DNA from: Telopea speciosissima
Taxonomy: Eukaryota > Streptophyta > Magnoliopsida > Proteales > Proteaceae
DNA: 64,000 nt
Assembly (NCBI RefSeq): GCF_018873765.1
Contig: NC_057922.1
Span: forward strand, 66,426,755-66,490,754
Direction: 5' to 3'
The translations under genes and the position numbers were made by a program. A model generated the notes under the pieces. It ran no database searches, was not told the DNA's origin, and saw only the letters and a list, made by a program, of their open reading frames with translations. Positions 1 to 64,000 of this stretch are shown here, one piece after another; position 1 is the stretch's first letter; each line of letters starts with the position of its first letter.

Positions 1-3000
1 AAGCAGGCTGTACAAAAGCTCCCTTTGTGTCTGCTATATAACGGTAGAGTTCACCATTTCTCACAGTGTTCATCTGGGAAGAGATCCATCGGAACTGACC
101 ATTCAACTTGTATGTTTCAATGAGATCATACATCTTCTTCATCTCAGATTGCTCCTCCAAGTCCTTTGATTCCTTCCTCCGGTCACCAGCCACCACAACA
201 AGGTTGACCAACTCTCTCAGCCTGGAATTCTTACCATACCACTCAACTAATCCAGTAATGTTCTTCACACGGTCCAATCTTGCCATCGAAAAAATGATTG
301 GCTTGCTGGTATCATTTAACATACCTCTGCAGACTCCCAATGAAATGACATTTAATTTTAAGAAAAGAACAGAGAAGACAAAAACAGAGCAGGCAAAATA
401 AAGCAAAACTCACATGTGTTCTGCATTCTGATCAGGGCTATAAAGAAGCTCCTCGATCTCAGGGTGGAAGGCTGTGAGTCGCTTTTCCTTCTCTGAATAG
501 GGGAAGTAGATTTTCATATCTGCTCCTGGAGAGACGATGTTAAACTTGGGGTCGAAGACATCGATACCATGGACAACTCGATAGAGTCCAGGGAGTGTAA
601 ATGCAGTGTGACTCTCATATTGTCCAACAGTGTCCTTGCTGAAACATTAAAAGCATAAGAATTATGATCTTCAAAACAGGGTACTAAATTAATCACATTA
701 AAAAGGATGATTGGAGAGAAACAGGCAATGGTACCTTCCAGCAATCTCTTGGAAAGTACTGGTGATAATAAAATCTGTATGATTCATAGCAATTAGATCA
801 GCTGTGAATTGACATGAGAAGTGATACTTGTCTTCAAACTTTTTCCAATATATATCAGAATCTGGATACTTGGTTTTTTCGAGGGCATGAGCAATGGTGC
901 ACTGCAGAACAGAAAAAAGAAAACAAGAACAGATGTCTTAGTTGCTGAAGGAGAATGCGACCAGCCATATTCCTTTAAGCAGAGAGACTCATTTAACACA
1001 TTACCTGTGTGACCCCTAACTTGTGTGCCAGCAAAGAGGCAACAAGATTTCCATCACTGTAGTTTCCAATGATCAGATCTGGCTTGCCCTGCATCTCTCC
1101 AGCTATTTCATTTGCAACATCCTAATAACAAGGCAAGTATTACATACTTTTTTTAAGCACGCCAAAGCAATCAAGGCGGGAGAGAGTATTCATAAATGCT
1201 TACAAGAGGTGAAAGATATAATTATGTCTCCATGTACCATAAAGAACAGTAGTCTGAATTACATTTTACCTCTGTGAATGTCTCCAAGTATGGCCATACT
1301 TCAAATCTGGAGATCCATTTACGAAGAATCCCTTTCTCAGTTCTGAAAGGAACTCGGAGAATGCTAGTATGCTCCGTTCCAAGAACTTTTTCAAGATGCT
1401 GATTACAAGTAGTTCCTACTGCATCGGGTAAAAGTCGAGTCACCTGAATTTGACAGCAAGACCAAAAATTAAACAGGGAAAAGAGAGAGAGAGATTAAAC
1501 AGGCATATATAAGACAGTCATGGATCTTACAATGAGAATTCGAGGGGTAACGTCAAGTCCTTGCTGCTTGATGCGTTGAAGCATCTCAGCCTCCATGGCA
1601 CGAACTTGATCCAAAATATAAACAACCTGAAAAAAGAAATCCAATATGCAGAATTAAAAACTCAAACTTGGAAGAGGTAAGGAGGTAAAACTGTTTCTTA
1701 ATGTAAACAAACATACCTGTCCCCCAGTGTCAGGATAGCCTAATACGTTGGACTGGGCAAAGTATCCATGAGGAGAAAGAATCACAACATTGAAAACCAT
1801 AGGGATTCTTCCAAGGAATGTCTCAAGAGTACATGGATCAGGTGCCTCAAGAAGGTCTAATAGTAGATGAATCATCTCTAGGACACGTTTAGCAGTATCA
1901 CCCCACCCTTTCTCCAAGCCGATCTCTTGGAACATATGATGAAACTCGGAATATGATGTGTCTGGAGGGAGAGTGGACAGGTACTCCTCTGCCTTCCTTA
2001 AAACGGATTGGAGAGAATTAAGGTTTTGTATCCTATCATTCAACATCATAGTCTGCACAAGCCCATCAAACAGTACTAATGTGAAACTCATAAAAAAAAA
2101 ACATCTTATAGATACTTCTTTTGCTTTCTTCAATTAAAGATTGCACACATTGTATGATTAATTAAATAAGAAAATTTAAACCAAAAATAGATAGTGAAGC
2201 ACTGCTAATCTGCAGTAGTACCGAGTTTACCTTTCCCTTGAAGTGATGTTCCCTGAGGAAATCAAGCAGTGGATGCATGCTATCTTTGTCATGGAACATT
2301 TTTGCAGAGAGGTGTCGATTGAGAAACTCCACACCATTCCCAATGGACTTTGAAAGAGTTGGTCTTGGAAAAGAATCAGTGAATGGTTCAAAGTCCAACT
2401 CAAGCATGAAGTTATCTTGGTCACTGCAACAGAGTAAGCAATATATTTTTAGATAAATGCAAAAATAAGTTAAGTTAGCACATCCAAAGTCCAAATTACC
2501 TTCCACCATTCACAAGTTCTTCTTTGAACTGTAAATATTCAGGCACACTCAACTCCTCTGCAACAAGCGCATTGGTATTCACACGTAAATATTCCCAAAC
2601 TCCAGGCCTTGGGCGAACAGCCAGTGCAACCCATGGAGGTAAGACTATTGCTTCCTAGATTGAAAAAGAAAATGTGATTACAGTTAAAAAGATGATTCTG
2701 TACGTCTCTATAAGGTAGATGGTGTGATCAAACTCACCTGAGTGGATCTTAAGAGATCCCCAAATGCCCCATCCGTTAGTTTTTGCTTGTCCCCTACGGA
2801 TATTGCTTCAACCTCAGCAAAGAGATGATGAGGTTGCAAAATTCCCTTCCCTTGGCTTTCCAGTCTACAAGATCAAATGACACCAGAAATAAGCCAAACC
2901 TAGGGAACGCTTGGGTTAATTTAAGCAGGAGAAAAAGATCAATCATGTTTCTCAAATTTCACTTGTTACAGATTTAAATCGAAAAAAACAAAGAAAATAT

Positions 3001-3165
3001 TAGCTACATAGGGGAACCCAAAAGCCAACAGAGAAAGCCAAAAGATACATGAGAAAAGTAACAATACCTTGACAAAAGGGCCAACAATTCGTTCGGATGA
3101 GCAGACAGGGTTTCGCTCAGGCGATCTCGAAGGCTATGAGAGCGAGTGAGCGCACGTTCCGCCAT
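1..3165 (-). CDS. SUS: Sucrose synthase (partial: 3' end lies beyond the left edge)
   Basis: Cytosolic or membrane-associated enzyme that reversibly converts sucrose and UDP to fructose and UDP-glucose, feeding cell-wall, starch and respiratory metabolism. Coding exons on the minus strand: 3165-3068, 2864-2738, 2654-2500, 2423-2231, 2052-1717, 1626-1531, 1443-1270, 1121-1005, 901-735, 638-414 and 326-1, all with GT-AG borders. They give an open frame of about 671 codons of the usual ~806. Start ATG at 3165 gives [16 protein letters not shown], the classic SUS N-terminus; Ser11 corresponds to the regulatory phosphoserine. The GT-B glucosyltransferase part begins near residue 275, with GYPDTGGQV near 295-303 and NYSDGN further on. 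ARLDRVKN supplies the UDP-binding Arg579 and Lys584. The catalytic E-x7-E motif should lie just past the window edge. The 336-bp exon corresponds, from memory, to two exons (119+217) in some SUS genes, so one intron appears absent. No frameshift or stop seen. Confidence 0.97.
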
Positions 3166-4235
3166 GGCCTTTACTTCTTACAACTCAAGAAACTTCGGAC
3201 TGCAACACAGAAACAGCAGTGAACAAGAAATCCTTAAAATCAATAATCCAAAAAAACACTAATTTAAAGGGCAGCTGCGGCATGGAAGTCAATTTAAATA
3301 CCAGAAAGCAACTTCTAGAAGCGTAAATATTCTAAACCAACCACCACATTTGACCCAATGAATTTGAATAAATGCATGGTTAGAAGATCGGTCCTAGAAC
3401 TCATATGCTTAATGGGGGGGGGGGGGAAACAATACTCATTTACATGAAAAGAAGAAATTGAGAGTTCTGTAGAGCAGCTCCTCAGGCTCAGAGCATTTAA
3501 ATACAGAAGCGAAGAGTGCAGAACAAGTCAAGAAAATGGAAATTTATAAGTGCAAAACACGAAGTCAACTAACAAAATAATTAACAGTTGCATGTAGAAA
3601 GGAAAGTACTGCGATAGAACAGAAAAAAAAAAAAAGAAAGGAATCAAAAGACATGCATTGAAATTGAGAATATTCATAATACGCATATTGCTTAATTTGA
3701 ATCTTTTAGAAGCTTTGTGAAGCTATCTGGTTTCCTAAAATGTCCTCTTTTTTTTTTTTTTTTTTTTGGAATTTCAACCATTCTTTTTTAACTTGTAAAC
3801 CAAGAAACCTAAATGACGTGATCGATCATCGATGATCTCATTCCACCGCTTTCCTTTTATGCACAAAGGGAACATCGTTGATCTCAACCTCCACCCCTCC
3901 CAAACCCCCCCCCCCCCCCAAAAAAAAAAGAAGAAGCTGGGATCAATTATCTATCTCTTTAAATGGAAATTCGAAGTACTAAGCAGGAATATTCGGGCTT
4001 CGACATGCAATTGCGCTTAAGCTATTAAGATTTAACAACAGGAAATGAGCGAGAGACGAACAGTAAGCTAGAGCTGTAGAAGCGAAACGCTATTTTACCT
4101 CCCAAAAATAGGAAACCAGTGAAGAAGACGAGAAATTGACGACGATCTCCAATTATAGAAAAGAAAGAAATGCAGGAATGGAATGAGAATTGAGAAGAGT
4201 AAGAACAAATGAACGGGATACAGATACAATGTGAG
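3166..4235 (-). other. SUS: Sucrose synthase 5' leader: non-coding exon 1 and leader intron
   Basis: Just upstream of the ATG the leader runs to 3199, where a TTGCAG acceptor is seen on the minus strand. A donor reading GGGAG|GTAAAA lies at 4099/4098. This gives a leader intron of 899 bp (4098-3200) and a non-coding first exon from 4099 to a transcription start near 4230, placed by its distance from the TATA box. A long intron in the 5' UTR is usual for plant SUS genes and often raises expression. The intron holds a G13 run (3414-3426), a T-rich run near 3751-3770 and C15 followed by A10 (3905-3929). No coding exon was seen in it. Confidence 0.8.
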
Positions 4236-4255
4236 GGAGATCAAGTCTGGTTGCC

Positions 4256-4264
4256 CTTTATATA
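4256..4264 (-). promoter_or_regulatory. TATA box of the sucrose synthase promoter
   Basis: Minus-strand TATATAAAG sits about 25-35 bp upstream of the inferred start of the non-coding exon. It is well placed relative to the leader-intron donor at 4099. Confidence 0.7.
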
Positions 4265-5017
4265 GCAAAAACTAAAGTGCTTAGCTTAGAATTGCTAGTT
4301 CGGTGGAAGAGTGGGGAAGAGAGGAAGAGAGGAAGAGGAGAGAGGGGCCCTCCACTGTACCTGTGAAGGAACTTTCACACCTGCCTGCTTCCTCTTGTTT
4401 CAGTGTCGCTTTCACAAAAACCGCTTTTCACCATTACCAGATTCACCATTTAGAAACCGCTGCGCCAATAATTTATTATTATTTTCGTGTCCACTTTTTC
4501 ATGGTTCAAAACAAACTTTCTCCAATTCCAAAAGATGAAATAACAAGTCGAAAGGGTTGGGGAAAAAAAAACTATTTTTCTTCTTTTGTTCGTTATTTTT
4601 TATAATAAGTTCACTTTTTTTCTGAGTTCTATAAATTCTACGTTCTACGGTTCCTGTGTATTGTTCGAGTCAGACACTCAGACCCACTGTTTCTTCTTTT
4701 AAAATTTAAACGGGAATGTCAAATAATAAGCGAACAAGATGCTCCATCTCCGTCCGCTGTCCGCCGCCCATGGTGTGAAAATAGAAAAATGGAAGAATAT
4801 AAGAGAAAGGAAGAGAGAGGAGTCCGGCAGGGGAAAAAGAAGCCCGTAGTGCACGGACGGTAGAGGGTGGGTTCCACTTTTACAGTGTAGGGATGTGCGG
4901 GTCCCACTTTATCCGTATTTAGAATTTGGACCAAAATCCAAAAGATAATGTAGTTTAGTACAAGTAATGTGGTTTTTTTTCCCTACCAACTTCAAGTGAG
5001 CCTATAGTAATGTAGTA

Positions 5018-5341
5018 GTGTTATTTACCAGAAGAAAAACAAAATGTAGTTGTCTTGAGGCACAAGTAAGACTAAGGACAGAACGGGAGAGGTTGGCAGC
5101 GTGGCGTGGAGCTTTGCAGCTGTTGGGTTTTGTCGATGACTACGGGCCTGACTTGAAAATGGGTGGTGTTGTTGCCGAAAGATCTCCTGTTGACATGGGA
5201 GTCCTGGAAGAGACCCAGACTTTGACGGGGGATTCTTTGATGCCTAAGTCAGTCCAATGTGCAATTAGATTTGGTAAAGGGAAAAAGAGCAATAATAATT
5301 ATGATTTTTCAGATGATCCTACATGGGTTTCTCTGTCATAA
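5018..5341 (+). other. Unrecognised open frame, 107 codons
   Basis: An ATG-initiated frame with a basic N-terminus and no domain I recognise. Its last part (from about 5310, TTTTCAGATGATCCTAC) is the left end of a repeat that recurs at 7240, so at least its 3' end is repetitive DNA. The rest could be a captured or decayed gene fragment. No splice partners or upstream promoter were identified. The region 4270-5000 to its left is the SUS upstream region, with only AT-rich and purine-rich stretches. Confidence 0.2.
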
Positions 5342-5442
5342 TTTATGCTTGGAGCAGTTATTGAGGTGGTTGGAATCTTCAAACATCGTGTCTTCTCTAT
5401 ATGTGCGGTTGAGTAGGGTCGGATTTTAATCATCTTCAATTC

Positions 5443-5607
5443 TTAAAGTTGTGCAGTGCGGCAGTGCTAGGTGGAGATGTCGACACCCGGCAGCTTGGAC
5501 ATCCAACAGTCCGAGCTCAACATAAGTCAATGAGTTCGGATCATTGAATGTCCGAGCTGCCACGTGTTGACATCTCCACCTAGCACTGCCGCACTGCACA
5601 GCTTTAG
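5443..5607. mobile_element. MITE-like element with ~45-bp terminal inverted repeats
   Basis: The left end (TAAAGTTGTGCAGTGCGGCA, continuing to about 5489) is the near-perfect inverted complement of the right end (about 5561-5606). The spacer between the arms is short and non-coding. The block is missing from the duplicate unit B, which supports insertion. No clear target-site duplication was found, so the superfamily is not assigned. Confidence 0.7.
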
Positions 5608-6032
5608 GAAATTGGAGAGGATTATTTTCCGAGTAGGGATGCTTTATTCCTTGATTTGGGGGACATGCTCCTCAGTTGGTGGATAGCATCTTTTGTGTTA
5701 GAACCCTGATGTGAATCATGTGATGGTTTATTCCAATCGTCACTTGGTCATGCGTTGAGGAAATTCCTTGTCCTCCAAGGAAATCGTGGGTCGCCAACTG
5801 TTTCCACCTGCCGCGCTCTCCAATTGTTAATTTGAGCAATGGGGATATGCCACCCTGAAAATGCCCATTTGTTCAAATGCACCCCTACAACTTTAGAAAT
5901 TGAGAGTGTATCAAATGGTAATCAATTTAATTTACTGATTGGGCAGAGTTTGGGCATGCAGCCCGCTCCAGATATGCGGGCAACCTTGAGGCCCTTGACC
6001 AATGGCAGGGTGATGTGAGGGGGTAGGATGAG

Positions 6033-6295
6033 GATTCAACTCCTCTTTAGCGAGGGTGTGTTGGACATCATCCAGCATGGCAACATATGTTGACACTTGG
6101 CCTGAAGATAATCAAACAGAGAGGATGGAATACACACATGGAGAGAAGCCTCACCTCCCTATCTTTATTGCTCCTCCTACTATTCTACACATTAGATGTG
6201 TGTATTCCATCCTCTCTATTCGATTAGCTTTAGGTCACGAATCAACATCTGCCGTTGGGCACCCCCACGTTGGAGAGGAGTCAAATCTATTCTTT
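6033..6295. repeat. Large imperfect fold-back (inverted duplication)
   Basis: Left arm (6033-6138) and right arm (6193-6295) are inverted copies, both containing AGAGGATGGAATACACACAT or its complement, separated by about 54 bp. Unit B (around 7580-7690) contains only the right-arm version. The left arm therefore looks like an inverted duplication of resident sequence rather than an ordinary transposon end. Confidence 0.7.
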
Positions 6296-6597
6296 CCATA
6301 AAGGGTGGGAGAGAGAGACACAGAGTGGCCATGCCATTGTGTGCCCACCTTTTTCCCTTTCGAATAGTGAATGTTCTAGTACGGGACCTAGATCGATTAT
6401 TATTTGGGCATTTATGGTATTTAGTTGTAGCCCATTGGATGCCGGATTGGTATTAGTAATTGATCAAGACTGGCTATATATAGTCCAATTAGTCTATTTA
6501 TAGCTTGATCAAATTATTTATAACCTTTTCTACATCTTGTCTGCAGTCCAATTAGCTAGTCCATTTAAATCTAGTTATAGTCTAATTAATCTATGGA

Positions 6598-7245
6598 TGT
6601 CAACGGATATTCAAATATTTGTATTCAATTTGCATTTGTATCTGTTTAGGAGAATCTAAATCCGTCTGAAAACTAATCAAATATAAATATGATAATCCCC
6701 ATATCCAATCGATTATTATCCGATTCGTTTAGCAATCCGACGGTAATAAAATGTCTGAAATATATCTTTGTGTCCGTCTATCTGACTAAGTTACCTTATT
6801 GGATTTTGTTTTCTTGTGTTTATAATTTATCAGTTAAGATAAGATAATGTTATTTTTTTTCTAGATTTTTATTGGTTTATATATATATATATATATTGTT
6901 TTATGCACTATGATACATGGAATCACATATCTATTAAAATAAATACAAGATAAAATCAAAAGTAAAAACGTAAGAAAATCAAAGACTAAGAAGAATAAAA
7001 GAAATGGTAATTGTGGAGCTCTCAAGTGTCAACCCTAACCCTCATCAACAAAATGGTAAAGATGTCTACGAATGGTCGAATATTCTTATTCGATCCACGT
7101 TCATATCCATTTAGGAGAAGCTGTATTCCAAAAATCACTATCCGAATCCGTTTGAAAACTAATAGAATATTATCCGAATCCATCCGAATATAATCGGATA
7201 TGAATATGATAATACCACTATCCGATCGAATTTGATCCGTTTCAG
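6598..7245. repeat. Degenerate (A)TCCGAATCCG-type repeat tract and AT-rich spacer
   Basis: Two stretches (about 6598-6790 and 7050-7245) are built from variants of TATCCGAATCCGTT and GGATATGGAT. They resemble the interior of the small hAT MITEs at 24386 and 46838 but lack recognisable ends. Between them is AT-rich DNA with a short (AT) microsatellite near 6879-6895. No gene seen. Confidence 0.5.
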
Positions 7246-8205
7246 ATGATCGTACCTAGGTCCTTCTGTCATAAACTCATAATTTATACTTGGAGTAGTT
7301 ATCGAGGTGGTTGGAATCTTCAGACTTCGTATCCTCTCTGCACCTGGCAGAGTAGGGATGGTTTATTCCTTGATTTGTGGGACATGCTCCTTAGGTGATG
7401 GATGGCATCTTTTTTGTTGGAGCCTTGATGTGATGGTTTATTCCAACCGTCACTTGATCATTTGTTGAGGAGATTCCTTGTCCTACAAGGAAATCGTGGG
7501 TCGCCAGCTATTTCCACCTACCGCGCTCTCCAATTGTTGAGTTGAGCAATGGGGCATGCCACATGTCCCACGTCTGTTTCCATTCTCTCTGTTCGATTAA
7601 CTTCAGGCCACGTGTCAACATATGCTGCTGCATTGGAGGATGTCCAACACACCCCCATGCTGGAGAGGAGTCGAATCCATTCTTTTCATAGGGATGGAAG
7701 AGAGACAGACACATGGTAGTCATGCTGCTACGTACCCACCCTTTTCTCTTTCTGATTTAACAGCATTTCCATAAACAATTTGTAATATGATATACAAAGT
7801 AGAGGTGTGACAAGTGTCAAAAACTGGCGTGCATCAATAGGCCTGATCATAACATATTGATTAAAACTCGAAACTGGACCAATCAAATAGGGACCTTTAT
7901 TCGTTGCTATAACTATAGCGCTGCTGTGCACATCGTGCGATGCAGCAACGGCCATGTGTGCACAGTGGGGCCCGTTGTGCACACATGGCCGCTGCTGTGC
8001 CGCACGATGTGCACAGCAACGGATAAAAATTCATCAAATAGTGAATGTTTTAGTACAAGATCTAGGTCGATTATTATTTGGGCATTTATGGTGTTTGGTT
8101 GTGGGTATTAGTAATTGATCAAGACTAGCTATATATATATATATAGTCCAATTAGTCTGTTTATAGCTTGATCAACTTATTTATATAACCTTTTCTGCAT
8201 TTTTT
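7240..8205 (+). repeat. Direct duplication, unit B
   Basis: Diverged second copy of the sequence at 5312-6545, interrupted by a ~280-bp segment (about 7757-8036) absent from unit A. The outer blocks resume directly on either side of that segment (CTTTTCTCTTTCTG to AATAGTGAATGTTTT). Non-coding. Confidence 0.75.
7757..8036. mobile_element. Insertion carrying a ~52-bp inverted repeat
   Basis: Present only in unit B of the duplication. It contains two nearly abutting inverted arms (7918-7969 and 7970-8022) with GCACATCGTGCG and GGCCATGTGTGCACA motifs, enough to fold into a long hairpin. No coding frame. Likely a non-autonomous fold-back element; the ends and target duplication are not resolved. 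Confidence 0.5.
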
Positions 8206-8748
8206 TTTTGTTATCCATTTAGTTATGGTCTGATTAATCCGACTAACTTGACTCCAATTAAAGATTAGTAATCGACGTATCGAATATAAACATGTCTATA
8301 CCTATCACATGAGGCTCGATTAACTTAAACTTGTAAGAATGCAACGCCTTGAGATAGGAAGAATCAATCAAAACTGACCGGTACCTACCGATTGATACCT
8401 CTCTTTTTTTTTTGTTTCCTTTTTTTCTTTGAGATAAAGAAGATGGAAACTTGGTAACCACGATTTAAACCTTTAAATGCACAGCAGCACACAATTACAG
8501 ATTTGTAGGGCAACTTTCTGAATTTTCTCGTGACGAGACTCTTAGTTTCTTCCAGTACCTGCAGGCTCCAGCTTCTTCCAAGTGGCAATAGTCGGACCGA
8601 TCGCCTAATTCACATTTATACACAAAAATACGGATACCTCGATGGCATATTTGGCCGGTACTTGAGAAATGTCTTTTTCCTTTTATTTTGCAAAATTGCG
8701 TTTGTCCTTACTTTCCACCCTCACCTTCAAAGGTTGTACACTTGTAGT

Positions 8749-9565
8749 TAGGGGTGTCAACCGGTCGGGTTCGGTCGGTCTCGGTCGGGCCTAGACGGGC
8801 CTCACCAATTTTATAGCTGCACCGTGTCCAACCGTTTAGGTGTTCGGACTTGCATTGGGCGGACATGGATGCTGTTTAATTTCGGTCGGTCGGTGTTCGG
8901 TCTTTAATCGGGACAGTCTTATTCAAGGTAAACGGGTCTTAAACGGGCCTCGGTCGGGCTAATGGCCTATTTAACTCTAAACGGGCACTAAACGGTGTGA
9001 AAAGTAATATCAGTCCCATTTCCCATGTCCACAAACTATAACGTCCCATGTCCCATGTCCTATTTAAAAAAAAATAAGAAAAAAAGAAAAAAGAAGTGCA
9101 ATTTTGCCGTGTGACTGTGTGAGACTCAAAGACTGAAATTTTGATTTTGTGAGATTGAATAGAAAAAAAAAAAACAGAGGTGGAATTTGGAAGTTTAGTT
9201 AGGGTTAATGGTTTTTTTTTGGGTAAATAATTAGGGTTAATGGTTAGTCATTTAGGACGGTTAGGTTACCGGGGTTGTTACTTGTTAGGGAGTTGGAAGT
9301 TGGAACGTGTATACGTTTGGGAATTTTCTCTGGGGTTGGGGGTAGAATAGGTAATGATAATCGGGCTTAGGGGGTCGGGTTTAAACCGGGCAAAGGGGGT
9401 CGGGCTCGGTCGGGCCTTTAAACGGGCGGGTCGGTCGGGCACCCGACGGTGTTACTTCCAGCACCGGGAACGACCGTTTATAAACGGGTCGGGCTGAAGT
9501 CCGACACGTTTATTAATCGGGTCGGGCCGGTTCGGTCTTTAAACGGCCTGGCATTGACACCCCTA
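8749..9565. mobile_element. Non-autonomous hAT-type element (817 bp) with perfect 8-bp target duplication
   Basis: Ends are TAGGGGTGTCAA and TTGACACCCCTA, inverted repeats of the Ac/hAT type. They are flanked by identical 8-bp CTTGTAGT copies at 8741-8748 and 9566-9573. The subterminal regions are packed with CGGTCGGGC-like motifs in both orientations, as is usual for hAT transposase-binding regions. The middle is AT-rich and carries no transposase frame, so movement would need a transposase in trans. Confidence 0.88.
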
Positions 9566-9732
9566 CTTGTAGTACCTGCCGGCCAGGCATTCCCAAGCAT
9601 TCCCAACACACGCCTTTTCTTCTCCATCTTAATAACACGTTGGGACTCTACCTGACGAAACGAAATTAATACCACTATCGAAAATACAAAGGATTACATG
9701 AAACCCAAGTACTGCTATCATGGTTTTTCTTT

Positions 9733-10368
9733 TTGTTTGGTATTATTATCCGTGGGGAGCGTGACCTCTATGCACGCAGGGTTAATGATAGAATGCATAT
9801 TAACATCATGGGAGTGGGATTTTTTCGTTTTTCATGGAGAGTGAGGCGGTCGTTTTACTTCTCTTTGTGTTTGGATGTAGGTGGTATACTATTTTACAGA
9901 GAACTTTTCTTTTTGTGTTATGTCTTTGTGCGTGAAAAAACTATTCAACCTCCAATGAAATTGAAAATCGAATCCAAATCAAAACCTACACAACTAATTA
10001 GCGTTCTCTTGCCCCTTTTTTATTTTATTTAAGTTCTCTTGTTTGCAAGCATAGCATGCGTTAATTCTCTCTCTCTCCAACAAGGATAGAGATGTCATTT
10101 CATAAGGGAGGAGAGAGAGAGAGAGGTAGACATGAGGTGTTAGCATAAGATACGCTCCCAACAAAGAACAGTATCTTTTTTTTTAGATAATGTTTCTTGC
10201 CAAGGGCACAAAAAGTGCTAGCAACCTTTCTCTCTTTCTCTCTCCTTTCCCACATGGAGCAACTAGGTGGGTATTGAAGCACTTCTAAGGTTGATTTTGT
10301 AATGGTCATTTTGACTTAAAGAATATATTTTTTTGCCATCGGGGTCTCATTGATTTGGTTGGGTAAAG
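9733..10368. other. Intergenic, no gene recognised
   Basis: AT-rich DNA with CT/GA-rich short repeats (around 10066-10130 and 10220-10250). A 99-codon frame at 9733 has no recognisable domain and is probably chance. Confidence 0.4.
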
Positions 10369-10369
10369 G

Positions 10370-10603
10370 CTGCAATAATAATAATAATAATATTTATTAT
10401 TATTATTATTATTAGGAAAAAAGATTTCTACTTGGTGGTATTTCCTATGCTCTCACAGGACATCATGAGATGACTCCTGTGCCCCTTGAATAGATATTCA
10501 AACGTACTCACCCTATTGGCCTAGATGTTTGTATAGAGACCATGCGACCAAGTAGAGATCTCTTACTCTTATTATTATTATTATTATTATTATTATGGCA
10601 AAA
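10370..10603. repeat. Inverted-repeat element flanked by ATT/AAT microsatellites
   Basis: Inverted arms around AGATTTCTACTTGGT (about 10423) and ACCAAGTAGAGATCTCTT (about 10546) lie between an (ATA)n/(TTA)n block at 10374-10414 and a (TTA)n block at 10567-10596. It could be a MITE whose simple-repeat tails expanded. Non-coding. Confidence 0.5.
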
Positions 10604-10609
10604 GACTGT

Positions 10610-10945
10610 TGTGTAAGCATGTAGCGCTTGCACCAGCACAGGGGTCAGTGAGAGCGCACATAAGGGGTTAGTTGGAATGGAATTTTTAAATTAACCGTAA
10701 AAACACATGGTCCTATGTCGGGCACAGGTAGGATTCGACTCCTCTCCTACGAACCCAGCTCCCAAAGGGTGCCCAATGAGGCATCCAACGGCCTTGGGCT
10801 GCTAGGCGTGTCGAGATATGCACCAGACCCCATCAAGTATACATCCCTGTGAGCCTAACAACCCAGGGCCGTTGAATGCCTTTCCAAGCACCCTCTGGGC
10901 TTTGGGGTCACAGGAGAGAAACCCGATCTGCGCAAGAATCACGCC
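10610..10945. repeat. Fold-back repeat family, copy 1
   Basis: Arms about 10730-10810 and 10850-10930 are inverted copies; ACCCAGCTCCCAAAGGGTGC pairs with GCACCCTCTGGGCTTTGGGG. The preceding segment (10610-10680; GCTTGCACCAGCACAGGGGT) has an inverted, diverged relative at about 13548-13630. This shows a dispersed repeat family. No gene. Confidence 0.5.
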
Positions 10946-11446
10946 ACGGGTTAGCATTCTTTTTTCCTATTAATTATTATCCTATGCACACGAAAGAATG
11001 TTATCTTAATGGCAATTACAATTAATAATTTAATATTGTAGATATTCGAATTTCCCTTTGTTAATATGAATCTTCTCAACCATTAAAAAAAAAATTTGGC
11101 AACTACAATTAAACCACCTAGATATTGTCAAATTGGTAAACCAGTAAACAGTAATATGGTATGCAGGCCCCGCCCACTGGATTTTCACAATTCGTCTTTC
11201 TAACCTCACATGTACAAATTCCTCAAGTTAGGACATAAAAACTAATAAATTATAGGATTGTTGAGACTTTAGATTTGGCAAAATGATGGTGTCACAGTCA
11301 ACATGGTGGTGTTTTCACCGAAAAAACAAAAAAGTCAACATGATGGTGGAATCCACGATGGACACCCAATTGCACTCTTTGCTTATTATTGGATTAAGAG
11401 CTTGTATAATGGGGGTGGGGATTATAGGAGAAGGGGATGGGGATTG

Positions 11447-11523
11447 GGCCCCAACGTGATTTGAACTCACGATCTCTTATTTGAGGAGTTGATCTTTTGC
11501 CAACTGAGCTAACCCTTTGGGGT
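11447..11523 (-). repeat. tRNA-derived sequence (SINE head or tRNA pseudogene)
   Basis: Minus strand shows an A-box-like TTAGCTCAGTTGG (11513-11501) and a B-box-like GAGTTCAAATC (11468-11458) at normal tRNA spacing, inside GGGTTAGCTCAGTTGGC...TTGGGGCCC. The anticodon arm does not form a proper 5-bp stem with a 7-nt loop. It is therefore read as a tRNA-derived SINE head or degraded tRNA, not a working tRNA gene. Confidence 0.6.
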
Positions 11524-11607
11524 TTGAATTCTTTGCTTATTCTTCAAGGATCGTCCAAATGTGAGACAACGTTCAATTGAATTGAATTTTTCGAGTATAG
11601 ATTGTCT

Positions 11608-11743
11608 CTTTGTACAAGTACCGTCCAATGCCCTCCAAGGCTAGGCACATGGAATCCACTCCTCTTGTGGGTTCCACTGTAGATTCCATATGACTAGCCT
11701 TGAAGGGCATTGGACGGTACTTGTACAAGGACACGATCCGGCT
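11608..11743. mobile_element. Small MITE with ~55-bp inverted arms
   Basis: Left arm (TTGTACAAGTACCGTCCAAT onward, from about 11608) and right arm (ending CTTGTACAAGGACACG near 11743) are near-perfect inverted complements around a ~25-bp loop. Non-coding; target duplication not clear. Confidence 0.65.
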
Positions 11744-11759
11744 TCAATTTTTCGTAGTT

Positions 11760-14160
11760 TTTCATAACCTCACCTTCCCCCCTCCCTCCAAAAAAATAAA
11801 AAAAATTAGTTTCCACAAAACAAAATCAATCATTGTGGTATAACATAAGGTTTCTGAATGATAAAATCATTCATTGCCTCGGATTGGACAGCTCATCCAG
11901 GAAGAGATTTTCTTTCATCTGCGCACAGGTTGCTTTCGATTGGTTTCATAAGGGCTAAACGCCCCTTTCTTTGTTATGGAAAGGGGTGCCTAATACGGAG
12001 TTTATGAGATAGGCTCTATGTATTTTGATGAATGGCGTGCCTCGTCACTTGCCTTCTTTTCCTATGTAGACTAGCTGGCCAAGGGTTACACTCTGGAGAT
12101 CAATGGATCCTACCATCAAATCATTCATTTGACAATTCAACCAATATATAATGAATAAGGAGATCAATGGAAGCATTGCTACAAATCAATTTTCTTATTC
12201 ATAATGTTAGAAACATGCATCTGATTTTGAGAAGATTAGACCGCAATGAAGTTGTTGATAGTCACGAACCAATCATGAACAGTAAATGCGGTTGAATCGT
12301 ATCAATAAAGACATTCTTCTTAAGGTTTGAAATGCACCATGTATCATTGCAATCAAGGTTCTCTACGTTTTACCTCCAAGATAAAACAACCACCAAATCG
12401 CTGTCATTTGCACCAAGACTTTGGTTACAAGGGAGAGCAAGGCTAGGCTCAAAAGATGAGTTTAGAAAACCACTGTATGCAGTATCGAAAAAGGAAAGAA
12501 AAAAACAAAAACAAAAACAAAAGCAAGGTTCTATTTTTGTAAAGAAAAACCAAAGAGAGAGAAAAATGAGAGAAAAACCACAAAATGGAATACTTTGGGT
12601 TGTTCATTTCACCTCTATTTATAATGGTAGATGCATCCTTTCAAGGTACCTCATGGAATGGATGTGTCCATTGACTTGAGTGAATAGGATTAAAAGAATC
12701 AATCCAAGCACTTATATGTAAGTGTTTCTTGAAGATACCCCATGATGTAGGTGTGTCTCTTGATTCAACGGATTAGATTAAAAGATTCTAATCTAAGTGC
12801 TATGAATGCACCTATACAAATAGATATGTCTCTTTAAAGATATATGTCCTTTAGTCAAAAAACCAGGCTAACTTTGAACCAAAGAATGATCCAAAATCGA
12901 GCCAATTTTGAACCGATCAACTTTGAACTGACTAATTTTGAACCAAAATTAAATACACCACATCGCACTACCACGATTCGGCTCAACGCTTGCGCATATA
13001 TGTCTCTATCAATTCTCTTCCACTTTAAAAAACAAGAAACCAAATGTAATAAATGCAAAGGGATATTTTGAAACTAGTGTTTTAAATAAAACAAACACAA
13101 CACATAATCTCATACTTATTAATTTGAAATAATTTCCTTACAATCAGAAATTTTCTCACTAATATTGAAATCAATGACTAATCAATTCATCTATTCATAA
13201 CCTTATACTCAATGATTTTTTATCAGTTGCATTCAATTTGGTTTTCGGTTTGGATATTAATCGATTCGGTGCAGTTCGATTTTCAGTCGGTCTTATCATA
13301 CACAGTCCAAACCCAATCTGATAAGGATTGGTTCGGTCCAGATTTTGTTATCGGTCCTACCAGTTCAGATTAGGTTTTGACACCCTTAAGCTAGGTGCCC
13401 ATTCTTCTTATGTACTATCGATTGATATTTGGTATAGCTAAAGTAAAGATCACTAATATAAGGGAACAACGATGCTACCTGGTCATGTTGTTCCTGCGCC
13501 CAAACACAGGAGCGAGTGGAAGTACCATCCTACCTCTCATAAAATAAAAAATCATATTTATGTCGATGCCTCATGCATACGCTCTCATTGACCCCATGCT
13601 AGTGCAGGCACCGCACGACAAAACAATGATCTCTTTCTTACCCATAACATAATTAAGAAAGAGCATTACTACAATGTTAAAGTGCACTTTCCCACCAACG
13701 AGCGTGGTTGATCGAATCATCTAGCAAGGGCGTTTAATAAGAAAAGAATGTGAGATGGTGTATACAAGAGTCTATGATCATAGGCTTATTGTTCTCTATC
13801 ATTTGTTCTCTATCATTAATGTTGTTGTTGAATTTAACCTAATCGGTTGTTTCTTTGTCAGGCAGATCACACCTCACAACCAACGTTGATTGACTTTTGT
13901 ATTTGAGTTGTTTGAACTTTGAAGGCATTCTAAGTAAGAAGGTTGTCCAGACTCAAGAATCAGGTGGTTAATCAATAATTAGTTGCTCACCCACCGTTTC
14001 ATCATACCCCCATCATCCACTCCACCCACACTACATTTCTTTTTCTTTGTTTTTTTTCAAAAACAAAAAAGCCACTATGGTTGCAGGATTATGAGTTATG
14101 AGTTATGACTCGATTTGCATACTATGCAGCTATTAGATATTTTTTGTTTGCCCATGCCAC
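11760..14160. other. Long intergenic stretch without a recognised gene
   Basis: AT-rich DNA. A lysine-rich frame at 12332-12679 and short frames at 12844-13071 are low-complexity and match no family I know. A stretch at 13205-13390 has TTCGGTTTGG/CGGTCC-type motifs and ends in TTTGACACCCTTA, which resembles a decayed hAT-like end without a partner. Confidence 0.4.
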
Positions 14161-14189
14161 TTGTTAGGATCCCACATTGGTTAGATGTA

Positions 14190-14340
14190 AACGGATCGGA
14201 TTCGGATCGGATACGGATCGGATGTGATCAATACACCAGGGGGCACAGAACGTGATCGTATTCATTTTTCACATTCTCTAAACGAATACGAATGCCCCTA
14301 AACGAATACGGATGATGATTCGGATTCGAATTTCATCCCT
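14190..14340. repeat. GGATCGGATTCGGAT-type degenerate repeat
   Basis: Contains alternating GGATCGGAT and ACGAATACG motifs, begins near TAGATGTAAACGG and ends near TTTCATCCCTA. It is thus distantly like the small hAT MITEs elsewhere in the window. The flanking 8-mers (ACATTGGT and TGCACACA) do not match, so it is a decayed or rearranged copy. Confidence 0.4.
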
Positions 14341-14801
14341 ATGCACACATCCCAAGGCGTGCGTCGAGATGTGTGCGGCACAGCTCAACCGCTGGATGCC
14401 CTCTGATAGCACCCTAGACGCACGCCTCCCTGGAGACAAGCTAAATTCATACTTTGTAGAGATATTCCTTAGAAACCATTTTTTCCTCCAACACTCACAC
14501 AAAAGAGATTGAGTTTCTTAAGGATATATCCTATGATAAAATTGTAGTTTCTTAGTGAATATTTTCATCGTATGGTAGATTTCATCAAGTAAATGCTCGC
14601 AGAATTTCTACCTTAAAAATACAAAGAGGAAGGAGTTCATGTACGGTCGCATATGAGAATGAACCATTAGTCAAATATGAGGGTTTTGGTCATTTTGACC
14701 CTTATTGTTTCTATCCAACATTTTTGTGTGCGACCAAGCCGACCATGCATGATGCACGACATTGCACTAAACCTTTGGCCTAATATAAATAAATAAAGAT
14801 A

Positions 14802-14889
14802 CTATAAGTGTTTTTCCCTTTTTCTTTGTTAAATAAGTTTTTACGCTATAAGTGTTTTTCCCTTTTTCTTTGTTAAATAAGTTTTTACG
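14802..14889 (+). repeat. Exact 44-bp tandem duplication
   Basis: Two head-to-tail copies of a unit beginning CTATAAGTGTTTTTCCCTTT, at 14802-14845 and 14846-14889, with the next copy starting and failing after 8 bases. They read almost identically, so the duplication is recent. Confidence 0.85.
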
Positions 14890-15003
14890 CTATAAATTTA
14901 AATGATATAAAACTTAGACTTTCAATTATTTCAAAGTTATTTTTGTGAATTTCTTAAGGTTAATAGTACTCGTTAGCATCAAATAAAAGAAAGTGGGTTA
15001 AAA

Positions 15004-15145
15004 TGTTCTCTGTGTCGGGGTACACGATGTGCCCAAACACATGGGGGTGAGTGAAATGATCGCCCTGCCTCCCCCCCCCCCTGAATGGTCGAAATGACCG
15101 TTCCATGTGTTTGGGATTTGCCTGTGCTCCCAGTCAGAGAACAAT
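15004..15145. repeat. Fold-back repeat (TTCTCTG-type ends)
   Basis: Left arm from about 15004 (GTTCTCTGTGTCGGGG..CCCAAACACATGG) pairs with right arm to about 15145 (CCATGTGTTTGGG..CAGAGAAC), with a C11 run near the loop. The GTTCTCTG-type end recurs in the fold-back at 32970-33161, so the two may be related. Confidence 0.6.
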
Positions 15146-16108
15146 CGCCCAAGAAGTGAAAGTCATAAGTCTCTCTCCTATACAAAACCAAGTTCAAATT
15201 AACTTGTGTTTAATGTGCACTAGTGCATACAATTGACAATATATACTTTCTTGGTCAACAAAACCAAGAAATGACTGCCCCGCTCCCTTACAAAATGAAA
15301 ACGCCCTCTAGTCGATGCCCCTATGCGTTCCTTTATTAACCCCCGCACGGATGTTGGGACCACACGACCATGCAACGTTTTTCTTTGCTAGAAGTATATA
15401 AGTAAAAGTCCAAGTTTACCTAAACCACGATGCAGAAGGAATTTCTTCACCAAAAGAAATTGGTGTTGAATGAGCATTGGGGAACAATGAACTGTATTTT
15501 CGACCTCAAACATATCTTGGGAGTAATGATAATTGTAGATATGTGTGTTCTCTTCACCATTGGTTTCAGCAAAAAAAATTTAGGATTGTTATTCATGTAA
15601 CAAGGGTGGGTTATGTTTGGAAAAATAACAAAATGGTGAATTGACCAATATGCAATGAGTAATGAGGTATTGAAGGGTCAATTAGGTTGGGGTAAACTTG
15701 ACATTTCAAATTTTTTTTATTAGAATCCCATGAATCGACATTTAAAATGGCATTTTTGTCATTTCATCATATTTCTTGCCTAACCTATCTCTTGTTTCTG
15801 GCCGACGACGGAACTGAGCTCACCTCTTTGGGGTTTTTCCCTCTTTCCATTTCTAATTTACCACTGTTTAAAGGCGTAAGGAGACCGACTGAGGATCGAG
15901 GCAAGAACCCTAATTCCCCGTTCGATGATTTCGACCACCGTTGCAACATGCAATCCGGCAAGGACTCGAGGGAGATAGTAATAGTGCATGATTGTTCTAA
16001 TGGTGGTTACAACATCAACACTTTAAAATAGATTCGGTAAGACAGTTATTTACTTCAGCAGGGTTACTTTCTATTTTCTTCTCTATTAATAATGGTCGTG
16101 ACTAGCAG

Positions 16109-16229
16109 ATAGTGAATATGGTGAATGAAGGGAAGCTTGTCTGAAGATTTAATCATTGGACATCTGTCAAAGAGTCTACAAGAAGGCTAGAACAGAGGTT
16201 AAATTGGGTTGATCTTCAATGGCGTGCCC
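16109..16229 (+). pseudogene. Adenylate kinase pseudogene, exon part left of the retroelement
   Basis: After an acceptor-like CTAGCAG the translation matches plant organellar-type adenylate kinase: IVNMVNEGKLV, then EDLIIGHLSKSLQEG, then NRG and IGLIFNGVP in the order of the family segment that ends GIPRTRIQAE. Two bases are missing after GKLV (frameshift), and stop codons replace the residue after QEG and the residue after NRG. The exon is cut right after the GTGCCC codons by an LTR beginning TGATGAGCAC at 16230. The rest of this exon resumes at 23407. No earlier adenylate kinase exon was found to the left; 15150-16100 holds only a 94-codon frame of unknown nature. Confidence 0.75.
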
Positions 16230-18007
16230 TGATGAGCACATTTATGTGTGAAATCTTAGGGCATAAAGCATACATTTTACCACATTGGACAGAGTTACTC
16301 GCTGTTTTCTTGTGTTTTTTCAGGTTTTAGGTGATTTTTTGTGAAAATGGAGGAGATGATACTAAGAAAATATTTTTAAGTAGTTTAGAGGTGTTAATGG
16401 CTTGGATGCGTAGTCCATCGAGTCAGCTTCGCAACGGTTCAAACGGCAGATGATTCCAAGTTGAAACGAAGAAATTACGGCCGTTTCTGTAACGAAGCGC
16501 GAAAATGGTCTGTAGGAGTTTATTTGCAATTATTGAGAGTCGACCGGAGACAAAGTGAAGCAAAAGTTCGGATTCTAGGAGCCTTAACGTAATAACTAGA
16601 AGTTATATTTCCTGTACCCGAAAGATTCCATTTGGAGGGCTCTGGACAGTCCAACTTCAACTTGAGATATCTTGGGCTCCCGAACTCCAAATTGGACGAA
16701 ATTTGGGTTTATTTTGGGTAATTTTTCGTAAGGAACACAATGGTGAGGCCTATATAAGCATTCCATGCTCCACGTTTTCTGAATGACAGAATGGGTATTT
16801 TATTTATTCTTGAAGGAATCCTAGTCATCACCCTTACTCTCGCTCTCCTCCAACTTCTCAAGGGCACTTCTGAAATTCTACTTGGGATAGATTTATTTTG
16901 AAAGATATTCTCTCACCTATGGAAAGTTAAAAAGTCAAAGCATCTTTGATTTTATTGCTTGGAGAAAATATCTACAAAGAAAAGAAAGCACTTGTTAGAA
17001 TTGGAAATTTACTTTTCTAGAAATAGAAGTTCTATATAAATAATTTTCTCTTCTTTTTCTTTCTATTTTTTTCCTTTTTTCTTAGGATTCAAGGCATTGT
17101 AAAAGAGAATATTCTCTTTTCTTTTCTTAGAGAATATTTCTCCTACACTTCCCTCTTCTCTCCTCTTCTCTTCCCCCTATAAATACCCCATGCCCTTTGG
17201 GTTGTAAGAAGTTAGTTTTTTAGTTCAGTTTTTAGTTAGTTTCTAATTCAATTTTAATTCAGTTTTTAGTGTAATTTTTAGTTCATTCACTTAGTAAAAT
17301 TGTTTTTCTTCTTCTCCTTCTAAGTTGTGATTTTTGACTTTTCTAAGTTCTAGTTTGTTTGTTGATTTTCATTTAATGGTTATAATAGGTTTAGTTTATG
17401 TTTTAATTTCAATTTAAGTCTTCAATTGGGTTGTAATTTCTTAATTCTAGTTTAAGTTTTAAACCTTCTAGTCTAAGTTCTTAAGTTGATGACAAGACTT
17501 AAAGATTTAGAAGAGGTGGTCATAGTAAGTTTATGTAAGTATTCAAGCTTTTCAATTACATTCATGCAAGCACATCCAGGTTTTACTATCTAAACTCTCA
17601 ATCTCATTCTCCCTCTCCTCTGTCTCTTTCTATCTTCTTCTTCTTCTCCCTCTATTTCTTTTATTTTTTTTATATGATTGTGGTATGTGGATGCACTTTT
17701 ATTCCCTTATTTCTTTTTATGTGATTATGAAGTGTGGCTGCATTTTTGTTATTCCTTCCAATTTACGTTAGTTTGATAGGTTAGATGTTCATGTGTTAGG
17801 ATGCCAATTTAATCCCTTAATTTTGTTAGATGCTTATGAGTTAGGATGCATTAATTTTTATTAGTTTAATTAGTTTAATTTAACACTTTAATTTGGTTCA
17901 CTTTGCATTACTTTTAAGTTAATTAAATAGAGTGACGTATATCTCCTCGTGTTCGACCCGTAGCTACGATTGACCCGTACGCTTGCGGTAATTTTTAAAC
18001 TCAAACA
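16230..18007 (+). repeat. LTR1 (5' LTR) of the Ty3-type element
   Basis: About 1.78 kb, beginning TGATGAGCAC and ending AACTCAAACA, and near-identical throughout to 21278-23052 apart from scattered substitutions and small indels. It includes a CT-rich segment with CCCCTATAAATACC (about 17174-17187), a plausible TATA box for the element's own transcript. Confidence 0.9.
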
Positions 18008-18013
18008 AGTTTT

Positions 18014-18031
18014 TGGCGCCGTTGCCGGGGA
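18014..18031 (+). promoter_or_regulatory. Primer-binding site for tRNA-Asp
   Basis: TGGCGCCGTTGCCGGGG, 6 bp downstream of LTR1, is the exact complement of the 3' end of plant tRNA-Asp (family knowledge). This primer is typical of Athila-like Ty3 elements. A second copy with one mismatch (CGAGG for CGGGG) lies at 23059-23075 after LTR2. Confidence 0.88.
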
Positions 18032-18589
18032 GATTATTGACCACTTTATTTTTCTGATTTTTAAGTAATTTGAAGTGATTTAGTTTCGTCTCTTTTTCTT
18101 CTTGTTTTTAAAAAAAAAAAAAAAAAGTTTTTGAAAACCTCTTCTTGTTTCTCTTCTGTTTCAAATAGTGTGCACCCAATCTAAAGTCTTTCATATACCC
18201 AAACCCAGCCAATCTTGGTGCCCCTTGATTCGTTGGGTGGTTTGGATTGGCATGTGACTTATCTTTGGAGGTGACCACTCTTGATAACAGGAAAGCGACA
18301 TAGTGAGAGCGTTGGAAACATAAACGTCTAGTAGTCCTCTACCCTACATCAGAATCCATTTGGAGTTGTCCGTAGATGGCTCGTGAAGACTATGCGGGTT
18401 CCTTTGCTGTCAACCTATAGGACAATCTTACAGCTTTGGAACCATTGTTTCGATTTCTGAGGGATAGATGCACTATCTACCTTGGGCTCCCTCTTGTTTT
18501 TAGTAATTTTTTTTCTAGTCTTTTATTTTTCTTTAAACTTTTTTTTTTATGGGAGACCTCAATTTGAGATAGGTGGTTAATTTAGAATA

Positions 18590-19933
18590 ATGGAAGATAC
18601 ACTTTCATATAAGACTTTAGGGGAAAGTTGGACCTATGCTAAGGCAACCATGATTTTGGAGAAAATATTTAAACAGGTTAGAGAAACCAAAAGTAGTGAG
18701 ATAGAGAACAATTTTACACCATCCCAGTACAATTTTGCTCCCCAACCCAACTATGGGCTTTCGAAAAATTTAAATTGGTCACATCCCCAGACTATCCATG
18801 TTATGGAAGGATGCCCTAATCTTTATGGGGGTAGCAATGGTGATGAGAATGTGAGTCCTCAATTTCAATATAATTCTTTTGGCACTTACAATCACGGGTG
18901 GAGTGATCATCCCTATTTTTCGTGGGATCAATGGAATAACCAAGTTGGACCACCCAATTTCCAATATCATGATCAATTTGGTAGTCCAATGCCCAACCCT
19001 CCATTGAATCTCAATGGGCCACCTCTCCTTGAACCATACCACCAACCTCTTGAATTTCAGAACATGGGTGAGGAGGCTAGACTGAGTGAACTTGAGAGGA
19101 ACATAGCCCTTCTCACAACAAACCATAATACCATGGAGAAGCAACTCTCTCAACTGATCACCATGTTACAGGAGGAGGAAATGGGTGCATTACCTAGTCA
19201 GCCTGAACCTAGTCTATGTTACTAGATTCCTGTTCAAAATGAACCACCACATCCCCAATTTAATGATATTGAAAGTCCACCACCCCAGTTTGAGGTTAAT
19301 GAGAGTCATTCCCAACAAACTGTTTTTCATGATAACTTATTTGTTGAGATTGAGTCTCCTCAGGATATTAGTGAAGCGAGATTTGATGAGCTACCTGGGG
19401 AAGTCCAACTTTTGCTTGAACTTTCTGATTTTAGTGAGCCTAGTGTTTCTATTGATTTTGAATCAAATTTTCATGATAACATAGAAACCCAGAAAATTCG
19501 ATCTCCCCCTCTCTATTTGGAAAACTTAGATAATTGTCATTTTGAGGATTCCATTGTCTCACATGTTGATTTGTCCAAACCTCCTAGGTTTGACGATTTT
19601 ATTGACGAGGACAATGTTAGTCATAATGCCTTTCAAGCATATTTCCATGATCCTTATTTGCCAAACCAAGTTATGCAAAGAGCGGATAGTTGTATTGCTA
19701 GGATTGATTTGAGTAAACCTCCAATTTTTTATGATTATTTAGATAAAATTATTCATAATCCTTTTTATGCTTATTGTGATCCGTTTTTTGTTGGTATTTC
19801 AAAGAATAATAGGTGTTCTACATTGCAAATGAGAGAGAAGGGAAGGATTTATGGCCTGAGTTTTATTGCCTTCATTTTTTCACTGTCCCATGAGGATAGA
19901 TTTTTCTGTTGGATATTTCTCAGTTGTTCTTAA
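18590..19933 (+). pseudogene. Gag-like frame of the LTR element, 447 codons with one amber stop
   Basis: A single reading frame runs from ATG 18590 to 19933, broken only by TAG at 19223-19225. The first part is rich in N, Q, P, W and Y. Near codons 163-200 a segment reads LSELERNIALL, then MEKQLSQLITML, then GALPSQPEP. This matches the coiled C-terminal tail of Athila-type gag, which precedes a PSxT-type linker. Downstream of the stop the frame is acidic and holds two copies of a DLSKPP module 138 bases apart (19565 and 19703). No zinc knuckle, protease or reverse transcriptase follows. Function unknown; it could be decayed gag or a protein specific to this derivative. Confidence 0.65.
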
Positions 19934-21277
19934 CTTTCGTATTATTTCTCGTTTTACTAAAATTCATGGTCAAGTGTTTTCTGGTTCTGAAGCTATTTCT
20001 CCATTTACTGGCCATGGATTGAGATTTCTATTGCTACTCCTAGCACTTTTTGTAGAGCTCATGACTCTTCATGATCCTCTTTGTTGATTATATCTGGTAA
20101 ACCCCTTCATCTCCTCCTTTGTCCTTATTTTTTTTCTTTTATGCATGCATTGAGGACACTACATGAATTAAGTGTGGGGGGGATGTTGGACTTAATTGGT
20201 GAATTTTGATTGTGACAATAGTTTGGTTTTGTGCATATGTCTCTTTGATTGCAAAACGAGAGAGAGAGGGAATTAGGTGTCCTAACATGCAAAATAATAA
20301 AAAATCCATTTTCAAGGACGGTAGTTGATTTGTATCCGGTGATGGGAATTGAGTTTGAAAATATGAACGTTATTTCATTTGATGGCTAGATTCCTTTATG
20401 TGTTTTACGGACCCTTTGATCTTTTGGCTAGTAGTTGAGACCAAGTTGTTTGTGGCAAGGCAAGGCATGAAAGTGGAAGTAAATGAAAAAAAAAGAAAAA
20501 AGAAAAAAAGAACAAGAAAAAAAAAAGAAACAGAAAAGAAAGTGGAATTCCTTGGGACTAGACAGAGCATTGTGTCTCATGAAGCAGGGTGACTTGATCG
20601 AAAATCCTTGGAAGGAAACTCAAAAAACTCTTGCATCAATGTCTCAAAGTCTCTATGGATATATGCAAAAAAGCAAAGCTACCAAGTATTTGAGTGTTTG
20701 GTGTATCCTCCACCATGTCATTCAGAGAACAATAGTGGAGTAGAAATAGAGTTTGTGGTTGAGAAAAAAAAAAAAACTTTTGCCTTAATGCCTGAAAAAA
20801 AAAAAAAAAAAGTATGATCAACAATACTCAATGCCTAAGTCTTTGGTTCCATCGATGCTATGAGGGGGTTTACTTGAAAGTGAGTAATGTTCAGAAAATA
20901 TGAGGAGATCCCTTGAACTTGTTGCATGCTTGTTACTTGAATTGATGTGGGGTGATAAAATTCAAGTGTGGGGGAACCTTTGGCTCTTTAATCTTTAGTT
21001 GAGTATTTCTTTGAGATTGTGTGCCCTATCTTACTTATGCCATGAGAAAAATTTACATCATTCTTTTTTATTTATTGAATTTTGGGTGTATATTCACTGC
21101 AAACACCCACAAGACACAACTCGTCCACTAGGGGTAACCTAGGGGTTGAAAGGCTTGTTGCACATGCTAAGTGCAACCGTGATTCCTACGAAAGTGAGTT
21201 AGGATTTTTTTTGTATTTTAGGTTAGTTTATCTTTTGCTTTACTTGAGGACAAATAACGTTCAAGTGTGGGGGAATC
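19934..21277 (+). other. 3' internal region of the LTR element with three polypurine-tract-like motifs
   Basis: Non-coding apart from low-complexity lysine/glutamate frames over purine runs (20480-20560, 20764-20812). AAGTGTGGGGG-type motifs occur at 20170-20182, 20964-20976 and 21263-21275. Only the last abuts LTR2 (AATC then TGATGAGC at 21278) and is the likely working polypurine tract. The first and last are each preceded by a TTGAGGACA motif. Confidence 0.7.
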
Positions 21278-23052
21278 TGATGAGCACATTTATGTGTGAA
21301 ATTTTAGGGCATAAAACATACATTTTACCACATTGGATAGAGTTACTCGCTGCTTTCTTGTGCTTTTCAGGTTTTAGGTGATTTCTTATGAAAATGGAGG
21401 AGATGATGTAAGAAAATATTTTAAAGCAATTTAGAGGTGTTAATGGCTTGGATGCGTAGCCCATCGAGTCAGCTTCGCAACGGTTCAAACGGTATATGAT
21501 TCCGAGTTGAAACAAAGAAATTACGGCCGTTTCCGTAATGAAGCGCGAAAATGGTCTGTAGGGGTTTATTTGCAATTATTGACAGTCGATCGGAGACAAA
21601 GTGAAGCGAAAGTTCGGATTCTATGAGCCTTAACGTAATAACCAGAAGTTATATTTCCTGTACCCGAAAGATTCCATTTGGAGGGCTCTGGACAATCCAA
21701 CTTCAACTTGAGATATCTTGGGCTCCCGAACTCCAAATTGGACGAAATTTGGGTCTATTTTGGGTGATTTTTCGCAAGGAACACAACGGTGATGCCTATA
21801 TAAGCATCCCATACTCCACGTTTTCTGAATGACAGAATGGATATTTTATTTATTCTTGAAGGAATCCTAGTCATCACCCTTACTCTCGCTCTCCTCCAAC
21901 TTCTCAAGGGCATTTCTGAAATTCTACTTGGGATAGATTTATTTTGAAAGATATTCTCTCACCTATGGAAAGTTGAAAAGTCAAAGCATCTTTGATTTTA
22001 TTGCTTGGAGAAGATATCTACAAAGAAAAGAAATCACTTGTTAGAATTGAAAGTTTACTTTTCTGTAGAAATAGAGTTACATGTAAACAATTTTCTCTTC
22101 TTCTTTTTCTATTTTTTCCTTTTTTCTTAGGATTCAAGGCATTGTAATAGAGGAAGGAGAAGAGAATATTCTCTTTTCTTAGGGAATATTTCTCCTACAC
22201 TTCCCTCTTCTCTTTTCTCTTCTCTTCCCCCTATAAATACCTCTTGCCCTTTGGGTTGTAAGAAGTTAGTTTTTTAGTTCAGTTTTTAGTTAGTTTTTAG
22301 TTCAATTTTAATTCAGTTTTTAGTGTAATTTTTAGTTCATTCACTTAGTAAAATTTCTTTTCTTCTTCTCCTTCTAAGTTGTGATTTTTGGCTTTTCTAA
22401 GTTCTAGTTTGCTTTTTTATTTTCATTTAATGGTTGTAATAGGTTTAGTTTATGCTTTAATTTCAATTTAAGTCTTCAATTGGGTTGTAATTTCTTAATT
22501 CTAGTTTGGGTTTTAAGCCTTCTAGTCTAAGTTCTTAAGTTGATGACAAGACTTGAAGATTTAGAAGAGGAGGCCATGGTAAGTTTATGCAAGTATTCAA
22601 GCTTTTCAATTATATTCATGCAAGCACATCCAGGTTTTACTATCTAAACTCTCAATCTCATTCTCCCCCTCCTCTGTCTCTCTCTATCTTCTTCTTCTTC
22701 TCCCTCTATTTCTTTTATTTTTTTTATATGGTTGTGATATGTGGATGCACTTTTATTTCCTTATTTCTTTTTATGTGATTATGAAGTGTGACTGCGTTTT
22801 TGTTATTCCTTCCAATTTACGTTAGTTTGATAGGTTAGATGTTCATGTGTTAGGATGCCAATTTAATCCCTTAATTTTGTTAGATGTTTATGAGTTCGGA
22901 TGCATTAATTTTCATTAGTTTAATTTAACACTTTAATTTTGTTCACTTTGCATTACTTTTAAGTTAGTTAAATAGAGTGACGTATATCTCCTCGTGTTCG
23001 ACCCGTAGCTACGATTGACCCGTACGCTTGCGGTAATTTTTAAACTCAAACA
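21278..23052 (+). repeat. LTR2 of the Ty3-type element
   Basis: Starts TGATGAGCAC right after a polypurine tract and ends AACTCAAACA. Unlike a normal 3' LTR it is followed by AGTTTTTGGCGCC, that is, by another primer-binding site and leader, rather than by host sequence. Confidence 0.9.
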
Positions 23053-23401
23053 AGTTTTTGGCGCCGTTGCCGAGGAAATTATTGACCACTTTATTTTTCT
23101 GATTTTTAAGTAATTTGAAGTGCTTTAATTTCTTCTCTTTCTCTTCTTCTTTTAAAAAAAAAAAAAAAAAAGTTTTGAAAACCTCTTCTTGTTTCTCTTC
23201 TGTTTCAAATAGTGTGCGCTCAATCTAAAGTCTTTCATATGCCCAAACCCAGCCAATCTTGGTGCCTCTTGATTCGTTGGGTGGTTTGAATTGGCATGTG
23301 ACTTATCTTTGGAGGTGACCACTCTTGATAATAGGAAAGCGACATAGTGAGAGCGTTGGAAACATAAACGTATAGTAGTCCTCCACCCCCAAACTCAAAC
23401 A
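23053..23401 (+). repeat. Second leader fragment plus 11-bp LTR stub
   Basis: 23053-23388 repeats 18008-18344 (primer-binding site, poly(A) run, GTGACCACTCTTGATAA and TAGTGAGAGCGTTGGAAAC). Identity stops at ACCC, and after two more C bases the sequence jumps to AAACTCAAACA, the extreme LTR end. Host DNA follows, beginning with the TGCCC target copy. This is the deletion junction of the collapsed tandem. Confidence 0.85.
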
Positions 23402-23605
23402 TGCCCCAAACTCGCATCCAAGCTGACAGACTGTTCATTGATGAATGATTTTAACAAACTGTACCTGATGGGTTGTGTTTGTTTTCCATAAAGCAAGATT
23501 GGAGGAATGTTCAGTCAGTAACTCATGATCCTTTTTTTTTGTTTAATTTAAATTGCAATAGATCCTGGACCAAGTTGCTGATATCGATCTAGTCGTGAAT
23601 TTCAG
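23402..23605 (+). pseudogene. Adenylate kinase pseudogene, part right of the retroelement
   Basis: From 23402 TGCCC CAAACTCGCATCCAAGC reads VPQTRIQA, the direct continuation of the exon cut at 16229. After a ~140-bp intron-like stretch and a TTGCAATAG acceptor, 23562-23605 reads ILDQVADIDLVVNF, a highly conserved adenylate kinase segment, then runs into TGA without a donor. The kinase would interconvert ATP+AMP and 2 ADP, but this copy is dead. 23610-24380 holds no further recognised exon, only purine-rich and AT-rich DNA. Confidence 0.75.
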
Positions 23606-24385
23606 ATGATCCGTGAAAAAACAGTCCTAGAAGTAGGATTTGTTCACAATGTCATGAAAGCACAGTGTTGCACCGCTGCCTCTGTTGCAGAGTTCGACAA
23701 ATCCGACCTTCGCATGGTGCGGAGTGAACGAAGAAATGAGGGATGAGGGAATGAGAGAATGGGAGGAGAGAGAAGGGGAGGGAGTCGAGGTACCGAGGGA
23801 GAAGAAACTTTAGCTTCGCCGGAAATAAGAGGGAGGGAAAGAGGGACTATATAGATGATTTTGGGGAAGATGGGTTGTGGTCAATTACATTTTAACCCTT
23901 TTTAAAAAAAGTTAGTTAAAGTATTAAGATTTCTTTGATTTTTTAGTAGTGAATGCGATTTCACTCAATTACCCTCATAAATGTATTTTCAATTGTATCC
24001 CTAACTGTAGTTTAAGAGGGTAGTTATAGCCTTGTTATGTTTGGATAAATAACAGACCCTTATTACACTAATAATTCCCCAAAAATTTAAGCTTTGAAAA
24101 TTTCAAGGCTACTAGGTTGGTGCATAGTATGAGGAGATGTATGATTTTGAATTTAATCATATAATTTCCTCAAAATCCTATAATTAATATTACACCATCC
24201 TTCCATGTGATATAACTAGGTGTAGACAAATTAATGGAGTCGATCACGTGGTGCATGGACCATCGATAACGAGAGGATTCCATGCACAATTTTAGGTATT
24301 GATATTCGATGATCGATACGAATACCTAATTGATACAGATCGGTTGATACAATACGGACATTGATCGAAAAAATGATGTTTTAGC

Positions 24386-24630
24386 TAGGAGTGTAAATGA
24401 ATAGCCGAAATTTGTTTCCGTATCTGTATAGCACTATCCGAATCCGTTAGCAAGATAAATGGATGCGGATGCGGATAGGCTATAGCTATTCGAAAAGCCG
24501 AAAAGCTATATTTACATGTAAACAGATAAAATATCCGATCCGTATCCATGTCTATATCCGTTTAGTACTATTCGAATCCGTCCGAAAGCTAATCAGATGC
24601 GGATACGGATCCGATCCATTTACATCCCTA
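24386..24630. mobile_element. Small hAT-type MITE, copy 1 (245 bp)
   Basis: Ends TAGGAGTGTAAATG and CATTTACATCCCTA are inverted repeats. The flanking 8-mers GTTTTAGC (24378-24385) and GTTTTGGC (24631-24638) differ at one base, fitting an aged 8-bp hAT target duplication. The interior alternates GGATGCGGAT and ATCCGAATCCG motifs and is closely related to 46838-47107. It lies ~335 bp upstream of the eIF3k start codon. Confidence 0.85.
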
Positions 24631-24965
24631 GTTTTGGCCCAATACAGCCCGTTACATCTAGTACATATGTGTATCGGCAAAGACCTAGACCGGTGCCAAT
24701 ACAATCCTTACCCTCCTCCAAATGTGGGTCGGGTAAGGCAGGTAAAACGGGCAAACGGGTTTAATTGGTGACCCTCCCTTCTATCTGATTTTAGTCGTAT
24801 AGAGATGAGAGATTAGAGATTAAAGACGTTTGAATATTATTCCGACCCCTGCCCTAAAACTGAAAGTTCCTCACTCATTCTGTAGTTCGTCTATTCTGTT
24901 ACTGTTTCTGTTTCCCTTCCCGAACGTAGCAGGCTGTGTAACTGGGCGAATCCCAGAAGTACGCC

Positions 24966-27900
24966 ATGGGAAGAGAGCGAGAGGTTCCAAAACAGCCGGT
25001 CTCGTACACGGTTGAGCAGCTTATCGCTGTGAACCCATACAATCCTGACATTCTACCTGATCTCGAAAGCTACGAGAACGAGCAGGTGAGAGATCCAGGC
25101 CTCTCTCTTTCTCTCCTCGTATATCGTAATTCTTTTCACTTATGTTTTCTGTTTCCTGTTTCTCTTGATTCTTTTACTTTACTAATTTAAAGTATAATTA
25201 GTTATGGTGAAAGGTGAGGAATTTTACCGAGAGTCCGGGACAGGAGACTTTTTATGTATTTTTTTTAGTCTGCTTGATGATATTGTTGGGTTTTGAGGAT
25301 GTGTATCAGTTCAACATTGCTTTGAGTATTGGTGTAGGATGTTAAGCTTCTTACTGAAAGCCACTTTAAAAAACCCCAATACGCCAGAAATTGAAAATAA
25401 AAATAAGAAAAGAGCCATGGTGGAGTAGAATGTGGCATTTTTTGGACCTAAATGTTAGTAAACATCACGATTGAAATTGATTTTAGGTTAATAAGAATTT
25501 TGGCCTGTAACTTATTTGAACAGAGGAAGAAGGAAAGGGTAGGATTCTTGATTAATTCTTTATCATTATTCTTCTAAAAGTTATATTGGGTATCTTGCCA
25601 GTGTATAAGAGAGTTTTGGTAGTCTCCATGACGTCAGGTACAATAATAACAACTCATCCTTATCCCAACTAAATGGGGTTCACCACATGGATCCTTGCCC
25701 TCCAATCAGCTTTATTGGAGGTCATACTTAGCTATGCATGTCTTTCCTCACCAGTTCTCCTAGGATCATTTTAGGTCTGCCTCTGGGTCTTTTAGTTCCT
25801 TCAATCTAAATCAAATCACTCCTCCGTACTAGAGCATCCAAATGCCTTTGTTGAACATAGCCTTGCCACCTCAAACAACTTTCTTATAGCTTATCATTTA
25901 TCAGAGCTGCTCCCAAATCAGTCTCCATGCCATCATATACTCCTTTTTATTTCCTGGAACATATTTAGGGTCATATATGTGGAGATAGAGAAGGGGAAAA
26001 AAAAACACATTCTATTGCAAACTTAGAACTATGATTGCATGTACACTGGGAACAAGGTTCAAAGTTTCGGTTTCGAGCCAAGTGAGTTTTTCTTGTAGGT
26101 TTCGATCCTTAGTTTCAAGGACCACATGGCCAAATTGGTTGCTATAATCGATGACCACGGTCAGTGTTGATCTTTAATTCTCCCCTCAATATCGACTCTT
26201 CTTAATTCAATCTTGTTTGTCATGCCTAGTTCATCTTTGTATTTGTCAAGCTTGGTAAAGCACAGTTCTTTGGTGAACACGTCAACAACTTTTCCTTGCA
26301 AGACTTTTTCTCGAATGAAGTGATGGTTTACTTCCATATGTTTGGTCCTTGCATGAAAAACAGGCATTTTTGCCAATCGTATGAGAGAAAAGTTATCACA
26401 GTATAGGGATATTGAATAATTCACTGGCTGATGTAGATCATTCATTAATTGCATCAACCATGGGCTTTCTTGTATTGCCATTGTTGATTTATATTTTGCC
26501 TTTGTGATTGACATAGATACTTTTGATTGTTGTTACACCAAGAGACTGCTACAAATTCAAAACTGAATGTATATCCAATCATTGATTTTCTCTTGCTTGT
26601 GTGACCTGAATAATCAGTATCACAATGGCCAAATAGCTTGCAAGCTTCTCCTTTTCCATATAGAAGACCAAAATCCACAATTCCCTTCACATACTACAAA
26701 TTCCAACAAGTTGCTTCCAGATGAAGCTTCTTTGGCTTCTACATGAAATGACTCACTAGGTCACCTGCATAAGTGATGTCAGGTCGAGTCATTGTCAAGA
26801 AAATAAACTACCTATGAGTTGCCCATACATGGTCGAGCCTTCCAAATCATTTCCATCATCAATACTTAGTTTAGTGTTGACCCCTACTTGCGTATAGATA
26901 GACTTGGAATCTTTTCAAGTTGTATTTTAGTAAGAGATTTCTTATGTGAATTTTGCTGACAAAGGAACAACCCTTCTTTGACTCGATCAATCTCAAGCCT
27001 AAAAAATGCTTGAGGTCTTTTATATGAAATCGTACAGATAAATATTCCCTGATTTGACAATTCATCTTCATTATCTCCTGTGATGATTAGGTCATCTATG
27101 TTGACGAGTATGGTTGATATCTTACCATTTTGAACTTTAACGAACAAGCTCAAATATGGAGGTGTAACTGAGTATCCACTTTGAACTAAGCTATTTTTTT
27201 GTACCATGCACTAGTGCTTGCTTCAATCCATACAAAACTTTTCGTATTTTTCATACTTATTTTTGTCGGTCTTGACACATGAATCTTTTTGTTTACTCCA
27301 TGTAGATGTCATGGTCAAGCTCTCTGTGAAGAAAGACATTCTTTACGTCCATCTACTATAATGTCCATGCCTTTCTTGTTGCAAGTGCTATCAAAACCCG
27401 TGCAGTTGGGATTTTGGCAACCTGATTGAATGTGTCGTCATAATCTAGCTCATATTGTTGCAAGAAACCTCAAGCAACCAATCGAGCTTTTGATGGCGGC
27501 CAATCTAAAAGCCCGAGCTTCGGGGCAGAGAGGCACTTCCAAGGCCATATGCCAAACTGTTGAACACTACCTGATCAATATGGGACTAAACTCTCCTCCC
27601 ATTCCTGGCAAGGAGCGTACTCATTGCATCAACTCTCCCCAGCTTTGGGCCATGGGCCCCCACATGGCCAATGCACGGACAACCCGCTCTGATCCCCTCT
27701 CGGAATCCTCCCTCTCTCCTAACCGGCCCTCCACCAGTTCAGGTTCTAGTTATTTTCTGCAATTCATCTTCTAGTACTTGCTGTTCTAGTTCTGAAATTA
27801 AATTCTGTTCTAACTAGAATTCATATGCAAGGCTTTTTTTTTTGCATGAATTCTGACGAGGGAAATCCAACCATTAGATCATCTTCAAATTTTGATCAGT

Positions 27901-30900
27901 TGTTCTTCAACCTTAAGAAATCCTCCAATCAGAATTTGGTCCAGATCAGACTTGCCAATCTAGAATTATATTGAAATTCCCATTCTGCCCTTATCTCTTA
28001 AGTTGAGATTCTGCTTTCTGAATATTGACTTTATTTACTGGTTTTACTAATCTGATATTGCTGAGATTTATAATATATATTCAAGATCAATTAAGCTATC
28101 TATCCCTCTTTTCTGAATTCTGTTTTGAGTAGTGAAGTTACTGTTCTACCCTCCTAGCACAACTAGGATTACCTCCTATCTTCTGATCAAGCCATTGGAT
28201 CTACCAAAGAATTTCAGCAAGTGTTCATCCCTTTATTTGTTGAAATCGATTTGAGTTTGGTGGTTGTCTGACCATCTGATTTGCTTCTATTAATTATTCT
28301 CCTAATTTGGATTTTTATTTTCTGAGAAAAGATCCTATTTTGGTACTGTTTTGACAACTCAAATACAGTACTACATTACTAAGGCTTTGCTTGCCAAAAA
28401 AAGAACCCCCTGAGAAGTTTTCCAATGATTGAGCATGGTAATTTATGAATCTTTTCAGAAGATTTAATGAATTTTTTTGCCTACTTTTATGCTATTTTCA
28501 TCTTGGATAGTGTTTTCAGTTATTGTAACCTTTTAGATATGCCCATCAATTTCAGTAGGACACTGCAAATCAACTACTAAAACCCTAGAATTTTCTGATT
28601 TATGACAAGGAAGTATTATCTGTTGATGCATATACAGGTCAGTAATATGTATATTTTTTCCCATTCATGACGTTGGAGGTATATTTGTTTTGTTCCAAAA
28701 TAGGTTTCTTCACAAACATACAGTCTGGATGCAAATCTGTGCCTACTTCGACTCTATCAGGTTGGCTCTCTCACTATCCAAAGCGTGCACACACACACAA
28801 CCTGCTACCCCTAACACAAGCACAAACAATGAAACACAGAAAGACGCACACTCATAGATGCCTTAATTTCTTCATGAAATTCCTGGTTTAAGATTCCCTA
28901 TTTGTTAAATGGATGAAGTATTGTGTGCTATTTACATCCATTGAAATCATGTTCATTCTGCAGTTTGAACCAGAGCGAATGAGTACCCAGATTGTCGCAC
29001 GCATTTTGGTCAAGGTCTTGTTAACATGCTTAAATATTTAAGAAGTTTGTCTAACTTTCTATATCCAAGTTTCTCTTAAATGCCTGATTTTTATTTTCTT
29101 TTCCTTTTTGAGCAGGCTCTTATGGCAATGCCAGCTCCAGATTTCAGCCTTTGTCTCTTTTTAATCCCAGAGCGAGTGGTATTATTTTCTTATTCTCTTC
29201 ATTTAGTTTGGTTGTTAATTATTGATGTCCCAATGTGTTGGGAATGAGTTGTGTTCTTGAAAGTTTAAACTAACATGTCATCAGAGTTGTATAAAGCTTA
29301 TTGTATTTTTTTCCTGAGGTTAGTGAGGTCAGGTTTGCTCAGTTTTCATTAAAAAAAAATCTGGAGAGAGGGGTGATGGGGAAAAAGAAATTGGCTAGTG
29401 GCAGTCACTAACAACATAAATATGCAATACAAAGCTTGATTTGATATTCCTACCCCAGGTTAAATTATATGTGAAAAAAATTGACCTAGTTGATAGACCA
29501 ACTTGATATTGGTTGAATTTAGTTGGCTCCAAATGTGGCCAAAATTGTCAACACTGCTCGACTAGTGCCTACGTCAGCTTGCATCTGGTTGCAATTGACT
29601 CGTTGATGTTCTATCTATACTAATCAAGATTGAATTGGAACTTTAATGCTTCCCCTATTTTTTAATGGTTCCTTTTCATTTCAATTATATCTTTTTTCTT
29701 TGGAGCGAGGGGTGGTGGTTTGGTTAGAATTTAGAGATATTGAAATTCCAGAAGACCAAGTTCTGTCTCATTGCAAATGACATTTTTTTTACACCCTCTT
29801 TTATTCTTTTCTAAGTTCTTGTGATAAGTAGGCTGTGACACTGCTTTTATTTGGCTGTCTTGATTATCAGCAAATGGAAGAACAGTTCAAAACATTGATT
29901 GTCCTCTCACACTATTTGGAGGTATGTCTTTGTTGTTTGTCGTTTAATACACGTAAACACATGCTTGTAATGGCCTTAGAGTGTATGCATCCTTTACAGA
30001 CAGCAAGATTCTGCCAATTCTGTGATGAGGCAGCAAAGAATCGCCATATACTTGAAGTAGTGCTAGGTAACAATTCAGTCTTGTGTAGTTCTATAGCACT
30101 TAACCCCATTTTCTTTCATTTAATGCCTGTTGGTTTCCAAAAGTCCCTTTTTATGGTCCCGGAGAGGAAGATGCAGTTTGGGTTGACGTATAGTGCAACT
30201 TGTTTGACATTTTAGGTCATATGGGATTTCCCTGTTCTTTCCCTTGAATGAGATATAATTCGTTCTGCCCAAGAAAGATTGTTGAATCATCATAATTTGG
30301 AGCATGAAGTAGAATTATTTAGTAGGGCAGTTTTTCTTTTGTTTTTTTTTTTTGGGGGGGGGGGGGGGAGTGTTATTATGGTTGGCTTGGTTGGACTAAT
30401 AAAATGAAGCTTCTAGTTTCTGTTCAGAAAATACACAATTGGTAGTATTCTGTATATGCACTATTAGCATAAGTGATTTCTATTTATAGATCTCAAACTG
30501 CCAATTAATCTTTACCCAGAAAAAAAAAAACTACCAATTAATCGAGTAAGATAATAAGATGACTGCATCAAATATTTGGCAGAAGGCGTGCAGTAATTGA
30601 AAAAAAAGAAAAAAAAAAAAAGGAAACAATAGTAAAAAAGAAGTGGTCCTACTTCATACCTCCCTGCAGATTTGGTCCTAAAATTATAGCTGCTAGTAAA
30701 TGCAAGTTATAGATTATGTTATCCTGGCAGATAACAGTTGAAATAGATTGAAAATCATTGCCTTTATGGTCACTCGAAGGAGAAAGAATAAGATAAAGGG
30801 AATAGGGGCTTTATGAGTTCTTAAAGTGTTGTTTAGTTCATTTGGTTAATCAACGAGTAAGGCTTATTTTTCGTTGTTCATATAAATCAGTTGATATGCT

Positions 30901-32314
30901 AGGTATATATTTATTGCGCTGTTTTAAACTGCTTGGACAAGCAATTTGTGAGTCATCTTTCTGTCATACGTCTCCTTTCCTTTTCCTCCATGTTTTCAGA
31001 GCTATAAATGAATGATGTTTCTTAGGTGACCCCATTTAGTTGGGATAAGGCTGAGTTAAGTTGAGATAAATATGTTTCTTCTTAAAAACTATAGGACAGA
31101 TGTGTATGTATTACTAGAGGAAACAGAAGAAAACATGAGCCAGTGAGCCACCTAGCATGAATGGAGTCCTTTTTAAACTTGGATTTAGAGGGTTCACATA
31201 TATTTTTTCTTCTCCTTTTGGGAGTGGGGTTCCAGCTGAAACACACGGTTGGGAAGTGTTGCAACTGAAGCAGCTTTTTGGCCATATAGCAGTTTCTGAC
31301 GGGGCCCAAGTTTGTCGAAATACTGTCCATGTCACCATCTAACCATGAGTCTGTCTTCATTTCAACCTGATATCTCCACATAAAGAGTAGGGCTTCCAAA
31401 TAATTATTTTGTTTGGTAATGGGAGCAGTACAGGAACCATTCAAAAAACATATACGTGGTGGCCATATGGTTGATGTAGCATCCTAAATTGAAATGTGGC
31501 TTGTCCAGCTTATTCCACATCTATCCAACACTCAGAATGAGCAAATAGGTAGACCATGTGGAAGAACAATTCACTTCAGTTGGACGGCATTCGTAATGTG
31601 GTTCAATTGGCTATATTTCTGCTTTTTTTTGTTATTTCTCTGCCTTTTTTTGGTGGGGGGGAGGTGAATTTTTTTTCTGGGGAATTAGTTTTGAAGTCTT
31701 CAGAGACTTATTTCACTACTCCCCTTTTATTGATGTCCTGCTAATACAGTCTTCTTGTTGTCTCACCCATTTCTGTTGCTTACAAGATAATAAATTGCAA
31801 TTTTGTTTTCTTTGGTGAATAAATCTAGGTTTTGAGCAAGCAATACAAGCTTACGCAATTCATGTCCTTTCCCTGACTTTCCAAAAGGTTCCCAGAGCTG
31901 TACTTGCGGAGGTAACCTATGATTTCTTTCCCTTTTTTCCACTGTTTTTGCCCTTCCATTTGATTTATCTGGTTTCCTTATATATGGTTGACACCCAATC
32001 CCTAAGTTTTTCAAGGGTTGAGATGTTCCTGTCTCATTCTAGTCTTGTTGTAAAACTTGTTGGATTTGTTTATTTAGAATGTTTCCCCCCAATTTTGGAT
32101 GAATTTACAGGCTATTAACATTGAAGGCCTTTCACTGGACAAGTACCTGGAACATCAGGTTTCCAACTGTGGGTGGGCTCTTGAGAAGGGCCATGGTCGG
32201 AGCCAGCTTATTGTCCTTCCTCGCAATAAGTTTAACCAGCCGGAGCTAAAGCAAAACACTGCAGATAGAATTCCTTTAGAGCACATTACCCGAATCTTCC
32301 CCATTCTTGGCTGA
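24966..32314 (+). CDS. EIF3K: Eukaryotic translation initiation factor 3 subunit K
   Basis: Non-core subunit of the eIF3 complex that assembles on the 40S ribosome during cytoplasmic translation initiation. Eight exons with consensus borders: 24966-25085, 28704-28760, 28964-29014, 29116-29178, 29871-29921, 30000-30066, 31829-31911 and 32111-32314. They sum to 696 nt, giving a 231-residue protein, close to the ~226 of other plants. Start context CGCCATGGG. Residues 13-40 read VSYTVEQLIAVNPYNPDILP and on, as in plant eIF3k. Further landmarks are TYSLDANLCLLRLYQ, FEPERMSTQIVARIL, MPAPDFSLCLFLIPERV, EEQFKTLIVLSHYLE and the C-terminal HITRIFPILG. The C-terminal half is the PCI/CSN8-type fold of this family. 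The frame is fully open, so the gene is probably functional. Introns 1 (3.6 kb) and 6 (1.76 kb) are long and hold element debris. Confidence 0.96.
25640..25975 (-). mobile_element. RTE-type LINE 3' fragment in eIF3k intron 1
   Basis: Read on the minus strand it carries the decayed end of the reverse transcriptase frame and the 3' tail CCCATTTAGTTGGGATAAGG followed by TTATTATTG. It is collinear with the plus-strand fragment at 48720-49240, including AGGAAAGACATGCATAGCT and GGAGGGCAAGGATCCATGT. 5' truncated, as usual for LINEs. Confidence 0.75.
26165..27500 (-). mobile_element. Ty1/Copia polymerase relic in eIF3k intron 1
   Basis: On the minus strand, from high to low coordinate: LDYDDTFNQVAK (near 27450), MDVKNVFLH, the reverse transcriptase active-site equivalent NIDDLIITGD (near 27090), then RNase H pieces including VFHARTKHMEVNHHF and VVDVFTKEL (near 26270). 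The frame is broken by several shifts and stops. No LTRs were delimited. It is antisense to eIF3k and must be spliced out with intron 1. Confidence 0.8.
27500..28703. other. Rest of eIF3k intron 1
   Basis: AT-rich intronic DNA with no recognised gene. A plus-strand frame at 27430-27774 partly overlaps the antisense Copia relic and has no domain. The intron ends at the TAG acceptor 28701-28703. Confidence 0.5.
31025..31072 (+). repeat. RTE/SINE 3'-tail fragment in eIF3k intron 6
   Basis: GACCCCATTTAGTTGGGATAAGGCTGAG followed by degenerate TTGAG repeats, without the upstream body. The same tail recurs at 32685-32730 (plus strand), at 51620-51680 (diverged) and in complement at 25640, 50410 and 54182. 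It marks a locally common element family. Confidence 0.55.
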
Positions 32315-32969
32315 TACTAGAAGAGGGATCTACTTATAACATGGTAATTATGCAATTTCTTTTATTGGTGATGAATTAGTTTTTTCTTTATGAAATAGAA
32401 TAGCGGGAGTACTAATTCTTCTTCACAATTTTCCAATTCTGCTCCAATTGGTGATGAATTAGTTTTTGCATTATAGGTGCTTCATTTTTTCCTTACAGTT
32501 CCTGAAATGTGTTTAGAATTAGACCATATCCCCTCCCCTAATTTTCCCCCTCTTTGGAGGAAAAAAAGTCAATATTGGTACAAAAGTTGTTTAGTGTACT
32601 GGAAGAGATCTGCATGGGTGTTGAGTAGTGTTAATTTTGTCCTTTTCTCAAACAATACTGACTATTAGCCCTTGATAATGTCTAGCCAACCCCATTTAGT
32701 TGGGATAAGGCTGAGTTTGTTGTTGTTGTAGCGCTCGATAATGTCTCTGCACTGTAGTAGCAGTTTACTGCAGCAAAAAGCAGATCTAATTCTGTCAGGT
32801 AATACTTCTGCTGATGGTACCAACTGGTTCGGCTGGAAAAGTCTCTAGCTTGTCGTAGCTCAGACCTGGGAATGGATCCCACCTTCACCTGGAGTTGGAC
32901 TGCCCTCTCTTTTGTGTGATATGAACTCCCCTCACTTCTTTAAAAAACTGTCCTTGAACTCTAGGGGAT
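32315..32969. other. EIF3K: eIF3k 3' UTR and downstream spacer
   Basis: The first few hundred bases after the stop are T-rich, in keeping with a plant 3' UTR, but no single poly(A) signal stands out. A CCCATTTAGTTGGGATAAGG tail with (GTT)n lies at 32690-32730. No further gene recognised. Confidence 0.4.
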
Positions 32970-33161
32970 GTTTATCCTCTCATGTTCCCTGCCCAGTACA
33001 GTTATCCGGTTCCTCTCATAGGGGGGGGGGGGGGGCGGAAATGACGACCTAATCCCCCCCACCCTAACACACTGCCCAGGTGGGGTCCGCCCCCCTCCCC
33101 ATCCCCTTCTTATTAGAGGCACCAGACAACAGTACCGGGCAGAGAACCTAAGAGGATAAAA
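32970..33161. repeat. Fold-back repeat with G15 and C-rich loop
   Basis: Left arm (GTTTATCCTCTCATGTTCCC, from 32970) pairs with right arm (to about 33161, ending GGCAGAGAACCTAAGAGGAT). The loop holds G15 at 33021-33035 opposite C-rich runs at 33054-33060 and 33090-33100. Ends resemble the fold-back at 15004-15145. Confidence 0.6.
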
Positions 33162-33944
33162 ATTGGAACTGTAATTCTGCCAAGGTTTTTGTAAAGAACA
33201 CAAATTGTTTGACACTGGTTTTGCATTGTCAAAATGCATCATACAGGCCATTTTATGTAGCAAAATGCTGGAAGTTTCACCAAATCTAATAACCACACCC
33301 TTCCCGATTACAGTGGGTTTTACAATTTTCACTTTTATCTTGATTATCACACTTGTCAAAGTCTGTCCGATGGGTGGTTTGTAGGTTGGGTAGCCTTACA
33401 AGTTTGTAGTTTTGTATGGAGGATCAGTGAACTTTGTAAAAGTGTCCCGATCTCAACTTCATTGGTGAAAGTTTTCGTGGTTGGCAACTCTCTAGTAGAA
33501 CTGGTGGATGGGAGCATCTGTTCTCTGCCACAGGGAAGAGTGATGTGGTAATTATGAGAATTGGATATCTAAGAAATTGTTTTAATTGGTCACATGTCAA
33601 ATTTCAACCTCATTGTTAATCATTTTTGTTCCATTTAATGGTACACTCTCTGTATACGTAGACCCATACATCCTCTCTATGGTGTAGGGTTTTTTTCATG
33701 TTTTATTTTGTCATTTGGCCAACTCCACTGGATTAAACTTGTAGATGTAGGTACAAGATGTGCATCTTCCCTTTATAGTGGCTTTTGCCATTTTCACACA
33801 AGTCTGTACACATCGCCTGATCATACCTTGGGAATTGGTTTCTTGAAGCACCGACACTACATAAGCTGCTAACGGAGAGAGCTCCAAGAGCTTCCCTTCA
33901 TTTCTTGCTGGGCCGACAGTTTTCTACTGTGGCTTGAAGATGTA
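33162..33944. other. Intergenic, no gene recognised
   Basis: AT-rich, no frame with a recognisable domain. Confidence 0.4.
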
Positions 33945-34175
33945 TAAGCAAACCAATAAACCGCAAAAGATGGATTGTTTTTAGAATTTTTCCTATCAAA
34001 AGTGGAATTTGTGCTTGTGGAAATTATTGAGTAATCGAAGATGAAAATAAAGACCCGACCATCTGTGAACAATGTGGAGTCGAGTTTGTCGATTCTAGGC
34101 TAAGAATATATCAAATGGGATGTGTCAAATTGGCATGTTTAGTAACTCATTTATGGTATTTGAAACGTCTTCTTA
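33945..34175 (+). pseudogene. rpoC1: Nuclear plastid DNA fragment: rpoC1 (plastid RNA polymerase beta' subunit)
   Basis: Plus-strand translation with small frame breaks reads, in family order, IKSGICACGNY-type residues (near 33995), [19 protein letters not shown] (near 34064-34120), [15 protein letters not shown] (to about 34170). This is the N-terminal zinc-binding part of the plastid-encoded polymerase subunit. A stop replaces the Arg after GNY and several substitutions have built up. Similarity ends abruptly after KRL. It is thus an old plastid-to-nucleus transfer (NUPT), not a gene. Confidence 0.85.
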
Positions 34176-34179
34176 AGCC

Positions 34180-35990
34180 AGTCACTGGCAAGCAGTGGAC
34201 CTCGGGGTCCTGTCCAAAAAATGTAAGCTTCATATTAACCACAAAATTGCCCTTTTTTTTTTTTTTTATAAATAAAAACATTTTATCGAGCAGATTATAA
34301 AAGTATTACATTGAATTATTGACAGAATGACAGGATATGTTTTTGATAACCCAATGCAACACACGCATGCCATTCAAGTTCAGCCCTCCAAAATTTAAAA
34401 TTAGGTGGCACAATTTATTTTTAGAAGCCAAAATTGAAGTAGAGGAAGAACCAATATTCAAGAATTGCCTATCTAAGGCTAACTATGTAACACCCTTTGG
34501 TCCAAGCTATATTCAAACTATTCTAAGAGAAACCAGTTTGGATTTTGGAGTACTTGTAGTTTTTGTTTTTAAATTTTTAGAGAGTACTTACAGAAATTAA
34601 TCCTAATCCAACTATATTTCCACAAATGTTGGGCAAAGAAATAGAGGATGAATGAGTTCAAATTTTTTTTCATCGGGTACAGGAAAATATATTAATTTTA
34701 ACTCTCCCAAGTCCCAACCATTTTCTCTGTTGCAGTACGAGAGTTTATCCCATGACCTCGTAAGACCCTTGCTATCTACTGGCAGCAAGGTGCCACTCAC
34801 TATACCAGCAATTATTTAGTAAGAATGTTAAATATAAACAAAAACCCTTTGCTCTAACTGAACCTAATCCTTTAAATTGAAACCATCAAACTATTTAATA
34901 AATTATTCGATTCTGGTTTGGAAAAATACAATCGTTTATGAAATGGTTTGGTTTGAATTTAAACAGTTTAACCATCGGGTTTGAATCACTTACAAAACAT
35001 TAAACCAATTTTATTAGAACTATTAAGTATTAACCGTTTATCTGCTTCCCTGGATACTCTCCAAAATTTATTGTTTAAACAATCAAATATATTACCAATG
35101 GGAAAATTTGTTTGAGGTGAAAGGAGGTACAAGGGATTCTTTAACTTTGGTATTATACGAATGCATTTAGTTTTTCTATTGTGTAGAGGTCTTTGTGGAC
35201 TGTGAGAGATTTCGTATAGCTTATGAATGTACAAGTTTTTTTTTTTTTTGGATTTCTATCTATGAAATTACAAGTACCCTTTCAGAAAAAAGGAAGTTTG
35301 CATGTAGATCTAAAGATAAACTTTCAACCCAACTTAAAAAAATTACAGAAATGCAAAATATACAATCAGTAAAGGGGTAGAACTGAGAAATCATTTAAGA
35401 ACCATTAACAATCCGTTTTAAGGACCATTTATGAACCTATTACCTAAAACGTATAACAAAATTCAGATCGAAACCATTTAATAAAAGATTTCGATATCAC
35501 AAATTGAAACCATTTGATAAACGGTTCGATTTCGGTTTCTACCAACTACACTTGCACTGAACCGAACTGTTTAATCTGAAACTGAACCAAACCCTTATTC
35601 TTGGGGCTTAAATTATTTCAATCCTGGAAGTGCAAATTGAACATGATCTCAGTGTGGTTTGAGTGTGACTAGTGGGATCAATCACTAGAGCCTTGTAAGA
35701 AAGAAATTACCTAACGTTTTCATAGCAGAGTTCTTGAGCCTGGGCAAAATTAAATTTTCATAAAAACTTTACAGATTTTTCAGCTGAATTGGGGCATTCA
35801 CTGTTTGGACATTTGCATCTGGAATTTTGGACATTGGATGGGTCAAATAGTGGGCCACAGCTTTTGTCGAAATAACACCTTCTCTTGCACCTACAAAAAA
35901 TCCAAGAATCCCTACTAAAATCTTGAAGAATAAATTAATCCTTACAAAATGATGGAAAATATCATCTTTATCAGAGTTTCTTTCCAACCT
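34180..35990. other. AT-rich spacer with AACCGTTTAA-type motifs
   Basis: 34880-35600 contains many variants of GAAACCATTTAATAAA and ACCGAACTGTTTAA, a degenerate interspersed pattern like the subterminal regions of non-autonomous elements. No delimited ends and no gene recognised. Confidence 0.35.
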
Positions 35991-35998
35991 ATCAAGGA

Positions 35999-38900
35999 TG
36001 TTAAACTAATCTCAACAAACTCTATCTCTCCAGCTCAACCTCATGCGTCTAGCACTCCCGCTCAAAAGTTGGTAGCACAACCATAGTTGGGATATCTTGT
36101 AACAATGTAACAGTCCTTACAGTTCTATCTTATCTACACCTCTTGTAAACAGTTCTAGTCGATCCACAACTCTTGTACATTGTAACTACATTGGAGATAT
36201 AAATACACATAATCCCAATCCTAAGACTTGAAGGACTATGGGGATGTAGAGATGGTGTAAATAGGTGGACCTTTCCATTCGTGCAAATGAGGTGCTATGT
36301 AGAGATGGGTTGTGGAATATGGGGATCATGAACATGATCGACTCAGATATGGTGCGCTAGAGCGTATTGAATGGTAAATTCATTCTTTCTAATAAAGAGG
36401 ATTACCTGGTGTGGACCACTTCGAGGGATGGCAACATTTCAACTAAATCCATTTGGAATGAAGTAAGACAAGGCTCTAGTGTCAAGCCATTTGCAAAATG
36501 GTTTTGGAACCGGACACTCCCATCCAAGGTGGGTTTTTTTTCATGGCAGATAATGTGTGGGGGGGGTTCCTACTGACGATGCAGTCATGAGGATGGGGGT
36601 GCTGCTGGCATCGAAGTGCCTGTGTTGTGGTCAGCCAAGATGTGAAACGGCTTCTCATGTGCTGGTGACAAGTGGAACGGCTAGTAAGGTATGGGAATTT
36701 TTTTCACTTTTATGTGACGTGGAATTGATTCAATTGCAGGATGTTCGAAGTTGTATACTACACTGGCATAATCATGCGAAGGATTATAATTTACTTGGCA
36801 CAATTATAGGCCTACTGCCCTCTCTCATTGTATGGGAATTATGGAAAGAGCACAACAACCGAAGACATGGGGAAAATGGGAGACCTACGAGCAGCATTGT
36901 GAAGGTTATAAGAAGATGGATTGCTGAAATGCCCTTCAATTTATCCTTGGGTAAGACCCCTTCCTTTAAGGAAGAAATTACATTACAGTTCTTTGGCTTA
37001 AAGCACTGCCCCAAAGCGATGAAAATGCCAATTTCGGTTTCATGGTACCCTCCCACCTCGGATATCAAACTTAATGTGGACGGGGCCTGTAAAGGCAATC
37101 CCGGTCTAGGAGGGGGTGGGGGGGGTAATTTGAAACAGGGAAGGGCGTGTGATTGCTGCCTTTGCCACGTGCTATGGAGTGTGCACGAACACGATTGCAG
37201 AACTAAGAGCCTTAAGATATGGCTTAAAGCTCTGTGAAAGCCTGGGACTTAAGGACTTTCAAGTCAATTCAGATTCAATGACTACTGTGTCGAGCATAGC
37301 AAAGAAAACACATGGTAGCTGGGAATGTTGGTACTGGTTTCAAGGGGTTTTGGAGTTGGTGGATTGTCTGGGTTCAACGATTACCTTTACCTTTCGTGAG
37401 GGAAACAGAGCTGCGGATTGCTTGGCGAATTTAGCCTGCAACATGGAGAGGAGTTTAGTGTTTGAAGGGGAGGATAACATGCCTCTTGAGCTGCGACAGA
37501 TTATCTAAGAAGATGCTATGGGATTACTGATCATTAGGCATTAGCCTAGGGTGTCTACGGGGGTCGGGGAATGCTCTTTGGAGCTGCAGTATGTGATGTG
37601 TCAGTTGAGTTGGGCCAGGGGTAAGGCGGGTATGTCCCCCCCTCTTGTATTGCTTCATTCTATTCAATTTTAATAAAATCCTAGGGGCCAGCCCGGGTCC
37701 CAGAGAATATTTGGGCTAAAAAAAAAAACCAAGACTTGAGGGAATTCAAACCATATCTCAACTCCTTATATGGTATCAAAGCACAACAAGAATGCCCCTA
37801 TCGATCATGGCCTCTTCTGACTTCTCAACAACAACAACAAGCTTCACCGCCACCTCTTCTCCTACCCTCATCTCTCCAACCAATATCGTTTCACTTCTGC
37901 CAGTGAAACTTGACCGGTTGAACTACCTATTGTGGAAGTCCCAGTTCATATCACTTCTCGGTGCACACGATCTGTATGGATACATTGACGTTCCCTACCT
38001 TATCCACCCAAAATCTCCTAGCCTGCTCACCTTCTTCTTCTCTTCTCTCTAACAATCCCGCCCACACACAATGGCGTCGCCAAGATCAATTGATCCTTAG
38101 TTGGATAATCTCCTCTCTCACCAATCATGCTCTTGCCCATATCATCGGTGTTACCACCTCTCATGTGGTATGGACAAGCTTGGAACAAATCTACGCCTCC
38201 CATTTGTAGGCACACATCAGCAGCTCAAATACCAGCTATTCTAGATCAAGAAAGGCACTTTTTTCATGTCCGATTACATTTGACGAGTCAAGGACCTACT
38301 CAACCACCTAGTTGACGCAACTCATCCAATCTCCGAGGCTGATGTCATTCTAAGCATCTTGCATGGACTTGGCTCAGATTATGAGTCATTTGATACTTCT
38401 CTTACCATGCGGCTGGATCCACTTTCTTTAGATGATTTCTTGGGATTGCTACTCAGCCAAGAGATCCTCAAAGAACAACACTGTCCCCATCTTGATCTTC
38501 CCACGATTGAGGGCAGTAGTGTTGCTACTACCCATCAATCGATCTCTCCTCCTACTCACACCAATCGGGACTCCATCTCAACTTCATCCCCTGGCCGGCG
38601 TTACCCCAACCGTTGTGGTTGTTGGCCCTCTCACTAGCAGGGTTTTCATAAAAAATAAAAATAAAAAATGGGACGTCCTCCCTTTGTTAGATCTGTTAGT
38701 CTGGCAATCACTCTGCTCTCTCCTACCACAACAGGTTCAACCCAAGCTTCCAAGCTCCTACTGCTCAAACTCAAGTTGAACCTCCACATGCTCTACTTGG
38801 GGCTCGTACTACTCCATATGATTCTACTTGGTACAAGGATTCAGGAGCCACCTACCACCACATTGCTAATCTAGGGAATCTGAATCTCAATACTCCCTAC

Positions 38901-39395
38901 ATAAGTTCTTATCAAGTTCGAGTTAGTAATGGGGCAGGTTTGCATATAAAACATATTAGCACCTCTAATCTCCCTTCTTCTAATCGTTCTTTTCACCTTC
39001 ATGATGTTTTGCATGTCCCTAATGTAACCAAAAATCTCCTTTTTGTTCGTCTCTTTACAGCTAACAATGGTGTTATTTTAGAGTTTCACCTGACTTGTTG
39101 CTATGTGAAGGATCCTCATACGGGGATAGTCCTACTCCATGGAACGACTAAGGATGGACTTTTCCGCTTTCCAAGCCCGCCATCCCAATCGCCTCTTCTC
39201 TATCTTGGTGAGTGTGTATCTACATCTATCCAGCATTACTGCCTCGGCTGCCCCTCCTCCAAATGCTTGGATTCTCTGTAGTCTCAACTACCTATTCGTG
39301 ATTTCACACCACCCTCCATTTGTACCTCTTGCCAAATGGGCAAGTCACACAAGCTTCCATTCTATCTGAACCGCACCCAAGCAAACCCAACAAAT
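35999..39395 (+). mobile_element. Ty1/Copia element relic, 5' part, containing a nested LINE
   Basis: A TGGTATCAAAGC primer-binding site (37771-37782, initiator tRNA-Met type) is preceded by a putative ~280-bp LTR (about 35999-36234 plus 37731-37768). That LTR includes ATATAAATAC at about 36198 and is split by an L1 insertion. After the site come gag (37807 onward, SLLPVKLDRLNYLLWKSQF), a second gag stretch near 38359, the protease-like DSGATYH (near 38840), the pre-integrase segment LHDVLHVPNVTKNLL (near 39000) and the zinc motif remnant CTSCQMGKSHKLPF (near 39320-39360). The element stops near 39395 without reverse transcriptase or a 3' LTR. Several frameshifts. LTR borders are inferred. 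Confidence 0.7.
36235..37730 (+). mobile_element. 5'-truncated L1 LINE nested in the Copia LTR
   Basis: Encodes the end of ORF2: a zinc-finger reverse-transcriptase-associated domain (SIWNEVR..FAKWFWNRTLPSKVGFF, then CLCCG..ETASHVL, 36367-36700) and an RNase H domain (KLNVDGACKGNPG near 37070, IAELRALRYGL near 37195, FREGNRAADCLANLA near 37395). Frame shifts occur near 36555 and 37110-37150. The 3' end is AATAAAATCC..GGGCT(A)11 near 37728. Flanks AAGACTTGAAGG (36223-36234) and AAGACTTGAGGG (37731-37742) form a 12-bp target duplication with one mismatch. Confidence 0.88.
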
Positions 39396-39474
39396 ACAAA
39401 GAACGAAGATGACACATCAAGTCCACCTATCGTTTTGAAGCTAATCAGACAAAACCCAAGTGGGAGAGAAACAA

Positions 39475-40043
39475 AGAGAAGAAAACTATGATTTTGGAAA
39501 ACCATTGATCGAAGCTCCATTTTGAACTCTTCTTCTCCCTATTTTCCAGCCTGATGCATCAACTTAATTGTGGCCTTCCTCCTGTCTGAAAGCACCCCTC
39601 TATAGATAGACCCAAACCCTCCATGGCCAATGACATTCGACTTGCTAAAACCATTAGTCGCCGAATGAAGCTGCTTGTAGCCCATTCTCAGTCGCAACTT
39701 GAACATCATCTCGGCTAGCTGTTTTTCCATCATCAATGTCTCCTAATAGAAAAGGGGGGGGGATCAATGAAGAAAAATGAAAGAACACTCAAGGTGGACA
39801 AGAAAGAAGGTACTCACTCATCTGGGTCTTCAAGTTTAAGCATTTGGAGACTTTGTTTCGGATGTACCAGTAGTAGCTTAACGCAAACAACAATGAGACC
39901 ACCAATAAAGCTGCGAGGGAAACAATGGCCACCAGCCTAAGTCTGTGTTTTCCTCCTATAATCCTCTGCTTCCATCTTTTGGAGCTTAGAACCAAATAAG
40001 TAACCCCTCAAAAGCCCGCTAAAGAACACAAAGCTATCGCCAT
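39475..40043 (-). pseudogene. Receptor-like kinase pseudogene fragment
   Basis: Minus strand. A first exon down to about 39818 gives a basic segment and one membrane helix (IVSLAALLVVSLLFALSYYW) followed by YIRNKVSK. A small intron (39817-39743) follows, then an exon with LHSATNGFSKSNVIGHGGFG and YRGVLSDRRKATIKLMHQAGK. This is the start of a Ser/Thr kinase domain with the glycine-rich loop and the ATP-binding Lys of IKLM. A TGA lies at codon 12 if ATG 40043 is used. A TAG replaces the Gln that follows AGK in relatives, after which GEEEFKMEL remains and similarity ends near 39475. The remaining kinase lobes are absent. It abuts the broken end of the Copia relic. Confidence 0.75.
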
Positions 40044-40059
40044 TTTCAGGAGAAAGAGA

Positions 40060-40481
40060 AGAAAAGAATCGAGACCAAAGGGGGGGGTTCGTAACTCAAT
40101 TCTCAATTTCTCACTTCCCACCCTCTTCACTCCCTTTTCGGCGTTCTGGAGTCTCATTAACTTAATTTGGTAAGGGTTGTTATTAGTTAGAAGAAGAAGA
40201 ATAAAAAAGGGGGTAGGGATGGGTGGGGTAATAGGAAAAAGAAGAAGAACGGGGGTACATAGGGGCGGATGGGGTGTGTTGGGGTACAACAGAGGATGGG
40301 GTGGTGTGGGTGCAGGGGAATGGAAGGTAGGTTGGCAGGAAGGAATGGCAGTAGGAGCAGTTGTCAGATAGAACCGTAACAAGAGAAGTGGTGGTGGGGG
40401 TAAAATTGTCAAAAAAAGACCTTTAGATGAGGGAGGCGACTGTTTTGGCTAGTTTTGTAAACCCAAACCCAAAACATTGTA
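40060..40481. other. Purine/GT-rich spacer
   Basis: 40080-40400 is strongly G-rich on the plus strand (GGGGTAGGGATGGGTGGGG-type). No gene recognised; it may be the old upstream region of the kinase pseudogene. Confidence 0.35.
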
Positions 40482-40599
40482 TTTTTTTTTTTGATGAAAA
40501 AATAAAAACTGTATTACTGCATAAAAAGATATACATCAGGGAGGGGAGTGGTAAAGTACATCCCTATACCAGTGATAATTTAGACCTGTTAAACGTTCA

Positions 40600-43500
40600 G
40601 TTATATCCAAAAAAGAAAGTAGAAGTGGTAAAGTGTTCCTAGGAAGTGGGGAGAGAGATTGGAAGGTTAGTGCATTAAAAAGTCAAGGGTTGTGAACCCA
40701 AATATCTGTAACTGATATATTGTTTTGCTATAACTTCCCCCATCCTGTCCATAGACCAAAAACCTCCGCTTCAGTATCCTCCTGCATAGCCAACCAACCT
40801 GCATCTGTTAGGACACTCTCACCATCTATCAATACATAATAAGTCCATCTTGCTAATTTAAGATCTGGTTCATAAATTCTTGCGACCACCAAACCAGACA
40901 TATTCAAATTAAACTGAATACCAAAGAGTGGTTGTACAATTAATGGGGGGGGGTTGGGAGTCATTTAAAGACCCAATGGGGGGGGGGAAACATTCATATC
41001 CGCTAACCAGCGAGAAACATTCTTCAGAACCACAAGAGGGTCTGCAGGGGCATTACACATAATCACTTTGTTTCTTACAGACCAGATGAAATAAAAAGTA
41101 AGAATAAAAACAAAGAAGAACCAACTTAAAGAAGCCTTATCCAAGAGAAGTGTTCCAGGTAAAGAGGTAACAAGATCAATGAGAGATGGAGCAGCTAGAT
41201 GCTCAGTTCTCAATCCAAGGGGACCCGAAGCCCACACATGCTTAATCCAATCACAAGACAAAAAGAGATGCCAGATGGACTCAACACTAGAGCCACAGAG
41301 AGCACATTGTGGCTCGATAGCCATCCATTTCGAAAGAGTGCCTCGTGTAGGAATCCTTGCATTTAAAACACGTCAAAAGAAGATTTTAAACCGTGGATGA
41401 ATTCAGAATTTCCAAAAAAATTTCGACCATCTGGAGTAAGCACAATTTGTTGAAATTGATGTAGTCAGGAAATAGGTAGCTCTCTTGGTAGAGAAGCTCC
41501 CATTTCTAGAGAGTGTGCACCACCAGGAGTCTTCGGCCTCAGTGATGTTAACTCTAAGAATTGTATTCACAAAGGAAGATTGAAAACAAACATATAATTT
41601 TGAGGTGTCCCAGGCATTATTGGAGATAAAATCACTTACCTTGCCAAAGTTTGGTGAAGGTAGAATTGCCTGAGGTATAGAATTACCTGTTCTCATGGGA
41701 ACCCAAGGGTCATGCCAACAGGAGGTATTACATCCATTTCCAATTCTGCGAAGAGAGATTTTTTTCAAGTCTGGCAATAATTTAGCTATGCTATTCCAGG
41801 TCCAAGACCCCCTTTTTAGCCCAACTTTAGGGTCAAAAATAGAGGTTTAGGGAAGTACCTGGCCTTCAGGATTCTAGGCCAGACCGAGGATGGTTCAGAG
41901 AGAAGTCTCCATCTAAGCTTAAGTATTAAGGCCTTATTATGGATTTTGGATTTACGAAGGCCTAAACCACCAATAGACGTGGGCTTACAAATAGAATCCC
42001 ACCCAATTAAGTGACTGCGGGTTTTGTCCCCATGGTCATTGTTCCAAAATCTAAGGTATATTGTGTCCAACCCCTGACACGTTTTCTGTGGTAGAAGGAA
42101 ACGGGACATGTGATAGGCAGGGGTGGAGGACAAAACAGATTGAATCATCATCCGTCTCCCCGCATAAGAGAGAAGGTTCGCCTTCCAGGTGGAAAGCTTA
42201 GAGCGGACTCTATCTACCAGGGTAGTGAGGTCCTTACACTTAGATCTGGAGTGGCACAGTCTAGTTCCTAAATAGACAGACTTAGTTGTCATTTCCTTCA
42301 TCTGAAGGAGGCCACAAAGGGTTTTCTTTTTTTCCAACCCAACTCTTTTACTAAAAAGATCTCACTTTTACCAAAATTAATTTCCTGTCTTGTAATATCA
42401 GAGAAAAGATCAAGGACCAACTTAATAGTTGAGAAATCATCATCAGTTGCCCGACAGAAAATAAAGGTGTCATCAGCGAACAGCAAATGAGAAATTTCAG
42501 GTGCAGTGTGTGCAACCTTAATACCTCTAAAAAGTCCAATGTCCCTATAAGCACCCAGAAGTCTTAACAGAACCTCCATAGTTAATAGGAAAAGGTAAGG
42601 ACTTAGAGGGCATCCCTATCGTAGCCCCCTCTGAGGGATCAGATAATCAAAGGAACTCCCCTGCAGTTTGATGGAAAAAGAAATAGTAGTTACCAGGGTC
42701 ATGACCAGGGAGATCTAATGATTGTCAAAACCCAAAAATTTTAGGAGATTGGGTAGGAGTTGCCATTCAACCCTATCATAAGCTTTAGACATGTCAATTT
42801 TAATCGTGGCAAAGCCTCCTTTACCATTATGCCATTTTAGGAATTGAAAAATTTCCTGGGCGATGGCAATGTTATCCCCAATTTGTCGACCAGCCACAAA
42901 AGCAGCTTGGAAAGGGAAGACAAAAGATGGAAGAATGGGCTTAAGCCTGTTAGCCATAACCTTGGCAATGATCTTATAGCTGACATTACGTAGACTAATG
43001 GGTCTGAAGTCCACCACTGATGTGGCATTGTCAGTTTTGGGCACCATACAAAAAGGTGTGTGGTTACAACCGGGGGTAAGGGTTGCACTATGAAAGAAAT
43101 TTTGGACAAAACAAACCACATCTTCTCAAATAAGCTCCTAGCAATGCTGAAAGAAACACGCCTGGAATCCATCCGGCCCTGGGGCTTTAAAGGCCCCAAT
43201 TGAAAACACTGCCCTCTTAATTTCACTCACATCAGGGGGAAGGGATAAGTGGTTCATAGATTGGGAGGGGAAGAGAGGGGGGAATAGACATTCCACAAAA
43301 GAGGTGTCTAGGGGGTTGGAAGTTTTGAAAATAGATCCCAGATGCACTGAGAACAGATGGGCCATAAGTCTAGGGTCTTCAACTTTGTTACCCAAATCAT
43401 CCACTAGAAAGGAGATGCTACGTTTCCTTAAGTTGGCCTTAGAAACAACATGATAGAACTTAGTATTCCTATCCCCGTCTTTAATGAAAGCTTGCCTAGA

Positions 43501-44518
43501 TTTCTGAAACCAAAACAGTTCCTCAGCCTTTGAAAACCATAAAAGTTTGGAATGGAGCCCATGTAGAGTTTGAAAGTTTTTCGGGGTGGGGGAAGCATCT
43601 TCTATTAGGAGGAACTTCTCCAAATAAAGCCTTTGTAGGGAGGAAATATGTCCAAAAATAGATTTGTTCCAAGAAGAAAGGAGTCTTGCTAGAGCAGGGA
43701 GTTTAAGGTGGAGAGAATCAGGGGACAACAAACCTCACTTTTGGGCACAGAATGAGAAAAAGTCTGGGTGATAGAGCGAAGCAGCTTGGAAGTGGAATAA
43801 TTTTTTAAAAGTTCTTGTAGAAGGGGTGGTCTGAAGGTAGATGGGATTATGGTCAGAACCTACAGATGATAGCTTAGAGAGGTTGGAGAGGGGAAATTCA
43901 GCAACCCATCCAGGAGAGGCTAAGGCCCTGTCAAGGCACTCCTTAATTAGCCTAGGGGGTTTCTGTTAGTTGGACCAGGTAAAGCTTGATCCAGGGGGTG
44001 TCAGGATTTCAAGACTATAATCTGAAATAAGGTTTAGTAATGCTTGTGTGGAGGGGTGTATGGTGAAAGGGGACCCCCGAGTTTGTCAGCATGAGACAGG
44101 ACCTCATTGAAGTCCCCAATTATAGCATAAGGAGAAGGGATAGTGGTCAAAAAATTGGACAGACTGGTCCACACTCCCCCCCTCTTAGAGGCATGAGGTG
44201 GGGCATATAGAAACACAATCCACACAGGGGTTCTAAGGGGTTGGTCAACAGAAACAACCACAAAATTGGTGTGGGTGGATTGGACAGAAACAGAGAGATT
44301 CGGTTTCGCTAGGATCCATAACCCTCCCTGCTTACCCCGAGAACCAGTGCTTTCAATAGTAGAGACAATTTTAAAGTGAGATTGGAGGAAGTTAAATTTT
44401 AACTGGTCTCACACAGGAAGACCAGGTCAGGGAGAATCTTCTGTATGTGTTGTACAAGATAGTGTTTAGTAAATGCATTATTTAACCCCCTAACATTCCA
44501 AGAAAGGATAATTATCAT
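40600..44518 (-). pseudogene. LINE ORF2 (endonuclease, reverse transcriptase, RNase H), frameshifted
   Basis: From ATG 44518: MIIILSWNVRGLNNAFTKH opens an apurinic-type endonuclease; YAIIGDFNEVL (near 44120) is its conserved core. Reverse transcriptase blocks follow: DGDRNTKFYH (near 43470), FKAPGPDGFQ (near 43165), DFRPISL (near 43005), KIDMSKAYDRVEW (near 42780) and LLFADDTFIFCRA (near 42480) with the catalytic Asp pair. Then comes SYAGRRMMIQSVLSSTPAYH (near 42150), a zinc-finger segment CALCG..SIWHLFLSC (near 41290) and a decayed RNase H to about 40600. At least five frame changes and several stops. Confidence 0.85.
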
Positions 44519-44752
44519 GCACAGACAGCTAAAAAATAAAATAACCACTAAGAAAACACAGCACAGAAGCAGGCCGGGAAACAACAGGAAATTCGATATC
44601 CAGAGGAATAAACAAACAAATAAACAAAACCAAAAAAAGAAATAATGATGTAAGGAAAAAAACAACGCTTACTAGCTTTGTTAGCCAGGAAAAATTGACA
44701 CCAGAATAGAGAGAGAAATACAACAAAATAGCAGCACCAGAATTGCTGAAAA

Positions 44753-46318
44753 TCAAAAAGGGGGGGTTGAATCACTTACCTGGACCGACGAGGGAGTGAC
44801 CGGATCAGTAACAGTGTAGGCAGAGCTCAGTGGGTCAGAACAACCAACAAAAACAGAAAAACCAGCAGGAGGGGGTGCAACTTCAGAGAGCCAATCTTTA
44901 ACAAGAGAGAGTAGCATACAAGGTTCCGAAGAGGATAACAGATCAGACGTAAGCATATCCTTAAGTGCCGAGAATTTAGAGAGAGTGGCACTACTTAACT
45001 CAGCCAGAGAAATCTTTCTTTTCTTGGATGGAGGGGAGAATTGAGTAGAGCCAATATACATGTTGGAGCTGAAAGTACTAGCAGTAAACAGAGAAGCTGA
45101 AGAGGGAGGACCAGCAGGCCGTGAACTAGAGCCAGTACCCCAACCAGAGACAATCGATGGAGGGGGTATCCCAGGGTCCGATCAAGTAGGTTGATTCATA
45201 GGCGCCTGGGGCTGCGCAACAGTCTCTGGAAAGGCCTAATTGAGATCCTTTGCCATGGAGAACAGGGAAGGCATGGGTGTGGTGAATGAGCCCCTGAGTG
45301 CAGATAGGACAGTAGAATCAAAAGTTAGAGGGCTGCTCGTCTCACCCACTGGAACAATGGAAGTTGCGCAGCTAGAGAAAGGATTCTGCAGAGGTGTGGA
45401 AGACGTAGCCGGAGGTGCCATCGTAGAGCCAGAAACAGAGTTCGAAATGTCCATATTTGATGAAGAAAGAGACCCTGATTTCGAAGGGTCGGACAGACCA
45501 GATAAGCCAGAAACTATGTTGATCAGCAATGGCTTAGTAAGCACGTTGTTGTAGAAACCCAGAGGAGGCAAGCTAGGGTCCGAGTGGCCCCTGGTATACG
45601 GGCAATGTGAAATATCATGGTAGATACGACCACAACACGAACAGAGTAGCCGAAGCTCATACTTGATAGGAACAGAAAGCAGAGTACCTTGACCATTAAG
45701 GAACTAAGCCGTGATAACCAGAGACTTGCGTTTATCAATAAGGACCTTAACTCGAGCCGTGAACGGAGGTAGACCCAGAGTACCAGTCTGAAGCATAATC
45801 TCACGGGTTTCCCCAACATCAGAAAGTGCTTGGCGTATATGCACATTGTCAAAACTTGCAGGCCGAATATCGAAGACATGAATCCACACCTGGATGAGAT
45901 CCCTTTCAAATACATAATACGGATCGTCCACAGAGTGATCAACTAGATGTAGGAGACATTTTTCAAACCACCAAGGTGCAGAAGCCATAATAGCAGCCTT
46001 ATGAGAGGGAAGGCGACATTCCACAGAGGAGCTTCCTTTATCAAAACACTTAACTAGCAGGGCACCACAGGGTTCCCACAAATTCCCCAGAAACGAACAG
46101 AATTCCACCTTAGAAGGTTTAGGAAACCCAACCACATACCCATGAAAAGAGCGAGCGCTAACAGCATCACGCGACTGAGTGAGTGAGAGACCTCTACGAG
46201 TTTTGGACTCCCAAATAGAGAAGTGTGGCGAACGATCATCCACAAAGCGAAAGTTTGGCCTAGACTGCCTGTTGCGGTGCTGAGAATAGACCCTGGGCCC
46301 AGAAGCTCTAGTCAACAA
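44753..46318 (-). pseudogene. LINE ORF1 (gag-like nucleic-acid-binding protein), three in-frame stops
   Basis: One reading frame covers 46318 to 44753, interrupted only by TAG near 45703, TAG near 45235 and TGA about 15 codons later. It carries a DUF4283-like segment (VGFPKPSKVEFCSFL through VWIHVFDIRP) followed by a C-x2-C-x4-H-x4-C zinc knuckle (CSCCGRIYHDISHC, near 45640) and a Ser/Pro-rich tail. ORF1 would bind the LINE RNA. No clear ATG at the start; the upstream stretch may contain it. Confidence 0.7.
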
Positions 46319-46837
46319 AATGGACAGCGGCCTGAGAAGAACAGAAAATCAAAAATCAGAGAGGTGACATAGGGGAGACACAGAAAAGGACGCTCAAAAC
46401 GCTGAGAAGGAGCTGCAAGAGTCCAGGAAACCAGTCGTCACCCAAATTGGGACGGCTCACCACAGAAAAGGCGCAGGGAGGATGTACGAAGCCACTAGCA
46501 AGACGTCACAGGTCGTGACGGGAAGCAACCACCCAGACCAAGCAGCAAGGGAAAGAAACGTAGAACCGCAGAGGGCGACAAAGGAAGGGAAGCCAAAAAG
46601 GGAAAGAGAGGTACCGAAGAGGAAAGGAACATAAGAGGATGGAAAGGAATCGCTTAAAAAGGGGAAGAAACCCACTGAGCCCTACCACAAACGCTGTAAC
46701 AGACCGTACTCCCCCGTTGTTCTAGGTAAGTAGAGAGAAGAGAGAAAGGGAGGGTGCGAAGGTCGAGAAAGAGCGGTCCAGTAAAAAGCCTAGAAAAGGA
46801 ATAGTAATGAAGAAAACGAAGAGATACGGCCTGTTAG

Positions 46838-47107
46838 TAGGGGTGTAAATGAATAGCCGAAATCCGTTTCCAAATCCGTGTTCGTATCTGTTTAGCACTA
46901 TCCAAATCCGTCCGAAAGCTAAACGGATGCGGATATGGATAGGCTATAGCTATCCGAAAAGCTATATTTATATGTAAACGGATAAAATATCCGATCCGTA
47001 TCCGTGTCCGTATCCGTTTGGCACTATCCGAATCCGTCCAAAAGTTAATCGAATGTAGACATGGATATAACACTATCCGAGCTGAATCCGATCCGTTTAC
47101 ATCCCTA
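46838..47107. mobile_element. Small hAT-type MITE, copy 2 (270 bp)
   Basis: Ends TAGGGGTGTAAATG and CGTTTACATCCCTA, with flanking 8-mers CCTGTTAG (46830-46837) and CCTATTAG (47108-47115) differing at one base. The interior is collinear with 24386-24630 (AATAGCCGAAATCCGTTTCC; GGCTATAGCTATCCGAAAAG). Sits ~760 bp upstream of the RPSA start codon. Confidence 0.87.
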
Positions 47108-47718
47108 CCTATTAGGGGTTTGAAACGCATAAGTATTGGAAAGTAGTTTCCAGAATATAGAATCGTCGCTACCCACAAAGTCAACACAACTTCAAAAAAA
47201 GCTGATTTTTTAAAACTGGAAGCATGAGTGGATAGTTTTGTAAGAAGAAAGCTGATTTTGATTAATCCTGTAATTTTCCCTTGTTTTTTGTAACACCGTA
47301 TGCATCAGGGGTATGAAAGTAATTGTAAAAAACACAAGGGTGTTGACTGTAATTATGGCATAGTACAGTGAAGCTCGAAGTAATTTATTTAATGAAAATC
47401 ACCCGATTTACGAAAGCAAATTTCCAATGTCCGTTGTCCCTAGAAACTGAAGCTGTGTTTGGAATTAATTCTCCAAATAAATTTTGTATCTAGATTCTAG
47501 AATGCATTCTAAAAGCAAGAAAATAGAATAATAGATATAAGAACTTTTTATATTTCAGAATTCCCAGTTATAGAGAACGAAAATCTATTCCAAGAAAGTG
47601 TACCAAACACACCCTGAAGAAACTGAAACTCTTAACCTAAAAGGGTTGATTGAGATCTTAAGAGTCGGATTGGAATATTTGAAATTGGAAAAACACGCAC
47701 CGTTGTACTGCACCCCTA

Positions 47719-47728
47719 CTAGGGTTTT
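47719..47728 (-). promoter_or_regulatory. Telo-box-like element upstream of RPSA
   Basis: Minus strand AAAACCCTAG, about 145 bp upstream of the ATG. AAACCCTA telo-boxes are typical of plant ribosomal-protein promoters (established knowledge). No convincing TATA box was seen nearby, also common for this gene class. Confidence 0.55.
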
Positions 47729-47869
47729 TGTCTTTAAAGAGAGGGCAAGAGACGCACAACTCTTTTAGGCTCTGCAGTTTTGTGCTTCTCTTTTAAACCC
47801 AGGCAGAGTGGGCAAAGAAGCTTTATATCCAGAGTCCGAGTTTTCTGAGAGATCTCTGCAATCCTAACC

Positions 47870-52033
<4,164 letters not shown>

Positions 52034-52630
52034 AAGAGCTTATAATTTTGCAGATCTAAGGACCTCCGTTTTTTCTCGTTGATTTGTCTTCAATTTTTGG
52101 CCGGAATGTAGGTTTTGGAGCTTAAGCTTATTTAACAATTCTTAGCTTAGTTCTGCTGCTTCTCTTTTATTGTTGTACCCAATGACGAGATTTTATTGTT
52201 CAAGGAAAGGTGGATTCAATTGATTGATGAGGTTGTTTTTATCCCATCACAGACTATTTAAGGAGCCCTCATATGTTTGAAAAAAATTAATTTGCCATAT
52301 GCCATTTTAATGGATCACAGAATGTTGCTGTGCGTCCACATCGTAGCGCTTGACTTGTTAAGTCTCAGATCAGAGGCATAACATCTTCTGATAATCAAAT
52401 GGGTCAAAATTGAAGCATTTAGAAGGTCAAGAAAACCCTATATAAGGTTTTGGCCTTGATATTTGCATCTATTGGTCATTAGCACACATAACAATTGTTG
52501 TCCAGCCGTTATTTTCATGCTGGGCCCGGGCCCAATGGCATGGTGGAGAGGATCTGGTTTCGCTATGAGCTTCTTTATTAGTTAATGTATATTTGTAGTA
52601 TTTTGTTACTAGGGGGATCGCTCAGACGTT
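52034..52630. other. RPSA: RPSA 3' UTR and downstream spacer
   Basis: T-rich downstream region; no separate gene recognised. Confidence 0.4.
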
Positions 52631-52637
52631 AAGAGTT

Positions 52638-52850
52638 TTGAGGGTGGAATATGAGAGCATTTTTTTTGTTAGGGGAGGGGAGAATGGTTTGGGTTGGGTT
52701 GGTGTGGCGCTTATTAATCTAGGCGAAATTTTGCTGCTACACTTGAGGGTGGAATATGGGAGCATTTTTTTTGTTAGTTGAGGGGAGAATGGTTTGGGTT
52801 GGGTTGGTGTGGCGCTTACTAATCCAGGCGAAATTTTGCTGCTACATTTG
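52638..52850 (+). repeat. Tandem duplication, two copies of ~105 bp
   Basis: Copies begin TTGAGGGTGGAATATG at 52638 and 52743 and both end GCGAAATTTTGCTGCTACA, with few differences. Each unit carries GGTTTGGGTTGGGTTGGTGT. Non-coding and recent. Confidence 0.85.
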
Positions 52851-53589
52851 TAGTAGGAATGTTCATGCTACAAGGTTGGCAGCCAAAGAAATGCAATAAT
52901 TTATTTCCCCTTGAGTTCATAAATACCATCCTAGGTTTTAACATTTTTTAAAATACCCTTTAAGATCCCATTCTTTTGGTTGTTAGCCTAGTATCAAGAG
53001 AATATTCCTAGTATAAGTGTAGTATTCCTACTAGAAGTGTAGTAGCAAAAAAATTTTCTGTTGTGACAAATAGTAGAGATTCAAAATGGAAGAATGAGAA
53101 GGGTTATGTGATCTTACAGTATCACCATTCACCCAACCAATTCCCATCATCTCCTATCACATTACGTGATAATTTTGTTTATAAAATTGATCGGTTGGGG
53201 TTACCAAAACTGCAGATTCACTAGATTTTGTTTCTGGATTCAGTTTCTATTGTGGAAAGTACATTAAACAACCTCTACAGAAGAAAATTTTTATTATTTA
53301 AGTTGAATCTAGTTTTCAATTGCACCCACAATAATGTGAGGCCTTGGCTGTGATTGGAAATACGAGGAATGATTCCACTGATCTTGTGTTTTTTGGGAGC
53401 AGTTTGGGAGTAGAAAGGATTGGCATTGGTAAATCGACTTGATTTTATCAATCGCAAATCAAACTTGTCCAATTTCTGATTTGGTAACAATAATTCAAAC
53501 GTTAAATTCTGATTTTTCTTTCTCTTTCAGAATTGTTTTTAACACTGTCATCGGATGTGATCCAAATCCCTGGAAACTGCCTCCCTGCG

Positions 53590-53700
53590 AAAGCAGAGGT
53601 AAGGCTGCTTACATTATGATTCCCCAGACTCTGCAGTAGCGGGAGCATCTCCTATAGTGCACACTCGTAGAGTGAGATCAGAAAAAATCACTTCAACCTC
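53590..53700 (+). repeat. Probable SINE remnant
   Basis: GTAAGGCTGCTTACATTATGA..CCCCAGACTCTGCAGTAGCGGGAGC resembles the conserved body of Au/TS-type plant SINEs (recalled pattern, not searched). A more diverged relative lies at 54060-54130 (GATAAGGCTGCATGCACAATGACC). No tRNA-like head is left at either. Confidence 0.45.
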
Positions 53701-54537
53701 AGGATCACTTATGTAGAGTAGATTTAGTAGAATTGTTTAAAACTAGACCCTTAAAGTGACGTTTGAAAATGGGCCGAACCCATTTACGCTTGAATTTAGG
53801 AACCAATTGTATCGTTTTGACTTCTTTTGTATAGTAGCACCATTAATCAGAGTACAAATATGGACAAGCTCGAAGCTTAGGAGCCAGGAGTAAGGAACTA
53901 AAACATACAAGGCACCGATTATTAGAACTTATGTGCAGTTCAAGGGGAGGGGGCGTGGGGTGGGGGGGGGGGGGGAGGGGCTCAGCTCGGCTTCCATTGC
54001 CTCTTTATTTCTTTTTCTCACAACTCAACTCAACATAGGATCCAAATCTCCTGTAGCAGCCTATGTGCGACGTGATAAGGCTGCATGCACAATGACCGCC
54101 TTACCCCCACTCGGGCATGGCGCTGGACAGGAGATAAGTCAGTCATAGCACTCGCGGCCGTAGAGGATCTGTATTGCTCAACATAACCTTATCCCCAACA
54201 AGTTGGGGTTTCCTGCATCAATCCTGTTTTGCAATTCAGCTTTATTGAAATCCAATTCTGATTCAAAAAAGTAATCCCAGAAAAAGTGCCTGCTTCGTGT
54301 TTGAGAGTAACGTCTTTCTTTGCAAGTAAATGGAGTTGTGTTAGTGTAGTAGGTGTAGTTCTTTATTATTAGAGTCATTCTTTCAACCGCATTGCAACTC
54401 GTTAAATTAGCAGCTTTCGAATGAAGTGAAACTTTTTTTTTGGTAAAAGAATGGAGTGAAACTTTGAAATTCCTAAAATATCTCTAAAAATATCAGATAA
54501 ATATATCCTCACGCAAGCTAAGTTTCTTATCCTTTTT

Positions 54538-54570
<33 letters not shown>

Positions 54571-55310
54571 TCTCTTTCCTATTTAGGTTATCCTTGCTCA
54601 AAATGCGAACCATATGTGTGGATATCCTCTTAAAAGGGTTTTTTTTAATGGAATTCCATCGATAGGCTTAATTACAACAAAATTACATTGAATTGACCTC
54701 GACCACTTGCATGGTGCTTGATTAGAATAATCAAACTAAAACTTTTACAGAACTATAGCTGCAAAAATCCCAAATCAACACGGTCATGGACTCATGGTGG
54801 ATCTCCAAATGATGAAATTTTTGTAGAATGAGTACAATTTTGGTACCATAAGATGTTTGCAGAATGAGAACAATTTTAGTACCATAAGATGTTAAGTGAA
54901 GGAACCAAAAATGACCGAAAGCAAAGTGGAGCTCAAATGAGCAGAATATATTTATAAATATTTACAAGATTGGTGAATCCTGGAAACCATTTGACTGGGA
55001 AAGAGAAAGGAACAAAGAGCTCCAAAAAGAATAACCGTACCTATTTACGTCATACTTTTTTTTATGGGACTCCGACCAAGGTTTTCAGGATCAAATAAAT
55101 GCTGCAAATCATACATGAAAAAGCCAATTAGTCCTCACTTAAGGGAGATTTATCTTACAAAAGAATGCCGGTACCACCGCATTAGCTGCTTCCCCAATTT
55201 GCTTTTCCATTCCCTCCATAGTTTCCACTTAGGGTCTGGCATCCTTGAAAAAGGTTAAGTTAGGTAAAGCAAGGGAATAAATACTGATAAAAGGAAAATT
55301 TTGGTGGGCG
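53701..55310. other. Spacer with homopolymer runs, no gene recognised
   Basis: Holds G14 (53962-53975), T30 (54540-54569) and an RTE/SINE tail in complement near 54182-54240. The part close to 55300 is probably the 3' UTR of the minus-strand gene ending at 55311. Confidence 0.4.
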
Positions 55311-56787
55311 TTAATGGCATAGTGTCTCTCCATAAGTTACCCAACGCACAAAGCCGTCAGAAAATTCACGAAGAGTGTCTAAATCTGCTTCTGTCTGCAC
55401 CTTTACCTGCAAAAATTAAAGGAGAAAAGATTAGGTGGGAAATTTTAGAGGAAGAGAAATGTTTCTTCACCTAAATATATACCATGAGAAAGGAATGAGA
55501 AAATAGATATCAACAAAGAACTCTGTTTTTCTAACTGGAACTACATCAGATTGATAAGTTACAAATTATAAAAATTTCCAAAATATTAATTTTAGTTTCA
55601 TTAATCATTAGATATTTCATTTCGTTCAGATTTGCCTTCTGTATGGTCGTTGCAGTAAGATGCTTAATGCACTTTGTCTTGTACCGTTAGCAGTTGATAA
55701 CACTTAAATGCATGATTTGAACATGGAACTATATTGGGCCTCTTATTAGGGGGGGGGGGGGGGTGTCTTTAAAGGGCCATAACCATAACCACCCCACCCC
55801 CGGGGCAAGTTCCCCAGGCGGAGTGGACCAGTCAGTCCTAATCTTCAGTGTTTTTTGCATGAAAATGGCAGCCCTCTGTAAGGTCCAAGTACACAGAATC
55901 GGATACAGGCTCGGCCTCCATCGTTCAGCCTGGAATTGGCTGAAACCCTGGAAATTGGAATTGGGAAGAAGCAATGACTTTCCCAAATTTTGTGATTTTT
56001 TAGAGTTTTTTATACAATAAACTTAGGGACCTTGCTACAAGAGGTAAGTTTCACTGATTTTCTGCTATTTTATTGAAAGAAGGAAACAATGGCCAAAAAT
56101 GAAGATCAAACATGAATAATGGGTGATTCAAAAGGGCTGCAGGGATCAGCAGGAATCAGGATTGGGCATGGCCAATTCAAATTCCTAGAGTCAGGATTTG
56201 GCTCGGCCAATTCCGATTTGAATCGGGACCACTCCCCCGATCCAATTACTAAAAACCATGGTACTCAGGCTCAAAACAGACTCCATGCCAGCAGCTTTGC
56301 TTTTTGCGACTGCAAAAAAGCAACGGCCCCTAAATGTGTATGAGTCCATAAATCTTCCAAAAAAAAAAAACCTAGATTCTCTTCTTTTTTTTTTGGGGGG
56401 GGGGGGGGAAGAAGTCTACGATCTGTCCAGTGGACCCAAACGCATCAAAATATCAGTCCATATAAGTGTAACAAATTGTTCGGGCCAGATCTGGTACAGC
56501 ACCTTCAGCCACATGTTGGCTCAAGTACCAGCCAGACATTAGAAAGTGGTGTCCTGCCGAACCCACAACCCACCCCCCAAAGGTTCACCTTTGAGCACAA
56601 GCCACTAGTAAGATACCTTAAAAAATTAGTTGTGTCAAGTCATGAGTAAAGTTGTAAGATACTCCCCTACAAACTTCCATATATATGGGAGTGTCTGAAT
56701 GACACCTCTATAGGTGAATTTAGAGCTTAACACCTTTTAATTGCTCATTGTCTTATTTCCAAAAGTTCTTTAAGGGTATAAAAGGAT

Positions 56788-56844
<57 letters not shown>

Positions 56845-59800
56845 CAGTGCACAGTGTAACTCTTCAGGATTCCACAAAGGACACAGAATAAGCTTACCTA
56901 GCACATAGAAAATGAAAACAGAAGACACTGGTTTATGGGTTGACACACCAAAAATATACAGATTTCCGAACTTAATCCTTCACTGATTATCTATGTAAAT
57001 GGTATCATGGCTCCCTCAAGGAATGTGAGGATTTTTATAATCTACTGAAGCTTCTATTCTATCTAGTACCCACGAAGTCTGCATTCCACACTCATTAAGT
57101 GCTTTTTATTTCTTTATCTTCCACCTAGACTGGAGAACAGTTTTAAAAAAATAAGACTTATACAAAACCGAAAGAGCGGGGGTGGTGTGCTACTCCCAAG
57201 TGCACGTAGTATTATAAAGACTGTGATCCCAGCTGTGCAGTGGAATCCATGCTAATACATGGGTGGCTCCCAGTGCATGACAGGTATCAAAGCTGTTGTG
57301 AGTTGTGGCAGGCATTGTATTAGCATTTATCATAAAAAGTATACAAACCTTCATGCTGGATCCATACTTGCTTTGAGGTGGTGTTGTTTCAATTGTTATT
57401 CCATTCACAACATTCACCGAGGACAAGCCTGTAATTGGAGAGCTCATGAGGCCAGACCTGCAGCGCTAAGAAAATTACTCAATAAAACTCATCTCACTAA
57501 AACATAGCAGAGAATTCTTAAATTCTTACAGACAAATGTATTGACATCCAACATTTTACTATAGACAACCACAAATTTGTAGTCGCCATGATTTCACAAC
57601 CAGCAATGGATTCTGCCATGCTGATATCCGGGAAAAAGGAAAAAACACCAATATGATAAGATCATCTTAACCATCATATTAACAGACTTCAGACTGATGG
57701 TCAGGATCCAGACATAGGGTTCATTTCCCAGCTAGGACAGCCTCAAAGTAAGCATCCTCTTGCACATCGATCTGAAATGTAGTCATTGCCTTCCTTTCTA
57801 CCAGTTAAAACAATATTCCGGGTTAACAGAGGGAGGAGAAGAGGTTACAGAAAATGCCAATTGGTTGGAAGCAATTTTTTAAATAGCCCTGATTGACAAA
57901 CACACGAAAGAACTGTGAAATAATAAATGACCTGAGCTGCTAACATTCACTAATGGTTCTGTAAGTCCATGAGTTTCCACCCAACAGGCAATTGGTATAT
58001 CTTTAGGGGCATCCATGTCATATGGACCACAACCCATCTAATTTGTCAAATTTCAACCCAAAATGAACATGTTATAGTGCATACAAATACCACCAACCAT
58101 TAGTATTACGTAATGGTCTGTGGCATTCTTGTAATTTTACGCAACTTTGAGCCATGTTCCAACCCCAATAACAAGCTTGTATTACAAAATGCCACTAACC
58201 ATTAGTATTATGTAATGGTCTGAGGCATTCTTTTAATTTTGCGTAACTTTGAACCATGTTTCAACCCCAGTAACATGCTTGTGTTGGGCTGAAACTTGAC
58301 CAGTGAGAAGGGTGGCAGATCCTCTATAACTTGGACCCACCTATGTCCACCATTGATCACACATGGAAACCAGTGAACTTTATAGAGTTCTCCAACTTTG
58401 CGTAACTAAAACCCACACATTTATAAGTAGATAGTAAGTACTACTCATGAACCAAGAAAGAACGGTAAAAAAATCTCCAGGTTTTACAGTTCTTACAGAG
58501 CAGCAAAGAAGTTGATGCTTCAAATTGATTCTGAGAAGTGGCAGCCTAGCTGAGCTGGCATCCCAAAATGTCCACATGTTCCCCCTTCTATATGGAAAAT
58601 ATCTGTTACGTGCCTGGTGGGTCCCAATCTAGTACGTTATGGGCACAAGACTGGGACAGCCTAGTATGGGATAGGTTAAACAATTCCATCAGCTCCAACA
58701 CTTTTGCCAAATCGGTCAGGTTCAGGTACCTAACACTTGGTATCAAAGCCTACAACCACATTTTGGGTTTGAGTCACGAAAAGGCTACCTATAATAGAGT
58801 GAGAGCCGCCATGAAAAGGCTACTCACAGCCAGGCTAAGGATCTCGAGCAGTTTGGAGCCCCTTGGAAAGGGCTACTTTTTGCCAAATGTGAAAGCTGCC
58901 TAAAGTGAGCCACTGAGAACGACTGTGGAAGTGTGTTGGTCTGTTACATGCCTAGTGTGACCCAACTAGGATATGGGCACTAGATTGAGCTAGCACAATA
59001 TAAGATAGGTTATAAGGCATGATTTAACGCAGTCCATCAGATCTGGAGCTTCTTCTAGTGTATTGGTCGTTTACCTAACACTTTCAGCCTACATCATGGC
59101 AGTATGTGGATAAAAGACACTTTTCCATGTCTAGTTTAATTAAGAAAACCCAACAGCCCATAATAGCAGAAACAAAGGTGTAATGCATGGTTGGCCAGAT
59201 GGTTGACGTTGACAAGTCAGCGGTAGATGCTATTAATTCACAAGGTCCCTCATGATTCCAACGATCTGGATCAGCCACATCCAATGATTACGGAATGCAG
59301 ATCAGAGGCCATAAATACCGATCCAATTCCAATCTGCATTGGCAGGAATCGACCACTTCACTAGGAAGATGAGGGTGAAGATCTCATTAGATATCAGAAT
59401 TTGGAGTTTTTAGCTCAAGAATCTTGTAGATTTAGCCAAAATGGTAAGTGTGCTTGGATCTGTGGTTTTGGTGGCCAAACATGCATTCTTGGCCGATTCA
59501 GTTCTCCTGGTGGAGAATTGGCAGAAATTGGGATTGGCCTCCATGGATTTTGAAAAGAATTGACCAATTCACACTAGCTGATTGCCATTGTAGAAACTTT
59601 TGTCGGGTTAACTTCTATTTGGCGTGCATAAGTGTCTCTGCACAGGGTTCCCCTATAACGGAAAACCTTCTCCATAAGAAAATCAGAACACAAAATCCAC
59701 CAAAGAATTATTAACAAACTTTACCTGTCAGATATTTCTTCCTCCCATGAATTCCCGGAGGAAGAGAGCCAGTCAACATCAAGAAAATTTGAGCAGTTGA

Positions 59801-59901
59801 ATGTATCACGATGTTCATTAAGATAAATCTGATTGCTTCCAATACATTGGTCTTTCTGCATCTCTGTAAATAGCTGCCTTCGAGCCATTGATGGTATGTA
59901 C
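55311..59901 (-). CDS. Unrecognised spliced gene, last three exons
   Basis: Three minus-strand exons share phase and GT-AG borders: 59901-59725 (YIPSMARRQLFTEMQKDQ... to WEEEISD), 57457-57349 (GLMSSPITGLSSVNVVNGIT... to SSMK) and 55406-55311 (VKVQTEADLDTLREFSDGFV... to GETLCH, then TAA). The joined frame is open for 127 codons and reads like the C-terminus of a soluble, mildly acidic protein. Codon choice and splice sites look genuine. I do not recognise the family. A start could be the ATG at about 59889, but the frame stays open above it to the splice acceptor, so upstream exons right of 59901 are more likely; none was identified. Introns of 2.3 and 1.9 kb contain fold-backs, microsatellites and tandem repeats. 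Confidence 0.6.
55735..56850. repeat. Simple repeats in an intron: G15, G14, (CA)14 and (TA)13
   Basis: G15 at 55749-55763, A12 then G14 around 56360-56408, (CA)14 at 56791-56818 running into (TA)n to 56844. The (CA)(TA) compound microsatellite is a typical variable locus. Confidence 0.85.
58090..58295 (+). repeat. Tandem duplication, two copies of ~102 bp
   Basis: AACCATTAGTATTACGTAAT at about 58095 recurs as AACCATTAGTATTATGTAAT at about 58197, each followed by GGCATTCTT..TTGAACCATGTT.CAACCCC.. with scattered changes. Older than the 52638 duplication. Confidence 0.75.
58595..59095 (+). repeat. Diverged direct repeat pair
   Basis: The stretch around 58610-58760 (TGTTACGTGCCTGGTGGGTCCC..ACCTAACACTT) is repeated in diverged form at about 58945-59085 (CTGTTACATGCCTAGTGTGACCC..ACCTAACACTT). 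Non-coding; an old element or local duplication. Confidence 0.5.
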
Positions 59902-59904
59902 CTA

Positions 59905-61560
59905 AGGAAAAACAACCACTAAGTTGAATCAGACATCAAAAGCCAGACAATTCAGAGATCACTACAAATGTTTCCAGGACACTGAACATAGGGTCTATAC
60001 GGGGAGTTGCCTGTCAGTAGGATATACTAGAGAAATGATTATCAGATGGACAGAAGGGATCCACCACCTTATCAAACATAACCAACCAGGTTTTTTTTTA
60101 GCAACAGAGTAAATGGAACAGAATAAGTTGTGCAACATATATTATAGGCAGTAAATCTTGACATGAAATTTTCATATAGACACCAACTGGGTAGAAATTC
60201 GGCAGTGTGGACTTGGTAATCTCTTTTTTAGATTCTTTTAATCTGAGAATAATATCCTTGCTGAATGTGTCAGGTCAAAAAGTGTGCAACATAATGGCAA
60301 GTCACTTTCACATTATTGTGAAAACCCTTTTTACCCAACTTAAAGAACTCTAAGGAATAAGACGAGGGGCAAAGAAAAGAAGGGTACAACTTCTCAATTC
60401 ACAAAATTTTACACCTAATTGAAAGAAGAACTGTGTTATACTAAGAGGGCAAAAAAGCAAATTTATAAGTTCTTTTTCACCAACTTTGGTTACAACAAGA
60501 TTTTCCCTTCGAATATTTACATTTAATTGTTGATTTTGTAAAAAAGCTTCGGAAAAGATAGTGAGAGCCGAAAGGCATGAGGAAAACAACTAGTCCATCA
60601 ACTAGCCTTGATCAGTTTTCGAGGTCACGCCAAGTTCTCGGTAAATATCTCAATATTTCATGTACCAAGATGAAACCATCCACGAAAAAACAAATGTACA
60701 TAATCTCAACTGAAATTTTGTGTCAACCGAAATGCTACAAAGCCACTTCTATAAATACTCAGTCTCGACTAGTCTCGGTCGAAATCTTGACCTTCTCTTG
60801 GTGAACTCGACTGGTTTCGCCAGTATTTCAAGAAACCCAACCCCCCCCCCCCCCCATATCACTTATTTTCTCCAAATCTTACCTAAAAAGGGATGGAACA
60901 ATAGGATTTGTTGCTCAACAACAACATTTGGAGGAAATTTGCTGTCCAACAACCTTCCTTGGAGGAAATTTGAACTTGAAGGTAACCCATTCTTCTCCAA
61001 AAGAAATTTTTGCAAAAAAGCATGATCAATACTTGGTAGTTGGTGTTCAAATTTTTATATGTTGAACATTATTACCCAATCTAAGACATGACAGGGTCAA
61101 AAAAACATTTCAAAATATTTTTAAATTTTTCTCCGCACAAAAAAAAGAAGTTAATAGTTATTGTATGGAGATCATTTATATATATGTGGGACACCGTTGG
61201 CCGATCTACGGTCTCATAGATTCTTTTTTTTTTTTTCATCATAAAATTAATTATTTTAATTTCTGCAATTTTCAAATTATTTTAAATGATTACAGAAAAT
61301 TCCAAAAAAAATAGGGACAATTCTGTCATGGTTTGAAAATTGATGAATGCATTGTTAGTGTATTTCAAATTGAAAATGATGATTCATGTCTCGTTCCATT
61401 ATAATTGTTGATAAGTTATAGTATTATTATTTCTAAAAATAATTAAAATTTTATTTTAATTAAGGAAAAAATACAAGCGTCAGAGGAAAATAGGAAATAG
61501 CTATATGATTGTTTTAGGAGTTTGAAATCATGTTGAAATAGATAATAACAATACATGCAT
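59905..61560. other. Spacer, no gene recognised
   Basis: AT-rich, with CTCGGTCGAAATCTTGACC-like degenerate motifs near 60740-60800 and C16 at 60841-60856. Upstream exons of the unrecognised minus-strand gene may hide here but could not be shown. Confidence 0.35.
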
Positions 61561-61593
61561 TTTCTTATGTAACAGCGTCAAAAGGTTTTAAGA

Positions 61594-62431
61594 ATGATGC
61601 ACGATGGCTTATGGTCGAAGTGGAGATATAGCATGTTACATGGAGAGCCTATAGGAAACAATGAGAAAGAGTCAAGGTGTAGGTATTGTAATAAGGTGCT
61701 AAATTCTGGAGAGGCCCCTAGATTGAAACAGCATTTGGCTGGTGGATACAGTGATGTGGCCAAATGCAACCAAGTTCCTTATGAGGTGCAGGAGGCCATG
61801 TCTAAGAAATTAAAGGGAGGAAGACTAAAGAGGGCAGAAAAGCATAGGCAGATGAAGAGTTTGATGAGGCAGTCTGGGAGAGACGCAGACGAGCAGGGAC
61901 TGCCTCCGATGACTATGATAGTGATTACAGGCCTGAGGATTTTGAGACACAAGCAGAGTATAGACAGTTCCAGCAGGCTAGGAGAGAGAGCCGGCTTTCA
62001 CATCAGATGGAGAGGGTTAAGGCTGCAGAGATGGGGATAGGAGTAGGTGGCTCTGGTTCTAGAGCAGCTGGATCAGATGCAAGGCCAATAGGGGAGAAGA
62101 GGAAGAAGCACAGACATGGGGATTTGCCTTTTAGGAGATCCTAAAGTGTGAGGGCACCTCCATCCCCAGAGGATGATCCCGTTGAGGTTCTTCAACAGGA
62201 TCCTCTAGTATACATGCAGAGAACTATAAAGCAAGCCTGGGGTAATATGAAAGCAAAAGATGGTGATGTTGTTTCCAAGTTCTTATCCTACCATAGCATC
62301 CCAGCTAATGTAGCTCAGGGGCCCTACTATCAAGCAATGCTTGACACTACAGGGAGGGCTGGCCCAGCAGTGTAGGGGCTCACTCCATGGGAATTGATCA
62401 ATGTCTTTTTGCCCCAACAAAAGAAGGAGCT
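61594..62431 (+). pseudogene. hAT transposase pseudogene (BED zinc finger, DUF659 start), truncated
   Basis: ATG 61594 opens a frame with a BED-type finger: CRYCNKVLNSGEAPRLKQHL then KCNQVPYEVQEAM. A frameshift near 61890 moves the acidic linker to another frame. The DUF659-like part resumes as VYMQRTIKQAWGNM and FLSYHSIPANVAQGPYYQAM (about 62205-62340). A TAG stands right after GRAGPAV, where the frame otherwise continues as GLTPWELINVFLPQQKKEL. The sequence is cut at 62431 by a Copia LTR. A full transposase would have cut and pasted hAT elements with 8-bp target duplications. No TIR was found to its left. Confidence 0.8.
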
Positions 62432-62671
62432 TGATGAGTATTGATAGTTGAGAAAATCAGAAAATAGAAGAGGAAGAAGAAGAAGAGAAGAGAAGAAAGT
62501 GTTGCAGCCGTAACTATCAATCATCCAAAAGAGACAGCCAAAAGAATACATATACATGTGTATAGGGTTAGGGAAAAAGACAAAAAAGACCTTGGGGCTT
62601 TAAGGAATCTCGTGATTAGCGCTAATCACGAGATCCTATGTGGACCCCACGACAGCACCATAACCATAACA
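62432..62671 (-). repeat. 3' LTR of the right-edge Copia element (240 bp)
   Basis: Begins TGTTATGGTTATGG and ends ATACTCATCA, with standard TG..CA ends. It contains a perfect 28-bp palindrome centred at 62620/62621 (half-site ATCTCGTGATTAGC). Short LTRs of this size are usual for Copia. Confidence 0.8.
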
Positions 62672-62678
62672 CTCCCCC

Positions 62679-64000
62679 TCAAGCTGGAGCATATATATCA
62701 ATCATGCCCAGCTTGTTACAAATATACTCTATCCTCCCATTACCCAATGATTTGGTAAATACATCTGCAAGCTGCTCTCCAGTTCTGATATGACTAGGAA
62801 GAATCACTCCACTCTGCATCTTTTCCCGAACAAAATGGCAATCAATCTCAATGTGCTTCGTCCTCTCATGGAACACAGGATTGGAAGCAATATGGATTGA
62901 TGCCTGATTATCACACCATAATTGCATGGCAGTTGGAACCTTGAAACCCAACTCAGACAATAGCTGTTGTATCCACATTAATTCGCATGTTACTTGCGCC
63001 ATAGCTCTGTATTCCGACTCAGCACTGGAACGAGCCACCACACTCTGCTTTTTGCTCTTCCATGAAAACAGATTTCCTCCAACAAAAGTGCAGTACCCAG
63101 TAGTTGACCTCCTGTCAGTTGGGGACCCTGCCCAATCAGCATCTGAAAACCCCTCAACTCTACTATGTCCATGATCTCGATACACAATTCCTCTACCCGA
63201 GGCCTTTTTGAGATACCTTAGGATGCGTACAACTGCATCCCAATGAGATGTCCGAGGAGAGGAAAGGAACTGACTGACCACACTCACTGGAAAAGCAATG
63301 TCAGGTCGAGTAACTATCAAATAATTCAGCTTACCCACCAATCTTCTATATTTCTCAGGATCATCAAGGCCATCTCCCCCTTCGGCTACAAGTCTCACAT
63401 TCTGGTCCATGGGTGTGTCAATCGGCTTAGCACCTAGCATACCTGTCTCAGTAAGTAGATCCAATACATACTTCCGTTGTGATAGGAAAACTCCTTTCCG
63501 AGACTGTGCCACTTCAATTCCCAAAAAATATTTTAATTTCCCCAAGTCCTTGGTCTGAAATTTCTGTTGAAGATATGACTTCAACTCTGTTATACCAACT
63601 GAATCATCACCTGTAATGATAATATCATCAACGTACACAATCAGAAAAATCCTCCCTGCATTTGATTGTCTATAGAAGAATGAATGATCACTTCCACACC
63701 TGGACATGCCAAAGGCCAAGACAACTTCAGTAAATCTGCCAAACCACGCACGGGGAGACTGTTTCAGCCCATATAAAGATTTCTTTAATTTGCACACCAT
63801 CCCAAACTCCCCCTGAGCAACAAACCCGGGTGGTTGCTCCATATAAACCTCCTCCTGTAGAGTCCCATGTAGGAATGCATTCTTAACATCAAGCTGAAAC
63901 AAGGGCCAATGATATGTAGCTACAAGAGATATCAAAATACGAACAGACGCAAGTTTGTCCACCGGAGAGAATGTATCCAAGTAGTCCTTACCATACACCT
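62679..64000 (-). CDS. Copia polyprotein, reverse transcriptase and RNase H part (5' part beyond edge)
   Basis: About 440 codons without a stop. Order: YGKDYLDTFSPVDKLASVR, FQLDVKNAFLHGTLQEEVYM and LKKSLYGLKQSPRAWF, then the active-site YVDDIIITG (near 63620), LGKLKYFLGIEVA and GKLNYLIVTRPDIAFPVSVV. RNase H follows with DADWAGSPTDRRSTTGYC, VARSSAESEYRAMA, LWCDNQASIHIA and the C-terminal LADVFTKSL. The catalytic Asp pair and the RNase H Asp/Glu residues are present. The upstream integrase, protease and gag must lie to the right of the window. It copies the element's RNA into DNA in cytoplasmic particles. Confidence 0.93.
   Translation of the reverse strand, partial: VYGKDYLDTFSPVDKLASVRILISLVATYHWPLFQLDVKNAFLHGTLQEEVYMEQPPGFVAQGEFGMVCKLKKSLYGLKQSPRAWFGRFTEVVLAFGMSRCGSDHSFFYRQSNAGRIFLIVYVDDIIITGDDSVGITELKSYLQQKFQTKDLGKLKYFLGIEVAQSRKGVFLSQRKYVLDLLTETGMLGAKPIDTPMDQNVRLVAEGGDGLDDPEKYRRLVGKLNYLIVTRPDIAFPVSVVSQFLSSPRTSHWDAVVRILRYLKKASGRGIVYRDHGHSRVEGFSDADWAGSPTDRRSTTGYCTFVGGNLFSWKSKKQSVVARSSAESEYRAMAQVTCELMWIQQLLSELGFKVPTAMQLWCDNQASIHIASNPVFHERTKHIEIDCHFVREKMQSGVILPSHIRTGEQLADVFTKSLGNGRIEYICNKLGMIDIYAPA

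Follow-up and report, generated by a model that had tools for sequence, protein, structure and literature searches.

The window analysed here, a 64-kb stretch of Telopea speciosissima DNA (64,000 nucleotides), carries on its forward strand a retroelement array made up, in order, of a first LTR, an internal region, a second LTR, a second primer-binding site with a 336-bp leader, the dinucleotide CC and an 11-bp LTR end; we file the locus as a trimmed derivative of a tandem LTR retrotransposon. By inspection and alignment, LTR1 occupies 16230..18007, with a TATA-like TATAAATA at 17178, and LTR2 occupies 21278..23052 (1775 bp, K2P 0.057 to LTR1); both start with TGATGAGC and end with CTCAAACA, and in each case AGTTTT and a primer-binding site come next. 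The first such site, TGGCGCCGTTGCCGGGGA, lies at 18014..18031 within the leader of unit 1 (18008..18344), the part that aligns with the second leader, and the remaining internal region (18345..21277) ends in the purine tract AAGTGTGGGGGAATC. The sequence-only reading had placed a second primer-binding site and some 330 bp of leader after LTR2, and they are indeed there: the leader occupies 23053..23388 (K2P 0.053 to leader 1) and its primer-binding site, at 23059-23076, differs from the first by one change. LTR2 joins units of one family, the second of which retains just these 336 bp. The left end of the array is an LTR, while the right end has 11 bp only, AAACTCAAACA (23391..23401), the final bases of a third LTR. 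The 5-bp TGCCC to the left of LTR1 (16225..16229) equals that to the right of the stub (23402..23406), and one target-site duplication encloses the whole array.

On its sequence features the element is classed as a non-autonomous plant LTR retrotransposon (large retrotransposon derivative). The window copy has intact LTRs, primer-binding site and purine tract, and no pol domain was found in the four open stretches scanned, all from this copy; in one frame of 18345..21277 there are open stretches of 214 and 235 aa with a stop between them, and none of 35 candidates proved to be a protein homologue of the gag-like piece at 18581-19225 at E 0.001. In four other copies that could be read through, three on C5 and one on C6, the LTRs measure 1.77-1.80 kb and the internal region 3.19-3.26 kb. 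We take the primer-binding site to be complementary to plant tRNA-Asp; together with the purine tract it makes an Athila/Tat-type gypsy lineage a candidate, one that would be recognised by its reverse transcriptase and integrase, pol domains of which none appeared in the four scanned stretches. The last 17 bases of the primer-binding site also occur in a peanut retrotransposon probe sequence, as given in the available portion of PMC5904367. The pattern of LTR end plus primer-binding site had no exact match in viral contigs.

The array interrupts a host fragment seen at 16110..16224 on the left, at 23407..23427 on the right, and in a further piece, ILDQVADIDLVVNFR, at 23562-23606. Because the portion 5' of the insertion contains a frameshift and two in-frame stops, with no Pfam match and a single weak match in the PDB, an adenylate kinase (E 1.5), we call the fragment a broken relic, probably adenylate-kinase-like. 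The earlier suggestion that an adenylate kinase exon reads through once the element is ignored holds locally, the exon being continuous across the empty site at GLIFNGVPQTRIQAD, but not for an intact exon, given the frameshift and stops. The empty-site sequence expected without the element is GGCGTGCCCCAAACTCGC.

At the right-hand end the leader breaks directly after CCTCCACCC and is followed by CC (23389..23390), then AAACTCAAACA, then TGCCC, just as had been read: a jump from ACCC/CC to the LTR terminus and on to a TGCCC matching the one left of LTR1. The 11-mer AAACTCAAACA occurs three times in the window, at both LTR ends and in the stub. Among 28 other loci, nine plus-strand copies are readable past the break, and these continue at the same point with TACATC or TATATC, eight of them after CCTCCACCC; we therefore regard the CC at this deletion junction as filler. 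The sequence pattern across the leader-CC-stub junction is CCTCCACCCCCAAACTCAAACA. A 10-mer spanning the junction, CCCCAAACTC (23387..23396, made up of leader CC, filler CC and stub AAACTC), recurs 17 bp downstream in the right flank, where it straddles the target duplication and host DNA (23404..23413) and is the proposed template for the join; the two copies form a junction-spanning direct repeat within about 30 bp, as used as a criterion for SD-MMEJ. Matches of at least 10 bases were found in 8 of 20,000 random 25-nt host windows on one strand and in 56 of 20,000 random 50-nt host windows on both strands, and an equally long match in 2 of 1537 control windows already carrying CCC, in a post hoc test that concerns one 10-mer with a C run.

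Aligning the LTRs and the leaders with each other, as the earlier reading had proposed, shows both pairs to be homologous and similarly diverged. LTR1 and LTR2 differ at 96 of 1765 sites (K2P 0.0569), and the leaders (18008-18344 and 23053-23388) by 17 substitutions and one gap over 336 sites (K2P 0.0528), a leader/LTR distance ratio of 0.94 (95% 0.55-1.50), or 1.14 (0.67-1.85) with a low-complexity stretch left out. No significant rate breakpoint was found along the pairs (permutation p 0.13; 0.44 without 17015-17165). With the majority state of 28 other copies as reference, leader 1 carries the change at 8 of the 17 differing sites and leader 2 at 9, and the two leaders share just 3 substitutions; 12 of the 17 occur in no other copy. 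Changes in the LTRs, polarised by six LTRs from three other elements, number 42 and 37. Since the LTR and leader pairs are equally diverged and the changes symmetric, the second unit would date from the insertion or soon after. The window leaders are 5.1% apart and some other copies are nearer, at 3.9%; a different parent for leader 2 is in principle possible. A star-like pattern likewise predicts window leaders no nearer to each other than to other copies.

The history that we consider likely is a tandem insertion into the relic and a later deletion of ~4.7 kb, joined by templated end joining. A single insertion into the adenylate-kinase-like relic would have produced the 5-bp TGCCC duplication, and the element would have been tandem, LTR-internal-LTR-internal-LTR, at insertion or soon after. 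A later double-strand break would have cost it ~4.7 kb: assuming a full-length unit, 2933 bp came from the internal region and 1764 bp from LTR3. Of the lost stretch only 11 bp remain. The left end (...CCTCCACCC) would have paired with the host flank by its last two Cs, copied CCAAACTC, released, and used the copied AAACTC to anneal again, this time to the same hexamer near the LTR3 end. Such synthesis-dependent microhomology-mediated (polymerase-theta-like) end joining would fix the 11-bp stub and spare the target duplication, the length of the stub then being due to the repeat that the junction shares with the flank. The anatomy, the equal divergence, the filler and the local repeat are observed; we infer the order of these events, the repair pathway and that the lost unit was of full length. 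The join was probably made after integration, through templated end joining, and a role for polymerase theta in this old natural event is predicted. The anatomy of the junction bears out the earlier proposal of a deletion that spared the last 11 bases of LTR3 and left the target duplication intact. An origin of the stub wholly from the host flank, with no third LTR, was also considered and rejected, as it leaves the AAACA abutting the target duplication unexplained.

LTR retrotransposons are reportedly truncated by illegitimate recombination (Devos et al. 2002, as cited in PMC11899658 and PMC1950507), and the window deletion is like those truncations in lying within a retrotransposon and in lacking LTR homology; it differs in beginning in a second unit and stopping 11 bp before the element's end. 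SD-MMEJ with templated insertions is reported in Arabidopsis, and the window junction is like the plant SD-MMEJ and filler-DNA cases in the accessible part of that source (PMC6071589) in combining a deletion with a short insertion and a junction-spanning repeat within 30 bp; unlike them, it is a natural, old event, and one junction only.

The sequence-only reading had attributed the tandem to unequal recombination between LTRs, and of this the second unit stands; the recombination origin is no more than possible, as equal divergence fits tandem insertion at least as well. In its full form, which we think rather improbable, a single element became tandem through later unequal LTR recombination between sister or homologous chromatids, and a plain end-joining deletion spared the 11 bp by chance. 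The mechanism has been proposed for plants and other eukaryotes (PMC11899658, cited here and below from the portion of it available), a single random end point suffices to spare 11 bp, and the 5' part of the LTR, split at 16579, is more diverged than the rest in the predicted direction (6.6% vs 4.1%), a difference that is not significant (p 0.44). A late crossover, however, predicts that the 5' part of the LTR pair is older than its 3' part and than the leader pair, against the ratio of 0.94, and that leader 2 carries the early changes of leader 1, against 3 shared substitutions and 17 differences. A crossover that happened early, or that lay close to the LTR's very start, is possible.

Far less probable is a one-step origin before integration, in which minus-strand synthesis, primed by the tRNA, left U5 after 11 nt and switched to the leader of a genomic RNA, copying leader, primer-binding site and LTR a second time, with integrase then handling the 11-bp end as usual. 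For complex insertions, template switching between packaged RNAs has been proposed (PMC1950507), and a one-step origin would explain, with no need of a deletion, why 11 bp stand at the very terminus, why there is a target duplication and why the ages are equal. Against this, the sequence that would have been the acceptor, TACATC just beyond the break point in leader 1, mismatches the stub AAACTC from the first base, the join contains a 2-nt filler, and the match between junction and host DNA becomes a coincidence; by our reasoning second-strand transfer should also have extended the left LTR, unless the internal primer-binding site was used. If it were true, insertions of the form LTR-internal-LTR-leader would count as a so far unrecognised outcome of reverse transcription, and the locus would reveal how short a U5 end suffices for a plant integrase. 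An assembly artefact, the second leader being a collapsed or misjoined repeat of a high-copy family (2578 first-look candidates), is very improbable: repeat collapse joins homologous sequence, of which the leader has none in common with the LTR end, 17 of 336 sites distinguish one leader from the other, and the target duplication has stayed intact.

The first claim that such a locus is unusual finds no support: among 38 sampled insertions of the family in the 823-Mb genome, those behind the 40 best matches genome-wide, four are tandem, and three of these four are incomplete. The other is an intact three-LTR array at C8:60811237-60822801 with CTTCT (5 bp) on either side; its middle LTR was considered as a chimera, a sign of unequal crossover, and this was dropped, the sites being private to single LTRs and several lying in low-complexity runs. 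In the C6 tandem, units seem to stem from different parents.

Tandem LTR retrotransposons with target duplications have already been published for plants, with 5-bp duplications around two detailed loci and 10 of 28 clear rice cases; gypsy elements are over-represented among them in rice and Arabidopsis, and Athila in Arabidopsis, almond and cotton, and their origin is described as an open question (PMC11899658). The window locus is like them in having an internal LTR shared by units and a 5-bp duplication. The clear tandems of that study are bounded by LTRs, whereas this one ends in a leader and 11 bp, and it stands nearer to the "potentially degenerated tandems", a class left unanalysed there. 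It also resembles the template-switching complexes of Sabot and Schulman (2007, PMC1950507) in that a single target duplication encloses more than two LTRs; their test compares the outer LTRs, expected to be near identical as products of one reverse-transcription cycle, whereas here the third LTR is down to 11 bp, and the ages that agree are those of the LTR1/LTR2 pair and the leader pair.

Each step is of a known kind, the scar is legible base by base, and the locus itself alters no principle. What it does is put the second unit at about the time of insertion, and its readable repair scar would tie the loss of a unit to templated end joining on the host flank. A high-copy family with this share of tandems would be a good one in which to count those that were inserted as such, those made later and those trimmed.

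The retroelement at 16225-23406 comprises a first LTR (LTR1, 16230-18007), an internal region (18008-21277), a second LTR (LTR2, 21278-23052) and, at 23053-23388, another primer-binding site together with 336 bp of leader, here called leader 2 to distinguish it from leader 1, which follows LTR1. Rightward of leader 2 come CC, then AAACTCAAACA, then TGCCC, which is present also to the left of LTR1. In the 64-kb window, the 11-mer AAACTCAAACA is found at both LTR ends and in this stub, attributed to a third LTR (LTR3), and nowhere else; the anatomy described in the sequence-only reading was thus borne out when the sequence was read. Among 28 other loci of the family, of which those on the plus strand alone were in readable orientation (plus-strand L007 went unmatched), a simple pattern located the break point in nine; all nine continue TACATC or TATATC, preceded by CCTCCACCC in eight and by CCTCCAACC in one, and the leaders on contigs C6 and C10 show the same continuation. 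Because other copies continue in this way, the CC is taken as filler and the break as real relative to the family.

The join is bridged by the 10-mer CCCCAAACTC, made up of two leader bases, two filler bases and six stub bases, and the same 10-mer occurs again 17 bp downstream, where it begins in the target duplication and extends into the host sequence. In a post hoc control, done after the repeat was seen, ten or more matching bases turned up in 8 of 20,000 draws of random 25-nt host windows, in 56 of 20,000 50-nt windows taken on both strands, and in 2 of the 1537 windows already carrying CCC. From the letters of this single junction we propose that a repair end would have primed by CC on the host flank, copied CCAAACTC from it and re-annealed at AAACTC near the end of LTR3, a route that would yield exactly the junction observed. 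A comparable junction type is described in PMC6071589 among heritable mutations made by Cas9 in Arabidopsis. Formation of the join in the course of reverse transcription is disfavoured, since the junction repeat lies in the host flank, which adjoined the element only after integration, and since the acceptor lacks end homology. The literature surveyed by title and abstract opening held no trimmed tandem with a templated junction, which does not prove their absence.

Between LTR1 and LTR2, 96 of 1765 sites differ (K2P 0.0569), and between the two leaders 17 of 336 (K2P 0.0528), a leader/LTR distance ratio of 0.94 (95% range 0.55-1.50), or 1.14 (0.67-1.85) when the low-complexity stretch 17015-17165 is left out; a scan for a rate change along the 2.1 kb was not significant with that stretch (p 0.13) or without it (p 0.44). 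Set against 28 other leaders, the 17 substitutions depart from the majority eight times in leader 1 and nine times in leader 2 (two of these nine at the edge of an A-run), and 12 of the 17 differences are absent from all 28 copies; at three sites the window leaders agree with each other but not with the majority, sharing a substitution that 2, 1 and 7 of the other copies, respectively, also carry. Comparison with six LTRs from three elements on C5 assigns 42 changes to LTR1 alone and 37 to LTR2 alone, with 24 common to both. The divergence and the symmetry of these changes indicate that the second unit started diverging at or early in the life of the insertion, timing that fits integration as a tandem, the origin suggested for other complexes (PMC1950507; PMC11899658), or an early crossover. 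Unequal LTR recombination, which had been thought the probable origin, may hold in an early form; a late crossover does not fit unless it lay near the first bases of the LTR. The leaders are 5.1% apart and the nearest other copy to each is at 3.9%, as would be expected from a star-like history, though these distances also leave room for a different parent for leader 2. A substitution rate of 1.3e-8 per site per year, as in rice, would make the insertion some 2.2 million years old, with large uncertainty for Telopea.

The reading of the adenylate kinase exon as continuous across the insertion site held only locally. With the element removed, the joined flanks read ...GLIFNGVPQTRIQADRL..., which we take to resemble adenylate kinase, and the fragment has a frameshift before SEDLIIG, stops in EG*NRG*IG and no match in Pfam. 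Against PDB sequences a shorter piece gave none at E 1 and a longer one a single weak adenylate kinase match (E 1.5); besides the exon, ILDQVADIDLVVNFR at 23562 was the sole nearby adenylate kinase motif of the few scanned. The host fragment is a relic rather than an intact exon. Elsewhere in the window lie a sucrose synthase exon (1654-2133, minus; Pfam SUS_EPBD and GT-B_Sucrose_synth) and a decayed LINE-type element (40965-46348, minus) with RVT_1 (42715-43125, minus) and zf-RVT (40965-41372, minus) above cut-off and DUF4283 (45704-46348, minus) below it. A further zf-RVT match at 36554-37237 (plus) falls slightly under cut-off, a piece of a retroelement polyprotein with a Pol beta-barrel (Pol_BBD) lies at 38700-39281 (plus), and a BED zinc finger at 61573-62040 (plus) comes perhaps from a hAT-type transposon or a host derivative. 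The stretch 24966-25085 (plus) resembles exon 1 of eIF3 subunit K; its 40 amino acids had no Pfam match. There are short direct tandem duplications at 52638-52850 (about 105 bp) and 58085-58285 (about 102 bp), and dispersed repeat pairs (24381-24610 with 46834-47066; 25671-25927 with 48964-49228).

The window element, with LTRs of 1.78 kb, an internal region of 3.27 kb, a purine tract and the primer-binding site TGGCGCCGTTGCCGGGGA, which we take to be of the tRNA-Asp type, belongs to a non-autonomous family. No recognisable pol domain was found in four open stretches scanned in this copy, including one on the minus strand; two unrelated matches alone were returned, both under their cut-offs. 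The family is high in number: the genome search (823 Mb, 1287 contigs; the window is C7:66426755-66490754) gave 2578 first-look candidates, of which the best 40 were scored. In four other single copies that were read through, three on C5 and one on C6, the LTRs measure 1.77-1.80 kb and the internal region 3.19-3.26 kb, and no family sequence adjoins them; one C5 copy carries a perfect 5-bp duplication, GTGGA, and the other two match at 4 of 5 positions.

PMC11899658 reports tandem LTR elements in rice, Arabidopsis, almond and cotton; in rice, 10 of 28 have perfect 5-bp target duplications, and in the other three plants Athila is enriched among them. Their origin is there called open. Here, 36 of the 40 scored primer-binding-site matches stand behind a first LTR and four behind an internal one (the window's, C8:60817780, and, on the minus strand, C6:54457317 and C10:10889006), so that tandems make up 4 of the 38 insertions represented by these best matches, a lower bound because at 29 loci reading extended no more than about 800 bases upstream (internal sequence before the LTR in one, none in 28). 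The C6 tandem (54454841-54464256, minus; L034/L076) retains its left LTR; its right end is missing, with other sequence starting at that point. Its units differ by 4.0-8.3%, more than its LTRs (2.7%), as though the insertion combined units from two parents. The sequence adjoining its right end resembles, by eye, another putative retroelement. The C10 tandem (10884353-10893468, minus; L074/L075) has no left LTR, its units differing by 2.8-2.9% and its LTRs by 3.8%. Incomplete tandems are thus not rare in this family, and the window's record is less unusual than had been supposed. The tandem at C8:60811237-60822801 (L031/L032) is an intact three-LTR array with CTTCT on both sides, LTRs diverged by 0.4-1.1%, each difference private to one LTR, and units diverged by 0-0.4%; it is a young array that lends itself to studying tandem formation.
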